Below, one piece after another: positions 1-64,000 of a stretch of DNA of 64,000 nucleotides; position 1 is the first letter of the stretch; each line of letters starts with the position of its first letter. Origin of the DNA: Bacteroidales bacterium. Its GTDB lineage: Bacteria > Bacteroidota > Bacteroidia > Bacteroidales > Bacteroidaceae. The position numbers and the translations under genes were made by a program. Under the pieces are notes generated by a model. That model was not told where the DNA came from. It worked only from the letters and a program-made list of their open reading frames with translations, and searched no databases. The stretch lies in the NCBI GenBank assembly GCA_015654535.1, contig JAATGU010000039.1, positions 1 through 64,000 of the forward strand. Direction: 5' to 3'.

Positions 1-107
1 ATCGATTTTACCTAATCTGTATAGAGCGATCATATAAAATAACAGTAGTAATGAGATATCCCATTGATAATAATTTGTATCTTTATCCCATCAAACAAAG
101 AAACCTC

Positions 108-689
108 ATGAAAGAACAACTTAAAATGACGGAGACGGTGATACTCATTGATGCGGCGTTTCTAAACTTTATGACTAGTAGTGTTAAGAATAATTTTGAA
201 TTAATGCTAAAAAGAGATTTGCAAGAAGTTGATCTTTCTCATCTGATTACCTATATTGCCCTTGATGCTCATATACCTAAAGGAAAGGGTGAAACACAAG
301 TATTTCTTATTTATGACGATGATTCCACTTGCTTATTCCATACTCATCCTTCCAATCTGGTTAAAGAGCTCAATAACGTTGCGTTTACTAACGATCTTGG
401 TGAATTTTCTTTCTATACTTTTCAGCCGGAGAAGATGGCTTCCCGTCAGGATCTTTTTTTAGAGTCACTTAAAGTAATTAAGGAATCCAAAGAGGTGACA
501 AAACTTATAGTACTTTCTTTTAATGAAGAATATGGTAACGAAGTAAATAATATTCTAAAGACGATAGGGGACAAGAAAGTAATACAGTTTCGTATGAATG
601 AGCCAGAACAGAAGGTCATGTATCGTTGGGAAATGTTAGCTTATCCTGTGATGCAAGCTTTAGGTATTCGTGGAGATGAACTGGATTAA
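108..689 (+). CDS. conserved hypothetical protein
   Basis: I do not recognise a characterised family. The protein is about 193 residues, acidic, with no signal peptide or membrane segment, so it is probably cytoplasmic. It mixes hydrophobic strands (VILIDAAFL near the N terminus, KLIVLSF about two thirds along) with charged helices. The open frame reaches back to 51, but the first residues there look like untranslated sequence. ATG 108 or ATG 126 (MTETVILID) are better starts. It lies just ahead of the LysR gene on the same strand, 30 bp apart, but a TAnnTTTG box in the gap suggests the LysR gene can be transcribed separately. Confidence is high that it is a gene and nil for function. Confidence 0.75.
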   Translation: MKEQLKMTETVILIDAAFLNFMTSSVKNNFELMLKRDLQEVDLSHLITYIALDAHIPKGKGETQVFLIYDDDSTCLFHTHPSNLVKELNNVAFTNDLGEFSFYTFQPEKMASRQDLFLESLKVIKESKEVTKLIVLSFNEEYGNEVNNILKTIGDKKVIQFRMNEPEQKVMYRWEMLAYPVMQALGIRGDELD

Positions 690-694
690 TTTAA

Positions 695-702
695 TAATTT
701 TG
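695..702 (+). promoter_or_regulatory. possible -7 promoter box ahead of the LysR gene
   Basis: TAATTTTG matches the Bacteroides -7 consensus TAnnTTTG and ends 17 bases before the LysR start codon. No good -33 TTTG box is visible at the expected distance, so this is a weak call. Confidence 0.3.
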
Positions 703-719
703 ATAGTCAAATTATTACT

Positions 720-1616
720 ATGTCTGATTTCAGACTAAAGGTGTTTCTTAGTGTGGCGCGGAACCTTAGTTTTACAAAAGCTTCGCAGGAACTTTTTGTT
801 ACTCAACCCGCCATAACCAAGCATATACAGGAACTGGAAGGTTTGTATAAAACCCGCCTTTTTGAAAGGTTAGGGAATAAAATTGCTTTGACTTTATCAG
901 GAGAACTTCTTCTGGAACATAGTGAGCGAATATTGGAGGATTACAAACGGCTAGACTATGAAATGCGTTTGCTCAATAATGAATGTTCGGGGGAACTCCG
1001 TTTGGGGGCCAGCACTACTATTTCGCAATATGTTCTTCCACCTTTTCTAGCCCGGTTTATTGAGAAATTTCCACAAGTATCTTTGTCTTTGCTCAATGGT
1101 AATTCCCGCGAAGTGGAGAGTGCTTTGCAGGAACATCGTATTGATTTGGGTTTGGTAGAGGGAATTATTCGGCTGCCTAATTTGAAGTACTCTACTTTTC
1201 TACAAGATGAACTGGTGGCGGTGGTGCATACTCGCAGCAAACGGGTGAAGCTTAATGAGATCACGATAGATGAGCTTTGCAAGGTTCCTCTGGTATTGCG
1301 CGAAAGAGGATCGGGTACGCTGGATGTTTTAGTTACTTCTTTGCAAAGTCATAATATAAAATTATCGGATTTAAATGTTCGAATGTATTTAGGAAGTACA
1401 GAAAGCATTAAACTTTTCTTAGAATATACTGATTGTATGGGAATTGTGTCTATACGTTCCATTTCTCGTGAACTAACTGCGGGCCTTTTTAAGGTAGTGG
1501 ATATAAAAGGACTCTGCATGCAGCGCGAATTTTCTTTTGTAAGTCTACAAGGAGAAGAGAGCGGGCTTTCACAAGTGTTTATGCAATTTGCGGATCATTA
1601 TAATAAAAAGTTATAA
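720..1616 (+). CDS. LysR-family transcriptional regulator
   Basis: This 298-residue protein has the usual LysR size and layout. Residues 1-60 form the winged HTH (FLSVARNLSFTKASQELF, then VTQPAITKHIQELE). From about residue 90 comes a periplasmic-binding-like effector domain beginning GELRLGASTTISQYVLP. It should bind DNA as a tetramer and respond to a small ligand. The next gene on the same strand, after 78 bp, is a YeiH-family transporter. LysR regulators are commonly paired with this family (as YieE/YeiE with YeiH in enterobacteria), so control of that transporter is the obvious inference. The intergenic gap contains a promoter framed by an inverted repeat, a plausible operator. Confidence 0.93.
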   Translation: MSDFRLKVFLSVARNLSFTKASQELFVTQPAITKHIQELEGLYKTRLFERLGNKIALTLSGELLLEHSERILEDYKRLDYEMRLLNNECSGELRLGASTTISQYVLPPFLARFIEKFPQVSLSLLNGNSREVESALQEHRIDLGLVEGIIRLPNLKYSTFLQDELVAVVHTRSKRVKLNEITIDELCKVPLVLRERGSGTLDVLVTSLQSHNIKLSDLNVRMYLGSTESIKLFLEYTDCMGIVSIRSISRELTAGLFKVVDIKGLCMQREFSFVSLQGEESGLSQVFMQFADHYNKKL

Positions 1617-1618
1617 GG

Positions 1619-1682
1619 CATTAATAAATACGATTGGCTTGGTGAGGAAATATGTTTTACCTTTGCGGTCCAATTATTAATG
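1619..1682. promoter_or_regulatory. promoter framed by an inverted repeat upstream of yeiH-like gene
   Basis: TACCTTTG at 1658-1665 fits the Bacteroides -7 consensus, with TTGG at 1634-1637 twenty bases upstream as a -33 box. The promoter is bracketed by inverted sequences: CATTAATA (1619-1626) pairs with TATTAATG (1675-1682), and ATTGG (1633-1637) pairs with CCAAT (1670-1674). This suits binding by the LysR protein encoded just upstream, but that is inference. Confidence 0.5.
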
Positions 1683-1694
1683 TATAAACAATAG

Positions 1695-2654
1695 ATGAAC
1701 ACACTTGTGAAATTTTTAGAGAGTAATAGAAAAATAATTTATGGAGCGTTACTTATTTTTTGTCTTTTCCCATTTATTAATCCTTCTATAGCCTTGCTGG
1801 CAGGATTGGTTTTTGCTTTGACCTGTGGTCAGGCTTATCCTAAATTTAATAAAAAATCATCAAAGATGCTACTACAATTTTCCGTGGTTGGTTTAGGTTT
1901 TGGTATGAATCTTCATCAAGCCTTTGCTTCGGGAAAAGATGGGATGATGTTTACTATTGTTTCAGTAGTAGGCACGCTGTTGCTTGGTTCCTTTATTGCC
2001 TGGTGCATGAAGGTTGAGAAAAAAACCGGCTATCTTATTAGTTCAGGAACAGCTATCTGTGGGGGAAGTGCAATTGCTGCCATTGGCCCTATCATAAAGG
2101 CGGATGATGGGCAGATGTCTGTTTCCTTAGGTACTGTCTTTATTTTGAATGCCGTAGCTCTTTTCTTGTTCCCCATTTTAGGACATCATTTCGGACTCAC
2201 ACAACATCAGTTCGGTTTATGGGCAGCTATTGCTATTCATGATACAAGTTCTGTTGTTGGTGCCGGAGCTGCTTATGGAGAAGAAGCTTTGAAAGTGGCA
2301 ACTACAGTGAAACTAACAAGGGCTTTATGGATTATTCCCGTGGCATTTGTAACTTCGTTTATTTTTAAAAGTAAATCCGAGAAAATTTACATCCCTTGGT
2401 TTATATTTTTCTTTATATTGGCCATGGTTGCTAATACTTTTTTATCCTTGCCAACTTTCTTCACAGATAGTATTGTTTGGTTGGCACGTAAAGGTTTAAC
2501 ACTTACTCTTTTTTTTATTGGAGCTTCACTTTCTAAAGATGTCTTAATACGTGTAGGGATGCGACCGATGATTCAAGGAGTATTTTTGTGGATTGTTATT
2601 AGCGTTTTTTCCTTGCTCTATATTCTATATGGACAGATGGCTTTTATTTTCTGA
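1695..2654 (+). CDS. yeiH: YeiH-family (UPF0324) putative sulfate exporter
   Basis: This is a 319-residue polytopic inner-membrane protein with about ten hydrophobic segments. It contains the family's glycine-rich motif GTAICGGSAIAAIGP around residue 118 and the conserved IAIHDTSSVVGAGAAYG stretch around residue 180. Members of this family are annotated as putative sulfate exporters, but direct transport evidence is limited, so the substrate is uncertain. It follows a LysR regulator gene in the same direction with its own TAnnTTTG promoter, an arrangement seen for this family in other bacteria. Length is typical, and the C terminus ends in a hydrophobic helix as expected. No sign of truncation. 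Confidence 0.9.
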   Translation: MNTLVKFLESNRKIIYGALLIFCLFPFINPSIALLAGLVFALTCGQAYPKFNKKSSKMLLQFSVVGLGFGMNLHQAFASGKDGMMFTIVSVVGTLLLGSFIAWCMKVEKKTGYLISSGTAICGGSAIAAIGPIIKADDGQMSVSLGTVFILNAVALFLFPILGHHFGLTQHQFGLWAAIAIHDTSSVVGAGAAYGEEALKVATTVKLTRALWIIPVAFVTSFIFKSKSEKIYIPWFIFFFILAMVANTFLSLPTFFTDSIVWLARKGLTLTLFFIGASLSKDVLIRVGMRPMIQGVFLWIVISVFSLLYILYGQMAFIF

Positions 2655-2696
2655 TTAAAATTAGCAATATGGTTCTTACCTCTCTAACAAGAAAAA

Positions 2697-2714
2697 GGTT
2701 GTCTCACGACAACC
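2697..2714. terminator. hairpin between convergent yeiH-like and KAS III genes
   Basis: GGTTGTC and GACAACC form a perfect 7-bp stem around a TCAC loop. On the minus strand the stem is followed by TTTTTC, so it suits termination of the leftward KAS III transcript as well as the rightward yeiH-like one. The rest of the 326-bp gap (2655-2980) shows no gene. Confidence 0.6.
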
Positions 2715-2980
2715 ACTTCTTCTAACCTTAAATTTGATATAGTGAATTACCTATTCATTTAATTAGTCTATTTGTTTTTGTAAATAGGTATTTTCTTTTT
2801 CAAGTGCAAATATAATTATACCAACCGTACGGTATTTGTTTTTTAACAAGTTTAACAATATGAAAAAACGAACATTAACATCTTCTCAGATGTTTTCTAC
2901 TTTCCATTCATGTTTCCTAGAATAAAAGGGAAATGTACTTCCTTTAAAAAAATAAGATAATAGCTGAGTTGCAATTAATT

Positions 2981-4117
2981 TTAAAGAACTGTAAGCAATG
3001 CTGTTCCATAAGAAAATCTTCCACTTTCGGGAACTAGAAGCAATATTTTTTGTCCTTTCTTTAATTTACCGGAATGTAGTAGTTCTTCTAGAGCAACGAA
3101 TACAGCAGCAGAACCGATATTGCCAACTTGTGTTAAATTAGTAAACCATTTTTCTTCTCCCAGATCAATATTGCGAGCCATTATTTCTTCCAGCAATTTA
3201 TGGTAGAAGAACATCGACGAAACATGAGGAATTACGTAATCAATCTCTGATGAATCAATCTGATGTTTATTCAGACAGGTTTGGATATGGTCTACCCAAT
3301 ATTTAATGATATGTACTTTGAGTAAACGGATATCTTGCTTTACGGCAAAGACAGACCGGTCAATTAATTCCTGACTCTTGAACTCTTTCCAGCCTTTGAG
3401 TTCTCCATCACTCCGTAATTCAGCTCCAAGAAACATGCAGGTGGGAAGTTCATTAGCATAAGAAATCATATCGATCCATTCTAATCTGAGAGATTGATCT
3501 CCTCTGGGATGGTCTTCTAATAATACAGCACCCGCTCCGTCAGATAACATAAATCTCAAGAAGTCTTTTTCGAAAGCCATGTAAGGATCTACTCCTACAT
3601 TTCTTGTTTTCTCATATTCTTCTTCATAATTTTTGGAGAGTAAAGTTGCTGAAACCAGTTCAGAGGCACAACAAACTGCATTCTTAGAGTTCTCAGCTTT
3701 TATCGAGAGATAGCCTATTTTTAAAGCTTGAAGGCAGGTTAAGCAAACTCCTGCACTAGAGAATAATTCTGTTGGTTTATTTTTTAGTAAACCATGAACC
3801 ATTGAAGCGTGGGATGGGAGCATCTGATCAGGAATAGAAGTTGCACATGCCAATAGATCAATATTTGCTCCGGTAAAGTTTGAATCAAATAGTTGCTTGA
3901 TGGCATAAAAAGCCAATTCAGCACTGGTGTGAGTAATTTTTTGTTGTTGATCAAGTGCGTAGAAGCGCCTTTTTATTCCATTTTGGCGAAGTACAATACT
4001 CTTTACTCTAGAGGGCTTGCCAGCGATCAGCCCCAAATATTTTTCCATATCATCATTACTCACCGGATCATTGGGCAGGTAAGCGCTTACACTATTAACA
4101 AAAACTTGATTTGCCAT
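2981..4117 (-). CDS. 3-oxoacyl-ACP synthase III (FabH-like)
   Basis: This 378-residue thiolase-fold enzyme carries the full KAS III triad. Cys125 sits in SAGVCLTCLQAL, His298 in VIPHVSS and Asn333 in QVGNIGSAA. It should catalyse decarboxylative condensation of an acyl-CoA or acyl-ACP with malonyl-ACP. At 378 residues it is longer than housekeeping FabH (about 320-335), and it stands alone without other fatty-acid genes, so a specialised acyl substrate is more likely than bulk fatty-acid initiation. It lies 8 bp downstream of a TetR-family gene on the same strand, which suggests a two-gene operon under that regulator. Family assignment is firm; substrate is unknown. Confidence 0.88.
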   Translation of the reverse strand: MANQVFVNSVSAYLPNDPVSNDDMEKYLGLIAGKPSRVKSIVLRQNGIKRRFYALDQQQKITHTSAELAFYAIKQLFDSNFTGANIDLLACATSIPDQMLPSHASMVHGLLKNKPTELFSSAGVCLTCLQALKIGYLSIKAENSKNAVCCASELVSATLLSKNYEEEYEKTRNVGVDPYMAFEKDFLRFMLSDGAGAVLLEDHPRGDQSLRLEWIDMISYANELPTCMFLGAELRSDGELKGWKEFKSQELIDRSVFAVKQDIRLLKVHIIKYWVDHIQTCLNKHQIDSSEIDYVIPHVSSMFFYHKLLEEIMARNIDLGEEKWFTNLTQVGNIGSAAVFVALEELLHSGKLKKGQKILLLVPESGRFSYGTALLTVL

Positions 4118-4125
4118 ATCTAAAA

Positions 4126-4719
4126 TTATGTTTTGATTTTGTTATAATAATCTATATATAAGTCCAATAAAAGTTTGGTATCAAGACCTTTTCTTAGAGA
4201 CATTTCAAACGAAAGGCCTGAATAGATATATCTGAAATGCATAGCGACAATTTCTACATCAAACTCTTTTTTTATTTCTCCGGAAGTATGAGCGTCATTT
4301 ACCACCTTTTTCCAGAGTTCAAGTTCCTTTTGAAAAACATTAGAAATGAGCTTGTCAAATCCGGGATAATATTGGATTGCCTGAAATATAAGGCTGAAAT
4401 ATGACCTGTGCAAATTTTCAACGCCACAAGATTCTATTATTTTCATTGTCTTAGAGATGCTATCAATATAAAAATGGATAAAATCAATTAGATGGGCATT
4501 TTCGAAAGGAGCAAATTTATTATCGACGTTATGTGGAGATAAAATATACTTATCAACAACTCTTCTAAAAAGTTCTTCTTTGGTTTTCATATAGTAAAAT
4601 ATGGCACCTCGACTTAATCCCAAAGCCTTCTCCAAATCACTTACAGTAACTTTTTCGAAGTTCTTGATCAGAAATAGTTTAAAAGCTTCAAATAATATTT
4701 TTTCTTCTGTTTCTTTCAC
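4126..4719 (-). CDS. TetR/AcrR-family transcriptional regulator
   Basis: This 197-residue protein has an N-terminal TetR helix-turn-helix (VTVSDLEKALGLSRGAIFYY, residues about 24-43) followed by an all-helical ligand-binding and dimerisation half. It is the first gene of a pair with the KAS III-like synthase, 8 bp apart, so it probably controls its own operon. An acyl-CoA or lipid-like ligand would make sense but is inference. No clear palindromic operator or TAnnTTTG box was found in the 375 bp upstream. Confidence 0.92.
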   Translation of the reverse strand: MKETEEKILFEAFKLFLIKNFEKVTVSDLEKALGLSRGAIFYYMKTKEELFRRVVDKYILSPHNVDNKFAPFENAHLIDFIHFYIDSISKTMKIIESCGVENLHRSYFSLIFQAIQYYPGFDKLISNVFQKELELWKKVVNDAHTSGEIKKEFDVEIVAMHFRYIYSGLSFEMSLRKGLDTKLLLDLYIDYYNKIKT

Positions 4720-5048
4720 TTTTTAATTAATAAGAACGGATATAAAAATAGATACTTTTATTAGATTATAAGGAATAAGTTATTTTTAATTAACAATATT
4801 TAGTGTTGTAGTATACTTGTATTCTAGTATTGTGTTCCTTCTTATGGCTTTCCAAATAAAATGAATAGATTTTGTATTATTTACATTATTGAATCGTTGC
4901 TAAATGATAAATATAGACAACTTAAGCAGAATAGAATCGAATTTATATAGATGATTCATATGGAATAATTTTTTCTGCTTAGATAACGGTGAGGTAGGAT
5001 AGTGAAATATTGTGGACAATCAGTTAAAAACAACTAGGAACGATTTAG
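4720..5048. other. AT-rich intergenic region
   Basis: Upstream of the TetR gene and downstream of the DUF4252 operon terminator. No open frame, repeat or clear promoter box is visible. It must hold the promoter of the TetR/KAS III pair. Confidence 0.5.
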
Positions 5049-5086
5049 AAAAACGTTCAAACCAATCTTGTGATTAGAACGTTTTT
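5049..5086 (-). terminator. terminator of the ECF/DUF4252 operon
   Basis: AAAAACGTTC (5049-5058) pairs with GAACGTTTTT (5077-5086), with an inner AATC/GATT pairing. It lies 8 bp beyond the stop codon of the last gene, and the minus-strand copy ends in a T run, so it is a standard intrinsic terminator. Confidence 0.8.
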
Positions 5087-5094
5087 TGAAGAAA

Positions 5095-5559
5095 TTATTT
5101 CACTCCTTTAGTAATATTCTGAATATCTTGTAAAGTGAGATTTCCTGTAATTTGGATAATAACAAATTCTCCGGGTTCATCTACAAACATGATCAGCTCG
5201 TGCACTTTATTTTGTCTCTTCTTTATATAAAAGACGGACTGAGTAGTGATATCCTTTACCCGCATCAATTGTTCATATTCTTTGTTTCTATCAAAGTTGG
5301 CCATATCATATCTCATCGATTTACTGATGGAAGGAGTCTCGGTAGTTAGTATATTCACCGACTCTAATTGCCCTGCGATGTGTCCTATATCAATACCTTG
5401 AGTTTTCATGTTTGGCATCATTTGAAGCATAGTTTTGGAAATGTATACAGATGTTACTCCTTTGGTGTCAGCATATTTATCAAAGATTTTGTTTTGTGCG
5501 AAAGTAATACATGAGCACCAGACTAACAATATCACGAAGATAGTTTTTATTTTTACCAT
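5095..5559 (-). CDS. DUF4252 domain secreted protein (second copy)
   Basis: A 154-residue protein with a signal peptide (hydrophobic stretch IFVILLVWCSCITFAQ), so it is exported and possibly attached at the membrane. The mature part resembles DUF4252 proteins: an early KYADTKGVTSVYISKTMLQM segment, a central stretch about taking part in a fold with DKNKEYEQL-like charged helix, and a C-terminal FVIIQITGNLT strand followed by a short helix. It is the last gene of a four-gene operon with an ECF sigma factor and a membrane-anchored anti-sigma-like protein. A paralogue is the first gene. The function of DUF4252 is unknown; the setting suggests an envelope-stress role. Confidence 0.8.
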   Translation of the reverse strand: MVKIKTIFVILLVWCSCITFAQNKIFDKYADTKGVTSVYISKTMLQMMPNMKTQGIDIGHIAGQLESVNILTTETPSISKSMRYDMANFDRNKEYEQLMRVKDITTQSVFYIKKRQNKVHELIMFVDEPGEFVIIQITGNLTLQDIQNITKGVK

Positions 5560-5571
5560 TTGATTTTTTTA

Positions 5572-6084
5572 TTAATCTATTTGTTTATCAATAATTTTAT
5601 TTACCCTGTCTACACCTTGTTGGGCATCTTGATATTGATTGACACCTTTATTAAGATTACAAGATACAAGCACTAATACTTTTTGTACTTCTTTATATGC
5701 CATTTCAGGACTTTGATAAGTATCTATCGGTCTGGTATCTTTATGTTGAGAATCGGTGTAAAGACCGATAGAAATTAGAATAAACAAAGAGGCTGCAACT
5801 CCATAGAACCAACGCCAATCTGTTTTTTTCTTTTTATGGAAGACGTTAGATCCTTTTTCCTCAGTAGAGAAAGAGTCTATCAATAAGCTTAATTTGTTTT
5901 CCAGTTGATTCGGAAGATCAATCTCTTTTTTGTGATACAGACTTAGAAATAGCTCTTTCTCGACAAGTAGGTGCGGTGGTACTTTTTGCGTTTCAAAGTA
6001 ATTCAGCAATTCCAGTTCTTCTTTAACCGAGCTCTGTCCTTCATAGAATGCTGCAATTAGTTTTTCTATTTCAGTCGTTTTCAT
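5572..6084 (-). CDS. single-pass membrane protein, probable anti-sigma factor
   Basis: A 170-residue protein with a cytoplasmic N-terminal half of about 90 residues, a basic stretch (KKKK), one membrane helix at about 91-110, and a roughly 60-residue exported C terminus. The N-terminal opening (IEKLIAAFYEGQSSVKEELELLNYF) resembles the short sigma-binding region seen in Bacteroidota anti-sigma proteins. It overlaps the upstream ECF sigma gene by 14 bp, so the two are likely translationally coupled. Role as the cognate anti-sigma factor is inferred from topology and overlap rather than a recognised catalytic motif. Confidence 0.75.
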   Translation of the reverse strand: MKTTEIEKLIAAFYEGQSSVKEELELLNYFETQKVPPHLLVEKELFLSLYHKKEIDLPNQLENKLSLLIDSFSTEEKGSNVFHKKKKTDWRWFYGVAASLFILISIGLYTDSQHKDTRPIDTYQSPEMAYKEVQKVLVLVSCNLNKGVNQYQDAQQGVDRVNKIIDKQID

Positions 6085-6583
6085 TCTTATTCATTTTATA
6101 AAATTGTTCTCGTATCTTTTTTCTTGCTCTGGATAGTAGCACTCTTATGTTGATGGCATTAAGCCCGGTTGCCAGTTCAATTTCTTCTATTGAACATTCA
6201 TTCAGATGTCTTAATATCATGACCTTTCTTTGCTGCTCAGGTAACTGGTCGATTAATGCTTTTACACAATTGAGATCATCTTTTATTTCAATTTCAGTGG
6301 TTAATGGAACTTCGTTTAATAATCCCAGACTCTCTAATTTCTCTCCACCAATGTAACTTTTTGCTGTACGCATTGCATCAAAACATAAGTTCTTGACAAT
6401 TACTACACAAAAGGACTCCGGATTTCTAACGATTACTAATTCTTCACGTTTGTTCCATAGTTTCAGATATGCTTCCTGAACGATGTCTTCTGCATCATCA
6501 ACGTTTTCCAATAAGCGATAAGCTGTCCGGTATAACTTCTGGTGACAAGGAAGAAATTCTCTCTTGAAGCTTTCAGCATCCAT
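6071..6583 (-). CDS. ECF RNA polymerase sigma factor
   Basis: This 170-residue protein has the two-domain ECF layout. Region 2 holds DAEDIVQEAYLKLWNKRE, residues about 30-47, for -10 recognition. Region 4 holds LPEQQRKVMILRHLNECSIEEI followed by the HTH for -35 recognition. It is flanked by a DUF4252 gene 3 bp upstream and overlaps the anti-sigma-like gene downstream, so all four genes form one operon, presumably autoregulated. The signal is unknown; the two secreted DUF4252 products suggest an envelope signal. Confidence 0.93.
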   Translation of the reverse strand: MDAESFKREFLPCHQKLYRTAYRLLENVDDAEDIVQEAYLKLWNKREELVIVRNPESFCVVIVKNLCFDAMRTAKSYIGGEKLESLGLLNEVPLTTEIEIKDDLNCVKALIDQLPEQQRKVMILRHLNECSIEEIELATGLNAINIRVLLSRARKKIREQFYKMNKNEND

Positions 6584-6586
6584 AAT

Positions 6587-7033
6587 TCAATTTCTTTTTT
6601 CCAGTCTTTCAATATCCGATTTGGAAAATTTACCTGAGATCTTCACCAGAGCACAATCATCACCACTGGTCAGAATGATTAATTCCCGGATAATATCATC
6701 TTTTATCTTTACCAAAATTCTTACATCTTCATTATCTTCCTTTGATTGTAATAACGTTTCGTATCCTTGATCTTTAATCTTTTTACTTTTTTCTGCAAAT
6801 TCTTCTTTGATAGATTGCTTGCATTGGCTTAAGTCCAATACTTGCATAGAGCTTACTCCTTTTAGTTCGTTGTTGGTAAATGGCTTGATAAAAGCCATAG
6901 CAAACTTATTTAATTTTACACTCTCTGCTTTCTCTGCTGTAGAGAACTCTACAAATAGCTCGTTGATGTTTTGCCCATAGCTTAACTGTGCCATGAAAAA
7001 TAAAGTGAGGCAAAAGATACATTTTTTGATCAT
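6587..7033 (-). CDS. DUF4252 domain secreted protein (first copy)
   Basis: A 148-residue protein with an N-terminal signal peptide (CIFCLTLFFMAQLSYGQ). The mature part contains EFSTAEKAESVKLNKFAMAF, a charged centre, and a C-terminal strand CALVKISGKFSKSDIERL that matches the layout of the other DUF4252 protein of this operon. It is the first gene, separated from the ECF sigma gene by only 3 bp, so expression is coupled. The two copies are clearly diverged rather than a recent duplication. Molecular function unknown. Confidence 0.8.
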   Translation of the reverse strand: MIKKCIFCLTLFFMAQLSYGQNINELFVEFSTAEKAESVKLNKFAMAFIKPFTNNELKGVSSMQVLDLSQCKQSIKEEFAEKSKKIKDQGYETLLQSKEDNEDVRILVKIKDDIIRELIILTSGDDCALVKISGKFSKSDIERLEKRN

Positions 7034-7140
7034 ACTTTTGTTTTTTTGTTGATGATTACTTCTTTTTATTGACGCGCTATCAATGTCTGTTTCATATTAG
7101 AGACGTAATAACAGAGAATGTTGTTACAAATAAAATAAAA

Positions 7141-7192
7141 AAATAAGTGAAAAGCAAAGAGTATAGTAGACTCTTTTCCTTTTCACTTATTT
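7141..7192 (-). terminator. strong terminator downstream of recA
   Basis: AAATAAGTGAAAAG (7141-7154) is perfectly complementary to CTTTTCACTTATTT (7179-7192), with an inner AAAGAGT/ACTCTTT stem. It lies 20 bp past the recA stop. T-rich sequence on both sides allows bidirectional action. Confidence 0.85.
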
Positions 7193-7211
7193 CTTTTGAA
7201 AACAGAAAGTA

Positions 7212-8252
7212 TCAGAGTTTCTGTTCTTTTAGTTTAGCAAATATTAGTTTTTCAAGTTCATCAGCTAGTTCAGGGTTGTCATTCATGCATTGTTTTGCAG
7301 CATCTCTTCCTTGTCCCAGTTTGGTTTCATTATAACTGTACCATGAACCACTTTTTTTAATGATTCCCAAATCAGAACCCAGATCAACAATTTCTCCGGC
7401 GCGTGATATTCCTTCTCCAAACATGATGTCGAATTCTGTTTTGCGGAAAGGAGGAGCAACTTTATTTTTTACTACTTTTACACGAGTCTGGTTACCTATT
7501 ATTTCCTCACCATCTTTGAGTTGACTGGCACGGCGGATATCCAAACGTACAGAAGCATAAAATTTCAGCGCATTACCGCCGGTTGTTGTTTCCGGACTGC
7601 CAAACATCACCCCTATTTTTTCACGTAACTGGTTAATGAACATACAAGTAGTCTTTGTCTTACTGATAGTTCCCGTTAACTTGCGCAAAGCCTGAGACAT
7701 AAGGCGAGCCTGAAGCCCAACTTTATTATCTCCCATGTCGCCTTCTATTTCGGCTTTTGGAGTTAGAGCAGCGACAGAGTCAATTACCACAATATCAATT
7801 GCTGAAGAACGGATTAATTGTTCCGTAATTTCCAAGGCCTGTTCACCATTGTCCGGTTGAGAAATCCAAAGATTCTCCACATCCACACCTAACTTAGCAG
7901 CATAAAAGCGGTCGAAAGCATGTTCGGCATCGATGAAGGCAGCAATGCCTCCTGCTTTTTGAGCCTGTGCAATGGCATGGAGGGCAAGGGTTGTTTTACC
8001 GGAAGATTCAGGACCATAGATTTCTATTATTCTTCCACGGGGATAACCACCTACTCCCAAAGCTGCATTTAGACCGATAGACCCGGTGGGGATTACTTCT
8101 ATTTGCTGTATATTATCATCGCCGAGTTTCATAATAGATCCTTTGCCGTAGCTCTTTTCTATCTTATCCATGGCAGCCTGTAAGGCTTTTAATTTTTCGC
8201 TTGATGCCATATTTGTTTGAAAATTTAATTCATCGCTTTCTTTTTTTGCCAT
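7212..8252 (-). CDS. recA: recombinase RecA
   Basis: A 346-residue RecA of normal length. Walker A is GPESSGKT at residues 80-87, and the protein carries the expected [29 protein letters not shown] and [21 protein letters not shown] (loop L2 region) motifs. RecA polymerises on single-stranded DNA, drives strand exchange and stimulates LexA-type self-cleavage. The C-terminal tail is rich in acidic and lysine residues as usual. It lies 27 bp downstream of bcp on the same strand and is probably co-transcribed with it. A second possible start (MASSEK) is at residue 15. No SOS-box-like operator was identified. Confidence 0.99.
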
Positions 8253-8279
8253 AAATTAGTTGTTTGTTACTGTTTTTAA

Positions 8280-8732
8280 TTATAAAATCTGCTGAGCATG
8301 ATTTTTTGTATTGATCTCTTTGGGAGTGATAATTCGTTCAATGATGCCTTCTTCATTAATTATAAAAGTTGTTCGAAGCGTCCCCATATAGGACCTTCCG
8401 TACATCTTTTTTTCCGCCCATACACCAAACTGTTCTACCAGTTTTTTATCTGTATCGGCAATCAGAGTAAAAGGAAGTTCATTCTTTGCAATAAACTTTT
8501 GGTGAGACTTTTCATCGTCCACACTGACACCTATCACTTCATATCCTGCTTTGCGGAGTTCTGCATAATTGTCCCGAAGGCTACAAGCTTCAGCGGTGCA
8601 TCCCGATGTATTATCTTTGGGATAAAAATACAATACCACTTTCTTTCCCTCGTAACTCTTTAGAAGTATTTCTTCTCCTTTTTCATTTATTCCCAATATA
8701 TTGGGGGCTTTATCTCCTACATTCATAGCCAT
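8280..8732 (-). CDS. bcp: thioredoxin-dependent thiol peroxidase (BCP/PrxQ)
   Basis: A 150-residue peroxiredoxin of the BCP/PrxQ class that reduces peroxides in the cytoplasm using thioredoxin. The peroxidatic Cys45 lies in NTSGCTAEAC, with a resolving Cys50 in the same helix, the spacing typical of BCP. The N terminus MAMNVGDKAPNILGINEKGE is the usual Prx entry strand, and the catalytic Thr is three residues before Cys45. It is the first gene of the bcp-recA pair, with a CAAAGATA (minus-strand TATCTTTG) promoter box 22 bp upstream. The alternative start at the second Met would shorten it by two residues. Confidence 0.96.
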   Translation of the reverse strand: MAMNVGDKAPNILGINEKGEEILLKSYEGKKVVLYFYPKDNTSGCTAEACSLRDNYAELRKAGYEVIGVSVDDEKSHQKFIAKNELPFTLIADTDKKLVEQFGVWAEKKMYGRSYMGTLRTTFIINEEGIIERIITPKEINTKNHAQQIL

Positions 8733-8754
8733 AATTGATAAATTAATATATTCA

Positions 8755-8762
8755 CAAAGATA
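8755..8762 (-). promoter_or_regulatory. -7 promoter box of bcp-recA
   Basis: The minus-strand sequence TATCTTTG matches TAnnTTTG and would start transcription about 15 bases ahead of the bcp ATG. The -33 box is not convincing. Confidence 0.5.
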
Positions 8763-8804
8763 AAAATAAAAAATTGAGAATGGAAATAATAGTTGTTAAT
8801 CTAT

Positions 8805-9821
8805 TTATTTGATAGAATAATTCATTTTGATTGTTATATCTTTTTTTTGTTTTTTTTCGCTCATAAAGAGATTTTTAAGTAACTGTATACTCATCCTTTT
8901 TCGTTTGGAATATGATTCAAAGTTATCTGTTTTATAATCAAAATCACTTTTCCAGCAAAAGGTGGGAGATACATAGCAATAGGTTGCTTCTCCGATTGAA
9001 CTGTCAAAATCTTTATCCTCTTTAAGGGAAAGAATATTCTTTTTTGAAGGTGCGATACATATAATTTTTTTGCTTCTACATTCGTTGACTAAAGGTTCTA
9101 TTATATGATCGTAGTTTTCAATGAGATCTTTAGTATCAAAATTATTGTAGACTGATTCTCCAATCTTTTGGATTGGTCTTAGTTGAAGAATATCTAAGGG
9201 TATTTGAGCAAATATTTTGTTGAACTCTGTTAATTCCTGTAAGTTATCTTGATTGATAGTATAGTTTATCCTTAATTTGAAATGTGTGTATTTTTGTTTA
9301 ACTTCAGCAATGTTATTGAGTAACTCGATAAAATCTTCATATTTGCCGTTAGTCATAAAGAACTCATAAGTTTCTTTTTTTAGACCATGCGAAGATAATG
9401 TGATTTCATTTAATCCAGCTTCAATGTATGCAATTAAAAGTTCTTTAGTGATTAGTGATCCATTGGTTGTCAATGAAATATAAGGTATGCCGCATTGTTT
9501 TCCTAAGGCAATGAGCTCTAAAAGGTTTTTATGTAAAGTTGGTTCTGCTCCACAACCAATTTGTAATTTTAAAGCTCGGTGGAAAATAGATTTGGAAATT
9601 AATCTTATTTCTTCAATCGTTAACCGCTTGTGTTCATCCTTTTTTGATTCCGGATTGCTAAAATAACACATTTTGCATTTGAAGTTACATGCAAATACGG
9701 GATCAATAAAAATTCCAATATATCTTTTTTTGAAGATATGTAATAGATAAATTCCTAATAGTTTAATTCTTCTATTTTTTATTTTATTGGCCAGACCTAA
9801 CAGGTGGTAGATATTTTTCAT
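8805..9821 (-). CDS. radical SAM protein
   Basis: A 338-residue protein with the radical SAM iron-sulfur motif C45-x3-C49-x2-C52 in FACNFKCKMCYFSNPESK. A following segment (LQIGCGAEPTLHKNLLELI, then ISLTTNGSLIT) fits the SAM-binding GGE and strand 3-4 region. The C-terminal part has only two or three further cysteines (ATYCYVSPTFCWKSD), which may be a reduced SPASM/twitch cluster. An N-terminal basic, hydrophobic stretch precedes the core. It is a SPASM-type peptide- or sugar-modifying radical enzyme by resemblance only, with no precursor peptide visible nearby. It lies 59 bp from carboxynorspermidine dehydrogenase but is separated from it by a strong palindrome, so probably not co-transcribed. 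Substrate unknown. Confidence 0.85.
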   Translation of the reverse strand: MKNIYHLLGLANKIKNRRIKLLGIYLLHIFKKRYIGIFIDPVFACNFKCKMCYFSNPESKKDEHKRLTIEEIRLISKSIFHRALKLQIGCGAEPTLHKNLLELIALGKQCGIPYISLTTNGSLITKELLIAYIEAGLNEITLSSHGLKKETYEFFMTNGKYEDFIELLNNIAEVKQKYTHFKLRINYTINQDNLQELTEFNKIFAQIPLDILQLRPIQKIGESVYNNFDTKDLIENYDHIIEPLVNECRSKKIICIAPSKKNILSLKEDKDFDSSIGEATYCYVSPTFCWKSDFDYKTDNFESYSKRKRMSIQLLKNLFMSEKKQKKDITIKMNYSIK

Positions 9822-9837
9822 AACTGAAGATAAAAGG

Positions 9838-9863
9838 CAGAGGAAAATAATTATTTTCCTCTG
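9838..9863 (-). terminator. perfect 26-bp palindrome, terminator
   Basis: CAGAGGAAAATAA (9838-9850) is immediately followed by its exact complement TTATTTTCCTCTG (9851-9863). It lies 17 bp past the carboxynorspermidine dehydrogenase stop and most likely terminates that transcript. Confidence 0.75.
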
Positions 9864-9880
9864 TAATAAATTGTTTATTT

Positions 9881-11074
9881 TTAAAGTTCCAAATCTCCGT
9901 CGAATACTTCTACCCAGGGCAGCCCTTGTTTGTTGAGCTGTTCCATAAACGGATCGGGATTAAAATCTTCTACATTATTTACCCCCGGACGTTTCCACTC
10001 ATCTTTGAGGAACATCATGGCACCAATCATGGCAGGAACGCCGGTAGTGTAACTTACACCTTGAGTTCCGGTTTCTTTATATGCTGCTTCGTGGCTACAG
10101 TTATTGTAAACATAATATGTGCGTTCTTTCCCGTCTTTGATGCCACGGATACGGCAACCAATGGATGTTTCGCCAGTATAGTTTTCACCCAGATCTCCGG
10201 GGTTAGGAAGAACAGCCTTGAGAAATTGAATAGGAACAATTTTTTGTCCGTTGTAATCAATCTCGTCAATACGTGCCATTCCGATATTTTGAATTACCCG
10301 GAGATGAGTTAAGTATTCCTGTCCAAAAGTCATCCAGAAACGGGCACGCTTAAGGGTAGGATAGTTCTTTACCAAAGATTCCAGTTCTTCGTGATAGATT
10401 ACATATGATTCTTTAGGGCCGATATGTGGATAATTTAATGGTTTGTGAATCTGATGAGGTTCAGTGACCACCCATTCTCCATTTTCATAATATTTCCCTT
10501 TTTGCGTTACTTCGCGGATATTGATTTCCGGATTAAAGTTTGTGGCAAATGCTTTGTGATGATCTCCCGCATTGCAGTCCACAATATCAAGGTATTGAAT
10601 CTCATCAAAGTGATGTTTTGCTGCATAAGCGGTGTATACTCCACTGACTCCGGGGTCAAATCCACAGCCTAAGATGGCTGTTAGCCCGGCTTTTTTAAAT
10701 TTCTCCTGATAAGCCCACTGCCAACTGTATTCAAAATGCGCTTCATCCTTTGGTTCATAATTAGCCGTATCGAGATAGTTTACTCCAGCTATCAGGCAAG
10801 CATCCATGATGGTAAGATCTTGGTAAGGAAGTGCCACGTTGATTACGATTTTTGGTTTGAATTTATTGAATAAAGCAACCAGTTCGTCTACATTATCGGC
10901 ATCTACTTGAGCCGTTTTTATTCTATTTCCACCAATCGCTTTTGCGATGGCATCACATTTCGATTTTGTGCGGCTTGCCAATATAATATCTGTGAATATA
11001 TCGGCATTTTGTGCCACTTTATGTGCAACAACGGTTCCAACACCGCCGGCACCAATAATTAGAACTCTACCCAT
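9881..11074 (-). CDS. carboxynorspermidine dehydrogenase (saccharopine-dehydrogenase family)
   Basis: A 397-residue NADPH-dependent enzyme. The Rossmann motif RVLIIGAGGVGTVVAHK opens the protein, and the saccharopine dehydrogenase-like fold follows (ILASRTKSKCDAIA for cofactor binding, GVNYLDTANYEP, ILGCGFDPGVSGVYTAYAAKH). These are characteristic of the bacterial carboxynorspermidine/carboxyspermidine dehydrogenase group. They condense putrescine or diaminopropane with aspartate semialdehyde in the alternative spermidine pathway found in Bacteroidota. The partner decarboxylase is not in this window. A TATCTTTG promoter box lies 40 bp upstream. Distinguishing it from lysine-pathway saccharopine dehydrogenase is by whole-protein resemblance. 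Confidence 0.88.
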   Translation of the reverse strand: MGRVLIIGAGGVGTVVAHKVAQNADIFTDIILASRTKSKCDAIAKAIGGNRIKTAQVDADNVDELVALFNKFKPKIVINVALPYQDLTIMDACLIAGVNYLDTANYEPKDEAHFEYSWQWAYQEKFKKAGLTAILGCGFDPGVSGVYTAYAAKHHFDEIQYLDIVDCNAGDHHKAFATNFNPEINIREVTQKGKYYENGEWVVTEPHQIHKPLNYPHIGPKESYVIYHEELESLVKNYPTLKRARFWMTFGQEYLTHLRVIQNIGMARIDEIDYNGQKIVPIQFLKAVLPNPGDLGENYTGETSIGCRIRGIKDGKERTYYVYNNCSHEAAYKETGTQGVSYTTGVPAMIGAMMFLKDEWKRPGVNNVEDFNPDPFMEQLNKQGLPWVEVFDGDLEL

Positions 11075-11113
11075 TTAAGTGTAATTTAATTGTTTTAATA
11101 TTGATAACTTGAG

Positions 11114-11121
11114 CAAAGATA
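11114..11121 (-). promoter_or_regulatory. -7 promoter box of carboxynorspermidine dehydrogenase
   Basis: CAAAGATA on the plus strand reads TATCTTTG on the minus strand, matching TAnnTTTG, 40 bp upstream of the start codon. Confidence 0.45.
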
Positions 11122-11169
11122 GATAATTTTATTGAAGGGAGGGAAATATATGGGTTAATATTTATGCCT

Positions 11170-12177
11170 TTATCTCGATGTAATATCCATCCCGCCATTC
11201 TTGGCAATGATCCAGATAATGATGGGTGCGCCAAAGAGCGCGGTGACTGAATTGATGGGCAATGTTCCCTGACTGCCTGGTAATTGGGAGATGAGATCGC
11301 ATATTAACATAATCACACTTCCACAAAGAATGGAAGCGGGAATAATCTGCTGATGATCCGAGGAATGGAAAATGCCCCGGGCAATGTGGGGAACGGTTAC
11401 TCCGATAAAAGCAATGGGCCCTGTAAACGCGGTGGATGTTCCTGCTAATAAAGCTGTGGCAAGAATGATCCACAGACGAGTGTGAGAAACAGAAATACCC
11501 AGTCCGGCGGCATACTTTTCACCCAACAATAAGATATTGAGTCGCTTTTGTAAGATGAAAGCCAATCCCGTGCCCACAAAGACAATAGGGGCCATGATCC
11601 CCATATAACTCCAGCTTACAGCAGAAAGACTACCAAATGTCCACGATATAAACAGTTTTAAGGTATCGGGATTGCTGGTGCTTTGCAGAATACTAACAAT
11701 CGCTCCGGCAAAGTTGCCGAACATCATACCTATTATTAATAAGGAGACCGTTTGCGGAACTTTGACGGATACAATCACTACCAGCAGCAATACGCCAACC
11801 GCTCCAAGTACAGCCGCGGTTACTTGTCCCCATCCCGCAATCACAAACCAAGGAAGAGAAGAGGCACTTAAGGTTAATAAAGCAACTCCAAGTCCGGCGC
11901 CTGAAGTAACTCCCAGTACGTCCGGCCCTGCCAGAGGGTTACGGAAAAGAGTTTGCATCAAAACACCAGCCACGGATAGGGCAGCTCCGGTAAGAATGGC
12001 GGTTAACGCCTTGGGTAAACGGTGATTGAGAATGATCTCCCGATAAATATTATCATCACCACTTCCTGTAAGCGCGGCCCATACATCGCCCAGAGAGAGC
12101 CGTACACTCCCGAAAATAATATCGCAACTCAGAGCAACAATAAACAGTGCTATTAACAGGAAGAATTTTGTTTTCAT
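11170..12177 (-). CDS. FecCD-family ABC transporter permease
   Basis: A 335-residue inner-membrane permease with about ten hydrophobic segments, of the BtuC/FecCD family that forms the channel of siderophore, heme or cobalamin importers. Family marks include LPKALTAILTGAALSVAGVLMQTLFRNPLAGPDVLGV near the N terminus (split across TM2) and GPIAFIGVTVPHIAR toward the C terminus. Its ATG overlaps the stop codon of the substrate-binding lipoprotein gene by 4 bp, so the two are translationally coupled. The ATPase that usually follows is missing: only about 95 bp separate this gene from the unrelated dehydrogenase. An ATPase encoded elsewhere must serve it, or the system is incomplete. Confidence 0.93.
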   Translation of the reverse strand: MKTKFFLLIALFIVALSCDIIFGSVRLSLGDVWAALTGSGDDNIYREIILNHRLPKALTAILTGAALSVAGVLMQTLFRNPLAGPDVLGVTSGAGLGVALLTLSASSLPWFVIAGWGQVTAAVLGAVGVLLLVVIVSVKVPQTVSLLIIGMMFGNFAGAIVSILQSTSNPDTLKLFISWTFGSLSAVSWSYMGIMAPIVFVGTGLAFILQKRLNILLLGEKYAAGLGISVSHTRLWIILATALLAGTSTAFTGPIAFIGVTVPHIARGIFHSSDHQQIIPASILCGSVIMLICDLISQLPGSQGTLPINSVTALFGAPIIIWIIAKNGGMDITSR

Positions 12178-13301
12178 TTCAGCTTTTGCATATAAGTGAA
12201 CTCATAATTGGGGAGCAATTCGGGATGAAGCGCTTTAATCATGTCACGAAGCAGCAAGTCGGGATGAGCAATGGCACTTTCCCAATAATCATTTCCTCCC
12301 GAGGCATTCATCCGCTTATTGTAATTATATACATTCCCCGCTTTATACGCCTTGAATAGTTTGTATTTTGAATCAATTTGTCCCAGCTCATTAAGCGAAT
12401 TGGTTTGTGTGCCTACCCATATATCCGCTTTGCTAAAATTAACCAAAGCCGACTCTATATTAGACGGAATGCTTCCGCTGGTGGTATCGTTTTCATAAAA
12501 ATAAGACGCTCCTGCATCGTGGAACATCTTTGCATTAAAACTTCTTCCGGCAGGCATTGACCATGAACCGCGGAAATCCTGCCCAGACAATAGGGTAGGG
12601 TGTTTTTTTATTTTCAGAGCTAAAACCGATGCCTCTTTATATTTTTTTTCCACCTCATTGAATAACTTGTCTGCCAATGTAGATTTGTCGAAAAATGCTC
12701 CCATAAACTTGATCCATTCCGCCCGTGCCAATAGAGATTTCTCCTGCCATTCAATGTTGTAGATCACCGTGAGTCCACTTTCCGTAAGCTTTTTCGAGTT
12801 CGCATCTTCCGCGTTGTAAGCCGAAGTCATCACTGCTTGCGGGCGAAGCATTAGTAGATTTTCTATATCCAGATTAAAAGCATCTCCCAGATCCTTAATT
12901 TTTCCGGCTTTCACTCCTGCCAGAATCTGCGGATTATATATCCATGCGGCACTGCATACTCCGGTCACTTTATCGAGCTCTCCCAGCATTTGCAAAAACT
13001 CAAAATAGGTGGCCGAGTTTGCCACTAAAGATTTCAGTGGAATCGCTACCTTTTTTCCATCCTTAGGTACGGTGATCTTTTCATTCTTCACCAAGTAATA
13101 TCGATCGTATATTTCACCCTTTTTCCACGGATTATTCACAGTAACACATGTATAGTCAGCTGTTTTGCTAATAGTGAACCCTTCTGCATATTTTATTTTC
13201 AGTGATTCCCCCGTAGATGCCTCGTTTTTATTCGATTGATTGTTTACACAACTTGTAAACAACATTATCAAAGTCAACAGAGTATAAGATAAATATTTCA
13301 T
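12174..13301 (-). CDS. ABC transporter substrate-binding lipoprotein (BtuF/FepB type)
   Basis: A 375-residue periplasmic binding protein of the metal-chelate class. It begins with a lipoprotein signal (LLTLIMLFTSC, Cys lipidation) and is followed by PBP lobe motifs such as VTGVCSAAWIYNPQIL and LRPQAVMTSAY. The frame is open to 13352, but a TATCTTTG promoter at 13324-13331 lies inside that extension, so the ATG at 13301 is the true start. It overlaps the permease gene by 4 bp. It should deliver an iron complex, heme or cobalamin to the permease. Ligand cannot be told from sequence alone. Confidence 0.92.
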   Translation of the reverse strand: MKYLSYTLLTLIMLFTSCVNNQSNKNEASTGESLKIKYAEGFTISKTADYTCVTVNNPWKKGEIYDRYYLVKNEKITVPKDGKKVAIPLKSLVANSATYFEFLQMLGELDKVTGVCSAAWIYNPQILAGVKAGKIKDLGDAFNLDIENLLMLRPQAVMTSAYNAEDANSKKLTESGLTVIYNIEWQEKSLLARAEWIKFMGAFFDKSTLADKLFNEVEKKYKEASVLALKIKKHPTLLSGQDFRGSWSMPAGRSFNAKMFHDAGASYFYENDTTSGSIPSNIESALVNFSKADIWVGTQTNSLNELGQIDSKYKLFKAYKAGNVYNYNKRMNASGGNDYWESAIAHPDLLLRDMIKALHPELLPNYEFTYMQKLK

Positions 13302-13323
13302 TCTTTTTATTGTTTTAGCAGGG

Positions 13324-13331
13324 CAAAGATA
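13324..13331 (-). promoter_or_regulatory. -7 promoter box of the ABC importer operon
   Basis: Minus-strand TATCTTTG matches TAnnTTTG and predicts a transcript starting about 15 bases before the lipoprotein ATG at 13301. This settles the start choice for that gene. Confidence 0.55.
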
Positions 13332-13582
13332 GTTAAATTGTAGATAGAACACATCAGTTGCCTAAGCTTTTCTTCAAAAGAAATAACTCACTTTCTCTTA
13401 ACTGTTTAGTCTGTTATTCAAGATTTTTTATAAGTAGTCAGTACACTTCTTCTAGTTTTAATGTACAGCATAATATAATTAGGAGTACACTAAATTTTAT
13501 ATAGGTGTACATTTAATAAAGAATGTATCCTGAAAGAAAGACTTAGATTTCTTGAAGTATTGGATAAGCATTTCGCCAAGTT

Positions 13583-13619
13583 CTTTCTGTCAATGAAGAA
13601 ACTTACTTCTGACAGAAAG
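13583..13619. repeat. inverted repeat upstream of dnaK
   Basis: CTTTCTGTCA (13583-13592) is exactly complementary to TGACAGAAAG (13610-13619), with an inner GAAG/CTTC pairing. It could be a terminator or an mRNA/operator element. It does not resemble the CIRCE heat-shock operator. Confidence 0.55.
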
Positions 13620-13806
13620 GCAGAATCGGTGTCAGTATCCACCTGGAAATAGAAATGTTTGCTGTCAGCTTCTAAAACTTTCTCTATGAAACTGCTTTTT
13701 GGCATAAGGTTTGTTCATTAATTGACGTACGATTGCTACAAAACAAAAAGAAGTAAAAAAGCAATCAACAGAATTAAATAAAATAATAATTATAAAGGAT
13801 AAAATT

Positions 13807-15732
13807 ATGGGAAAAATTATTGGAATAGACTTAGGAACTACAAACTCTTGTGTTTCTGTGTTTGAAGGCAACGAGCCTGTAGTAATAGCAAATAGTGAAG
13901 GTAAACGTACCACTCCTTCTATTGTAGCATTTGTGGATGGTGGTGAACGTAAAGTGGGAGATCCTGCAAAACGTCAGGCTATCACCAACCCTACCCGTAC
14001 GGTATTCTCTATCAAACGTTTGATGGGTGAGAACTGGGATCAGGTGCAAAAGGAGATTGCGCGTATGCCTTATCACGTGGCTAAAGGTGAAAACAATACT
14101 CCGCGAGTAGACATTGACGGACGTCTGTATACTCCACAAGAAATCTCTGCAATGATTCTTCAAAAAATGAAGAAAACAGCTGAAGATTACTTGGGACAAG
14201 AAGTAACCGAAGCGGTGATTACCGTTCCTGCTTACTTCAGCGACTCACAGCGTCAGGCTACTAAAGAGGCCGGACAGATTGCCGGACTTGAAGTAAAGCG
14301 TATTGTGAATGAACCTACTGCTGCTGCCTTGGCTTATGGTCTCGATAAAGCCCATAAAGATATGAAAATAGCCGTATTCGATTTAGGTGGAGGAACTTTC
14401 GATATTTCTATTCTTGAGTTTGGTGGCGGTGTGTTCGAAGTTCTTTCTACCAACGGTGATACACACTTGGGTGGTGATGATTTTGATCATGTAATCATTG
14501 AGTGGTTAGCCGAGGAATTTAAAAAAGACGAAGGTTTAGATTTACGTCAGGATCCAATGGCTCTTCAACGTTTGAAGGAAGCTGCTGAAAAAGCAAAAAT
14601 AGAGCTTTCTTCTACAACTTCTACAGAGATCAACTTGCCATATATCATGCCAGTTGCAGGTATTCCAAAGCATTTGGTTAAAACATTGACTCGCGCTAAG
14701 TTTGAATCGTTGTGTCATGACTTAATTCAAGCATGTCAGGAACCTTGCCGCAAAGCAATGAGTGATGCCGGTTTGAGTAATTCAGATATAGATGAAGTAA
14801 TCTTAGTGGGAGGTTCAACCCGTATTCCTGCTGTACAAGAGCTTGTTGAGAAATTCTTTGGTAAAACGCCTTCTAAAGGTGTAAATCCGGATGAAGTTGT
14901 TGCTGTAGGTGCAGCTATTCAAGGTGCGGTTTTAACCGACGAAATCAAAGGCGTGGTTCTTTTGGATGTTACTCCATTATCAATGGGTATTGAAACATTG
15001 GGTGGTGTAATGACTAAACTGATTGATGCTAATACTACGATTCCTTGTAAGAAGAGTGAAACCTTCTCCACTGCGGCTGATAATCAAAGTGAAGTAACCA
15101 TCCATGTGTTACAAGGTGAACGCCCAATGGCCAGTCAGAACAAATCAATCGGCCAGTTTAACCTTGCCGGAATTGCTCCAGCTCGTCGTGGTATACCTCA
15201 GATTGAAGTGGCTTTTGACATTGATGCCAATGGTATTTTGAAAGTCTCTGCAAAAGATAAAGCGACCGGTAAGGAACAAACAATCCGTATTGAAGCATCA
15301 AGCGGTTTGAGCAAAGAAGAAATTGACCGTATGAAAGCAGAAGCAGAAGCTAACGCAGATACCGATAAGAAAGAACGTGAAAAGATTGATAAGTTGAATC
15401 AGGCAGACAGTCTTATTTTCCAGACTGAAAAACAGTTGGAAGAAATGGGCGATAAGCTTCCAGCCGATAAAAAAGCTCCTATTGAAGCAGCTCTTGGTAA
15501 ACTGAAAGAAGCTCATAAAGCTCAGGATATTGCAGGTATTGATGCTGCCATGGCAGAACTGAATACAGTGTTCCAAGCTGCAAGTGCTGAAATGTATGCT
15601 CAAGGCGCACAAGCCGGAGCAGGTGCAAGTCAGGCAGGTCCAGACGTAAATGCTGGTGCCGGTGCACAAGAAGGTTCGGACAAACATCAGGGTGATAATG
15701 TTCAGGATGCCGACTTCGAAGAAGTGAAGTAA
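13807..15732 (+). CDS. dnaK: molecular chaperone DnaK (Hsp70)
   Basis: A 641-residue Hsp70 of normal length. The ATPase domain begins [20 protein letters not shown] and includes [15 protein letters not shown] (phosphate 2) and [13 protein letters not shown]. The substrate-binding domain includes [20 protein letters not shown]. The C terminus ends in a Gly/Ala/Gln-rich linker and DADFEEVK. It works with DnaJ and GrpE in the cytoplasm, neither of which is in the window, so the gene is monocistronic here, as its terminator also shows. The intergenic region just after it is where the mobile element appears to have inserted. Confidence 0.99.
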
Positions 15733-15763
15733 AATCGGTTAAAAACGATTATTAAGAATAGTG

Positions 15764-15799
15764 AAACCGCAGTAAAACAATTGATTTACTGCGGTTTTT
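15764..15799 (+). terminator. dnaK terminator
   Basis: AAACCGCAGTAAA (15764-15776) pairs with TTTACTGCGGTTT (15785-15797), followed by T residues. It begins 31 bp after the dnaK stop. Confidence 0.88.
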
Positions 15800-15850
15800 C
15801 ATTTTAAAGAATTATTGGTTGTGATGTTTGGTTATCGATTTTAATCATAT

Positions 15851-15862
15851 ATTTGTACCATA
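15851..15862. repeat. candidate left attachment core
   Basis: ATTTGTACCATA, identical to 27496-27507. It lies 52 bp past the dnaK terminator and 101 bp before the first element gene, a sensible place for attL. Confidence 0.5.
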
Positions 15863-15963
15863 TTTGTGCCGCGCGCTAATTGAAGTTAAAGTGCGCCTTA
15901 TTCATGCTTATTATGTCTTAAACACACTTAAATGATGATAAAGTAACCGATGTTAAGAGCGAT

Positions 15964-16533
15964 ATGGGAAGTAGCAAATTGAAAATACCGAAGATTTGCG
16001 AGCAGTGCGGAAAGCCTTTTGAGGCGAAAACCGTTATTACTCGCTTTTGTAGCAACACTTGTGTGAATAAATCAGGAAGAGAGAAAATGCGAGAAGCAAA
16101 GGAAGCTGAACACAAACAAACCATTTTGGAGCAATCGGCTGATAAAATTGCACAAATGCAAACACGCCCTTTTCTTTCTATATCAGAAGCAACAATCATG
16201 TTTGGCATTTCTAAAGATACTATCCGTCGCCTGATTAAAGCGGGTAAAATTCCAGCTTTCAATTTGGGAGAACGGTTGACAAGGGTAAGCCGGATACATC
16301 TTGAAGCTATTTTTACAGCTGTAACTTTACCTGAAGAACCCAAAGAAAAACCTGTAAAATTGCAGTATGAGGTAAAAGAATGCTATACTATTGCCGAAGT
16401 ATCCGAAAAATTCGGTGTTTCCCTTTCAACGGTAAGCAATACTATTCGTCGTAATAGCATTCCCAAACGGCAAGTTGGTAAGTTTGTATATGTGCCAAAG
16501 GAACAAATCGACAAAATATTTTCAAGAAAATAA
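15964..16533 (+). CDS. zinc-ribbon and helix-turn-helix DNA-binding protein beside integrase
   Basis: A 189-residue protein with an N-terminal four-cysteine zinc ribbon (ICEQCGKPF, then RFCSNTC; residues about 12-37). Two excisionase/MerR-like HTH_17 units follow, the first near residues 70-120 (LSISEATIMFGISKDTIRRL) and the second near 140-187 (YTIAEVSEKFGVSLSTVSNT). The gene ends 6 bp before the integrase and is in the same operon. Proteins with this arrangement travel with Bacteroides integrases and probably act in excision or in regulation of integrase expression. A direct role as recombination directionality factor is inference. Confidence 0.8.
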   Translation: MGSSKLKIPKICEQCGKPFEAKTVITRFCSNTCVNKSGREKMREAKEAEHKQTILEQSADKIAQMQTRPFLSISEATIMFGISKDTIRRLIKAGKIPAFNLGERLTRVSRIHLEAIFTAVTLPEEPKEKPVKLQYEVKECYTIAEVSEKFGVSLSTVSNTIRRNSIPKRQVGKFVYVPKEQIDKIFSRK

Positions 16534-16539
16534 TACCAC

Positions 16540-17799
16540 ATGAAAGAATTATCCAATACGAAAGTTACTGTAAGGCTTCGCAAAGTCGAAGACCGGAAAG
16601 AGTGGTATGTTTATATCGAGAGTTATCCCGTGTTTGTTCCCGGTAAGAAAATCCCACAACGTATCCGCGAATATCTGAACCGCAGCGTTACTACTGTGGA
16701 ATGGGATAAGAAGCGTACAGCCCGTACTGAAGCAGACAGAACAAAGACATACAAACCCAAGCGTGATGACAATGGTATCATTATTTGCCGCAGCGAAAAA
16801 GACCAAGAAAGTATGCTGTATGCCGATGGCGTTCGCAAACTTCGCCAACGGGAATACGACAATGCCGATTTGTATAGCGACACCGAAACGGCACAAGTCG
16901 AACAAAATGAGCGTTCCCAACAAAATTTCATCGCATATTTTTCGGAAGCTTCAAGAAAACGCCATAGTAACAGTTCGCAATCTTTTATTACCAATTGGAA
17001 ACGTACCCTTGATTTCCTGAAACAATTTGCAGGTGACACACTGCCATTCAGTAAAATTAACAACCGAACAGCTGAAGAATTTAAACGCTTTCTTTTGTCC
17101 GCTCCATGTGGAGGCAGTAAAAGCGGAACTATTTCACACAATACCGCAGCAACTTACTTTTCCATTTTCAAAGCCGCCCTAAAACAAGCCTTTATTGATG
17201 GATACTTAACTATAGATTTATCCGCTAAAATCAAAGGCATACAGGAACAGGAATCGCGCCGGGAATATTTGACCGTTGAGGAACTCAATACCCTTGCCAT
17301 TACACCTTGCGAGCGGGATGTACTCAAACGTTCGGCTTTATTTTCTGCTCTCACAGGCTTACGACATTGTGATATTCAAAAATTACAGTGGAAAGAAATC
17401 AGCATGGACGGTAATCAAGCCAGACTGCATTTTACGCAACAGAAAACCAAAGGCGTTGAATATATGCCTATTTCCGAACAAGCCCTGCAATTGTGTGGCG
17501 AACGACGTGACCCGGAACAACTGGTATTTGAAGATTTGCCCGACCCCGCTTGGATTTCCAAACCGCTCAAAAGATGGATAGAAGCCGCTGGCATTAAGAA
17601 GAGAATCACCTATCATTGCTTTCGGCACACGTATGCAACCCTGCAATTAAGCAATGGTACAGATATTTACACCGTAAGTAAGATGCTTGGTCATACGAAT
17701 GTGAAAACCACACAGATTTACGCGAAAGTGGTGGATGAAAAGAAAAACAAAGCGGCGCAAGCTATACAATTAGAAATAATAAAAACGACGAAGGAATGA
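16540..17799 (+). CDS. int: tyrosine-type site-specific integrase
   Basis: A 419-residue integrase of the Bacteroides phage-integrase/SAM-like class. An N-terminal arm-binding region is followed by a core-binding SAM-like domain (about residues 125-225) and a catalytic domain. The catalytic residues are all present: Arg275 (TGLRHCDI), His359-x2-Arg362 (HCFRH), His385 (MLGHTNV) and nucleophile Tyr394 (TQIYAKV). It should integrate and excise this element at the proposed 12-bp core. The integrase stop codon overlaps the next gene's ATG by 4 bp, tying a membrane protein to integrase expression. Confidence 0.96.
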   Translation: MKELSNTKVTVRLRKVEDRKEWYVYIESYPVFVPGKKIPQRIREYLNRSVTTVEWDKKRTARTEADRTKTYKPKRDDNGIIICRSEKDQESMLYADGVRKLRQREYDNADLYSDTETAQVEQNERSQQNFIAYFSEASRKRHSNSSQSFITNWKRTLDFLKQFAGDTLPFSKINNRTAEEFKRFLLSAPCGGSKSGTISHNTAATYFSIFKAALKQAFIDGYLTIDLSAKIKGIQEQESRREYLTVEELNTLAITPCERDVLKRSALFSALTGLRHCDIQKLQWKEISMDGNQARLHFTQQKTKGVEYMPISEQALQLCGERRDPEQLVFEDLPDPAWISKPLKRWIEAAGIKKRITYHCFRHTYATLQLSNGTDIYTVSKMLGHTNVKTTQIYAKVVDEKKNKAAQAIQLEIIKTTKE

Positions 17800-18512
17800 A
17801 AAATAATTTTCTGGAACAGATTATTCTATACGTACTGGTTACCTGTGTTGCTTTGGCACTTGCTACATTAGCACGTATATCCGCTGTCTCATTGGGATTT
17901 GACAGTTTTACAGCATTTATTGTTTTTATTGTAGTTTTAGGCATTTCGGTTATCGTGTATTTAAGTATCCATGTTGTTTTGCAAGGCCTGATGTTACCTT
18001 GGATTGAACGGTTATTGATAAAAATTCCTTATTTCAAGAATAAGAAAAGAGCCAAATGTCCTATCAGCGAAATAACCGAAAGCATTGTAGAACAACAGTT
18101 TTTGCCTTCTTTAGAGGATATTCGGAACGAACAAAAGCAAAACAAAACTAAGGAGCAGGAGGATAAACTGAATATTGCTCTAAACTATACCCGAGAATCT
18201 TTTGCACTTTATCTTTCGGACGAACATCTCGAAGTTCTTTGCCAAAACGTACAGATATATATCGATAAGTTGGGCGTAAAAGAATTGAAGTCTGTTAAAG
18301 TCAAAGAATTAACAACTGTTGACCTTCGTCATTTTGGGTGGAATATCTGGAACTTTTTCAAACCGAGAAATCAGATGGATATTGCCCATTTCCTGAAAAT
18401 CGTATTCCTAGATATTTTCAAAGAAACAGAGGTTGAAACTATCAAGCGGCATCTGAAAGATGATGAATTGAAAGGGATTATTAAGATAGAGGAGAAAATT
18501 ATGAAACTATAA
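17796..18512 (+). CDS. two-pass membrane protein of unknown function, coupled to integrase
   Basis: A 238-residue protein with two hydrophobic helices near the N terminus (about residues 7-27 and 38-62), followed by a 170-residue charged, helical cytoplasmic portion (IRNEQKQNKTKEQEDKLN, later AHFLKIVFLDIFKETE). I recognise no domain. Its ATG overlaps the integrase stop by 4 bp, so it is translated with the integrase. It is followed 12 bp later by the HEPN-motif gene. A membrane effector or sensor partner of the HEPN protein is conceivable but unproven; a role in element maintenance is equally possible. Confidence 0.75.
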   Translation: MKNNFLEQIILYVLVTCVALALATLARISAVSLGFDSFTAFIVFIVVLGISVIVYLSIHVVLQGLMLPWIERLLIKIPYFKNKKRAKCPISEITESIVEQQFLPSLEDIRNEQKQNKTKEQEDKLNIALNYTRESFALYLSDEHLEVLCQNVQIYIDKLGVKELKSVKVKELTTVDLRHFGWNIWNFFKPRNQMDIAHFLKIVFLDIFKETEVETIKRHLKDDELKGIIKIEEKIMKL

Positions 18513-18524
18513 ATACAAAGGAAA

Positions 18525-19994
18525 ATGGAAACAAAAACCACTAGCTCTCAGTATATAGATGACACTATTTTTGAAGACGACAATGCTATATTGAGGTTAA
18601 TATCATTGTTTGAGTCAGGAGAAATTGATTTTAAACTTGCAACATCTATCTATGGTGTAGTAATGGATGCAAAAATGGATAGAAAGAACAATGGAGAGTT
18701 TCTAGTTAACTTCGATTTACGTCCTGAATGGGAAGAAAAATTTGGGATGGATCATTTCTTTGAGAGACCTGTAATGCTCGTAACAAATGGAGTTAACATA
18801 TTAATCAAAAATACAGATGTAACAGCGTTTAAGCAATCATTAGGAGAAGGGATACGACAGGCATCCATAAATATTAATGCATTTAGAGGTGATTTGAATG
18901 ATAGCAACTGGAATCAGTCAAAGCAATCAGCCTATTTTCGATTTGACTGTAATAAATTCGATCCTCAATGCTGTGGCATCATCTATGACATGACTACAAA
19001 TAAAGACCAAAATTATTCATGGAAAAATTGTGTAAAAATAGAAATTGACAAATTAACAATACTATTCTATTATATGAAGCTTGAAGGAGATGTTGGATAT
19101 TTTGTGTTCAAAACAAATGACCCAATAAATCATGATAAATTCTTGCATATCATAAATGCAACGAGGGCTGCATTTTCTTTAATATCAGGATTTTATATTG
19201 CCGATAGTGCCTATTTTATTTCCATGCAAAAAGGAAAGAAAGAAACATTGACTTATCGTTACCAAAATTTTAATGAAACCATATATTCTAAAAGACCACT
19301 TTTGGATAACTCTCTTTATCGTAATATTCCCCAAGATGAGTTGTATTTAACTTCTAATCAATTTGAGCGTCTTTCAAAACTACTTTATCAGGATGAAGAG
19401 CTGCTACGCTCTTGCATATTACTTACACAAGCGAGCAGAGTGGATAGTTTGTCCAAAGGCTGTTTAGCAGCTGTTGCGTTAGAAACTATTACTAACAAAA
19501 TTATTGAAAAGAATAAGAATGCGAGTGTATTAATTGAAGACAAGAAGGTTTCCCAACAATTGAAGTATGAATTAGAGAAAGGGCTAAAGAAAATAAAAGA
19601 TAATATAGAAAAAACCATATTTGATAAACTGAAAAGCAAAATAGGAAAGTTAAATGAACAATCTAACTCTACCAAATTAGGTACTCCATTCGAGGCTTTA
19701 GGTATTCAGTTAGATGAAGAAGAATTATATTGTATATCATGTAGAAATTGTTTATTGCATGGTTCTTTACCTACGCCAACAAGTGAGTTGTATAAGTCAT
19801 TAACGAGTGATGAATTGCTTAAGCTCGTATCCAACAGACTGATAATGCTATCCTCTATGCTTATTTTGAAAAAGATTGGTTATAGACATAATGTAATTGA
19901 TTGGGGATATACAGAAATCGCAATAAGAAGGAAGATGATGAATTGCGAGAGTATTAAAGGTATTGGTAAGGCACATCGGGTCATTAATAATTAG
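18525..19994 (+). CDS. HEPN-motif protein, candidate defence RNase (ApeA-like)
   Basis: A 489-residue protein not belonging to any mobilisation or integration family I know. Near the C terminus ISCRNCLLHGSLP contains the HEPN signature R-x4-H (Arg407, His412) inside a helix, the arrangement found in HEPN ribonucleases such as ApeA and RnlA-type toxins. The N-terminal two thirds mix beta strands and helices, broadly like the ApeA layout of a large N-terminal domain plus C-terminal HEPN. A basic helical stretch (about 320-375) precedes the HEPN part. It is 12 bp from the membrane-protein gene. An anti-phage or toxin role is inferred from the motif and its place in a mobile element. Confidence 0.7.
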   Translation: METKTTSSQYIDDTIFEDDNAILRLISLFESGEIDFKLATSIYGVVMDAKMDRKNNGEFLVNFDLRPEWEEKFGMDHFFERPVMLVTNGVNILIKNTDVTAFKQSLGEGIRQASININAFRGDLNDSNWNQSKQSAYFRFDCNKFDPQCCGIIYDMTTNKDQNYSWKNCVKIEIDKLTILFYYMKLEGDVGYFVFKTNDPINHDKFLHIINATRAAFSLISGFYIADSAYFISMQKGKKETLTYRYQNFNETIYSKRPLLDNSLYRNIPQDELYLTSNQFERLSKLLYQDEELLRSCILLTQASRVDSLSKGCLAAVALETITNKIIEKNKNASVLIEDKKVSQQLKYELEKGLKKIKDNIEKTIFDKLKSKIGKLNEQSNSTKLGTPFEALGIQLDEEELYCISCRNCLLHGSLPTPTSELYKSLTSDELLKLVSNRLIMLSSMLILKKIGYRHNVIDWGYTEIAIRRKMMNCESIKGIGKAHRVINN

Positions 19995-20097
19995 AATCAC
20001 GAATCATCAATAAGTGTTTTCAAGGTGTTTTTTCTGTGTCGTGAAACACAGGGAAAACACTTTTTTCATTTGCACTTCATCTATTAAAATTGATAAT

Positions 20098-20448
20098 ATG
20101 AAGACAAATGAGATTACTTTTGATAGCCTGCCCCAAGCAGTAGCCTATCTTGTTGATGAAGTAGCTGCAATTAAGCTGTTAGTGGAAAACCACCAGACTT
20201 TACCTCTTGCAAAGCGAGTTCCGGTAGGTATTGAAGAAGCCTGCCGAATAATCGGCAAAGCAAAACCAACTATTTATACGCTTGTCCGCAAACGCCTGCT
20301 TCCCTGCTACAAGAACGGAAAGAAGCTCTACTTCTTTGAAGACGAACTATTAGAATGGATTTCCAAAGGTAAAAAGAAAACCTTGTTGGAAATTGAATCC
20401 GAAGTGGAAGCAGGTTACAAAAAACGTTTCAGAGGTACAGAAAGATGA
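20098..20448 (+). CDS. excisionase-like helix-turn-helix protein
   Basis: A 116-residue protein with an excisionase/MerR-type HTH_17 domain (VGIEEACRIIGKAKPTIYTL, then CYKNGKKLYFFEDELLEWI) that reads a DNA target through its winged helix. The frame extends back to 20014, but the ATG at 20098 (MKTNEITFDSLPQAVAYL) is the conventional start for this family in Bacteroides elements. It overlaps the next gene by 4 bp (ATGA). It probably works as an Xis or regulator of the replication and mobilisation genes that follow. Confidence 0.85.
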   Translation: MKTNEITFDSLPQAVAYLVDEVAAIKLLVENHQTLPLAKRVPVGIEEACRIIGKAKPTIYTLVRKRLLPCYKNGKKLYFFEDELLEWISKGKKKTLLEIESEVEAGYKKRFRGTER

Positions 20449-20837
20449 ATCTGTTTGATTTATTAGCCAATTTCTGGCGGGTAGATGAACAGCAGAATTT
20501 TAGCGGAAACGAGACCCGTCTGTATTTCTTCCTGATTCATTTGGCGAACCGCTCGTTCTGGCCGGAATGGATAGAATATCCCAACAAACGATTAGCAGCT
20601 AATACGAATATTTCTTTGGAAGTACTGAAATCCTCTCGCGAGCGGTTGAAGGATGCCGGATTATTAGACTACATTTCAGGGGGTGGACATAGGGTTAAAA
20701 CTAAGTATCAGATTTTAGCACCTAAGTCCGACCTTAAACTCTCACCATACAATATAAAGACTAAAGACAAAAAATCTAATATAGATTCTTATGGAAAAAA
20801 GAAAGGATTTGTCCATACAGGAAGTGATTTCGACTAA
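20445..20837 (+). CDS. small winged-helix protein of the replication module
   Basis: A 130-residue protein with a winged-helix segment (ETRLYFFLIHLANRSFWPEW through ISLEVLKSSRERLKDAGLLD). This resembles the replication-initiator-associated proteins that precede DnaC-like ATPases on Bacteroides mobilisable elements. Its start overlaps the upstream excisionase-like gene by 4 bp, and its end overlaps the following ATPase gene by 47 bp. Such overlap shows a tightly packed operon. It is probably a DNA-binding accessory protein; its exact role is unknown. Confidence 0.75.
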   Translation: MNLFDLLANFWRVDEQQNFSGNETRLYFFLIHLANRSFWPEWIEYPNKRLAANTNISLEVLKSSRERLKDAGLLDYISGGGHRVKTKYQILAPKSDLKLSPYNIKTKDKKSNIDSYGKKKGFVHTGSDFD

Positions 20838-21516
20838 CCAGCAGTTTTATCAGGTAATGCAGGAAGATGCCAATGAAATTGTTGCCCGTGAAAAAGAAAA
20901 GATGCAGCAACGTCGCTTGATTTTGCCTCTTGCCTATCCCGATTTTCAGAATTTGTTTCGCTCATTCGGAACAGTTTGCTTGCATAATCGGAATCAGAAC
21001 AGGAACTTCATCATTGACAATGACAATGAACCTATGATAGAGCAACTCTACTTTTATGCAACCAACAACCCTGCTTTTGACGGTGATTTAAGCAAAGGCA
21101 TTATGCTACAAGGAAAATACGGGTGCGGCAAAACACTTATCCTTGAAACATACTCATTGCTTCATAATCATATTGTGAGAAAATTCAGCCTGAATTATTC
21201 TTTGTTTACGTTTATCAAATCAGTGGAGTTGCAAGAGCAAATTGTAAAACAATCGACAGGCGTATTTGCTCGGCGACCACTAATCATTGATGAATTTGGA
21301 CGAGAATCCAAAACGATTATGGATTATGGGAACATTAGCCGCCCTATTTCTGAATTGTTGAGTTTGAGAAGCGATACCGGAGTAGTTACACATGGCACCA
21401 CGAACTTCACTTTTGCTACACTTTCGTCTGATGAGTTCTATGGTGGGATGATTGGCGACCGCCTCAAAGTGATGTTCAACTTTATCACGTTGAATGGTGA
21501 AAGTCGTCGAGTTTAA
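20791..21516 (+). CDS. DnaC-like ATPase (helicase-loader type)
   Basis: A 241-residue P-loop ATPase. Walker A is GKYGCGKT at residues 108-115, and Walker B is PLIIDEFGRE about 55 residues further on. A sensor-like GTTNF and a C-terminal arginine-rich end (GDRLKVMFNF) follow. This matches DnaC/IstB-type loaders, which put the replicative helicase on single-stranded DNA. It follows a winged-helix gene in the same operon, suggesting the excised element can replicate or at least convert transferred single strands. The ORF overlaps the previous one by 47 bp, so the start codon needs checking. Confidence 0.85.
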   Translation: MEKRKDLSIQEVISTNQQFYQVMQEDANEIVAREKEKMQQRRLILPLAYPDFQNLFRSFGTVCLHNRNQNRNFIIDNDNEPMIEQLYFYATNNPAFDGDLSKGIMLQGKYGCGKTLILETYSLLHNHIVRKFSLNYSLFTFIKSVELQEQIVKQSTGVFARRPLIIDEFGRESKTIMDYGNISRPISELLSLRSDTGVVTHGTTNFTFATLSSDEFYGGMIGDRLKVMFNFITLNGESRRV

Positions 21517-21544
21517 GCTTTCAATAAATTTAGTCGTTTCCTCA

Positions 21545-21700
21545 CAATGGCATAATCCAAGCAAGCTTGGCTTCTGCTCATTGTTTAACGTAAACGTTCA
21601 TCCAACGGCTCTCTGTTCGCGAGCAATGTAGCAAGAGGGAACTGGACAAGTCCTGTTCTTTCCTCTTGCCCTACGGGATTACTTGCTGTTAATCAGCAAG
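21545..21700. other. cluster of palindromes upstream of mob genes, candidate oriT
   Basis: Several stems are packed into the 284-bp gap before the mobilisation gene. CCAAGC (21557-21562) pairs with GCTTGG (21565-21570). AACGT/ACGTT flank AA at 21586-21597. A long composite hairpin at 21631-21669 has GCAAGAGG pairing with CCTCTTGC, GAAC with GTTC and GGAC with GTCC. CTTGCTG (21682-21688) pairs with CAGCAAG (21694-21700). Origins of transfer of Bacteroides mobilisable elements lie beside the mob genes and are hairpin-rich, so this is a good oriT candidate, but no nick site was recognised. Confidence 0.5.
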
Positions 21701-21800
21701 ATATTGAAAATAGTTTTTATAAAGGCTCTTATGAACGAAATCCATAATAGCCTATTTATTAATCGATTAATAAAATAAATTCTTATAAAAAAGTTATAAT

Positions 21801-22388
21801 ATGGAACGAAATAAGAATAAAACGGCTTTGACTTCGGTTGGAATTGACCATTCCACCAATCGTCTAATAGATAAACTTTGCAAACGCTATAACCTGAAAA
21901 AGGGAGAGATAGTGAAACTGGCTTTTGAATATATGGAGAAGGCTTGCATCAATCCATCCGAGCCGCCCGAATCGGTCAAAGCGGAATTGGCGAAAGTAAA
22001 CAAGCGACAGGATGATTTGATACGATTTGTCCGCCACTTTGAAGAAGAACAACTGAATCCAATGATTCGGGCAACCCACTCAATCTCTGTTCGTTTTGAC
22101 GGGGTTGTGAAAGCTTTGGAAACATTTATTCTTTCGCAGTTGGAGAAAAACCAAGAGAAAAACAATGCTGTACTACAGAAAATCAGTGACCAATTCGGGA
22201 AATATGCCGACATCATAAATAATCAGGGCAAACAGATTAATACATTGTATCAACTTCACCAACGGGATAATAAAAAACTATTGGATTTGATTATGCTGTA
22301 CGCCGAACTTGCAGCTTGTGGAGTAATGGATGGAAAGCGGAAAGAGAACCTGAAAGCAGAAATCTACAAACTAATCAATCCTGAATAA
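21801..22388 (+). CDS. BfmA/BtgA-family mobilisation protein
   Basis: A 195-residue protein that matches the BfmA/BtgA family of Bacteroides mobilisation accessory proteins in layout. An N-terminal ribbon-helix-helix-like segment (SVGIDHSTNRLIDKLCKRY, then KKGEIVKLAFEYMEKACI) is followed by a long helical or coiled-coil C-terminal half (EEEQLNPMIRATHSISVRFDG, then EKNNAVLQKISDQFGKYADI). It probably binds oriT and helps assemble the relaxosome. It lies 3 bp upstream of the relaxase gene. The upstream region holds the palindrome cluster described separately. Confidence 0.85.
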   Translation: MERNKNKTALTSVGIDHSTNRLIDKLCKRYNLKKGEIVKLAFEYMEKACINPSEPPESVKAELAKVNKRQDDLIRFVRHFEEEQLNPMIRATHSISVRFDGVVKALETFILSQLEKNQEKNNAVLQKISDQFGKYADIINNQGKQINTLYQLHQRDNKKLLDLIMLYAELAACGVMDGKRKENLKAEIYKLINPE

Positions 22389-22391
22389 GCG

Positions 22392-23269
22392 ATGAATATT
22401 GACTTCCCACCACCGTCCAACGGGGTATATAATAATGCCGGGAGTAGTCGACAGTTGGCAAATTATTTAGAACATGAAGATATGGAACGAATGCAGAAAG
22501 GTATTTATACCGAAGGCTTTTTCAACTTAATGCAAGAAAATCTGTATAAATCTCAAGTGATTAAAGACATTGATGGCAATATTGGTCAACTCTTAAAAAC
22601 CGATGCCAAGTTCTACGCTATCCACGTCAGCCCGTCGGAGAGCGAGCAAAAGCATTGGGAAATACCGAACAGGAGCAAGCCGAAGCCATGAAGCGGTATA
22701 TCAGGGAAGTATTTATCCCTGAGTATGCCAAGAATTTCAACAAGGGACTATCTGCCAACGACATTAAATTTTACGGCAAAATCCATTTCAATCGCGATCG
22801 GTCCGAAAACACGCTGAATATGCACTGCCATTTGATTGTCAGCCGTAAAGACCAATCGAACAAAATCAAGTTAAGTCCGCGAACCAACCACCGCAACACC
22901 AAGAAAGGCGCAATCAAAGGAGGTTTTGACCGAACTGCATTATTTGAAAATGTAGAAAAGGGATTTGATAAATTGTTCGGCTACAATCGGCAACTGTCCG
23001 AAACGTTCGAGTACTGCAATACGATGAAAAACGGGAGCATGACTGATAAGCTGAAAATGCAGGAAAGAGAAATCAGTACATCAATACAACAGCAAATCAG
23101 TACGTCAGTAAATCAATCAACCAATAATTCAGTAAGTCAATCAAACGATAGAAATGGGTTATCTTCTTTATTTTCCATTCTTCCATCGGCTATGGATAGC
23201 ACTTTGCCAGACGACCAACAGCCACTGAAACCCAAGAAAAAGAAAAAACGAAGACCAAGATTAAGTTAA
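22392..23269 (+). pseudogene. relaxase (BfmB/MobB-type) broken by a frameshift
   Basis: Two overlapping open frames make up one relaxase. The first (22392-22691) gives MNIDFPPPSNGVYNNAGSSR and ends in the run FYAIHVSPSESE. The second (from about 22646, annotated by TTG at 22655 to 23269) continues with ALGNTEQEQAEAMKRYIREV and carries the histidine cluster MHCHLIVSRKD expected of relaxase metal binding. The shift is -1 around 22646-22652, in the run gagCAAAAGCattg. Restoring one A gives a continuous reading frame (E-Q-K-A-L). Loss of one base in an A run, a sequencing error or translational slippage are all possible. If real, the element needs another relaxase to transfer. Confidence 0.82.
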
Positions 23270-23289
23270 TAGAATTAGAATTTAATGTA

Positions 23290-23397
23290 GCAAAAGTTAT
23301 TCCCCGTGCAACTTCGGTTATTTCCCGCTCATGGCTTCCTTGCCGTTTTGGAGGCGGAAGCTGCGGGAATAACCGATTGTCCGAGAATAACTTTTGC
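23290..23397. repeat. 108-bp triple-nested palindrome after the relaxase gene
   Basis: Outer arms GCAAAAGTTATTC (23290-23302) and GAATAACTTTTGC (23385-23397) are perfectly complementary. Middle arms CGGTTATTTCCCGC (23315-23328) and GCGGGAATAACCG (23363-23375) pair with a single bulge. Inner arms GCTTCC (23334-23339) and GGAAGC (23356-23361) complete a cruciform. Its position after the mob module suggests a terminator, a second oriT-type site or a recombination signal. It occupies much of the 343-bp gene-free gap 23270-23612. Confidence 0.75.
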
Positions 23398-23523
23398 CAG
23401 CTAATGGAGTTAGTAGTAACAAACCTCTTAAACCACCCAGTAGAGATAAAACATTTTGCAGGAATAAGTATCAGAAACTGTAAATTTCTAATAATTGGCT
23501 TGGATATATATGTGTTGATAATT

Positions 23524-23567
23524 TTTGCTCATTTCATTGTATTTGCTCAAATAAAATCGTATATTTG
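23524..23567 (+). promoter_or_regulatory. promoter and paired direct repeats ahead of the XRE/methyltransferase operon
   Basis: TATATTTG at 23560-23567 matches the -7 consensus TAnnTTTG. Two copies of TTTGCTCA at 23524-23531 and 23542-23549 lie just upstream, 18 bp apart, and could be operator half-sites for the XRE protein encoded next. The predicted start site excludes the longer reading frame beginning at 23565 and supports the ATG at 23613. Confidence 0.5.
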
Positions 23568-23612
23568 CCAAATAATGACAAATTAAAAACTGACAAATTC
23601 AATACTTGTGTC

Positions 23613-23891
23613 ATGTTATTTGCTGAAAAAATTCGACGGTTAAGGGAAGAAAAAAAACTATTGCAAAGGCAATTAGCCGCTGCTTTAGAGATTGACACTC
23701 CCATGTATAGTCGCATAGAACGGGGTGATCGCTCTGCAAAAAGAGAACAAGTAATTATCCTTGCAAGACTACTGAATGTTAATAAAGAGGAGTTATTGAC
23801 CTTATGGCTTGCAGATAGAGTCATTGCAGAGGTTTGCGAGGAGAAAAAAATTGCAAAGAACGCATTGGAAATAGTCAAGCAAAACATTTAA
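23613..23891 (+). CDS. XRE-family HTH regulator of the methyltransferase
   Basis: A 92-residue protein with an N-terminal XRE helix-turn-helix (IRRLREEKKLLQRQLAAALE, then IDTPMYSRIERGDRSAK) and a short helical C terminus. It ends 1 bp before the methyltransferase ATG, so the two genes form an operon. Start ATG 23613 is chosen over 23565 because the promoter box ends at 23567. Such small regulators commonly limit methyltransferase expression. The two TTTGCTCA repeats upstream are candidate binding sites. Confidence 0.85.
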   Translation: MLFAEKIRRLREEKKLLQRQLAAALEIDTPMYSRIERGDRSAKREQVIILARLLNVNKEELLTLWLADRVIAEVCEEKKIAKNALEIVKQNI

Positions 23892-23892
23892 G

Positions 23893-25584
23893 ATGATGAA
23901 TAACAAAGTTGAAGAAGTTACTATAAAAAATTCAGGTGCAACATTTACACCTATTCGTTTGGCTGATTTTTTGTCCGATAAAATTTTGGCTTGTTACAAT
24001 TCAAATAATCAACCATCCGCAATTTTAGACCCTGCATGTGGCGATGGTGCGTTGCTTTCTTCCATTGCAACTAAAATCGGAAATCAGTTTGATTTTGAAT
24101 TAAAAGGTTTCGATACCAATATTGATTATATTTTGAAAACCAAAAACAATTTGTCTGATTTAGGATTTTCAGAAGCGCAAATTCAACAAAAAGATTTTCT
24201 TGAAGTGGCTCCTAATTCTATAGGACTTTTTTCAAATGGTTCTTCTCATGAATTTGCAGATATTGTCATTGCAAATCCACCTTATGTACGCACACAAACA
24301 TTAGGAGCGCAAAAGTCTCAACAAATAGCAAAAGATTACAATCTTTCCGGCAAAATAGACCTGTATTATCCCTTTTTAATGGGAATGACAAATGCCCTCA
24401 AGAAAGGGGGAATACTCGGAGTAATCACATCAAATCGCTACTTAACAACAAAAAGTGGTGCCGAGATAAGAAAATTTTTATTAGACAACTACGACATTTT
24501 AGAAGTGATTGATTTAGGTGATACAAAACTTTTCAATGCCGCTGTGTTGCCGGCAATTTTTATTGGAAGAAAAAAAACAAGTAGAAAGCAACTATCTCCA
24601 TCCTGTCTTTTTGCAAAAATATATGAGGAATTTCAATCTATCCCTAATCAAAAAAACACAAAAGTCAATTCTGTGTATGATGTCTTAGAAAAAACAGAAT
24701 CAGGACTATTTTCTGTTGATGGTAAAACATTCAACTATAGCGTTGGACTCCTCAAACATTCGCACATAAAAACAGATGTTTGGCAAATGACCAACGATAT
24801 AGAAAATGAATGGATTGATACAATAAAATCAAATACATCTTTTTATATCGGAGAGAAATTTAAAGTTCGTGTAGGTATAAAATCCTGCGCAGACAATGTT
24901 TTCTTAAATGACAAGTGGGAATGCGAGTCTGTGATTCCTGAAGAAAAATTATTGAGACCCCTAATTTCACAGGAAAATATTCAGAAATGGACGTGTACAT
25001 TATCTAAGTTGTCAAAAGTACTTTACCCTCATTATGCAAAAAATGGGAAAAGAGAAGTCTATAATTTAGATGATTATCCTAATACCAAGCAATATTTGAA
25101 TAAATACAGAGAACAACTTGAATCTCGTAACTATTTGATACAAGCAGGTCGGAAATGGTATGAAATGTGGGTGCCTCAAAATCCGGCATTATGGGATTTA
25201 CCTAAAATTGTCTTTCCAGACATAAGCCTTGAGGCTCGATTTTCTTATGATGATAGTGGAGCCGTTGTAAACGGGAACTGTTATTGGTTGGCTGCCCAAA
25301 CCAAAGAAGAAAATGAATTATTACTCTTAATACAAGGGATTTGCAACTCTGATTTAATGACTCAATACCACGATTTGTGCTTCAATAACAAATTGTATTC
25401 AGGCCGACGTCGCTATTTGAGTCAATACATTGAAAAATACCCCATCCCAAACCCTAACAATCAATCAGCAAAAAGAATTGTAGAGATAGTCAAACTTCTA
25501 AACTCTGACTGTAATTCCAAGTTGGAATCTCTCACTAATGAATTAAATAATTGCGTAAAAATAGCTTTTGGGATTACGGATTAA
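23893..25584 (+). CDS. type II N6-adenine DNA methyltransferase
   Basis: A 563-residue gamma-class amino-methyltransferase. Motif I for SAM binding is ILDPACGDGALL (residues 44-55), and catalytic motif IV is NPPY at residues 128-131, the pattern of TaqI/Eco57I-like adenine methylases. A large C-terminal target-recognition region follows (about residues 290-540, with WYEMWVPQNPALWDLPKIVFPDIS). Recognition sequence cannot be told from sequence. It converges with the endonuclease gene, overlapping its 3' end by 11 bp, so these two are a restriction-modification pair. Modification of host DNA is its job. Confidence 0.93.
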   Translation: MMNNKVEEVTIKNSGATFTPIRLADFLSDKILACYNSNNQPSAILDPACGDGALLSSIATKIGNQFDFELKGFDTNIDYILKTKNNLSDLGFSEAQIQQKDFLEVAPNSIGLFSNGSSHEFADIVIANPPYVRTQTLGAQKSQQIAKDYNLSGKIDLYYPFLMGMTNALKKGGILGVITSNRYLTTKSGAEIRKFLLDNYDILEVIDLGDTKLFNAAVLPAIFIGRKKTSRKQLSPSCLFAKIYEEFQSIPNQKNTKVNSVYDVLEKTESGLFSVDGKTFNYSVGLLKHSHIKTDVWQMTNDIENEWIDTIKSNTSFYIGEKFKVRVGIKSCADNVFLNDKWECESVIPEEKLLRPLISQENIQKWTCTLSKLSKVLYPHYAKNGKREVYNLDDYPNTKQYLNKYREQLESRNYLIQAGRKWYEMWVPQNPALWDLPKIVFPDISLEARFSYDDSGAVVNGNCYWLAAQTKEENELLLLIQGICNSDLMTQYHDLCFNNKLYSGRRRYLSQYIEKYPIPNPNNQSAKRIVEIVKLLNSDCNSKLESLTNELNNCVKIAFGITD

Positions 25585-26689
25585 ATACACAACATCCTTT
25601 ATATAGTTCAAAAAAGGACATGGGTATTGACCGTTGACATTTATAACTCATATCGCTGACATAAGTAAAAATTTCACCCAAATGCTCTCCAGCTGCAAGA
25701 ATAACACCCTCAATAATTCCGGTTTTTGGATTTGTCAATGCTATTAGATAGCGAATGTCTTTTGTTGTTATGTCCGAATCTGCCATAATAAGTTCTTCAA
25801 ATTCAGGTGAGTATTTTCCCAAATCAACAGTAGGGGAATCTTGTACCTTTACTTCCAACAATTGATTGGGTATGTCAGGATAACCTCCGGCTAATCCATT
25901 CAAATTTTCTTCCGAATATCCAAGCAATTGCAAAGCCAATCGCTCCAAGGCTTGACCTCTGTTTTTAGTATCATTAGCTCCCAATGTTACACCAACTAAT
26001 TTCTTCGCAACCATTTCGGTTAGTAATTGAATAGAGAAAAGATTTTTAAAATCTGGTTCTTTCAACATATTCGATGGTGTCTCTGCATAATCATGCCTGA
26101 TTCGATAGGAAAGCTTTTTGCTGTCCTTAAAGGAGAGTACCGAATTATCTCCATTAATAATTCGTTCCCGTTGTTTATTAGAAATCATCAATTGGTGCTT
26201 GATGGTTGGTTTGCCAAATTTACCAAAACGATTCTCTATGTATTCGGGTGTAAGAATAACTATTGATTCTATGATTTCTGTATTAACATCGATTTTAACG
26301 AATATAAAGCGGATATCTTTGCATTGTATTTTACTTCCACAGGTGTATTGCACTAAAATAGAATCGCTATTTGGAACTCTATTCCATACCTGCAAATTAT
26401 AACTATTTCCTGTTGTTACAATATATGTATCAAGTAATTCTCTAAGCAAACGTGGTACGCCCTTTTGTCGGGGTGGAACAATTTCAAAATCACCGGAAAT
26501 TGCCTCATCAGAAATTCCACATTCAAAAAGAGTTTTCGTTATTAATTTTCTTAAAGAAGAGCCATCTGTACGAGGTTTACCTGTAAACCGGAATGGAGTT
26601 CCTACTAAACTTTGTAAACATTCAACTAGCTTCTCTGGAGAAATAATATGTAACGGCGATTGTGGCGGGATTTTAAATGCTTTGTCCAT
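25574..26689 (-). CDS. type II restriction endonuclease, PD-(D/E)XK type
   Basis: A 371-residue protein whose nuclease motif is GYPDIPNQLLEVKV. Asp272, Glu279 and Lys281 fit the PD-(D/E)XK catalytic set, with Glu249 a possible extra ligand (numbered from ATG 26689). Its 3' end overlaps the convergent adenine methyltransferase by 11 bp, as for cognate restriction genes. The ORF is open to 26809, where an ATG overlaps the controller gene's stop by 4 bp. The extra 40 residues (MKKLKKTFSFSLCIMLKKIA...) look non-coding, so ATG 26689 (MDKAFKIPPQS) is preferred, though coupling favours 26809. Specificity unknown. Confidence 0.85.
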   Translation of the reverse strand: MDKAFKIPPQSPLHIISPEKLVECLQSLVGTPFRFTGKPRTDGSSLRKLITKTLFECGISDEAISGDFEIVPPRQKGVPRLLRELLDTYIVTTGNSYNLQVWNRVPNSDSILVQYTCGSKIQCKDIRFIFVKIDVNTEIIESIVILTPEYIENRFGKFGKPTIKHQLMISNKQRERIINGDNSVLSFKDSKKLSYRIRHDYAETPSNMLKEPDFKNLFSIQLLTEMVAKKLVGVTLGANDTKNRGQALERLALQLLGYSEENLNGLAGGYPDIPNQLLEVKVQDSPTVDLGKYSPEFEELIMADSDITTKDIRYLIALTNPKTGIIEGVILAAGEHLGEIFTYVSDMSYKCQRSIPMSFFELYKGCCVFNP

Positions 26690-26805
26690 ATTTATTTTTT
26701 TATGAAATTTTTCTGAGGCTGATTTTTTAATTATACTTTGCAGATGAATCGCGATTTTCTTTAGCATAATACAAAGCGAAAATGAAAATGTTTTCTTCAG
26801 TTTTT

Positions 26806-27045
26806 TCATTCACAGCTACTGTTTTGCTCCAGATTCTCTAACAAATCTTTAATTTCCACATTCAATGCATTTGCAATCTTCTCAATGTTCAAAAGCGTAA
26901 TGTTCTTCTCCGCACGCTCAATCATTCCGACGTAGGTACGGTGAACACACGCTAATTCTGCAAGTTTTTCTTGTGATAGTTGCCGTTCTTTTCTATATCT
27001 TTGAACATTTGAACCAAAAACCTCTAAAATAGATTTGCTACTCAT
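26806..27045 (-). CDS. XRE-family controller protein of the restriction system
   Basis: A 79-residue single-domain protein that is almost all HTH (FGSNVQRYRKERQLSQEKL, VHRTYVGMIERAEKNITLL). It closely resembles C proteins, the small controllers encoded just before restriction endonucleases that delay their expression until the DNA is methylated. The ORF is open to 27270, but the 75-residue extension is not protein-like and the operator repeat lies inside it, so ATG 27045 (MSSKSILEVF) is used. It is followed directly by the endonuclease gene. Confidence 0.85.
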   Translation of the reverse strand: MSSKSILEVFGSNVQRYRKERQLSQEKLAELACVHRTYVGMIERAEKNITLLNIEKIANALNVEIKDLLENLEQNSSCE

Positions 27046-27057
27046 GGTATGGGATAT

Positions 27058-27106
27058 TATAGTATGCGAAATTACAGCTATACAACAACATTGACAACAT
27101 ACTATA
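27058..27106 (-). promoter_or_regulatory. inverted-repeat operator candidate for the controller protein
   Basis: TATAGTATG (27058-27066) and CATACTATA (27098-27106) are perfect complements, 31 bp apart, directly upstream of the controller gene. Further GTATG copies nearby (27046-27050) add to the pattern. This is where a C-protein operator would be expected, although it does not match the classic GACT/AGTC C-box. Confidence 0.5.
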
Positions 27107-27236
27107 ATTAGCATTTTGAATAGACTCTTTAATTTAGAGATATTTGACCCGACATTTGCAAAATGCAGTGATATAGGTAGGCTTTTGAACAATGCTAAAT
27201 GTAGTGTGTAATATCCATCAAATCGTCCAAAACAAG

Positions 27237-27331
27237 GATACTCCTTCACAAAGTTCATCCCTAACAACAATTAAGTTCACCTTGGTTTCATAACTTTTTA
27301 TCGATACTCCTTCACAAAGTTCATCCCTAAC
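27237..27331. repeat. pair of 29-bp direct repeats, 66-bp period
   Basis: The same 29 bases occur at 27237-27265 and 27303-27331, beginning GATACTCCTTC and ending CATCCCTAAC. The copies are identical and the 37 bp between them are unrelated. This is repeat-spacer-repeat geometry but with only two copies and no cas genes. It lies at the right end of the mobile element, in the 340-bp gap 27046-27385. Confidence 0.85.
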
Positions 27332-27385
27332 CCTATTGGATAAAATCGTTGAACTTTATGAGGATAAAATGTTCTGTATGAAAGG

Positions 27386-27508
27386 ATGCTAAAAGAAAAA
27401 AAAGAGGCAATCTCTCTGCTACATGAGGTACTAACAAAGCTTCGGATTTATCTTCAACAATCTCAACAATATGAAGAAGTCTTTATTCGTATCGAATTTG
27501 TACCATAA
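27386..27508 (+). CDS. possible 40-residue small protein
   Basis: An open frame coding for MLKEKKEAISLLHEVLTKLR followed by IYLQQSQQYEEVFIRIEFVP, mostly a charged amphipathic helix with a beta-like tail. An AAAGGA sequence ends at the start codon, too close for a proper ribosome site. Its stop codon overlaps the proposed right attachment core (27496-27507), so if the core is right, the frame is created at the junction or belongs to the element end. A strong terminator about 95 bp downstream suggests some transcript passes here. Could be non-coding. Confidence 0.25.
   Translation: MLKEKKEAISLLHEVLTKLRIYLQQSQQYEEVFIRIEFVP
27496..27507. repeat. candidate right attachment core
   Basis: ATTTGTACCATA, identical to 15851-15862, with GCTAAT 13 bases further on in both copies. 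Chance identity of 12 bp in such AT-rich DNA is possible, so this is a proposal. Confidence 0.5.
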
Positions 27509-27600
27509 ATGCATAACTAGCTAATATTCAGTATCAATTTCTTTTGAAGAAATTAAATAATATATAGACGCATTCATCTTCTAGGAGGTGAATTTAATTA

Positions 27601-27639
27601 AAAAGGCTGTTTCCGGTTATTCGGGAACAGCCTTTTTTT
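27601..27639 (+). terminator. strong rho-independent terminator
   Basis: GGCTGTTTCC (27605-27614) pairs with GGGAACAGCC (27623-27632), one wobble, followed by seven T. It faces right, but no proven gene lies just upstream; the 40-residue frame at 27386-27508 or an unseen RNA might use it. Confidence 0.8.
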
Positions 27640-27880
27640 GTTTGGATTATTATTTGTAAATATAGCAATAGATGCTTATATACCCTTTTTATAATGCTAA
27701 TAATGAGGAATGAAACTAAAATTAACACTATCCCGCTAAGAAAAAGAGAAAAACTTCAAGTTATATTCCGACAATACTTTTTACTTTTAGAGATATCACA
27801 CTGATAATAAGCTGCGGAAAAATTAGTTCACCCCCCTATAATAGCAGAATATATGATCTGTTTTTCCGCACATCCCCAGG

Positions 27881-27977
27881 GTCCATAGCTAACCCTAATA
27901 GCTATTTAACTCGATTCTGCAAGGCAGTCCCTTGCGATAGCCTGTAGTCCATAGCTAACCCTAATAGCTATTTAACT
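27881..27977. repeat. pair of 31-bp direct repeats, 66-bp period
   Basis: Identical 31-bp copies at 27881-27911 and 27947-27977, starting GTCCATAGCTAACCCTAATA. The 35 bp between them differ. Each copy contains a 7-bp inverted repeat (ATAGCTA ... TAGCTAT). The 66-bp period equals that of the repeat pair at 27237, and both repeats share a short related core (CTAACCCTA versus CCTAACCCTA beyond the second copy). Confidence 0.85.
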
Positions 27978-28047
27978 ATAGCTATGTGAAAATTACACTT
28001 TGTTATACTTTTATCGGTTTTTGGGCTGCTAAATAAAATAAAATTAG

Positions 28048-28055
28048 TAGCTTTG
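28048..28055 (+). promoter_or_regulatory. -7 promoter box of the GT9 gene
   Basis: TAGCTTTG matches TAnnTTTG, 57 bp before the start codon. A TTTG at 28020-28023 is 24 bp upstream, slightly too far for an ideal -33 box. Confidence 0.5.
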
Positions 28056-28112
28056 AAACAAAATGAAAAACGACAGTAAAAACTACAGATATAAATTTAA
28101 TAAGTTGAGAAT

Positions 28113-29162
28113 ATGGATATTTTAAGAAATATCAACATAGTAAAAAGAGTTATTTTAAAGGCTATAACTAAAAATATTGGCGTTTCTAAAAACAATCAAA
28201 ATGTTGGTCTATTAAATAAAACTGAGATTAAAAGAATTCTTATAACCAGACCTAATCATAGATTGGGAAATCAGTTATTAACGACTCCTATTGTTCAAGA
28301 AGTGATGGAGTTGTTTCCCAATTGTAAAATAGATTTGTTTGTAAAAGGAAATATAGCTCCAATTATATTTATTAATTATGAAAACGTTGATAAGATCATA
28401 CAGTTACCCAAAAAGCATTTTAAACAAATATTTCAATATCTTCAAGGGTGGTTGAGTATCAGAAAACGACATTATGATCTTGTAATAAACGTAGAGAAAA
28501 ACTCCTCATCAGGTAGACTTTCGACGAGGTTTGCTAATTCAAAATATAAATTTTATGGTGATGATGAAAATGATTTTCAACTTAAATATACTGATTTTCA
28601 GCATATGGCTAAATATCCGGTTTATAGTTTTCGTTATTATTTATCTAAGCTAGGAATTACTGGCAATGACAAAGAAATTCCATATTTAGATATCAAATTA
28701 AGCTCTTCTGAAATTGCAGAAGGGAAAACAATACTTCAAAATCTTATTGATAAAGAAAAAAAAACAATTTGTTTATTCACTTATGCAACTGGAGCAAAAT
28801 GCTATACGGAATTATGGTGGTTAGAATTCTATGAAAAATTAAAATCACAATATCCAAACTTTAATATTCTTGAAGTTTTACCAGTTGAGAACATTTCAAA
28901 AATATCATTTAAAGAACCAACATTTTATAGCAAAGACATTCGGGAAATTGGTGCAGTAATTGCAAATACCGATATTTTTATAGGTGCAGACAGTGGTATT
29001 ATGCACTTAACAAGTTCTGTGAAAATCCCTACTCTCGGACTATTTTCTGTTACTAGTCTAGATAAATATGCACCATACAATAATAAAAGTAAGGGCTTAG
29101 ATACTAACGAGCTAAATATTGATGAAATTATCAATGAAATAGATAAAATTCTTTTGGTATAA
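28113..29162 (+). CDS. glycosyltransferase family 9 (heptosyltransferase-like)
   Basis: A 349-residue GT-B fold protein like ADP-heptose:LPS heptosyltransferases. The N-terminal donor-side motif is KRILITRPNHRLGNQLLTTP (residues about 41-60). The C-terminal half has the conserved DIFIGADSGIMHLTSSVKIPTLGLFSVT near residues 290-315, where the sugar-nucleotide binds. It would add a heptose or related sugar to LPS/LOS core or another surface glycan, on the cytoplasmic face of the inner membrane. It stands alone between the mobile element end and a GH2 gene, with no other LPS genes nearby. The acceptor is unknown. Confidence 0.85.
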   Translation: MDILRNINIVKRVILKAITKNIGVSKNNQNVGLLNKTEIKRILITRPNHRLGNQLLTTPIVQEVMELFPNCKIDLFVKGNIAPIIFINYENVDKIIQLPKKHFKQIFQYLQGWLSIRKRHYDLVINVEKNSSSGRLSTRFANSKYKFYGDDENDFQLKYTDFQHMAKYPVYSFRYYLSKLGITGNDKEIPYLDIKLSSSEIAEGKTILQNLIDKEKKTICLFTYATGAKCYTELWWLEFYEKLKSQYPNFNILEVLPVENISKISFKEPTFYSKDIREIGAVIANTDIFIGADSGIMHLTSSVKIPTLGLFSVTSLDKYAPYNNKSKGLDTNELNIDEIINEIDKILLV

Positions 29163-29236
29163 ATAATATTTGCCAGGCACTCTTTATTTATAAAAAGAAT
29201 GAAAAACAGTGATAGATAATGGTTTAGTAATAACTT

Positions 29237-32209
29237 TTATTCTACAACTGTTTTTTTATATATTTCAACTTCAACAATCCCTAACTGTTTTCTGGATTTA
29301 TCTTGTTTCTTAATCTCTTTTTTACCAGTGATTTCTACTATATTAAAGGCATCTTGTTCTTTATTTTCTCCTGTGAGTTCCACTTTAACAAACCGTCCAA
29401 CCGTGGAATTTATCGGAATGGTGATATATCCAAGGCTTTTTTCTGTATCCCCCCTGAATACTTCTTTACCATCAATCAAAATGCGGATAGGGTAGGTCTT
29501 ATTTCTCCAGCTATTCATTTTGAAGACCAATTCGGAGATGGTATCATTCCGTTCTAGTTCATAGGTTATCCAGTTCTTTCCTAATTCTCCGTCACTATCC
29601 CATTCTGTTTCTTCATTATCATCAAAACTTGAGAGTGCTTTTTCTTCATTGCTCCCTGCGGTTACTTTCACAATGTGAATAGGGATTCTGTTTATAGTAA
29701 ATGAGGAGGTGAAGGGTGTTGCTCCTCTTTCCAGGTAAGAAGGAAGGTGCTCTGCCTGAAAGTATTCCGACAAACCGTTTGCTTCCTTCATTGTTTTGGA
29801 AGTTAAAGAAAGGGAGTCTGTTTGTAAGCCAATGGATGAGGCTGTTAAACTAATATTTCCGGCGTTAGGCAACGTACGAATTAAAACACGGTTTACTCCA
29901 CATTCTACCGGAAGTTCTTTTGCCAGAATATAATTATTTTGCCCTTGCGCAATACCTCCGCGCCATTCTGCCGGTCCGTCCAAACGGAAAGAAACAATAT
30001 TGTTTGCAGTAGGACATCTGTTTCCTTCTTTATCCACCACTTCAAATTCAATTAAAGCCATGTCCGCCCCATCAGCAATTAATCCATCGGGACTCTCATA
30101 GTTTTTCATGTGAATAGCAAAAGGAGTTCCTGCCGTGCGAAATTCATCACGGCTGATTTCCTTACCTTCTTTATTGTAAGAGATAGCAATTAACTTCCCT
30201 TTTTCCCATTGCACATCCTTAAACGTGAATAAGAATTGGTAACTTTGTTGTCCATAACCAAGAGATTTTCCGTTGAGTTGTAATTCAACTTTGCTTCCGG
30301 TAGAGGCAACATAAATATCTTTCCTGACTTGCGGAGTATAATTCCAGTGACCAATAATATGTGTATGTGGTTTTTCAACATCAACCCATCCGTCCCACAT
30401 TACCTGATGAACAAAGAAAGCGTCTTTTGGCAATCTCATAGCATCTACTTCGCCGCTACGTCGATAGTTTTCTTCTCCACGGAAATGAGTGTTAGAATCA
30501 GAAAAGACAATATTTGTTCCTCCTGAACTCACCCGTTCACCCGTTCCAGGGCGTTCCCGATAATAATCATACCAGCGAATGATATTTTCAATGGCATGAG
30601 AATCTTGGTTGCGGTTATAGTCAAAGGCATTTTGTCCTTTATATAAAGGTCCCGCTCCGTTCTTATGATAAGGAGGAGTAAACTCATCCCAATATTTACG
30701 TAAGCCCTCATCCCGTGAATATTCCATAGCCCACATTGGATGACGTGCACTTTTGTTAATATACAACATTTCACCTCCATATTCCGCGGTTTTGCTATCC
30801 AACATTTCACGAGCACCAATCGCCCTTCCACCATACGGATCATATAAATCTCTGATCGCTTTCATCTCTTTCATATGCTCTTCAAAAATACCTTTATTTC
30901 CGCATTCATAAAAGAGAATACTTGGGTTATTACGATTGTAAATGATAGCATCTCTCATTACCTCTTTTCGTTGTTCCCATTTTCTACCAATCGCATCTTT
31001 CTCCGAGTCTCCGGCAGGCATGGCTTGTATCAATCCTACTCTGTCACAGGATTCCACATCTTGTTTCCAAGGAGTGATGTGCATCCATCGAACTAAGTTG
31101 GCATTTCCCTTCACCATGAGGCCATTGCTGAAATCACTCAACCAAGCGGGTACAGAAACTCCTACAGCAGGCCATTCATTACTAGTCCTTTGTGCATAAC
31201 CTTTCAATTGAAGAATGCGATCATTCAATGAAACCATTCCTTTCTCGAAAGCTGTTTTGCGAAAACCTGTTCGTGTTTTTACTACATCAATAGCTTTCCC
31301 GTTTATGCTAAGAACACTATATACATTATATAAATAACCATATCCCCAACTCCAGAAATGGAGTCCACTCACCTTATCTTCAGTTTTAAACAACGCTTTT
31401 TCTTCTTCCGCCAGAACCTTTCTTTCTCCTTTGATCTCTTTTATAATTTTTCCATTCATGTCTTCAATAAATACTTCAAAAGAGATATCTTGTGGCTTTT
31501 TGGTCTCATTTTTTATTTCGGATTCAACACAAACAACGGCTGATTGCTGTTTAATATTAATATCTTTGGCATAAATATATGTTCCGGTTGTTTGCAGATT
31601 ACTATAAAGCGGTAGCGTCTGATAAGTTTTGGGAGTAATGTGAAGTACTACATTTTTAGGGATACCTCCGTAGTTTGCATTAAAATTCCTATCATTCCAT
31701 TGGAAAGTACTTCCTGTTTTTTTTTCTTTATAATCCCATGAATTGTCAATTCTTACGGCAATCACATTGTCTTTCTTTCCCAGATTTACCAAATTCGAAA
31801 GATCAAATCCGCAAGCCATAATTCCATTTTCGTGAGTGCCGATGGCTTTGCCATTAACATAAAACTCTCCCCCTTGCCGAATGCCTTGAAACTCTAAAAA
31901 GATTTTTTTATCTTTTGCTGAAAGAGGAAGTTTAAAATGCTTTCTGTACCATATAATTCCAGTGGTTAGCTTATCAATAGATACTTTAAAAGCATCGTCT
32001 TCATTAAAAGCATGAGGCAAAGTAATCTTTTTCCAGGACGCATCATTGAATTTTTGTTGTTCAACTCCCGAAGAATCGCCAACGAATAATAACCATCCTG
32101 AGTTGAAGTTGTACTTAGCTCTCTCATTATCATTAAAGAAGCGCTTGCTCGCAAAACTTTCTGCTGGCAGTAAAAGTATAATCAATAAGTAAAGGAGAAT
32201 ATGTTTCAT
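29237..32209 (-). CDS. glycoside hydrolase family 2 protein, secreted
   Basis: A 990-residue exported enzyme (signal peptide to about SFA/SK, residue 20). It has the GH2 jelly-roll sugar-binding domain (about 40-215), Ig-like domain, TIM barrel (about 330-600), further beta domains and a C-terminal discoidin-like region (residues about 860-985). The nucleophile candidate is Glu496 in PMWAMEYSRD. The acid/base motif, normally GNE, here reads E435-C-G-N-K-G, with Lys439 where Glu is expected. Some GH2-related groups have a WE-x-GN form, so Glu435 might serve. Beta-galactosidase is the default guess, but specificity is unresolved. Promoter box TATCTTTG lies 25 bp upstream. Confidence 0.88.
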   Translation of the reverse strand: MKHILLYLLIILLLPAESFASKRFFNDNERAKYNFNSGWLLFVGDSSGVEQQKFNDASWKKITLPHAFNEDDAFKVSIDKLTTGIIWYRKHFKLPLSAKDKKIFLEFQGIRQGGEFYVNGKAIGTHENGIMACGFDLSNLVNLGKKDNVIAVRIDNSWDYKEKKTGSTFQWNDRNFNANYGGIPKNVVLHITPKTYQTLPLYSNLQTTGTYIYAKDINIKQQSAVVCVESEIKNETKKPQDISFEVFIEDMNGKIIKEIKGERKVLAEEEKALFKTEDKVSGLHFWSWGYGYLYNVYSVLSINGKAIDVVKTRTGFRKTAFEKGMVSLNDRILQLKGYAQRTSNEWPAVGVSVPAWLSDFSNGLMVKGNANLVRWMHITPWKQDVESCDRVGLIQAMPAGDSEKDAIGRKWEQRKEVMRDAIIYNRNNPSILFYECGNKGIFEEHMKEMKAIRDLYDPYGGRAIGAREMLDSKTAEYGGEMLYINKSARHPMWAMEYSRDEGLRKYWDEFTPPYHKNGAGPLYKGQNAFDYNRNQDSHAIENIIRWYDYYRERPGTGERVSSGGTNIVFSDSNTHFRGEENYRRSGEVDAMRLPKDAFFVHQVMWDGWVDVEKPHTHIIGHWNYTPQVRKDIYVASTGSKVELQLNGKSLGYGQQSYQFLFTFKDVQWEKGKLIAISYNKEGKEISRDEFRTAGTPFAIHMKNYESPDGLIADGADMALIEFEVVDKEGNRCPTANNIVSFRLDGPAEWRGGIAQGQNNYILAKELPVECGVNRVLIRTLPNAGNISLTASSIGLQTDSLSLTSKTMKEANGLSEYFQAEHLPSYLERGATPFTSSFTINRIPIHIVKVTAGSNEEKALSSFDDNEETEWDSDGELGKNWITYELERNDTISELVFKMNSWRNKTYPIRILIDGKEVFRGDTEKSLGYITIPINSTVGRFVKVELTGENKEQDAFNIVEITGKKEIKKQDKSRKQLGIVEVEIYKKTVVE

Positions 32210-32234
32210 AGGACTAAATATATAAATTAGATAA

Positions 32235-32242
32235 CAAAGATA
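32235..32242 (-). promoter_or_regulatory. -7 promoter box of the GH2 gene
   Basis: CAAAGATA on the plus strand reads TATCTTTG on the minus strand and sits 25 bp before the GH2 start codon. Confidence 0.5.
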
Positions 32243-32320
32243 GAAATGATTGCATTAAACAATTTGTATAAGAGTGTTTTTGCATGTCATATTGTACACA
32301 TTTATAAGAAAATAAAAAAA

Positions 32321-32344
32321 AAGTTGCTCATCAAGACGCAACTT
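32321..32344 (-). terminator. minus-strand terminator after the small secreted protein
   Basis: AAGTTGC (32321-32327) and GCAACTT (32338-32344) form a stem, followed on the minus strand by nine T in ten bases. It terminates leftward transcripts arriving from 33.1 kb. It cuts through a minus-strand open frame (32255-32536), which argues against that frame being a gene. The rest of 32210-32644 shows no other feature. Confidence 0.75.
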
Positions 32345-32644
32345 CTCTTTTATAATAAATCTTTTAGTATTATCGAACTCTGTATAAACTTTATTTTTGT
32401 AAATTTTAGGCGTTTCACCTCCTGCTATTATTTCGCCTGGATACTTATGGGTAAACTTAACTGTCTGTGAGGATACAAAAAGTTCAATATTTCTTTCGCT
32501 ATCTTTCGTTATTACTTTTTTCTTGATCAAAAAACTCATAAATATATATTTGACAGAAGAAATGCCTTGAGGAAGGCTTTGCATCCAGATGATAAGTTCA
32601 TTGTAAACGTTGCGTGTAATCTATGTATATTTAAGATTGTCAAC

Positions 32645-33133
32645 TCAATTCTGGGTGCAATTAATCTTCTGATTCTCGCAATATGAAACAAATCGAGCAA
32701 GCATGTCTGTCCATTGTTTCTGGTTAAATACGCAAGCAACTTTACGCTCTTTATCATATACAAGGGTATATTTAAATCCAAGTTGTTTTAGCGTTTTTAC
32801 TTGAATACCCGAAATATAAGTCAATACCTTATCTTCATTTTTATACTTTTCTGTAAATTCAACAACCTGAGTTAAAAATAGAGACATTTCTTTTGCATTT
32901 CCTTTAAAATATTCAACTTCATAAGCTCCTTTAACCCAGTCATCAAAGTAAAGTTGGTATCCCCATAAAGAAAAGGTGTCAACCTGAATATTATTATTGC
33001 TTTCAAGAACTTTCCAATGTGACAGATATGTATTTGAAATTTTGTTTGAAAATACAGTCTCAAGTTTATAGGTCTGTGAAAATAAGTTTGCAGAGATAAA
33101 GCAAACAATTGCAATTAAAATTATTTTTTTCAT
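32645..33133 (-). CDS. hypothetical secreted protein
   Basis: A 162-residue protein beginning MKKIILIAIVCFISANLFSQ, a clear signal peptide with cleavage near SANLFSQ, so it is exported. The mature part is rich in aromatic and charged residues (VLESNNNIQVDTFSLWGYQL, YISGIQVKTLKQLGFKY) and I do not recognise a domain. The open frame extends to 33196, but the first 21 residues before this Met are untypical. It lies downstream of the peptidase operon terminator at 33271-33306, so it is probably separately expressed. Nothing else indicates its role. Confidence 0.75.
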   Translation of the reverse strand: MKKIILIAIVCFISANLFSQTYKLETVFSNKISNTYLSHWKVLESNNNIQVDTFSLWGYQLYFDDWVKGAYEVEYFKGNAKEMSLFLTQVVEFTEKYKNEDKVLTYISGIQVKTLKQLGFKYTLVYDKERKVACVFNQKQWTDMLARFVSYCENQKINCTQN

Positions 33134-33270
33134 TATTTGAATTATATTTAAATTAAACAATATACAAATGTATATAAAGTTCAACAGAATAAACAACTAT
33201 TTTATCATGTATTTCAACAATATACAAAAAAATAAGTTAACCCAACTCATCTACATGCCCACAAAAAGAA

Positions 33271-33306
33271 GAAAATCAGCCAACAATTAAATGTAGACTG
33301 ATTTTC
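33271..33306 (-). terminator. terminator of the peptidase operon
   Basis: GAAAATCAG (33271-33279) pairs with CTGATTTTC (33298-33306), starting 46 bp after the last stop codon. The loop of 18 bases is large, but the sides are U-rich in both directions. Confidence 0.6.
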
Positions 33307-33351
33307 TTACTATAGAGTGATAAGCAATTTATTTACTTTACATGAAATCTA

Positions 33352-35550
33352 TTATTTTAAGCGATTAATACTTTTAATGGCTTCATTCACAATTTCCTTA
33401 TCTTTATCTATTGATGATATTTTTTGCAATCCCTTTATTACCTCATTTTTACGGTAACTAAAGTTATACCATCCCAAAGCTTCAATGGTTGTTATCCTAA
33501 GATTTTTGTCTTGTGATGTATTTGATGCAAAAGAAAGTAAAGCATCTACAGCTACAGCATCCGGGTGATTACGATATGCAGATATAACAAAGCGTTTATC
33601 TTTCACTGTGCTGGTAGTATCCAGAATGGTGGCCAACTCTTTTTTCTCGCTTTCTTTGAAACGTTTTATGTTTTCCAGTAGTTTATCTATTTCACTACGA
33701 TTATATAATAGAGTATTGTTTGTTTGTTTTTTCACCTCTGCCTCTAGTTTATCTAAATTCATTGAGCCAAAGGCTTCGCTGATTTTGAAAGAGACACGAG
33801 GTGAAGTAACATCAGAAATAAAACTGTGAACAAATGCCGGAATCAACTCATCTGAACCATTCTTACCGAGATACTCCGCAGCAAAGCGGCGAACAAGTTC
33901 ATAGCTATCATCAATTGCGGCATTCAACACTTCAATAAAGTGATTGTCGTCTAACTTCCCTAATAAACGTAAAGCTTCTAAGCGAACAACTCCGCTTTGA
34001 GAAGAGAAATAGGTCTCTTTTAGTAAAGATGAAATGTCTTTATACTGATTGTCGTAAAGTTTTCTAAGAGCCATTGCCTGAACGTCTGCATTCGGGTAAT
34101 TAATCAATTTTTTCCAATAGGATACATCCTTGTTATGTAATGTCAATGCTTCATTGATATCAAACTTAACATTCGAGTGATTTGCAAAATGATATGTAGG
34201 ATCACCTATGATGTGTGTTTCAAGAAAATGAACATGTTTGTCCCATAAACCAACGCGTAATCCGGCATTAAGCAAACCTAAGAATTCATCCGGCCATTTA
34301 TCTTGAATTGTATTCACGGTATTACCTTGCGTTACCAATGTCTTTCCGTCATTGAAGATATAAGATCCTGCAATGTAATCTTTCTCATAGAAAGAGCCAT
34401 TGAAACATGCGTCGAACATTACAAAACGAGCATTGGGTGTAATCTTATGAATATCTGTAGTGTGGATGTCCAGATCTAAATTGTAAAGAGAGTCGGCTTC
34501 TATCTTTTTGGGATCAAATGCTTCTTCACACCACTCACGGGGAATACCTAAATATTTTACGTATTGTTGAATGGCCGCTTCTTTATCTTTACTTTTTTTG
34601 TAGGTGGATAATACTTTGTCACGGACATATAACTTTATATTTTCAATGGAATTTGTTGCGTCACTTACGTTTTTGTAACCATTCAAATATTGCGTATCTT
34701 CAGCGCCATGATGGTGAAACAACATAATATCCAGTTCCGGACGTTGAACCTCGGTAAGGTAGTACCCTTTAATAGGCCAACGTGATTCGAAATCCATGAA
34801 TTTTACACGGTTCCCGGCTTTGAAAAGTTCGGGAAACTGCTCATTTAATGCAAGTTGTTCGCCTGACCATGCATCGAGTGATTCCGAATTATATCCGTGT
34901 CCACGAGCCATTGTCAGATTATCAATCACGTTCTCCGGATTGGCGGTACGCTCTGCCACAACTTTATTAAGATACTTTTCCAGCATAAGGTATTTATCTT
35001 TTCCGGTAAGCTCTAATGGTTTGATACGAGCTGAATAGATATCGGAAGAAAGAACCTGATCGGATTCTGCTTTCAGAGAGAAATAATAATAAAGTGGTTT
35101 ATCGGCATCTTGTTTCAAGAACTTGAATTGCAAACCGAAGTCGTCATAATAACGATCACTTGGTATGCTTGATAATTTCCAGTCTCGTGCCTGATTCATT
35201 TTAAAAGCCGAGGAAAGATGTTGTGCATCACGAAGCATAGGAATGGGAATATCACCAACAAAGACCGTTCCTTCGAGTGGCGACTTTTTGTCAGCATGTA
35301 ATTTGATAAGTAAAGCACGGATATCTTCCGGCGATTTCCAGTTATCGGATATGATATAGGTTCCGAGCCCATCTTTTTCGATAACTTGTCGATAGGCTTC
35401 AATAGCCTTTTTTACTTTACTGTAACTTTGATTGTCAATAATGATGGCAAACGAAGTCTTGCTTTTTACAGAGGGTTGTATGATGGTTTGTGCGTCTAAT
35501 ATTAAGCATGACTGCACTAACAACATAAACAGAAATAGTTTTTTTATCAT
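33352..35550 (-). CDS. clan CD (C25-like) cysteine peptidase with HEAT repeats, paralogue 1
   Basis: A 732-residue exported protein (signal peptide LFLFMLLVQSCLILDAQ). The N-terminal half resembles the C25/gingipain domain: VFVGDIPIPMLRDAQH and PSDRYYDDF are conserved in all three tandem copies. The clan CD dyad is seen as His281 in FHHHGAED and Cys382 in FDACFNG. The C-terminal 250 residues are helical HEAT-like repeats (EALRLLGKL, RFAAEYLGKNGS, ITTIEALGWYNF), a probable protein-interaction surface. It is the last gene of the sigma-FecR-receptor operon. Substrate unknown; no T9SS-type sorting domain is seen. Confidence 0.85.
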   Translation of the reverse strand: MIKKLFLFMLLVQSCLILDAQTIIQPSVKSKTSFAIIIDNQSYSKVKKAIEAYRQVIEKDGLGTYIISDNWKSPEDIRALLIKLHADKKSPLEGTVFVGDIPIPMLRDAQHLSSAFKMNQARDWKLSSIPSDRYYDDFGLQFKFLKQDADKPLYYYFSLKAESDQVLSSDIYSARIKPLELTGKDKYLMLEKYLNKVVAERTANPENVIDNLTMARGHGYNSESLDAWSGEQLALNEQFPELFKAGNRVKFMDFESRWPIKGYYLTEVQRPELDIMLFHHHGAEDTQYLNGYKNVSDATNSIENIKLYVRDKVLSTYKKSKDKEAAIQQYVKYLGIPREWCEEAFDPKKIEADSLYNLDLDIHTTDIHKITPNARFVMFDACFNGSFYEKDYIAGSYIFNDGKTLVTQGNTVNTIQDKWPDEFLGLLNAGLRVGLWDKHVHFLETHIIGDPTYHFANHSNVKFDINEALTLHNKDVSYWKKLINYPNADVQAMALRKLYDNQYKDISSLLKETYFSSQSGVVRLEALRLLGKLDDNHFIEVLNAAIDDSYELVRRFAAEYLGKNGSDELIPAFVHSFISDVTSPRVSFKISEAFGSMNLDKLEAEVKKQTNNTLLYNRSEIDKLLENIKRFKESEKKELATILDTTSTVKDKRFVISAYRNHPDAVAVDALLSFASNTSQDKNLRITTIEALGWYNFSYRKNEVIKGLQKISSIDKDKEIVNEAIKSINRLK

Positions 35551-35560
35551 AATATACTTG

Positions 35561-37762
35561 TTATTTTAATCGGTTTATTGTTTGTATTAACTCTTTACGA
35601 AATTCTTGTGGAACGTTACCTGCAGCAATAAGTTTGTTGCAGGTTTCAATTATTTCTCCTTTACGACATGAATAGTTAAACCAGCCTAAAGCTTCTGCCA
35701 AAGTTACTTTTACTGTTATATTTTCTTTGTCATCAGAAAGTAACTTGAGATAATCATCCAGCAGGAAATGATAGTTATTGTTTCGTATCAAACGTATCTC
35801 GCTTATTCGTTTCTGAATATCTGCATTGGGATTCATTATAATACTAAGTCCTTTTTTCTGTTGCTTTGAATTTTGTGTAAAGTCTGCTGAAATTTCTTTC
35901 AACACCTTTTCCTTATCAAGCAAATTTGAATTTTCAATTGCTTCCTGAATAGATTTCAATACATCTTCTAAAGGATATATTTCGAAAGAATTTTTAAGGC
36001 TATAAGCAACTCTTTGTTTTTCACTCTGATTAATATATATATTAGCCATAGGTTTTAATAAATTCTTTGCCCCGATGCGTCCGGCATAACTAGCTGCCTG
36101 GCGGACAACCAATTCGTAGGGATCATCTAATCCTATGGCTACAGCCTGTGTAAAATCGGCATTCGCATAGCGGCTTAACAGTTTGAGGGCTTCCATGCGA
36201 ACTGTATTAAACTTAGATTCTTTGAACGTTTCTAACAGGAATGAAGAAAGACTCTTTTGTTTATCGTTATCGGCCAGCATTCTTAGAGACAGCGACTGGA
36301 TATCGGCATAATCTGATTTAAGATAATGCTTCCAGGTTATTTCATCATTACTTTTTAAAATCATATCAGAAGCAATATCTCCGGCAATTGCCGAAGCAAA
36401 ATGAACAGTTGGATCACCAAAGAGGTGGCCTTCAAGAGTTGCAATTAAGCGGTTATACTGTCCGGCTCTTACACCGTAAGAAAGAAGTCCTATCATTTCT
36501 ATAGTCCAACGATCCTGAAGAACATTTCTACTATTCCCCTGTACCACTAGTGTATTTCCACCATTGAACAAATAGTAACCGGCAACATAATCATTTAAAT
36601 GAAATGAACCATTATAGCAGGCATCAAGCATCACAAATTTAGGATAGGTATTCAAATGACTAAGATCGGAAAGATTAATGTATATATCGGCATTACGAAT
36701 AGAATCTTTTCGTATTTGTGCTTTAGAATACAATGAATCAAAAAAACTATTTTGCAGTCCATACGTCTTTGCATAATAGTTTTTCAGGGAATCGAGCGTA
36801 ATCTTACCATTTGATATAGATTTTCGGGCATCAACAAATATATCCGAACGAACATTGTCATAGCGGCTATCAAATGAAGAACCTGGAACCTCATTGTTTA
36901 TTAATTGTTTCTCGGGCAATCCATGTTCATGGAACATAAATAAGTCTACTTCCGGCCTTTGAAGTTGGTTAAATAGTTTATACTTCATAAAATCATCCAT
37001 TCGGAAGTTCAGTTGACGTGCATTAAGATTACTTTTCCATGCAAGCGGAAAGTTTTCGCGATAAGCCTTCATTTCATCTGCCCATGCAATAAGACATTCT
37101 GAGTTGTATCCACTACCGGTGAAAGATACAAAGTTATCCATCTTATTGTTTTTCTCCTTTTTAGAATCAGCTGCTTTGTTCAGAAATGCAGCGATGGCTT
37201 CATACTTATCTCCTCCTTTTTTCTCCGGGTACTTAATGCGTGCCGAATAAAAATCCGGATGTAAATCTTGTGGAGAAGTTTCGCTCAACTTATAATAGAA
37301 ATGTTGAGGCTGAGTGGTATCTTGTGAGATATACTCAAATGACAAATGGAGATCATCATAAAACCGGTCACTTGGAACAGATGAGTCAGGAAACGGGAAC
37401 TTCACTTCATCCATTTTAAAGGCTGTTGTGAGATGTTGGGCATTACGGATTAATGCAACGGGTATATCTCCTATAAACACAACACCTTCTAATGTTGGTT
37501 CATCTTTATAGAGAGCCTTTAACTCATTTCTTATTTGCTCAGGGTTCTTCCAGTCGGCACTATAGATATAAGTTGAAAGTCCGTCGTTTTCTACTGCATC
37601 ACGATATTTATAAATAGCACCTTTTGTTTTCTCAAAGGTTTTGCTGTCAGTAAATATTGCAAAAACAGTAGCTCCCTTTTTCAAGGGTTTCTCTTTTACT
37701 ATCTGCGCTTCTACAGAAGTTACCAGAAAGAAGAGTGATATCAATATAACTAATTTTCTCAT
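35561..37762 (-). CDS. clan CD (C25-like) cysteine peptidase with HEAT repeats, paralogue 2
   Basis: A 733-residue paralogue of its two neighbours, exported (signal peptide up to VTSVEAQ). It shares VFIGDIPVALIRNAQH and VPSDRFYDDL and has the catalytic dyad His280 (MFHEHGLPE) and Cys382 (MLDACYNG). The long insert between them differs from the other copies in length and sequence, suggesting a different specificity pocket. Helical HEAT-like repeats occupy the C-terminal third (MEALKLLSRY, RQAASYAGRIGA, EALGWFNYSC). It is separated from paralogue 3 by 7 bp and from paralogue 1 by 10 bp, so they are co-expressed. Confidence 0.85.
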   Translation of the reverse strand: MRKLVILISLFFLVTSVEAQIVKEKPLKKGATVFAIFTDSKTFEKTKGAIYKYRDAVENDGLSTYIYSADWKNPEQIRNELKALYKDEPTLEGVVFIGDIPVALIRNAQHLTTAFKMDEVKFPFPDSSVPSDRFYDDLHLSFEYISQDTTQPQHFYYKLSETSPQDLHPDFYSARIKYPEKKGGDKYEAIAAFLNKAADSKKEKNNKMDNFVSFTGSGYNSECLIAWADEMKAYRENFPLAWKSNLNARQLNFRMDDFMKYKLFNQLQRPEVDLFMFHEHGLPEKQLINNEVPGSSFDSRYDNVRSDIFVDARKSISNGKITLDSLKNYYAKTYGLQNSFFDSLYSKAQIRKDSIRNADIYINLSDLSHLNTYPKFVMLDACYNGSFHLNDYVAGYYLFNGGNTLVVQGNSRNVLQDRWTIEMIGLLSYGVRAGQYNRLIATLEGHLFGDPTVHFASAIAGDIASDMILKSNDEITWKHYLKSDYADIQSLSLRMLADNDKQKSLSSFLLETFKESKFNTVRMEALKLLSRYANADFTQAVAIGLDDPYELVVRQAASYAGRIGAKNLLKPMANIYINQSEKQRVAYSLKNSFEIYPLEDVLKSIQEAIENSNLLDKEKVLKEISADFTQNSKQQKKGLSIIMNPNADIQKRISEIRLIRNNNYHFLLDDYLKLLSDDKENITVKVTLAEALGWFNYSCRKGEIIETCNKLIAAGNVPQEFRKELIQTINRLK

Positions 37763-37769
37763 AGTATTT

Positions 37770-39968
37770 TTAATTCATTAATCGGTTATATGTACGCAAA
37801 GCCTCTTTTTTCAATATTTTTGGTGTAGAGGAGTCTTTAATTAAATCTTTGCAAGCATCTATTATTAATCCTTTATTATAAGAAAGAGAAAACCAAGACA
37901 GTGCGTCTAACATAGCTGTGCGAATTTTAATATTCTCAGAACTATCTTTTAATAGAGACACATATAGACTAATACCAGGATGATAATTAATATTCTTCAG
38001 CACGCTGATATAGAATAAGCGGTTAGATTCTTTTGCTTTTTTATCTGCCACTACCTGGTTTAATTCCTTAATAAGTGAGCTGCTTGATAAAGAAAGCAGG
38101 TTCTTCATCTCTTGCCCTTTGTTAATATAGTATGATTGATTAAAACATGAATCGGCTATACGTTTTACATCCGCTTCCGGATAAAGACGCAACGCCATCT
38201 TTACATTAAAAACAACTCTCTCTGAATGGTCATCGTTAATATATAATTTAATGATAAATGGCAGAAACTCCGGAAGGCCAATGCTTCCCATTCTAGTAAC
38301 TGCTATGCGACGAATAAACTCATAACTATCTGAAGACCCTTGTTTCAGAACTTCGTAGAAGTTATTATCGTTAATTTTTTCGAGCAAATGCATACAGCTA
38401 TATCTTACCGTGGCAAAAGGCGAACTTTCAAAAGTTTTCAGTAAAAGAGCTGAAATACCTTTATAATTGTTCCGATACAAATTATACAATGCAAGATTCT
38501 GGATATCAGCCAATGATGAGGTATGCAACAGTTTTAGTTGTTCTGCCTCATTATAGTTCTTATTAATTAATTGAGCAGCATCAATAGACGATGAATTTGA
38601 GGTGAAACGAAATGTAGGGTCACCTATAATATGAGATTCAAGGATGTTTGTGTATCGGGCCCATTGTCCTATACGCGCTCCCAATCCTAATAATCCCAAA
38701 AGATCATCAGCCGATTTATCTTGCAATACATTTACCGAGTTAGCAAAAGTGGATACACATTTGCCATCAGAGAAAATATATCTTCCTGCTATGTAGTCAT
38801 CTTCACGAAAGTCTCCATTATAACAAGCATCAAATATAACAAAACGAACGTTAGGTACTGCTTTTGTTATATCACCTAATACAATGCCCCGGTGAATATC
38901 AGTGAGCGAATCTTTCTCAATCATTTTAGGATTGTTATAACCTTTAAACCAAACAGAGTCAAGATGATATTTCGTTTCATATTCTGTATATAGTTTTGAA
39001 GGGCTTTTCCCGTTTTTTATACTTAGTCTTTGTCTGTCTCTCAAAGCAGCTTTCATTGAGGCTATGTGATCATCGAATTCATTAGTATTAGCCTCAGCAG
39101 AAATGTATTGTCTTTCGGGCATTCCGTGTTCATGAAAAATCATAAGATCAAGATCATTTCTTCTAATTTGATTAAGTAACTCTTCTTTTGGAAAATCATT
39201 CATGCTGTAGCGAAGAAAACGTGCGCATCCTTGTTCTTCAAACACACCAGGAAATTGCTCGGAAATATTAAATATTTCGGGCGTCCATGCTGATAGAGAA
39301 TTTGAAAAAGAACCTTCACCCGAATAAGAAACGAACTGATTGAGCTTATTCTCAGACCGATGTTCTTTTACCACCTTTCTAAGGTATTTTTTTATCTGTT
39401 CATATTTATCTACTCCGTTATTGATTGGCTTTATACGACCAGAATAGAGTTCGCACTGAATCCTTTGTGGAGAATCTGCCGATAAATTATAGTAGAAGAA
39501 CTGATTCTTAGCACTATCATGACTAATATAATCAAATTTCAAGTGAAGATCGTCGTAGAAACGATCGGAAGGAACAGATGATTCTATTCTTGGTTTTGAC
39601 TCATCCATCTTGAAAGCAGATGTCATGTGTTGCGCTTTTTGCACCATTGCTATTGGAATATCACCAATAAAAACCATTCCTTCGAGCTTTTTCTTCTTAT
39701 AGAGTTCTACAATTTCCTTTTTTACATGTTCCGGATTTTTCCAATCTCCGTAAAATATAAAGGTTGGGAGATGTGAATCTTCTAGCACTTTTTTATATTC
39801 TTCTATTTCTTTTCGGCACTGATTGAAAGTGCCTTTATCTACAAAGATAGCAAACGAAGAATTACTGATGGAAATGGAGGGGCTAACCCTTTTCTGTGCA
39901 TAAACAGAACCAGCCAGCAACGCCATTCCAATAATACATAATCTGATTTTTTTTAATTGCATAAGCAT
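37770..39968 (-). CDS. clan CD (C25-like) cysteine peptidase with HEAT repeats, paralogue 3
   Basis: A 732-residue exported protein (signal peptide through GSVYAQ). The dyad is His281 (IFHEHGMPE) and Cys382 (IFDACYNG), and MVFIGDIPIAMVQKAQH and SVPSDRFYDDL match the other two copies. The C-terminal region again carries HEAT-like helices (YSCMHLLEKI, RRIAVTRMGSIGL, DALSWFSLSY). Its ATG shares one base with the preceding gene's stop, so translation is coupled to the barrel protein. All three copies keep the complete dyad, which argues that each is active rather than a relic. Confidence 0.85.
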   Translation of the reverse strand: MLMQLKKIRLCIIGMALLAGSVYAQKRVSPSISISNSSFAIFVDKGTFNQCRKEIEEYKKVLEDSHLPTFIFYGDWKNPEHVKKEIVELYKKKKLEGMVFIGDIPIAMVQKAQHMTSAFKMDESKPRIESSVPSDRFYDDLHLKFDYISHDSAKNQFFYYNLSADSPQRIQCELYSGRIKPINNGVDKYEQIKKYLRKVVKEHRSENKLNQFVSYSGEGSFSNSLSAWTPEIFNISEQFPGVFEEQGCARFLRYSMNDFPKEELLNQIRRNDLDLMIFHEHGMPERQYISAEANTNEFDDHIASMKAALRDRQRLSIKNGKSPSKLYTEYETKYHLDSVWFKGYNNPKMIEKDSLTDIHRGIVLGDITKAVPNVRFVIFDACYNGDFREDDYIAGRYIFSDGKCVSTFANSVNVLQDKSADDLLGLLGLGARIGQWARYTNILESHIIGDPTFRFTSNSSSIDAAQLINKNYNEAEQLKLLHTSSLADIQNLALYNLYRNNYKGISALLLKTFESSPFATVRYSCMHLLEKINDNNFYEVLKQGSSDSYEFIRRIAVTRMGSIGLPEFLPFIIKLYINDDHSERVVFNVKMALRLYPEADVKRIADSCFNQSYYINKGQEMKNLLSLSSSSLIKELNQVVADKKAKESNRLFYISVLKNINYHPGISLYVSLLKDSSENIKIRTAMLDALSWFSLSYNKGLIIDACKDLIKDSSTPKILKKEALRTYNRLMN

Positions 39969-41530
39969 TAAAAGTTTAGTCCGATGCTAAATTCAGCACG
40001 TGTGCGATTACTGAAATCAAAATCGCTCGTTTTACTATAACTGAAATTGAATTTAGCAAAAACATTTGCATTTGTTATCTCATTATATCTCTGTGAATAT
40101 ACAGCCGAACAGTTTACTGTGTAGTAATCTGAAATCAGATAATTTAAATCGGTTTGTTCAAAATACTTCACAACAGAATAATCGGAATGCTGACCGTTAT
40201 AATTGTATTCACCAGACAGGTTCTTGTTATATGCAACACCAGCACCTACAAGTAAACGCTTAGTCAGTTTATCTGAGAGAACAAAATTCTTTTTTCCTCC
40301 TAAGCTGAATGCTATATTCTCTGCATTTTTAACTGAATATGGAAGTATATAAGTATCATTCTTCTTTTCATAATTAACGCCTGCATCTACACGCCAGTTA
40401 TATTCCTCGTCACGATTGGCCATTAATGTATAGAGGGCTTTTGCTGTTTTAGTTTTGTAAGTAGAGCGAATGCTTTTATAAAGAGATTGCCATCCTTCTG
40501 TATTATCGTATTTAGTAACGTATTGAATGCCATCAATAGAGCGATCCTGATAGTCCAGTTTCAAATAATGGGTATACTCTTTACCGTTTGTATATAACGT
40601 AAGGTTTGTATTCCATATCTGGTCTTTGGTAGAAGAATCGTCACGAGGAGTAGAAAATGAAATTTCCACATCCTCAACTTTAGCAGAGTAGTTAGCACCA
40701 AAAAGCAGATTGATTGCACCGCGATAGTTATACTGTAATCCTCCACCTATCTCATTCCCAACATAGTTTGTGGTTCGTCCTGACCCTAAGCCTTTTACAG
40801 CTGTTCCTAATCCATAAAGCTCATAATAAACAGGATCTACGTTTCTATTCTCTTGAGACATTTCTGATTCCTCTTTTAAGCTAGCATACTTCAAATTTAA
40901 GCCTATATTATGTTTATCATTAGGAGAGTAAACAATGCCGGGTTTCAACTCTAAAGTGTAGAAATAGTTTTCGGTACGCGGATCTCGTTGCTTAGCTCCA
41001 AGGTATGCTTTGTAGCTTCCTTCTAGGCCTAATGAAATTACATTTCGTAGTTTAGGAGTAGCAACACGAAACTGTAAATCGTATCTCTGATTACTCCAGT
41101 TGGCAGGAAGCGAATCGGCAACGTAATAAGGCATTCCTCTAAACGGATCAATAATGGATGAATTATAAGTTACATCCTTTTTTTCATCACGAGAATATTT
41201 AAAACGTCCCCATACATATGCTTTTTTCAGTTTTATAGATCCTTCTGTATCTATAAAAATACTACTTCCTTTTGCTTCTTCCTGAGGACGGTGAAAGCTT
41301 CCATTTACTAACTTGTATCCAGCGTTCAATTCTGAAAACTGAACCGGATTATCAATCAGTGAACCAGCTGCATTTGTTGATTGCTGCCACAAACTTCCTA
41401 ACTTGTAGCTTTCGTAAGCAGCGGGAGTACTCAAAACGTTGTTTTCCTGAGCTCTTAATACAGGAGATATCATTAGTAGAAGCAACACATATTGTGCAAA
41501 TATTATAATAGGTTTAATATATTTTCTCAT
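39968..41530 (-). CDS. outer-membrane beta-barrel protein (DUF6850-like)
   Basis: A 520-residue exported protein (signal peptide YVLLLLMISPVLRAQ). The mature part is a succession of amphipathic beta strands with many aromatic girdle residues and ends in a strand finishing NF (ISIGLNF-like terminal Phe), as outer-membrane barrels do. It matches the family annotated as DUF6850 outer-membrane beta-barrel proteins, by recollection. It sits between the surface lipoprotein and the peptidase array in one operon. A transport channel or an anchor for the peptidases are both possible. No catalytic motif. Confidence 0.75.
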   Translation of the reverse strand: MRKYIKPIIIFAQYVLLLLMISPVLRAQENNVLSTPAAYESYKLGSLWQQSTNAAGSLIDNPVQFSELNAGYKLVNGSFHRPQEEAKGSSIFIDTEGSIKLKKAYVWGRFKYSRDEKKDVTYNSSIIDPFRGMPYYVADSLPANWSNQRYDLQFRVATPKLRNVISLGLEGSYKAYLGAKQRDPRTENYFYTLELKPGIVYSPNDKHNIGLNLKYASLKEESEMSQENRNVDPVYYELYGLGTAVKGLGSGRTTNYVGNEIGGGLQYNYRGAINLLFGANYSAKVEDVEISFSTPRDDSSTKDQIWNTNLTLYTNGKEYTHYLKLDYQDRSIDGIQYVTKYDNTEGWQSLYKSIRSTYKTKTAKALYTLMANRDEEYNWRVDAGVNYEKKNDTYILPYSVKNAENIAFSLGGKKNFVLSDKLTKRLLVGAGVAYNKNLSGEYNYNGQHSDYSVVKYFEQTDLNYLISDYYTVNCSAVYSQRYNEITNANVFAKFNFSYSKTSDFDFSNRTRAEFSIGLNF

Positions 41531-41561
41531 CTGATTTGGTTTTAAATATTAAATATACATC

Positions 41562-42818
41562 TTAATTGTTGCTTTTGAGAGTATGATTCCATGAAGGCAT
41601 CTTTGAACCATAACGACGAAACATTGGAACTACTCCACGTTCAAAATCATCGGTACTGTTATTTGTATCCATTAAGATTGGTGTACCATCTTCATTTTCC
41701 CCGATTTTTTGACGTGCAACACCCAAAGAATTATAGGTTGCACCTACATATGTCATTCCGGCATCAAGAACACTTGGTACACGTTTAGCCGCAATCATGG
41801 TTTCATTCTGTCCACATTCAACTCCATCAAGCACATATTTTATAGGAACCTTTGCATAAAGAGTAGTAGATGTTCCTGAAAGATCTCTTGTGCTGAGACT
41901 GGTATTGTTTACCGGATCCCATGCTTCTCCTGTGGGTACTTTGAAAATTATGTATGCGCCTCCGAAAACAGATGTTAAATATTGAGGGACAGAGCCCAAG
42001 GCACTTTTCCCATTATAGAACACATGAGTCATATCTACAGCTGGCTGATCTGGAAAGTTTTTGTTGTTCATATTAAATTCGAATTCAGAAGATGAACAGT
42101 CAACCGGTGAATTAGGGTTGTATTGAGGCAGTTTATGATTTGCAGCAAACTGTGATATTACAACAGATTCTCCCGGTTTTACAGGATAGTCCGTTCCGTT
42201 TCCAGGAAACTTCCATACACGTTCAGCATATGCGTAATTAGCTCCATCCCCATCCGGCCATTTAGGCAATTTAGTTGTAGCTGTTGATGGGGTAAGATTG
42301 GCAAAATAGATGCCATCCAGATAAATAGTGTTTGACGAGTTATTATATATTTCATAGAACTGGTTACGGAAATAGCTAGTGGCTGTTCCGGCGTAAAATA
42401 TTTCAGAGAATATTAGCGGACTGATTTTTAATCCATTTATAGAAACATCTAGAGTTTCTCCTTCTTTAGTGATTGCATAATTAATTTTGCTTCCATTTAC
42501 ATAATATTCATCACCCGAAGAGGATGTTACTTTTCCTGTAATGTTTATGCTATATATTCCAGGTAATAAGCCCTCAACCAATGTAGTTGATTTTCCTAGA
42601 ACTTTTTCCATGTGGATATTTTCATTATAATTATCAAACTTCACTTTCAGTCCTTCACTGGAATTAACCCCCTCTATAGACATTATAGCATTTACATTTA
42701 CACTGAGTGGCGCAATTTCTTTTGTATCAAAAGCATCGCTGAAAGAATCGCAAGACGCATTTACAAACAGCAGTAATATTAAAGCTAATAGTATATTTAT
42801 TTTCTTCATAAGTTTCAT
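41562..42818 (-). CDS. DUF4876-like surface lipoprotein
   Basis: A 418-residue lipoprotein, with signal sequence KKINILLALILLLFVNASCD and Cys23 as lipidation site. The N-terminal third has a beta-sandwich look (SVNVNAIMSIEGVNS, LVEGLLPGIYSINITG), and the rest contains a lamin-tail-like segment (LIFSEIFYAGTATSYFRNQFYEIYNNSSNTIYLDGIYFA). This resembles DUF4876 proteins that accompany TonB receptors, probably acting as a surface-exposed binding partner of the receptor just upstream (15 bp gap). Ligand unknown. A start at the second Met (42809) is also possible. Confidence 0.78.
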   Translation of the reverse strand: MKLMKKINILLALILLLFVNASCDSFSDAFDTKEIAPLSVNVNAIMSIEGVNSSEGLKVKFDNYNENIHMEKVLGKSTTLVEGLLPGIYSINITGKVTSSSGDEYYVNGSKINYAITKEGETLDVSINGLKISPLIFSEIFYAGTATSYFRNQFYEIYNNSSNTIYLDGIYFANLTPSTATTKLPKWPDGDGANYAYAERVWKFPGNGTDYPVKPGESVVISQFAANHKLPQYNPNSPVDCSSSEFEFNMNNKNFPDQPAVDMTHVFYNGKSALGSVPQYLTSVFGGAYIIFKVPTGEAWDPVNNTSLSTRDLSGTSTTLYAKVPIKYVLDGVECGQNETMIAAKRVPSVLDAGMTYVGATYNSLGVARQKIGENEDGTPILMDTNNSTDDFERGVVPMFRRYGSKMPSWNHTLKSNN

Positions 42819-42832
42819 GCATTAAGTATTTG

Positions 42833-45800
42833 TTACAGTTTTAAAGAAAGTTCTAATCCAAAGAAGAACTGATTATTGCGAACTTTAAATGTAGTTTCAC
42901 GTTTTGATTTTTGTATAGGATAACTTCTGAACATGTTGTTTGCAAAGAATGATACACGTAGAAAATCACCAATCTCTTTGGTTACATTAATATTGAAACA
43001 GAAGAGGGGATTATAAGACTCTTTAATATAATATTTATCATCCCTTTGTCTTAACAAATTAGTATATTCAGATGCTGATATTGGATCTTCTTTAAAATCA
43101 TGCATTACCCCATCAACTTTTGATATATATTTAATAGGAATTGTGTCATTACCGAATTTATACCAATTGGATTCTTTCCAAATAGTCTGAGCGGTTAATG
43201 TAACGACAAACCCAATACTTGGTATATTATGTGTTGCCCTCAAAGTTGTAGAAAGTCGTTCATTATAGGACTTACTCATCCCTTTTTCATAAACACCAAT
43301 ATGTGTTCTGTCTGAACCGCCTGTTCCGCTATAGCCATCAAAGTAAGTGTAATCGTTATTATAACTCTCGCTTTGGATCCAGGCTCCATTCAATGTAAAG
43401 GCAGTACGAATAGCATCAAAACGTCCCAGATTCAAGTCAAACTCTAATCCTTTGGTATTTAATGTACGGTTGTTACTTGGCGTATAGTAACATGCTAAAA
43501 CCGGATTACTTTGAGACAAAGTAAAGGTTGACGCATTAGCAGAAGAACGTATATATTCATTAAATGTTACAGGTGAATACTGGGCTTCCATTCCATAACC
43601 ATTATTCATTCTTTCTGTGAAAGCAGTTATTCCAAACTTTGACTTACCTAACTTAAAATCCAGTCCCAATTCGGCTTTCTTATTCTTTGTTACTTTTAAA
43701 TCTTTATTTTCAGTGTTGAATATACGGGTTGTTGTCATATATACACGTTGATCTTCAGGAATATCCCCATTAGCCATTTCGTTGATATTCACATATTCAA
43801 AATAGGCATTCTCTGGATGAAGATATAATGAAGTAGGAGCTTTGGCTGTAATACCATAACCACCTCTAATAGTTAGCTTATCAGGTAAAATATCAAAAGA
43901 AGCATTAATACGTGGAGTAATCACATCTTTAACGCTTGAAATTTTATCATAACGCACTCCAGCCTGAATATTTAAGTATCTGCTACCCAATGCATAGCTA
44001 AAATTTTCTTCTGCAAAAAATCCCAATTGCTTTACATAAGGAATATCCTTATAACTGCGTGGACGGAACGAAGCATTTATAGCTGACAGATTACGATAAG
44101 GAGGAGCTGTGTTATTAAACGTTTTTCCGTTACCTTCATTTCCATCAACCTTAAGATCAGCTCCAAGCATAATTTTATTATTCAGATTCCCTATTTTTTT
44201 GAAAAAATTAGTAGTTAGCTTACCAAATACATTGATTTCTTTTCCATCAATATCATGGTGTGCAAAGTATGAATTAGCAAGATAGATTGCATAGTTATTT
44301 GCATCTGCGCCACTAAAATTGGTAAGTTTATTACCTAGATTATCATAAATATCCTTTCCTGCAGTGTTCGACAGAATAGCACCATCGGTAGTTGTCATTG
44401 AATAGGGGGCTGTTGCATTTGTATATTGTTCCTCATAATAACTCTTTTTAGAGGTATAACTTGCAGAGGCTACATATTTTATTTCTTTCAACCATCCTTT
44501 ATTTATATTGTATGAACCATTTGTATTTAAAGTTATGCCTAAATCTTTTCCTTGTGAAGCAATTTTTGAAGATGCATCATCAGGATTCAGATCACGTTGA
44601 TTGTTTCCGTATAAGAAATCTAGAGATGTATTACTTCTCAATTTATTATTAAAAAACACATTAGAATATAAAACTTTTGCTGTTGCACGTTTATAATAAA
44701 GATATGATCTAACTGGATTAGTTACGTTGTGAGCATAATCTCCACTTATATTCAATGCTCCCTTATTTTTACCTAGCTCAAAACCTGTACCAATAGAAAA
44801 CTCGTAGACATTGGGATTTGTTTTTGCATTGACACGCAAAGGTTCTCTTCCAGCTTTAGAATTCAGAATAACGGCTCCCGAAGTAAGGTCACCATACTGA
44901 ACGGAAGGTATACCACGAATTACTTCAATTGATTCTATATTATCAACAGAAATTCCACGTATATCAAAACCTCCCGATGGAGAAGATGTACCACCTAATG
45001 AAGCTGTAGCTCCAGCAACAGAAGGGTTCATTGTTTGTAAGTTTGCATTATTAGAAATAGGTGCACCATCTCGTATAATAACAGCACCTAGTCCGTTCAT
45101 ATTTTTATCTGCAGCATTTGCGGAAACTGAACGAATATTAATCTGAGAGGCTTCACTTAATGTTTGATTACTGGTCACTCCACCCGGAAGTAAAGACAAA
45201 ACATCATTTAAGCTGGTAGCCTGTAAGTGGTCCATTGCCGTTCTTGATATTTTGGAAGCAGTAGATTGCCCTGCCTTGCTATTCTCTGCTGTTACAACAA
45301 TTTCTTGTATTCTGAAGTTTTCTTCTTTCAGATTAAAGTTCAGATTCAAATTACGATTAACATTAATCAATGTGTCTACACTAATTTTCCCTAAAAACGA
45401 GATATTTAATCTGATCTTTCCTGAAGGTACATTCTCTAAGGAAAAATCTCCGGTTGCACTGCTCAACGTACTCATTGCATAATCAGTGATTGATACGGTT
45501 GCAAAAGGGAGTATAGTACTTTTTCCTTTACTTGCTTCCTCATAGATTGTGCCAGAGACTTTAAATTTACTGCGTTGTGTGCTCTTCGTCACACTTATCA
45601 TTTCTGCAGAGTTCTGTTTTATCATTTTATTATTTGTTCCAGGGGGAGAAATAAGAATACAATCTTGTGTTATTTCATACCGAAGGGGAGTTTGCCGGCA
45701 GAGTTCATCGAGGATATTAGTTAGCGATGCATTTTTAAACACAAGCGTCACATGTTGGCTTGGACTAATTGTAGCTTCTTCATACACAAAGTGAACCTGA

Positions 45801-45985
45801 GCCTTTGCTTGTAATTTTTCTAACGCTTCTCTTATTAGAATGTTTTTAACTTTTATAGATATTCTTTTGTCCATCTGGATAGTAGTAAAACTACATAATG
45901 TTAAAAAGAATAGTCCAATTGTTATAAAATATCTAATCTGATTAATTTTACGCCGGAAAATTTGTTTTAATTTTTCTTTTCTCAT
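42833..45985 (-). CDS. TonB-dependent receptor with STN signalling domain
   Basis: A 1050-residue outer-membrane receptor. After the signal region comes an STN domain (about residues 40-110, IREALEKLQAKAQVHFVYEE), then a carboxypeptidase-regulatory-like domain (about 145-230), a plug (about 240-370, with GAVIIRDGAPIS and IESIEVIRGIPSVQYG) and a large barrel ending FFFGLELSLKL. The STN domain marks a receptor that signals to a FecR/ECF pair, whose genes lie immediately upstream in the same direction. It should transport a bound substrate with energy from TonB, and report its presence. It is FecA-like in class, not SusC-like, and no SusD gene is present. Confidence 0.93.
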   Translation of the reverse strand: MRKEKLKQIFRRKINQIRYFITIGLFFLTLCSFTTIQMDKRISIKVKNILIREALEKLQAKAQVHFVYEEATISPSQHVTLVFKNASLTNILDELCRQTPLRYEITQDCILISPPGTNNKMIKQNSAEMISVTKSTQRSKFKVSGTIYEEASKGKSTILPFATVSITDYAMSTLSSATGDFSLENVPSGKIRLNISFLGKISVDTLINVNRNLNLNFNLKEENFRIQEIVVTAENSKAGQSTASKISRTAMDHLQATSLNDVLSLLPGGVTSNQTLSEASQINIRSVSANAADKNMNGLGAVIIRDGAPISNNANLQTMNPSVAGATASLGGTSSPSGGFDIRGISVDNIESIEVIRGIPSVQYGDLTSGAVILNSKAGREPLRVNAKTNPNVYEFSIGTGFELGKNKGALNISGDYAHNVTNPVRSYLYYKRATAKVLYSNVFFNNKLRSNTSLDFLYGNNQRDLNPDDASSKIASQGKDLGITLNTNGSYNINKGWLKEIKYVASASYTSKKSYYEEQYTNATAPYSMTTTDGAILSNTAGKDIYDNLGNKLTNFSGADANNYAIYLANSYFAHHDIDGKEINVFGKLTTNFFKKIGNLNNKIMLGADLKVDGNEGNGKTFNNTAPPYRNLSAINASFRPRSYKDIPYVKQLGFFAEENFSYALGSRYLNIQAGVRYDKISSVKDVITPRINASFDILPDKLTIRGGYGITAKAPTSLYLHPENAYFEYVNINEMANGDIPEDQRVYMTTTRIFNTENKDLKVTKNKKAELGLDFKLGKSKFGITAFTERMNNGYGMEAQYSPVTFNEYIRSSANASTFTLSQSNPVLACYYTPSNNRTLNTKGLEFDLNLGRFDAIRTAFTLNGAWIQSESYNNDYTYFDGYSGTGGSDRTHIGVYEKGMSKSYNERLSTTLRATHNIPSIGFVVTLTAQTIWKESNWYKFGNDTIPIKYISKVDGVMHDFKEDPISASEYTNLLRQRDDKYYIKESYNPLFCFNINVTKEIGDFLRVSFFANNMFRSYPIQKSKRETTFKVRNNQFFFGLELSLKL

Positions 45986-46045
45986 ATTTTTGTTTGATTA
46001 AATAGTTTAACAGACCCATTCACAGGTACTTTGAATTATTTATAT

Positions 46046-46073
46046 CAGCGGAAAGGGTGAGGCCTTTCCGCTG
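46046..46073 (-). terminator. hairpin between FecR and receptor genes, possible attenuator
   Basis: CAGCGGAAAGG (46046-46056) pairs perfectly with CCTTTCCGCTG (46063-46073) around a 6-base loop. It lies in the 93-bp gap between the FecR stop and the receptor start. On the minus strand the following sequence is only moderately U-rich, so partial termination, giving less receptor than sigma/FecR transcript, is one reading. Confidence 0.6.
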
Positions 46074-46078
46074 TTTCT

Positions 46079-47182
46079 TTATTCTTTCATATTTTCTATT
46101 CTAATTTGTTGCCTATCTCTAATGAATCTTACATTAGAGACTTTTTCAAGAATATCTGTTGCAAAAGATAACGGCTCATTTCGGAAAATGACACCAGTAA
46201 AACTTTTTTGTTTCAAATATTCTTGCTCAAAAGAAAAATCTACGTTATACCATCTTGATAGTTGATTGATGATACTGGACAATTCTGTATTTCTGAACTC
46301 ATAGATACCTGTTGTCCATGAAGTATAGAATTTTGCTTCCACATCTTTTATCTTTAGATTTTCTTCAGAATTCATAATAACCTGTTGATTCGGCGATAAA
46401 AAGACTTCTTCTTTTTCATTATAAACTCTCACTTTTCCTTCTGCTAAAGTGACATGAAACTTATCGTTCATATATGCAGATACGTTAAAATGGGTCCCCA
46501 AAACTTCAATAGAACCTTTGTTGGTATGGACAATAAAAGGATGAGCAGCATCTTTGGCAACCTCAAAGTAAGCTTCTCCGATAAGCTCTACTTCTCGTTT
46601 CCCGGAAAAATTCTCTGGAAAACGCAGTTGACTATCTGCGTTAATCCAGATACTTGTACCGTCAGCCAATGTCAAGGTATATTCTCCGCCACGAGGTACA
46701 GACAATGTATTATATTGTATTATTCCTTTAAATGCTTTTCGAACATAAATTAGTTGCTTTTTTGCATCATTATGAATAAATGTTATTCCTTTGCCATCGG
46801 ATATTTCGCCTTGGCAAACAGAAAGATCAACTATTTTTCCGTTGGATAGAGTTAATGTAGCCTTCCGGCTTCCCATTTCGTTAAATTTTTTTTGAGTAGT
46901 TAAAGCCAATAAATTAGAGTTGGAAATATTCTGTTCAAAGAAAAATAAACCTCCAATCAGTAATAGCGAAGCTGCTACCGAAGTTATCCGATATATAACA
47001 CGGCGTGTTTGTATTCTTTCTTTTCTTTTTTGGAGTTTATTCCAAGCTTCATGAAGATTGCATTGTTTTAGAAATTCAAGTGAACGCTTTGTACGATAAT
47101 AATGGAAGTACGTTTTTGTAACTTTTTGACGGCTCTCCGATTGACTACGCCATAGATCAAATTCGTTCTTTAGTTTTTCCAT
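46079..47182 (-). CDS. FecR-family anti-sigma factor
   Basis: A 367-residue protein with a cytoplasmic N-terminal portion of about 80 residues (sigma-binding), one membrane helix near residues 78-95 (ITSVAASLLLIGGLFFF), and a periplasmic FecR domain (NTLSVPRGGEYTLTLADGTS, ELIGEAYFEVAKDAAHPFIV). A C-terminal STN-interacting tail ends in RFIRDRQQIRIENMKE. It relays the receptor's signal to the ECF sigma factor by regulated proteolysis. The start ATG at 47182 (MEKLKNEFDLW) is preferred over 47242. It lies 89 bp downstream of the sigma gene and 93 bp upstream of the receptor gene. Confidence 0.93.
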   Translation of the reverse strand: MEKLKNEFDLWRSQSESRQKVTKTYFHYYRTKRSLEFLKQCNLHEAWNKLQKRKERIQTRRVIYRITSVAASLLLIGGLFFFEQNISNSNLLALTTQKKFNEMGSRKATLTLSNGKIVDLSVCQGEISDGKGITFIHNDAKKQLIYVRKAFKGIIQYNTLSVPRGGEYTLTLADGTSIWINADSQLRFPENFSGKREVELIGEAYFEVAKDAAHPFIVHTNKGSIEVLGTHFNVSAYMNDKFHVTLAEGKVRVYNEKEEVFLSPNQQVIMNSEENLKIKDVEAKFYTSWTTGIYEFRNTELSSIINQLSRWYNVDFSFEQEYLKQKSFTGVIFRNEPLSFATDILEKVSNVRFIRDRQQIRIENMKE

Positions 47183-47271
47183 ATCTGCTTTTTTGTTATA
47201 ATGAGATAGGAAAATAGATAAATGGGTGACATAAAGAGGCAAATAATGTATTTTTAGGTTCTTTTTTTATT

Positions 47272-47853
47272 TTAATAGAAAAAAAGATATAGGGAATGAC
47301 TTTTGCGTAACTTTTTTAATGCTCTGGAAAGATGAGTTTTAAGTGTATTGACAGAAATGTCAAATTCTTCTGCTGCTTCTTTATATTTTTTATTTTCAAG
47401 GAGAATAGCTTTTACTACACGGAGTTCCTGCGAAGGTAACTTTTCCAATTCCTCCATTATTCTTTTTTTTCTCTCGCATAATTCTTCTTCATCGTAGACT
47501 TCATCTTCAATATCTATATCACAATTTACAAGTTCATCTATCGGTATTCGTCCTTCTTTTTTTATGGCAAGGATAGAGGCATTTCTTACAGATAAATAAA
47601 GGTAATTGCGCAAATTTATATTGATTTTTTTATCTATTTTTTTTTCCCAGAAGTAAATGAAGAAGTCCTGTACAATATCTTCGGCCATTTCAAACGAATC
47701 GGTAAGTTCTACGGAATAGATGCAGAGGCGGATATAATAAGACTCAAATAACAGGCGAAATGCTTTTTCTCGGTCACTTTTAAACAGCTCAAGCAATCTG
47801 ATATCTTTTTCATTATTATTCCCTATATTCATAGATCTTTTTTCTAAGTACAT
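47272..47853 (-). CDS. FecI-like ECF sigma factor
   Basis: A 193-residue ECF sigma factor (or 186 from ATG 47832, MNIGNNNEK). Region 2 is EMAEDIVQDFFIYFWEKK; region 4 is LPSQELRVVKAILLENKKYK with an HTH (EAAEEFDISVNTLKTHLSRA). It is the first gene of the downstream block of FecR, TonB receptor, lipoprotein, barrel protein and three peptidases, all on the minus strand. It should transcribe that block once the FecR protein is cleaved on receptor occupancy. Confidence 0.93.
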   Translation of the reverse strand: MYLEKRSMNIGNNNEKDIRLLELFKSDREKAFRLLFESYYIRLCIYSVELTDSFEMAEDIVQDFFIYFWEKKIDKKININLRNYLYLSVRNASILAIKKEGRIPIDELVNCDIDIEDEVYDEEELCERKKRIMEELEKLPSQELRVVKAILLENKKYKEAAEEFDISVNTLKTHLSRALKKLRKSHSLYLFFY

Positions 47854-48329
47854 GACAAAAACGCATAGTATATTGAATAATAAATAAGTAATTAAATATT
47901 TTGCCGAAGCCTTGGAAATTTGTACATTTAAAATAAAGCTGATAGTTTTTTTATTTGGACACTAAATTAAGACTTGTAGCAAATATAGTAAATTAACAAA
48001 TATATTGTTCTAATATTCTGATAAAAACATAAAATAAGTCTAAATAAAGCTCTTTGATTTAATGATATTTGTTTTTTTTGAATTCCAAACCTTAGCGTTT
48101 TGTCTTAAATTTACTTTATTTTTATAACCAAAGCTTAAATATCCTCTTAATTAACTGTACAAAGATAGAGAGAACAGGTAAAATAGGTAATACCACTAAA
48201 ATGGCATTTATTATACCATAAATATGGCATAAAGGTGAGATTTTGATTTTTGTCATTACAACGAACCTGATAAAGAAGTTAGCCACGGAGACTTGACTCC
48301 TTTATTAGATTCCATTTTTATTTCTTATT
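47854..48329. other. 476-bp region upstream of the ECF sigma gene
   Basis: AT-rich (many T and A runs). A minus-strand TATATTTG (TAnnTTTG) lies at 47980-47987, about 130 bp before the sigma gene, and may be its promoter, though no good -33 box is seen. Otherwise nothing recognised, no open frame of note. Confidence 0.4.
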
Positions 48330-49169
48330 TTATTCAAAACTTCTTAATAAAGAAATCTCTTCTTTCCAAAGAGTATCATCAGGAGTTTCGAGAATAACGG
48401 GTATGTTATCAAATCGAGGATCTTTCATTAATCGTTGAAAGAACTCTAATCCGATGAATCCTTTTCCAATGCTGTCATGGCGGTCTACTCTTGTGCCAAG
48501 TGCCTTTTTGGAATCATTTAAGTGGATAGCACGCAAATAACTGAAACCGACCGTTTCGTCAAACTCTTTAAATACTTTTTCATAGTTCTCTTTGTCCAGA
48601 AAATCATAGCCTGCAGTAAATGTATGGCAAGTATCTAAACATACCCCCACGCGATCTTTATCTTCCACTCTTTCAATTATATATTTTAATTGCAAAAACT
48701 CATTCCCCATATTTGTTCCTTGTCCGGCTGTATTTTCAATGACCGCAGTTACTCCCTTAGTCTTATTCAAAGCAATATTGATAGATTCGGCTATTTTATC
48801 TAGACACTCTTCGGGCGTTTCTTTATTCAAGTGACTTCCCGGGTGAAAATTGAGTAACTTTAATCCAAGTTGTTCGCAACGTTGCATTTCATCCAAGAAA
48901 GCAGTTCGGCTCTTTTGTAATCCTTCTTCTTCAGGATGTCCAAGATTAATAAGATAACTGTCGTGTGGAAGGATATAGTCAGCTTTCAGATTATATTTCT
49001 CACAGTTTTCTTTAAATAGTAGGATACTTTCGTCTGTCAGTGGTTTCGATACCCATTGACGTTGATTCTTGGTGAAAAGAGCAAAAGCATTTGCTCCGAT
49101 CTCATGCGCATTTACAGGAGCGAATTCTACTCCACCTGATGCACTTACATGTGCTCCTATATATTTCAT
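48330..49169 (-). CDS. nfo: deoxyribonuclease IV (endonuclease IV)
   Basis: A 279-residue TIM-barrel AP endonuclease that cleaves 5' of abasic sites in base-excision repair. It begins [18 protein letters not shown] and contains the zinc-ligand patterns [60 protein letters not shown], and ILETPDD, all typical of the family. The length is normal. It is 19 bp downstream of the TrpB2 gene on the same strand and may be co-transcribed with it. Confidence 0.97.
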
Positions 49170-49188
49170 TTTCTTGTGTTATTTTTGA

Positions 49189-50556
49189 TTAGACTAAGTC
49201 TCCGATCTTTTCAAGATTGTCAGCGATATCTTCATCGCTAAGCGAATAATTAACCAAGTCACCAGAAAGATATTTGTCGTACGAAACCATGTCTATCAAT
49301 CCGTGGCCGGAAAGATTAAAAAGAATTACTTTCTCCTCACCACTCTCTTTGCATTTATTAGCCTCTTGTATGGCTGCCGCAATAGCATGGCAAGATTCTG
49401 GAGCAGGAATAATTCCTTCGGTCTGTGCAAACAAACAACCAGCTTCGAATGAATCAAGTTGTTCTATGTCAACAGCTTCCATGAGTCCATCTTTGAGTAA
49501 TTGGGAAACAATAACACCAGCCCCATGATAACGAAGACCACCTGCATGAATATTTGCTGGAGCAAAGTTATGTCCCAAAGTAAACATGGGTAATAGAGGG
49601 GTATAGCCTGCTTCATCACCGAAGTCATATTGAAACTTTCCTCTGGTTAGCTTTGGGCAAGAAGCTGGTTCTGCTGCAATAAATCTTGTTTTCTTTCCTT
49701 CTAAAATATTATGACGCATAAAAGGAAATGAGATTCCTCCAAAGTTTGATCCACCTCCGAAACAACCAATTACCATATCTGGGTATTCGCCGGTCATCTG
49801 CATTTGTTTTTCAGCTTCCAGACCAATAACTGTTTGATGAAGTGTTACGTGGCTTAAAACCGAACCAAGTGTGTATTTGCAATTGGGTGTAGTAGTTGCC
49901 AGCTCAATAGCCTCTGAGATAGCTGTTCCTAGCGAACCTTGATAGTTAGGATGTGCGGTCAGAATATCTTTTCCAGCACGAGTAGACATAGAAGGAGAAG
50001 CAGTAACTTGTGCACCAAAGGTTTGCATAATAGAACGGCGATAAGGCTTTTGTTCATAACTTATTTTAACCATATAAACCGCCAGTTCTAATCCAAAAGC
50101 TTTGGCTGCATAAGATAAGGCAGCACCCCATTGTCCTGCTCCGGTTTCTGTGGTTATATTAGTAACACCTTCTTTTTTGCAATAATATGCTTGAGCAATG
50201 GCGGAGTTTAATTTATGCGAACCAACTGGACTGACACTCTCATTTTTGAAATAAATATGAGCAGGAGTTCCTAATTCTTTTTCTAAACCATAAGCACGTA
50301 CCAACGGAGTGCAACGATAATTCTTATAAAGTTCACGCACTTCTTCGGGGATTTCAATCCATGCATCCTTCTGATTAAGTTCTTGCCGAGACAATTCCTT
50401 TGCAAAAATGGGATATAGGTCTTCTGGTTTCAGTGGTTGTTTAGTTCCCGGATGAAGAAGAGGCATAGGCTTATTTATCATGTCAGCCTGAATATTATAC
50501 CAATAATGTGGAATTTCCTCTTCAGAGAGCATAAATCTTTTTGTTCGATTACTCAT
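49189..50556 (-). CDS. tryptophan synthase beta-like protein (TrpB2)
   Basis: A 455-residue pyridoxal-phosphate enzyme of the TrpB2 branch, longer than the usual TrpB (about 400). The PLP lysine is Lys115 in SPVGSHKLNS, and the phosphate-binding glycine cluster is GCFGGGSNFGG. TrpB2 enzymes convert serine and indole to tryptophan without needing a TrpA partner, and may salvage indole. No other trp gene is nearby. A CAAAATTA box at 50586-50593 (TAATTTTG on the minus strand) lies 30 bp upstream and is a fair promoter for this gene and nfo. Confidence 0.93.
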   Translation of the reverse strand: MSNRTKRFMLSEEEIPHYWYNIQADMINKPMPLLHPGTKQPLKPEDLYPIFAKELSRQELNQKDAWIEIPEEVRELYKNYRCTPLVRAYGLEKELGTPAHIYFKNESVSPVGSHKLNSAIAQAYYCKKEGVTNITTETGAGQWGAALSYAAKAFGLELAVYMVKISYEQKPYRRSIMQTFGAQVTASPSMSTRAGKDILTAHPNYQGSLGTAISEAIELATTTPNCKYTLGSVLSHVTLHQTVIGLEAEKQMQMTGEYPDMVIGCFGGGSNFGGISFPFMRHNILEGKKTRFIAAEPASCPKLTRGKFQYDFGDEAGYTPLLPMFTLGHNFAPANIHAGGLRYHGAGVIVSQLLKDGLMEAVDIEQLDSFEAGCLFAQTEGIIPAPESCHAIAAAIQEANKCKESGEEKVILFNLSGHGLIDMVSYDKYLSGDLVNYSLSDEDIADNLEKIGDLV

Positions 50557-50585
50557 AATATTTTCTGTTATTCATTTAATGCTGC

Positions 50586-50593
50586 CAAAATTA
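50586..50593 (-). promoter_or_regulatory. -7 promoter box of the TrpB2-nfo pair
   Basis: Minus-strand TAATTTTG matches TAnnTTTG, 30 bp from the TrpB2 start. The rest of the 444-bp gap to 51000 has only a weak stem (about 50912-50945) and no gene. Confidence 0.45.
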
Positions 50594-51000
50594 TATATTA
50601 TTTTGAATAATCTCTAATTTATGTTAGGCTTTTTGTTATTTTTCTTTAAGTTTGCAATAATATAGAAATAAGACTCTATAACTAATGAGGGTCCTGAAAG
50701 CTATCAAATGCAGGCAGAAGATGAACTTGTTTGTTACGGGAAGTATAAAAAATTTCAATCGTTATGGAAAGCATTATAATTTTTTGTATCTAATTAAACC
50801 TTTCACTTTTTTTTCTGTCAAAAATAGACTATCATTAAAATGAAACACAAAGCGTATATATATCATTGATTTTGAGAGAAGAAAATAGTTTAGTTTAGTT
50901 TTTAGTTTTTCAGAAGGCCGGCTAATGTGAATTACCCGGTCTTTTATTTGTGTATTTCCGTTGCTTTTTGTTTCTTTGCTACTCGTAAAAGAAAGAACTA

Positions 51001-51552
51001 ATGAAACGAATAATTCTCTATTTTTTTCTGCCAATATTCTTATTTTGTATGTCGGCATGTAATCATAAAAGTAGTAAACAAGAAAAGAAAGAAACGTTTA
51101 CTTCAGATAGTGTTGATTCTAAAGGAGTACAACGGATGCAAGAATCGAAAAGTGACCAAACAGTAAAACTAAACGGAAAATCTTTTCACATAACTCTTCA
51201 TCGGGTTTCAGATGATTCTTTGGCACGAGTAAAGACTGAATCGGGTGAATGGTATGTAGATAATAGAATAACACTTCGCATAACTGGTGACAAGGGTAAT
51301 CAAATATTTAGTAAAACGTTCACTAAAAAAAGTTTTTCTTCAGTAGTGGACGAAGATTTTATTACGCATGCAATATTAGAAGGAATGGTTTTTGATAAAG
51401 TTACATCAAAAGGGCTAATATTTGCTGCCAGTGTTTGTTATCCTCAAACAGATCTTTATTCTCCTGTTACTATTACAATTACTCCAACTGGATCTATGAG
51501 TATGGCAAAAGAAGAGCTGATGGAGGAGGCCTATCCAGAAGATAAAGAATAA
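51001..51552 (+). CDS. DUF4738-like lipoprotein
   Basis: A 183-residue lipoprotein: signal LYFFLPIFLFCMSAC with lipidation Cys20. After a charged, lysine/serine-rich linker (about 25-58), the mature domain runs in beta strands (FHITLHRVSDDSLARVKTES, YVDNRITLRITGDKGNQIFS). It resembles proteins annotated DUF4738 in Bacteroides; no function is known. It lies 33 bp ahead of an endonuclease I-family gene and may share its transcript. Confidence 0.78.
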   Translation: MKRIILYFFLPIFLFCMSACNHKSSKQEKKETFTSDSVDSKGVQRMQESKSDQTVKLNGKSFHITLHRVSDDSLARVKTESGEWYVDNRITLRITGDKGNQIFSKTFTKKSFSSVVDEDFITHAILEGMVFDKVTSKGLIFAASVCYPQTDLYSPVTITITPTGSMSMAKEELMEEAYPEDKE

Positions 51553-51585
51553 GATTGATCACTTAAATACTTAACTTAAACATTT

Positions 51586-52674
51586 ATGATTAAAAGACTA
51601 CAAATTAGTTTATCTCTATTTTTTCTTGTCGTAGGGATATTTGCACAAGCTCCTGCTGGTTATTACAAAGATGTGGAAGGGAAAAACAAAGCACCCTTGA
51701 AGACTGCACTTTTTATGATTATTAAAGATCACACTGTGCGTACTTATAGTAACTTATGGACTGATTTTCAAACAACGGACAAACGTGCGGATGGAAAAGT
51801 GTGGGATATGTATTCTTCAGCCACTAATTATACTTTTGGATTACCAGACCAAGATAATGGAACTGGTGGTGGATCAGAAGGAGGAACTGGAGTCGCAGAT
51901 GGGAAATACAACCGTGAACATTCTTTTCCTAATAGTTGGTTTTTTGGCGATAAAGCATCTCCAATGTATACTGATTTATTTCACTTATATCCTACCGATA
52001 AGTATGTAAATAATAGGCGGAGTAATTATCCGTTCGGTGAAACAGAGGGAGAAACATATAAATCGAAAGGTGATTTTAGTAAATTAGGAATATGTACATC
52101 CCCTGGTTATGCAGGAACGGTGTTTGAACCGGCCGATGAATATAAAGGCGATTTTGCCCGTACCTACTTTTATATGGCTACTTGCTACGAAGATAAAATT
52201 GCTTCATGGACTAATGCTGATGGTTTAGAAATATTGAATCAAACAACTTATCCTTGTTACAAAGTATGGACAATTAATCTTTTACTGAAGTGGAGTCGTC
52301 AGGACCCGATTAGTGACAAAGAAATAGCACGTAATAATGCGGTTTATGGAATCCAAAAAAATAGAAATCCTTTTATTGATTATCCTCAGTTTGCTGAATA
52401 TATTTGGGGAAATAAAATGGAAGAAGGCTTTACTTTTACTTCTACAGGATTGGAAGATTCGGAACAGGCTCCAATCTTTGTTTATTCAAATGAAGAAGGA
52501 GTCCAGGTTTCTTGCTCCGAACCAATAACCGTTTCTATCTATACTACAGAAGGAACGTTGGTTACTTCCCTACAGTTGGAGGGCCCAAAATCAATACCTG
52601 TATCGGTTCATGGTATTCTTATTGTAAAAGTTGTAAGTAACAAGCATGTATCTACGTTTAAAATTAAGAATTGA
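51586..52674 (+). CDS. endonuclease I-family secreted nuclease
   Basis: A 362-residue exported protein (signal peptide LSLFFLVVGIFAQ). The nuclease core has the metal/His motif NREHSFPNSWFFG near residue 110, DLFHLYPTDKYVNNRRSNYP a little after, and ARTYFYMATCYED and NRNPFIDYPQFAEYIW toward the end. These match endonuclease I (EndA/Vvn) periplasmic or secreted nucleases that digest DNA and RNA without strong sequence preference. A C-terminal beta segment of about 70 residues resembles the adhesin-like tails of exported proteins. It is followed by a larger related nuclease. Confidence 0.9.
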   Translation: MIKRLQISLSLFFLVVGIFAQAPAGYYKDVEGKNKAPLKTALFMIIKDHTVRTYSNLWTDFQTTDKRADGKVWDMYSSATNYTFGLPDQDNGTGGGSEGGTGVADGKYNREHSFPNSWFFGDKASPMYTDLFHLYPTDKYVNNRRSNYPFGETEGETYKSKGDFSKLGICTSPGYAGTVFEPADEYKGDFARTYFYMATCYEDKIASWTNADGLEILNQTTYPCYKVWTINLLLKWSRQDPISDKEIARNNAVYGIQKNRNPFIDYPQFAEYIWGNKMEEGFTFTSTGLEDSEQAPIFVYSNEEGVQVSCSEPITVSIYTTEGTLVTSLQLEGPKSIPVSVHGILIVKVVSNKHVSTFKIKN

Positions 52675-52859
52675 AAGCAGATCTTCTTTTTTATAAATAA
52701 AGGGAATTACTAATATTTGTAATTGAAGTGTATATAATTTTGCAGGATTATGTACACTTTTTTAGTTAGATCATATCTCAAAGAATAAGAATCTGGTATG
52801 TAAGTATGACTGACACAGAAATTTAATATGAGTGAATCGTCTTTTTATTTTATTATAGC

Positions 52860-52867
52860 TAATTTTG
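52860..52867 (+). promoter_or_regulatory. -7 promoter box of the larger endonuclease I gene
   Basis: TAATTTTG matches TAnnTTTG and ends 25 bp before the start codon. Another match, at 52735-52742, is further upstream. Confidence 0.45.
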
Positions 52868-52892
52868 TTGTCTTATTTAAAATTAGAAAACC

Positions 52893-55298
52893 ATGAAGCA
52901 GTATTTACAGAAAATAATAGTAATATTTTTGTTGCTTTTTAGTATCTATTCATATATACAAGCAGAAATACCTCCAGGGTATTATACTTCTGTTGAAGGA
53001 ACAAAAAAAGAAAAGTTGAAAACAGCTTTACATCAACTTATTATGCATGCGAATGTTTTAAAGTATGGTGGGCAAGGTGTTGGTTATACTTGGGAGGGAT
53101 TTTCTAAAACAGATGTAACAGTACAAGGTAAGGTTTTAGATCGTTATTCTGAAACAGTCAGAGATTTTAACGGTGTAAAGTCTGTAAGTGGAATGCATAT
53201 AGAGCATTCTTTTGCCAATAGCTGGTGGGGAGGCATCATGAATCAGGCATATATGGATTTGCATCATCTTTATCCCGCAGATGGTAGTGCAAATATCAGC
53301 AAAAGTAATCATCCTATCGGACTTGTTGATGGCGAAACTACTTTGGATAATGGCGTTATTAAGGTTGGGAAATCATCTTCTCGTCCGGATACTATCATTA
53401 CAGCTTGGGAACCGGCAGATAAATATAAGGGAGATTTTGCTCGTACATATATGTATATGGTTACTTGTTATGAGGACTATGCCAATTTGTGGAAAAGTGA
53501 AGGACTTGTGATGCTTGACAATAATACTTATCCTGTCTTTGAAAAATGGGCCGCGGATCTGTTGGTACATTGGAGTGAGCAAGATCCTGTGGATGAAGTA
53601 GAACGTCACCGCAATGATGAGGTTTATAAAATTCAGGGCAATCGAAATCCATTTATTGATTATCCCGAGCTAGTAGAATATATTTGGGGAAATAAAACAT
53701 CTGACGTATTCTATGTTCAGGAAAGTGCCCAAACAGAAATTTTTCTTCCAGCGGATCAGTCAGAATTAGATTTTGGTCTGCAGGCATTAAGTGTACCGTC
53801 TAAAAAAAGTTTGATAATCAGGGGACGAAATTTAATAAATAATCTTTCACTTTCTGTCTCAAATCCACTTTTTCAACTTTCGACTAATTCGATTACTCCG
53901 ACGCAAGTAACAGACGGGATTGAAGTGGAAATTACTTGCTCTCCTTTGGTAACCGGACAACAAGCTGGTACTTTAACGCTACTCTATGATGGAAAAAGGA
54001 CAACGGTTAATATAAAAGCGGATTTTTGGGATGGCATTCCAGCTTATCCGGCAAAAAATATTATATGCACTTCATATAGTAAGAGTTTTGTTGCCAGTTG
54101 GATGAAAATGCCTGATATTTCTTCAGTAACGCTTGATGTATACACCAAAATGGATGGAGCAAAGACAAGTCTATCGGGCTATCCGGCTGTAATAAAGTTA
54201 TCTAATGATACAGTTGTAAAAGTTACAAATGCATCTACAAGCTATTATTACCAAGTAAAGGCAAATGATCTGGTTTCTAATGAAGTTGAAGTGGTAATGC
54301 CGGATATTCCTCCTACTTTTTCAGCTAATGCAGAGGAACTTTTTTTTGCAACCAAACCGAATAGAGCTTCTCCAGTACAAAAAACCGAAATTACTGGGCT
54401 ACAATTGAATAATTATAAATATAATGTATCTACGAACGCTCCATTTGAATTAAGTTCAGATAGTATAAATTGGAACCAAGAGATTGACTTATCAGGTCCC
54501 AAAGTTTCATTTTATACACGAATGGGGAGTATGCCTGCCGAAGGATCTTATGAAGATGAATTAATTCTTTCCACTCCAGATGTAACTGATGATATTGTTT
54601 TAAGTGTATTTGCAGATGTAGATCATCAGAAATCTTTTTTTGAAGAATTTGAAGTAGGAAGTAAAAATTCTTATGCAATAAAAACAGTTCTATGTGGTGC
54701 TGGTAATTGGAGTATGAATAATGCATTGATAGGTAGTAGTGAAAGTGACAAAAAGAATCGAAAGAAAAGTGTCCGCATGAAGGAGCAGGGTTCTATTGAG
54801 TTGTTTAATGATAAACCGGAGGGTGTAGGAAGCATTTCTTTTTATGCTGGATTATATGGCAGTGATAAAGCAGGACAATTTTCTGTTTATTATTCTATTG
54901 ATGAAGGAAAGTCTTGGACGGCAGTATTAGGGGCAACCGGAGTCAATGTCATTGCAGGCTGGGCAAAGTATTCATATCCTGTTCATGTGAATGGTAATAT
55001 TCGTATTAAAATAGTTAATATAGGAACGGCTAGTAGTCGCATTAATTTTGATGATATCACGATGAGTGATTATAGTCCTGCGGATAATATTATATCAATT
55101 ACGTCCAATAGTAAAATATCTGTTGAACCAGGTATGTTACGGTTTATAGCGGATAAGGAAATGCAACTATCTATTTATTCAATAAATGGAATCTTATTGA
55201 AACAGAAAATATTAATTCCTGGTGAAAATAGGATCCCACTTTTACATGGAAATTATATAATTAAAATAGAAAAACAAAGTTGGACAATTTGTTTATAG
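52893..55298 (+). CDS. endonuclease I-family secreted nuclease with additional beta domains
   Basis: An 801-residue exported protein (signal peptide through SYIQAE). Residues about 25-270 form an endonuclease I domain with IEHSFANSWWGG, DLHHLYPADGSANISK, ARTYMYMVTCYED and RNPFIDYPELVEYIW. The next 500 residues are several beta-sandwich (Ig-like) domains, ending in a tail with IYSINGILLKQKILIPG and the terminal strand NYIIKIEKQSW. Related nucleases act in DNA scavenging or biofilm turnover. Two nucleases in a row suggest use of extracellular DNA as a nutrient, which is inference. Confidence 0.88.
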   Translation: MKQYLQKIIVIFLLLFSIYSYIQAEIPPGYYTSVEGTKKEKLKTALHQLIMHANVLKYGGQGVGYTWEGFSKTDVTVQGKVLDRYSETVRDFNGVKSVSGMHIEHSFANSWWGGIMNQAYMDLHHLYPADGSANISKSNHPIGLVDGETTLDNGVIKVGKSSSRPDTIITAWEPADKYKGDFARTYMYMVTCYEDYANLWKSEGLVMLDNNTYPVFEKWAADLLVHWSEQDPVDEVERHRNDEVYKIQGNRNPFIDYPELVEYIWGNKTSDVFYVQESAQTEIFLPADQSELDFGLQALSVPSKKSLIIRGRNLINNLSLSVSNPLFQLSTNSITPTQVTDGIEVEITCSPLVTGQQAGTLTLLYDGKRTTVNIKADFWDGIPAYPAKNIICTSYSKSFVASWMKMPDISSVTLDVYTKMDGAKTSLSGYPAVIKLSNDTVVKVTNASTSYYYQVKANDLVSNEVEVVMPDIPPTFSANAEELFFATKPNRASPVQKTEITGLQLNNYKYNVSTNAPFELSSDSINWNQEIDLSGPKVSFYTRMGSMPAEGSYEDELILSTPDVTDDIVLSVFADVDHQKSFFEEFEVGSKNSYAIKTVLCGAGNWSMNNALIGSSESDKKNRKKSVRMKEQGSIELFNDKPEGVGSISFYAGLYGSDKAGQFSVYYSIDEGKSWTAVLGATGVNVIAGWAKYSYPVHVNGNIRIKIVNIGTASSRINFDDITMSDYSPADNIISITSNSKISVEPGMLRFIADKEMQLSIYSINGILLKQKILIPGENRIPLLHGNYIIKIEKQSWTICL

Positions 55299-55388
55299 TT
55301 TTTCAAATAGAATAGTAGTAAAAGAGTAAAAATACTAATAATAAAGTGATTTTTTTATAAATAAAAACGAAAAGTAAAAAATAATTTC

Positions 55389-55498
55389 TACTTTTGCATT
55401 CAAATAATATAAGAATGCAAGAAATTAAAATAGACATATGATAATCAGATTAGGAGAAAATAAGTATATTTGTTTCTTCTAATCTGATCATTTTTTTA
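55389..55498 (+). ncRNA. candidate small RNA between nuclease and wza genes
   Basis: TACTTTTG at 55389-55396 matches the -7 promoter consensus, and about 45 bp on begins a long stem: 16 bases at 55444-55459 pair with 55473-55488 with one wobble, followed by CATTTTTTT. The span between is about 90 bases, with no open frame. This is the usual picture for a short Bacteroides RNA. No -33 box was found. The stem may alternatively serve as a distant terminator for the nuclease gene. Confidence 0.4.
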
Positions 55499-55656
55499 AT
55501 ATATCTATAAGAATCGTGTTTTTTCAGGCCATGAATAGATAAAAAGTGAACCTGATTTTGTTCCTATATTATATCTTAATAGTCTATAATAAGGTATTAT
55601 AGCCAGGTATATAGTTAAATCTATGATGACTTAATTAATATATTCCGTAATGATAA

Positions 55657-55687
55657 TTGAATAAATCAGATATAATTATTACCTTTG
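55657..55687 (+). promoter_or_regulatory. promoter of the wza-wzc pair
   Basis: TACCTTTG at 55680-55687 is an exact TAnnTTTG, with TTGA at 55657-55660 at the expected spacing of about 20 bp as the -33 box. The start codon is 39 bp downstream. Confidence 0.65.
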
Positions 55688-55726
55688 CCAACAAATAGTT
55701 GTTCTGGAAATTTAGAATTTTAGATT

Positions 55727-56527
55727 ATGAAGCCAAAACGTCATTTCTTTCTTTTACTACTTACCGTAGTTCTTTTCTCCGCATGTACATCATATAAGAA
55801 TGTACCTTACTTGCAAAAATCAGAAACTCTTACTGCGGAAGACTACGCTAAAAGTGCGGTCTTATATGATGCACGGATTATGCCAAAGGATTTACTAACC
55901 ATCACTGTCAGTACAATTACAAATCCTGAAGATGCGTATCCTTTTAATCTAACAGTTCCTTCTCCAATAGCTTCAAATGGATATTTAACTTCACAGCCCA
56001 CTATGCAGACTTATGTGGTTGATAACGAAGGAAAGGTAAACTTTCCCGTGTTAGGGTTAGTGAAATTAGGAGGATTAACAAAAACTTCAGCTCAAGATTT
56101 TCTTAGAAACAAATTGAGAGAATATTTAAAGGAAGATCCAATAGTGACAGTTCGTTTGGTTAATTACAAAATATCAGTATTGGGAGAAGTTGCCCGACCT
56201 AACACTTATACTGTAGTCAATGAAAAGATTAATATCCTTGAAGCATTGGCACTTGCCGGAGATCTTACTATCTATGGTATGCGAGAAAATGTTAAGATCA
56301 TACGCGAAATGGAAGATGGGCGGAAACAATATATTGCATTGGACTTAACTGATAAGAATATTATTTTTTCTCCTTATTTCTATTTGCAGCAGAATGATGT
56401 AGTATATGTTCAACCTAATAAAGCTAAGGCTCAAGGTTCAGATATTGGTTCGATGACAAGTATTTTAATATCTACAACTTCAATATTAATTTCGTTAGCT
56501 AGTTTAATGGTTAACGTCCTTAAATAA
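55727..56527 (+). CDS. wza: polysaccharide export outer-membrane lipoprotein (Wza-like)
   Basis: A 266-residue lipoprotein (signal FFLLLLTVVLFSAC, Cys20) of the polysaccharide biosynthesis/export family. An N-terminal Poly_export segment (ILYDARIMPKDLLTITVST, residues about 45-65) is followed by SLBB beta-grasp repeats (YVVDNEGKVNFPVLGLVKL, ISVLGEVARPNTYTVVN, INILEALALAGDLTIYG). A short C-terminal hydrophobic helix (about 243-264) could be the membrane-spanning or octamer-forming segment. It makes the outer-membrane pore that lets capsule or exopolysaccharide out, with the tyrosine kinase next to it. No glycosyltransferases of that locus are in this window. Confidence 0.92.
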   Translation: MKPKRHFFLLLLTVVLFSACTSYKNVPYLQKSETLTAEDYAKSAVLYDARIMPKDLLTITVSTITNPEDAYPFNLTVPSPIASNGYLTSQPTMQTYVVDNEGKVNFPVLGLVKLGGLTKTSAQDFLRNKLREYLKEDPIVTVRLVNYKISVLGEVARPNTYTVVNEKINILEALALAGDLTIYGMRENVKIIREMEDGRKQYIALDLTDKNIIFSPYFYLQQNDVVYVQPNKAKAQGSDIGSMTSILISTTSILISLASLMVNVLK

Positions 56528-56569
56528 GAGAGATTTTCAAATTAAAGCTATAGTTCAAAATTATATATT

Positions 56570-58981
56570 ATGTCTGAAGAAATTAATAACGGAAGTTCGG
56601 AAAACCAATCTGAAGAAATCAACATTCAGGATTTATTTTTTAAGTATTTATCATATTGGAAATGGTTTTTAGCCTCAATAGTCGTTTGCCTATTCATTGC
56701 TTTTATATATTTAAGATATGCCACCCCAATTTATAATGTTTCTGCTGCCATTATTATCAAAGATGACAAAAAAGGAGGAGATGGAACGAGTGAACTTTCT
56801 GTTTTTGAAGGAATGGGATTATTGGGTGGTGCAAATAATGTGGATAATGAGATAGAAATATTAAAATCTAAATCTCTTATAAAGTCGGTGGTGAATGCGT
56901 TAGAATTGCATACTTCTTATCGACTTTTAGGACGTATTTCTTCTACTGAACTTTATACTGACAGTCCTATTGAAATCAAGATGGATCCTGCTGCCCTTGA
57001 TACGTTGGCTGGTGGTATTGTTTTGAATGTAACAGTCAATCCTAGTCGAAGATTAGATATAGAGGGAACGATAAATGGTGAAAAAGTAAATACAACGTTA
57101 CGTAACCTTCCTGCTCTAATGAGAACATCAGCAGGTAATCTTACGGTTTCTTACCGTCCAAACACACCTATTGTAAACGGGACGATAGAGGTTTCTATTA
57201 GTAATCCAATAAGAGTGGCCAGAGGTTATTTGGGAAATCTTTCTGTTGCATCTACTTCTAAGACAACTTCTGTTGTGAACATTTCTTTATCTGAAACAAA
57301 CCGTAAACGTGGTGAAGATTTTATAAGAAAATTGATTGAGATGTATAATCTGGATGCAATGGCAGATAAAAATAAAGTGGCAATGAATACTAAGAACTTT
57401 ATTGATGATCGTATTGCTATAATCGATAAAGAGCTGGGTTCAGCGGAACATTCTGTGGAAGATTATAAAAAAAGCCAGAAATTAACAGATCTTGAATCTG
57501 ACGCCCAACTATATGTACAGACAAATAGTGAATATGAGAAGCAATTAGTTGAAGTTGAGACACAGCTTAACTTAGTAGACTTTTTGCAAAAGCATGTGAA
57601 TAACAAGGCGCATAAATATTCTTTGGTACCTAGTAATGTAGGACTTCAAGATCCTACTTTAGTTGCAACGATTAACGAATATAATAAAACAGTTTTGGAA
57701 CGTGATCGTCTATTGCGCACTGCTTCGGAAAATAACCCGACAGTGTTGGGACTTAATGGACAGATTGATGCGTTGCGAGGTAATATTATTACTGCAATTG
57801 GTAGTGTTCATCAGGGATTGCTCATTACCAAGCGAGATATTAATCGTCAGGCAAGTTTGTATAATGGTCATATTGAGAATATGCCAACACAGGAGCGTGA
57901 GTTTACTGAGATTTATCGCCAGCAACAAATTAAGTCAAACTTATTTTTGATGTTGCTTCAGAAACGTGAAGAAAACTCTCTTTCTTTGGCAGTTACCGCA
58001 AATAGTGCTAAGACTATTGATGATCCTTTGGCTACAGACGGGCCTGTTTCTCCAAAACGTTCTATCCTTTATCTGGTTGCCTTTATTCTTGGACTTGTTA
58101 TTCCAATCGTTGTTATCTATATATTAGATTTGTTTAAATATAAGATTAGTTCACGTGCGGATGTTGAAAAGCTTTCAAAATTACCTATATTGGCTGAAAT
58201 TCCTAAATATGAAGGCGAAAATAATATTGCAGTAAAGGAAAATGAAAATACTTCAATTACAGAAGCATTTCGTGTACTTCGGACGAACCTTTTATTCATA
58301 TTAGGTGCTGACAAAAAAGTTGTTTTAATAACTTCCACTCAGGGAGGAGAAGGGAAGAGCTTTATTTGCATAAATACGGCGATTAGTTTGGCTCTTTTAA
58401 ATAAAAAAGTATTGGTTGTAGGTTTGGATATACGAAAACCAAGAATGTCAGAATATCTCAAATTGAATGCAAAAAATGGTATTACAAATTACCTGTCGGG
58501 TTTTGAAAAAGATTTGGATAAATTGATTGTCCCGTCTGGTATTCATCCTAATCTTTTTGTGTTACCAGCTGGTCCCGTCCCACCAAACCCTACCGAACAA
58601 TTAGTAAAGGATACTTTGGATAAAGCTTTTGAAAAGTTTCGCAATGATTTTGATTACATTATTGTTGACTCTGCTCCAATTGGAGTTGTAACAGATACAT
58701 TGATTCTCAATCGTGTGGTTGATGCTACAGTGTATGTTTGCCGTGCTAACTTTTCTAGTAAAATGAATTTGAAGTTTGCCAATGGAATTATGGAACAGAA
58801 GAAATTGGTAAATATGTCTCTTTTGGTTAACGAAGTTGATTCTGGCCGTAGAGGTTATGGATACGGATACGGCTATGGTTATGGATACGGCTATGGTTAT
58901 GGCTATGGAGATGAAGAGAAAGATGGAAAAAAGAAGAAACACAGACATCATAAATCTAACGACAATGATGTTCAATCTTAA
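56570..58981 (+). CDS. wzc: capsule tyrosine-autokinase (Wzc-like) with Gly-Tyr tail
   Basis: An 803-residue inner-membrane co-polymerase/kinase. It has a TM helix at about 35-50, a Wzz periplasmic domain (about 60-490, with coiled-coil stretches), a second TM at about 497-520, then a BY-kinase domain: Walker A STQGGEGKSFICIN near residues 588-600, Walker A' VVGLDIRKPRMSEY, and FDYIIVDSAPIGVVTD. The C-terminal tail at about 762-780 is a run of alternating Gly and Tyr, about ten Tyr, ahead of charged residues. Such tyrosine clusters are autophosphorylated to control export. It lies 42 bp after wza. Confidence 0.95.
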   Translation: MSEEINNGSSENQSEEINIQDLFFKYLSYWKWFLASIVVCLFIAFIYLRYATPIYNVSAAIIIKDDKKGGDGTSELSVFEGMGLLGGANNVDNEIEILKSKSLIKSVVNALELHTSYRLLGRISSTELYTDSPIEIKMDPAALDTLAGGIVLNVTVNPSRRLDIEGTINGEKVNTTLRNLPALMRTSAGNLTVSYRPNTPIVNGTIEVSISNPIRVARGYLGNLSVASTSKTTSVVNISLSETNRKRGEDFIRKLIEMYNLDAMADKNKVAMNTKNFIDDRIAIIDKELGSAEHSVEDYKKSQKLTDLESDAQLYVQTNSEYEKQLVEVETQLNLVDFLQKHVNNKAHKYSLVPSNVGLQDPTLVATINEYNKTVLERDRLLRTASENNPTVLGLNGQIDALRGNIITAIGSVHQGLLITKRDINRQASLYNGHIENMPTQEREFTEIYRQQQIKSNLFLMLLQKREENSLSLAVTANSAKTIDDPLATDGPVSPKRSILYLVAFILGLVIPIVVIYILDLFKYKISSRADVEKLSKLPILAEIPKYEGENNIAVKENENTSITEAFRVLRTNLLFILGADKKVVLITSTQGGEGKSFICINTAISLALLNKKVLVVGLDIRKPRMSEYLKLNAKNGITNYLSGFEKDLDKLIVPSGIHPNLFVLPAGPVPPNPTEQLVKDTLDKAFEKFRNDFDYIIVDSAPIGVVTDTLILNRVVDATVYVCRANFSSKMNLKFANGIMEQKKLVNMSLLVNEVDSGRRGYGYGYGYGYGYGYGYGYGDEEKDGKKKKHRHHKSNDNDVQS
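58850..58912 (+). repeat. Gly-Tyr hexanucleotide repeat at the wzc 3' end
   Basis: Tandem degenerate hexamers of the form GGNTAY (GGTTAT, GGATAC, GGCTAT) encode the alternating Gly-Tyr tail. The repeats differ at third positions, so copy-number slippage is limited, but length change is still possible. Confidence 0.8.
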
Positions 58982-58994
58982 AGAGATTATAATA

Positions 58995-59033
58995 AAAACA
59001 GGCGCGTTCGGATCATCCAAATGCGCCTGTTTT
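58995..59033. terminator. bidirectional terminator between wzc and serine ammonia-lyase genes
   Basis: AAAACAGGCGC (58995-59005) pairs with GCGCCTGTTTT (59023-59033), with an inner GGAT/ATCC stem. It lies 14 bp after the wzc stop and 24 bp past the end of the converging lyase gene. Confidence 0.88.
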
Positions 59034-59056
59034 CTGCTTTCGCTTTCTGCTTTTGT

Positions 59057-60265
59057 TTACATTTGCTTATAATCTTTTGCCAGTCCACCTTCTCCTGTTT
59101 CTTTGTATAAGGATGGTAAGTCGTGGCCTGTTTGCTTCATCACCTGCACTACTTTATCGAAAGAGACGCGGTGAATGCCATCGGTAAAGGATGAAAATAA
59201 GTTTGCATCAAGTGCACGGGCAGCTGCATAGGCGTTGCGCTCAATGCAAGGAATCTGAACCAAACCACATACGGGATCACACGTCATACCCAAATGATGT
59301 TCCAATCCCATTTCCGCCGCATACTCTATTTGTGCCGGACTTCCACCAAATAGTTGGTTTGCTGCTGCCGACGCCATGGCGCAAGCTACGCCTACTTCTC
59401 CTTGGCAACCCACTTCGGCACCAGATATGGATGCGTTCGTTTTTACTATGTTTCCAACTAATCCGGCTGTAGCCAAGGCGCGTAAAATTCTTGTGTCTGT
59501 AAATTCGTGACTTTCATGCAGGTAATAAAGTACTGCCGGAACCACTCCGCAGGAACCGCAAGTAGGAGCAGTCACTATTTCTCCACCGGAAGCATTCTCT
59601 TCACTCACTGCTAATGCAAAGGCAAAAACTAATCCGCGGGAACGAAGAGATTGCTTGTACCCACTGGCGCGAATATAATAAGTAGCTGCTTTTCTTCGGA
59701 GGTTGAGCGGGCCCGGCAATACACCTTCTTGTTCCAATCCTCGCTTCACGCTTGCTTTCATGGTAGTCCATACTTCAGCTAAGTAATCCCATATATCATT
59801 ATCTTCGCACTCTTGTACATATTCCCAATAAGTTTTGCCAGTAACCTCACACCAGTTCAGTATTTCCTGCATACTGTTCATTCCATAGATTTCCTTATTA
59901 TCATCTCCAATGGGGCCTTCTTTTTCAGCAAGGGCACCTCCGCCAACACTGTATACAGTCCAGTTTTCTACTATTTTACCAGTTTTATCGGTTGCCTGGA
60001 AAGTCATCCCATTAGGATGAAAAGGAAGAAAGACTTTTGGTTGCCACACAATTTCCACCGGAGCATGAGGTTGAAGCACTGCAAGAATGGCCACATCTGT
60101 AAGGTGTCCTTTGCCTGTAGCAGCCAGACTTCCGTAAAGTGTTACTTTGAAAGAACCAACCTCCGGATGCCTTGCAAGGAAGAGCTCGGCAGCTCTTTTC
60201 GGTCCCATGGTGTGACTGCTTGAAGGGCCATTCCCAATCCTATATAATTCCTTAATTGATTTCAT
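59057..60265 (-). CDS. L-serine ammonia-lyase (single-chain, iron-sulfur)
   Basis: A 402-residue single-chain enzyme that deaminates L-serine to pyruvate and ammonia. The beta domain begins MKSIKELYRIGNGPSSSHTMGPKRA, and the alpha domain contains the cysteines for the 4Fe-4S cluster: TAPTCGSCGVVPA, MTCDPVCGLVQIPCIERN. Both are typical of the SdaA family, and the length agrees. It converges on the wzc gene across a shared terminator. The cluster makes it oxygen-sensitive, in line with an anaerobic host. It probably lies in a unit with corA, 26 bp downstream of it. Confidence 0.96.
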   Translation of the reverse strand: MKSIKELYRIGNGPSSSHTMGPKRAAELFLARHPEVGSFKVTLYGSLAATGKGHLTDVAILAVLQPHAPVEIVWQPKVFLPFHPNGMTFQATDKTGKIVENWTVYSVGGGALAEKEGPIGDDNKEIYGMNSMQEILNWCEVTGKTYWEYVQECEDNDIWDYLAEVWTTMKASVKRGLEQEGVLPGPLNLRRKAATYYIRASGYKQSLRSRGLVFAFALAVSEENASGGEIVTAPTCGSCGVVPAVLYYLHESHEFTDTRILRALATAGLVGNIVKTNASISGAEVGCQGEVGVACAMASAAANQLFGGSPAQIEYAAEMGLEHHLGMTCDPVCGLVQIPCIERNAYAAARALDANLFSSFTDGIHRVSFDKVVQVMKQTGHDLPSLYKETGEGGLAKDYKQM

Positions 60266-60291
60266 AAATACTACTTAGTATTATTATCTTT

Positions 60292-61326
60292 TTAATACCA
60301 TTTCTTTTTTTTGAAAAACAAATAAACCACAAAACCGATCACTAGCATAATGATCCACGCTGTGATATAACCGTACTTCCAATCCAGTTCCGGCATCGCT
60401 TTAAAATTCATTCCCCACACTCCCACGAGGAAGGTTAATGGGATGAAAACGGTGGAAACAACCGTAAGCCGTTTCATAATGTCATTCATTCGTAAATCAT
60501 TATTGGATATGTAGAGATCTACTAAAGAGGAGAGTGTTTCTCTGCAGATTTCTATCGTTTGAAGCACAAACTGTAAATGATCATTGACATCATTAAAGAA
60601 TACCCTATTTGCTTTGTGAAGTAATATATTATCGCTGCGGAGTAACTTATTATATTGTTCCTTTAGTGGAAATACCGCCCGCTTTATTCGCATATACTGG
60701 CGACGCTGCATTTGAATGCTGGAGCCAATATCACTGGCGGGGGAAATGGTGAGAAGGCGGGATTCCATCTCTTCCAGCGAATCTTCCATCGTGGATATGA
60801 TGGTCCGGTAATTCCCCATTACATTGTTAAGCAACACGCTTAGTAAATAGTCGGATTGCCGGGTACGGATTTTTAATATATTACTTTGAATAGCTGTAGT
60901 TACATCGTTAAAGAAGGAGGTCTCGTTCTCAAGAAAAGAGAGCACAAAGTTTTTTCCTTGAATAATACAGACCTGTTGTTTCAATAACTGCTCGTCCGCT
61001 TCCAACTGAAAGATTTTCATAATCAGAACGAGGTGCGTTTCATATTCTTCTATTTTTGTGGGATGGTGAGGATTGAGTATGTCTTGTATGATCAGAAAGT
61101 TTACACCGAAGTAATCTCCTATCTCCCTGATTACTTCTGTGTTTTGAAGTCCGTGGATTTGTAGCCAATTGATACTGTTTTCACGAATCTCTCCCTTGAT
61201 TTCTCCGAAATTGTCACCTGAAAATTCGTGGACTTCTGTCTCATTATAGGTGCAGAGATGCAGGTGAGTGGGGGTGCTACTTACACCGGTATAGGTTAAA
61301 TTCTCACTTAGCAGATTATTGTTCAT
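60292..61326 (-). CDS. corA: CorA-family magnesium/cobalt transporter
   Basis: A 344-residue divalent-cation channel. It has a large soluble N-terminal domain of about 280 residues forming the cytoplasmic funnel and two C-terminal membrane helices, the first followed by the family signature GMN in LVGVWGMNFKAMPE. The end is basic (KKKKWY). The length is typical. It mediates Mg2+ uptake as a pentamer in the inner membrane. It lies 26 bp upstream of the serine ammonia-lyase gene. Confidence 0.94.
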   Translation of the reverse strand: MNNNLLSENLTYTGVSSTPTHLHLCTYNETEVHEFSGDNFGEIKGEIRENSINWLQIHGLQNTEVIREIGDYFGVNFLIIQDILNPHHPTKIEEYETHLVLIMKIFQLEADEQLLKQQVCIIQGKNFVLSFLENETSFFNDVTTAIQSNILKIRTRQSDYLLSVLLNNVMGNYRTIISTMEDSLEEMESRLLTISPASDIGSSIQMQRRQYMRIKRAVFPLKEQYNKLLRSDNILLHKANRVFFNDVNDHLQFVLQTIEICRETLSSLVDLYISNNDLRMNDIMKRLTVVSTVFIPLTFLVGVWGMNFKAMPELDWKYGYITAWIIMLVIGFVVYLFFKKKKWY

Positions 61327-61565
61327 TTTGTTCCTCCTTTATTTGCCGATCTTCTTTAGCAAAAGTAATGGTTTTGTTTCATAGAACAACTATATTCGCT
61401 GCTTTGTTTGTATATTTTCTCTTTATATATTCAAAAGATGTCGTACAAAAGAATTTATTCTTCCGTACAAAACAACTAATTCTTTTGTACAGAAGAAATG
61501 AATCTTTTGTACAAGAGAATTAAAATATGTTTAGTCGCAATAAAAAGAGAAAGGGAATAACTGCG

Positions 61566-64000
61566 TTAAATCAGATCAACCACTGTGATTCCTGACCCGC
61601 CAAGCTGTATATGCTCATCTTCAAAATGAGCCACCCCGTTGATTGTTTGTAGATATTGTCTGATGAGTTGTCGCAAAATTCCTGTTCCCGTGCCGTGAAG
61701 AATACGCACACGATCCATACCAATCAAGATGGCATCGTCAATAAAATAGGTGACAGCCTGAATTGCTTCATCGCCCCGCATGCCTCGTACATCAATATCC
61801 TGTTTGAAATTCAATTTCTTGTCGTACATCTCATCCCGTGTTTGCGAGCTGAGAAAGGAACTCTTCTGCGCTTCTTTTTGACTCGGTAGAGCTGTTGACC
61901 GTTCCAATCGATCGAGCTTCACCGAGGTTCGAATCATTCCAAAGGCTACAATCGCATTTTTGCCATTGATCTCCAATATTTCACCGATAGTGGTCTGACC
62001 TTTCATCTTTACCGGACTACCTGGAGTGAGGGGTTCTATCTTCACCACTTTAGGAACAGTCTTTTCTGATGAGTTCTTTTTCACCTTTGGACGGTTTTGT
62101 TTTTCCCGTAACTTCTCCATTTTTCGGGCAATCTTATCTTCCTGATCCTTGGAATCGAGCTTATCCACCGTTTCTTTAAAGTCACTCAGTTCTTTACGTA
62201 TCAGCTTAGTCTGTTCCTTTTCCGCCTGGGACTCCTTGATTAAACGAATGGTATTCTCAATCTTAGCGTTTGAGTCCGAAAGTAACCGCTGAGCATCCTC
62301 TTTGGCCTGACGGATAATTTCTTTACGAGAGTGATTGAGTTCGTCAATCTCCGCTTGATAACGGGCGATGGTTTCTTCCATCTGCTTCTCCCGCTGACGG
62401 ATGCTTTGGCGTTTACCTTCCCAGTATCGTTTGTCGCGCACAATATCCTGAAGATATTTATCCGCGTTGATGTATTCGCTTCCCACAATGTCCGAAGCAT
62501 CTGCAATCACTTCTTCGGGAAGTCCGATCTTTCGGGCAATCTCCACCGCAAAAGAACTTCCCGGATTTCCTATTTGAAGTTGAAAAAGGGCTTGCATCAG
62601 GTGGCGGTCATATAGCATGGCTCCGTTCACCACTCCCTCATGATCTTCGGCGAAATGCTTCAGATTCTGATAGTGCGTAGTGATGATTCCGAAAGTCCGC
62701 TTTTCATTGAACCGTTTCAGTACAGATTCCGCTATCGCTCCACCAATCTGTGGCTCGGTACCCCCACCAAACTCATCGATTAAGATCAGACTTTGACCGT
62801 TGCATCCCTTCATCATATTTTTCATGTTCAGCAGATGTGAACTATACGTACTCAGATCGTCCTCGATAGACTGCTCGTCGCCAATATCTATAAAGATGTT
62901 GCTAAAAATTCCTGCGTGACTTCGTTCGTGAAGCGGGATAGGCAGACCACATTGCACCATATATTGCAGTAGTCCCACCGTTTTTAAGCATACGGATTTA
63001 CCTCCGGCATTAGGTCCTGATATAATAAGTATGCGTTGTTTCTTGTTAAGTTCTATTTCCAGTGGCACCACCTTTTTGTCGTGCTTTGCTAAAGATAGCT
63101 GCAACAAAGGATGAATGGCGTTTGTCCAATCAATCAATTGTTTATCTTCCAAAGCTGGTTGGATGGCATTGATCTGAATAGAGAAATGAGCTTTGGCTCG
63201 GATAAAATCAATCTCTGCCAGAAATTCGTAGCTTTGCAGAATATCTGGTATAGAAGGACGCAACAAGTTAGAAAACTCAATTAATATGCGGATAATTTCC
63301 CGTCTTTCTTCTCCTTCCAATTCCCGGATCCGGTTGTTAGCTTCCACCACTTCCGCCGGTTCTATAAAAACAGTCTTGCCACTGGCAGACTCATCGTGCA
63401 CAATGCCTTTGATCTTTCGCTTCAATCCCGGAGCGACTGGAATCACCAACCGTCCGTCACGCATGGTAGGCGTCACATCTTTATCCACATAGCCCTCGCT
63501 TTGTGCATTCCTGAGAATGGCGTTGAGGCTGCGGGAAATATTCCCCATCGTATTGCTCAATTCCCTGCGAATGCGGGACAACTCCGTGGAAGCATTATCT
63601 TTTATCTTTCCGTATTTATTGAGAATCTGGTCAATCTTATTGATCAGTTGTGGAAACACGGCGATGTCTCCGGCAAGCTCTTTCAAGTGAGGGTAGGGGA
63701 CGTCTGATTCTTCTTCCTCTTTCTGATCGAGAAAACGGACAATATCACGAATGGTCTCCAATGAACGGCGAAGATCAAAGACTTCCTGTTCGTCCAGATA
63801 GGTACCTTCAATGCGGATTTTCTTTAGGGATGGGCGCACATCAAAGAAGTACTGGTCGGGAAATCCGTCTTCTTCTTGAATGATGCGGACAAACTCCGTC
63901 ACTCTACACAATTGCTCTTCAATTTCAGCAAAGCGATCAGTGAAACTCATCTTGTCCACGCGTTCTTCACCCAGTGTGCTGAGGCATTTTGCCTTCAACA
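61566..64000 (-). CDS. mutS2: endonuclease MutS2 (5' end beyond the window)
   Basis: At least 810 residues of MutS2, entering from the right edge. The reading frame continues past 64000, so the start codon is outside. The order is core and clamp helices, ATPase with Walker A GPNAGGKSVCLKTVG and LIDEFGGGTEPQ (Walker B and signature), a coiled-coil stretch (about 500-630, EKQMEETIARYQAEIDEL), a beta-rich linker and a C-terminal Smr nuclease domain, DVRGMRGDEAIQAVTYFIDD with the HGTGTGILRQ motif. MutS2 cleaves branched DNA and prevents homologous recombination, and may rescue collided ribosomes. Confidence 0.95.
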   Translation of the reverse strand, partial: LKAKCLSTLGEERVDKMSFTDRFAEIEEQLCRVTEFVRIIQEEDGFPDQYFFDVRPSLKKIRIEGTYLDEQEVFDLRRSLETIRDIVRFLDQKEEEESDVPYPHLKELAGDIAVFPQLINKIDQILNKYGKIKDNASTELSRIRRELSNTMGNISRSLNAILRNAQSEGYVDKDVTPTMRDGRLVIPVAPGLKRKIKGIVHDESASGKTVFIEPAEVVEANNRIRELEGEERREIIRILIEFSNLLRPSIPDILQSYEFLAEIDFIRAKAHFSIQINAIQPALEDKQLIDWTNAIHPLLQLSLAKHDKKVVPLEIELNKKQRILIISGPNAGGKSVCLKTVGLLQYMVQCGLPIPLHERSHAGIFSNIFIDIGDEQSIEDDLSTYSSHLLNMKNMMKGCNGQSLILIDEFGGGTEPQIGGAIAESVLKRFNEKRTFGIITTHYQNLKHFAEDHEGVVNGAMLYDRHLMQALFQLQIGNPGSSFAVEIARKIGLPEEVIADASDIVGSEYINADKYLQDIVRDKRYWEGKRQSIRQREKQMEETIARYQAEIDELNHSRKEIIRQAKEDAQRLLSDSNAKIENTIRLIKESQAEKEQTKLIRKELSDFKETVDKLDSKDQEDKIARKMEKLREKQNRPKVKKNSSEKTVPKVVKIEPLTPGSPVKMKGQTTIGEILEINGKNAIVAFGMIRTSVKLDRLERSTALPSQKEAQKSSFLSSQTRDEMYDKKLNFKQDIDVRGMRGDEAIQAVTYFIDDAILIGMDRVRILHGTGTGILRQLIRQYLQTINGVAHFEDEHIQLGGSGITVVDLI

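Follow-up and report, generated by a model that had tools for sequence, protein, structure and literature searches.

What is the task of an operon in which a TonB-dependent receptor is followed by three adjacent, exported HEAT-repeat proteins? The question is raised by a Bacteroidales genome (GCA_015654535.1, contig JAATGU010000039.1), of which a stretch of 64,000 nucleotides, here called the window, was analysed. The explanation that we find best, and to which we would give an even chance, is a TonB import system with peptidases of its own, which would free iron or haem from a captured protein or peptide in the manner of the Fus system but with other parts.

Gene content of the operon and predicted fold of its peptidases

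Eight open reading frames lie on the minus strand at 33352..47853, with successive intergenic gaps of 29, 93, 14, 31, -1, 7 and 10 bp. A sequence-only reading had proposed an eight-gene, one-strand operon here, and both this layout (largest gap 93 bp) and the gene families that it named (sigma factor, FecR, STN-bearing receptor, DUF4876, DUF6850 and HEAT) were borne out, the latter by Pfam and NCBIfam. The features, from the first gene on, are as follows.

47272..47853, minus strand: ECF sigma factor, 193 aa, first operon gene (Pfam sigma-70 regions 2 and 4; Sigma70_r4_2 3e-13)
46079..47242, minus strand: FecR-type anti-sigma factor (Pfam FecR 2e-19, FecR_C 8e-17)
42833..45985, minus strand: TonB-dependent receptor with STN domain, 1050 aa (Pfam STN, CarbopepD_reg_2, Plug)
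41562..42818, minus strand: DUF4876 lipoprotein (probable), orthologue of BT_1938, PDB 4q1z (Pfam DUF4876 E 7e-53)
39968..41530, minus strand: DUF6850 protein (Pfam DUF6850 E 2e-112)
37770..39968, minus strand: predicted gingipain-fold HEAT peptidase, slot 1 (HEAT_2 above curated cut-off)
35561..37762, minus strand: predicted gingipain-fold HEAT peptidase, slot 2, the modelled copy (HEAT_2 26.0 versus cut-off 27.7 bits)
33352..35550, minus strand: predicted gingipain-fold HEAT peptidase, slot 3 (HEAT_2 above curated cut-off)

In NCBIfam, the sigma factor scored above the cut-off of TIGR02937 and below that of TIGR02985 (2e-32). The TTG start of the FecR frame is probably too early, an ATG 20 codons further in (~47182) being the likelier start. 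The receptor exceeds the STN cut-off by 0.3 bit (28.7 versus 28.4 bits), and a phmmer search of it against PDB chains, FusA included, gave no sequence match at E ≤ 0.01. The DUF4876 protein is 60% identical to BT_1938; its Cys23, invariant across 22 aligned sequences, is probably the lipid-attachment residue of a lipoprotein. The DUF6850 protein is called a barrel here after one annotated homologous record, which names it an outer-membrane beta-barrel. Neither a SusD-family protein nor a type IX C-terminal sorting domain was found among the eight proteins (Pfam and NCBIfam, E ≤ 1), in agreement with the earlier reading, and the operon differs from a SusCD polysaccharide locus in having no SusD partner.

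The three peptidase genes are the only copies in this genome (E ≤ 0.001), and no relative was found on viral contigs. A 183-residue frame 155 bp past the operon end (32645-33196), exported as judged by eye, had no relative among the open reading frames of the related loci compared, and is therefore not counted as part of the unit. Downstream of the operon, the same strand encodes a member of glycoside hydrolase family 2 that also has an F5/8 domain (29237-32209).

On the evidence of the structural model, the paralogues are divergent C25-fold, HEAT-bearing predicted peptidases fixed in a TonB import operon. The predicted slot 2 structure contains the gingipain catalytic fold, with His280 just after the strand 274-278 and Cys382 at the end of the strand 376-383. 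The match to a gingipain came in a second look with VIA-align only; the 50 Foldseek matches listed for the model were helical-repeat proteins, with no gingipain among them. Across 206 copies in 81 loci, the His and the following Gly are invariant (206/206 each), and the Cys and the Ala are retained in 205 and 202 copies, respectively. Both motifs were found in each of the window's three paralogues, as had been claimed, and the profile searches did not assign them to a non-peptidase family without the dyad. PF01364 gave no match to the three window copies at E ≤ 1. The C25 link came through a homologue of 650 aa, with 32% identity to one of them, which scored 35.7 against a PF01364 cut-off of 23; together with the slot 2 model it supports the earlier proposal of a gingipain-like clan CD domain joined to HEAT repeats. 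A profile–profile comparison of the catalytic domain with the 24 PF01364 matches of the family sample was weak (Prob 33%, E 5e-4), with the Cys and a GDP motif aligned. Three compact copies that lack the insertion between His and Cys fail PF01364 (none, none and 21.7 versus 23), as does one further copy (20.6 versus 23). When the PDB was searched by sequence, with either the first paralogue or a profile as query, most hits were artificial HEAT proteins and no gingipain was among them. Elsewhere in the genome, a C25 protein, probably PorU, is encoded by a 1269-aa frame.

Compared with the gingipains RgpB and Kgp (C25, clan CD), most of the copies described here have ~100 residues between His and Cys, with a helical insertion, and carry a HEAT domain after the catalytic domain; the sorting tail is missing, the window copies do not match PF01364, and the genes sit inside a TonB-receptor operon. 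The HEAT solenoid may provide a grip on the substrate. The literature searched contained nothing joining HEAT repeats with a C25 gingipain in Bacteroides.

Conservation, age and apparent spread of the gene set

A protein search found 1925 relatives among the 7995 candidates with most words in common, and a scan of GTDB species genomes gave 328 encoding stretches; the 80 with the best peptidase match were analysed. The order receptor–DUF4876–DUF6850–peptidase, assigned by profile annotation, is complete in 72 of these best 80 of 328. A contig edge falls inside the unit in seven others (L016, L047, L066-L069 and L077), and in L079 the stretch breaks off in a mere gene fragment behind DUF6850, while an extra peptidase copy lies a few kb before the receptor. 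Since the 80 loci had been selected by their peptidase match, samples drawn independently of the peptidase were added. Among 247 genomes of the phylum, the peptidase is present in 6 (own genome included), each with a DUF4876 gene within ~10 kb, and DUF4876 in 22. Among 151 genomes of the family, it is present in 16 (own included), beside DUF6850 in 15 and at a contig end in the last, while DUF6850 exceeds its cut-off in 40. This comparison of gene order supports the earlier idea that receptor and peptidases form one unit; peptidases away from the receptor occurred in no unbroken locus examined. We describe it as a conserved gut-bacterial gene set of an outer-membrane importer and one to four HEAT-bearing predicted peptidases of modelled gingipain fold. 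Two records, titled Paenibacillus (L010) and Spirochaetia (L066), carry the Bacteroidota operon or part of it and are probably mis-binned contigs.

The 80 loci carry three peptidase copies in 46 cases, two in 30, one in 3 and four in 1. Each of 199 catalytic domains, 20 of them from copies upstream of the receptor, was given a label for its position and placed in a FastTree phylogeny, on which the five labels require 7 changes; the least possible is 4, and 200 shuffles gave a mean of 95 and none as low. This tree carries only local support values, and several of its branches have a long-branch flag. The few label changes indicate that slots 1, 2 and 3 and the receptor-upstream copy are largely old, position-fixed orthologous groups and not local triplications. 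Accordingly, the three tandem paralogues of the sequence-only reading stand as three adjacent copies, while a recent tandem triplication was dropped because the tree groups copies by position. Single-copy versions also occur in the family sample (G267, G299, G335 and G353), so the system does not depend on having several specialised copies.

One form of the operon, the BT_1938 type, is 99.94-99.97% identical over 12-16 kb across loci labelled Bacteroides bouchesdurhonensis, B. xylanisolvens, Phocaeicola faecicola and Butyricimonas sp. (L013, L015, L017 and L018), with integrases and transposases near its copies. The DUF4876 protein of L013 is identical to BT_1938 over 399 residues, and the L013 operon is contained at 100% in the B. 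finegoldii record NZ_OY725920.1. By sequence identity this form appears to be a cassette spreading recently across genera and, by label, families, single loci being possibly mis-binned or mislabelled. In L017 (B. xylanisolvens XB1A, 1558-4915) the receptor is split into two overlapping frames, by a frameshift or a sequencing error. The B. finegoldii record is called a plasmid, a location that was dropped for its copy: the record holds era, der, clpX and mutL, chromosomal housekeeping genes which make it look like a chromosome piece. No near match of the window's own operon was found on plasmids, and the 15 kb preceding the B. finegoldii copy have no annotated sigma factor or FecR.

The same integrase-bearing B. 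finegoldii island carries a YncE/TonB receptor/ABC cluster (19432-29994), which resembles B12 locus 2 of B. thetaiotaomicron. With the operon beside this B12-like cluster, the target may be a protein that binds corrinoids; in this version the cargo protein would bind vitamin B12 or be of some other non-iron kind, and the iron regulation of the system would be incidental. BT_1938 is moreover close in gene number to BT1954, which is BtuG2 (PMC6143338). We consider such a cargo quite improbable, given that three DUF4876 loci are iron-induced (PMC10434189; fold changes below) and that the scanned neighbours of the window operon are a glycoside hydrolase and an unknown, not of B12 type.

Regulation, proposed uptake route and site of digestion

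In the window, the ECF sigma factor, FecR and the STN receptor all exceed their cut-offs, so that the gene set for cell-surface signalling is present. The related stretches extend only ~2 kb upstream of the receptor, where a peptidase copy sits in 21 of them. Among the 46 testable loci (≥1.2 kb visible upstream and no upstream peptidase copy), a FecR-type gene is present in at least 5, a lower bound, and directly precedes the receptor in 4; a sixth FecR locus, L057, has the gene downstream. In the genus sample, FecR precedes the receptor in L147, itself preceded by a FUR-family gene, and none was found in L149. Ten other receptors, including four that adjoin FecR, were scanned for STN without a single hit, and the scan hence cannot tell signalling from non-signalling receptors. 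Because FecR directly precedes the receptor in only 4 of the 46 loci, the sigma/FecR pair is best read, from gene order, as a regulatory add-on and not as a defining part of the unit. The earlier inference of FecI/FecR induction fits the genes of the window, but such signalling does not define the system at large. Proteolysis of FecR by the operon's peptidases was also dropped, since FecR was mostly not seen at related loci.

The ligand, which had been left open, can be narrowed, as orthologous and sister loci are reported to be induced by iron starvation. In the table of PMC10434189, iron depletion raises BT1933-39 (HEAT, DUF4876, receptor) 3.5-7.4-fold, BT3625-33 (ABC, PepSY, DUF4876, receptor) 38-128-fold and PG1019-22 (DUF4876, receptor) 21-215-fold; the BT1933-39 response is modest compared with the other two, and its row also includes an IS256 transposase. 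PG1019-22 is reported to be haemin-responsive as well (PMC10470040). The FUR-family gene that precedes L147 likewise speaks for a link with iron. BT1933-39 of B. thetaiotaomicron is orthologous to the window operon by content, with a HEAT protein, a receptor and the DUF4876 protein noted above, but belongs to the operon type that is near-identical in several genera. P. gingivalis PG1019-22 shares DUF4876 and the TonB receptor, but its table row names no HEAT protein and leaves two 'hypothetical proteins' undescribed (PMC10434189).

On this basis we hypothesize that the DUF4876 lipoprotein and the receptor capture an iron- or haem-carrying protein or peptide, that the receptor, aided by the DUF6850 barrel, carries the whole or a segment of this ligand through the outer membrane, and that the exported gingipain-fold HEAT peptidases cut the imported, intact or partly unfolded polypeptide and free the metal. 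In the window's genome, the sigma/FecR pair would sense receptor occupancy through STN, making induction ligand-dependent.

The nearest parallel is Fus (FusA–FusC, YddB–PqqL), in which a TonB receptor and an exported protease also share an iron-responsive cluster: FusA takes up ferredoxin, which the periplasmic M16 protease FusC cuts (PMC6793856, PMC6071955). Some Fus-type clusters have other proteases (PMC6793856). Fus is described from Proteobacteria with an M16 enzyme (PMC6793856), whereas a C25-fold peptidase, DUF4876 and DUF6850 are found here in Bacteroidota; the window operon has no M16 of the FusC kind, and an M16 protein, assigned at the level of the family, occurs at 13 of 34 sister loci. 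The main text of PMC6793856 does not mention Bacteroidetes, C25, gingipain or S46. In the literature searched, DUF6850 was absent and neither a C25-family peptidase in a Bacteroidetes TonB-dependent operon nor BT1938 on a conjugative element was found; BT1938, BT1939 and DUF4876 are absent from PMC13142918 and PMC10100974.

Where would the peptidases act? Judged by eye, their signal peptide is a plain one; a sorting tail is missing, and a lipobox is rare: its pattern matches 3 of the 206 copies, one match (L079) being credible by eye and the other two judged false. With these features, periplasmic digestion after uptake, as in Fus, would fit better than surface digestion before it. The earlier suggestion that the peptidases process substrate for import thus keeps its link between peptidase and importer, and its surface cutting before uptake fits less well. 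That version, in which peptidases that are released, carried in vesicles or anchored on the cell surface as lipoproteins first break down proteins of the host or the diet and leave only a small product (haem or an iron-peptide, for instance) for the receptor to import, draws on the facts that gingipains themselves act outside the cell and that the DUF4876 protein is probably a lipoprotein. The main counter-sign to a periplasmic site is found at L151 and L153, where each of the eight HEAT peptidases has a lipobox-like Cys close to its start and, by sequence, looks lipid-anchored; a gene with a weak papain-family match follows them. The missing type IX tail, the rarity of the lipobox and the presence at sister loci of M16 and S46 enzymes, FusC being a periplasmic M16 (PMC6071955), weigh the other way, and we regard surface digestion as rather unlikely.

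Interchange of peptidases at sister loci

Import followed by periplasmic digestion is also consistent with loci that have the core without the HEAT peptidase. The window's genome contains one (L088, C123, 2870-13395), with the order receptor–DUF4876–DUF6850–S46–M16 and short gaps. With L114-L146, it makes up a set of 34 such DUF6850 loci, which derive from relatives of one family and are hence not 34 independent events. Receptor and DUF4876 are both present in 29 (exceptions L129, L133, L134, L136 and L143). An M16 protein of 934-980 aa is encoded in 13 of the 34 and an S46 protein in 4, together 16 loci, in the same gene run; three M16 and four S46 proteins were confirmed by Pfam and the rest assigned by BLAST. 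M16 genes occur at about seven places in the 4.1 Mb of the window's genome. In 12 loci, disjoint from these 16, DUF4857/ABC/PepSY genes lie in the stretch, and 6 have neither set. Among peptidase-bearing loci, L150-L153 have a further gene with a papain-family match, above cut-off in L150 only.

As M16 recurs beside the core, with S46 or C25-HEAT in its place, these findings suggest that different enzymes do one job, the dismantling of an imported polypeptide. Of the 135 family genomes (of 151) without the peptidases, 24 have DUF6850 over cut-off, which means that not every ligand calls for the peptidases. The same counts bear on a non-nutritional role, in which the peptidases mature or recycle the system's own parts or clear the receptor of bound proteins. 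The fixed gene order and old slots suggest dedicated partners, as such a role would have it, but the core stands without peptidases in many genomes and elsewhere with unrelated peptidase families, which would be odd for a step on a common component; we judge it improbable.

The import reading may be extended, tentatively and at somewhat less than an even chance, to a Bacteroidota protein-import family. A receptor–DUF4876–DUF6850 core would be combined either with exported peptidases of exchangeable type (C25-HEAT, M16, S46 and perhaps papain-like) or with an ABC/PepSY/DUF4857 set. One to four C25-fold enzymes, anciently specialised where there are several, would act on protein drawn in through the outer membrane while the HEAT solenoid grips the unfolding substrate; one cassette form would spread between gut genera, and the parts would be unrelated to those of Fus. 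If this is true, TonB-receptor import of whole or partly unfolded proteins, shown in the papers cited for Proteobacteria only (PMC6793856, PMC6071955), extends to a dominant gut and oral phylum, and gingipain-type enzymes are importer partners and not only secreted cutters. It would also explain iron-induced genes of B. thetaiotaomicron and P. gingivalis that lack an assigned function and give one to DUF6850 and to DUF4876, for which a structure is solved and the records examined state no function.

Two sister loci show a further arrangement beside the DUF4876/DUF6850 core: the S46 peptidase is fused to a DUF4953 met-zincin domain in L126 and adjoins one in L138.
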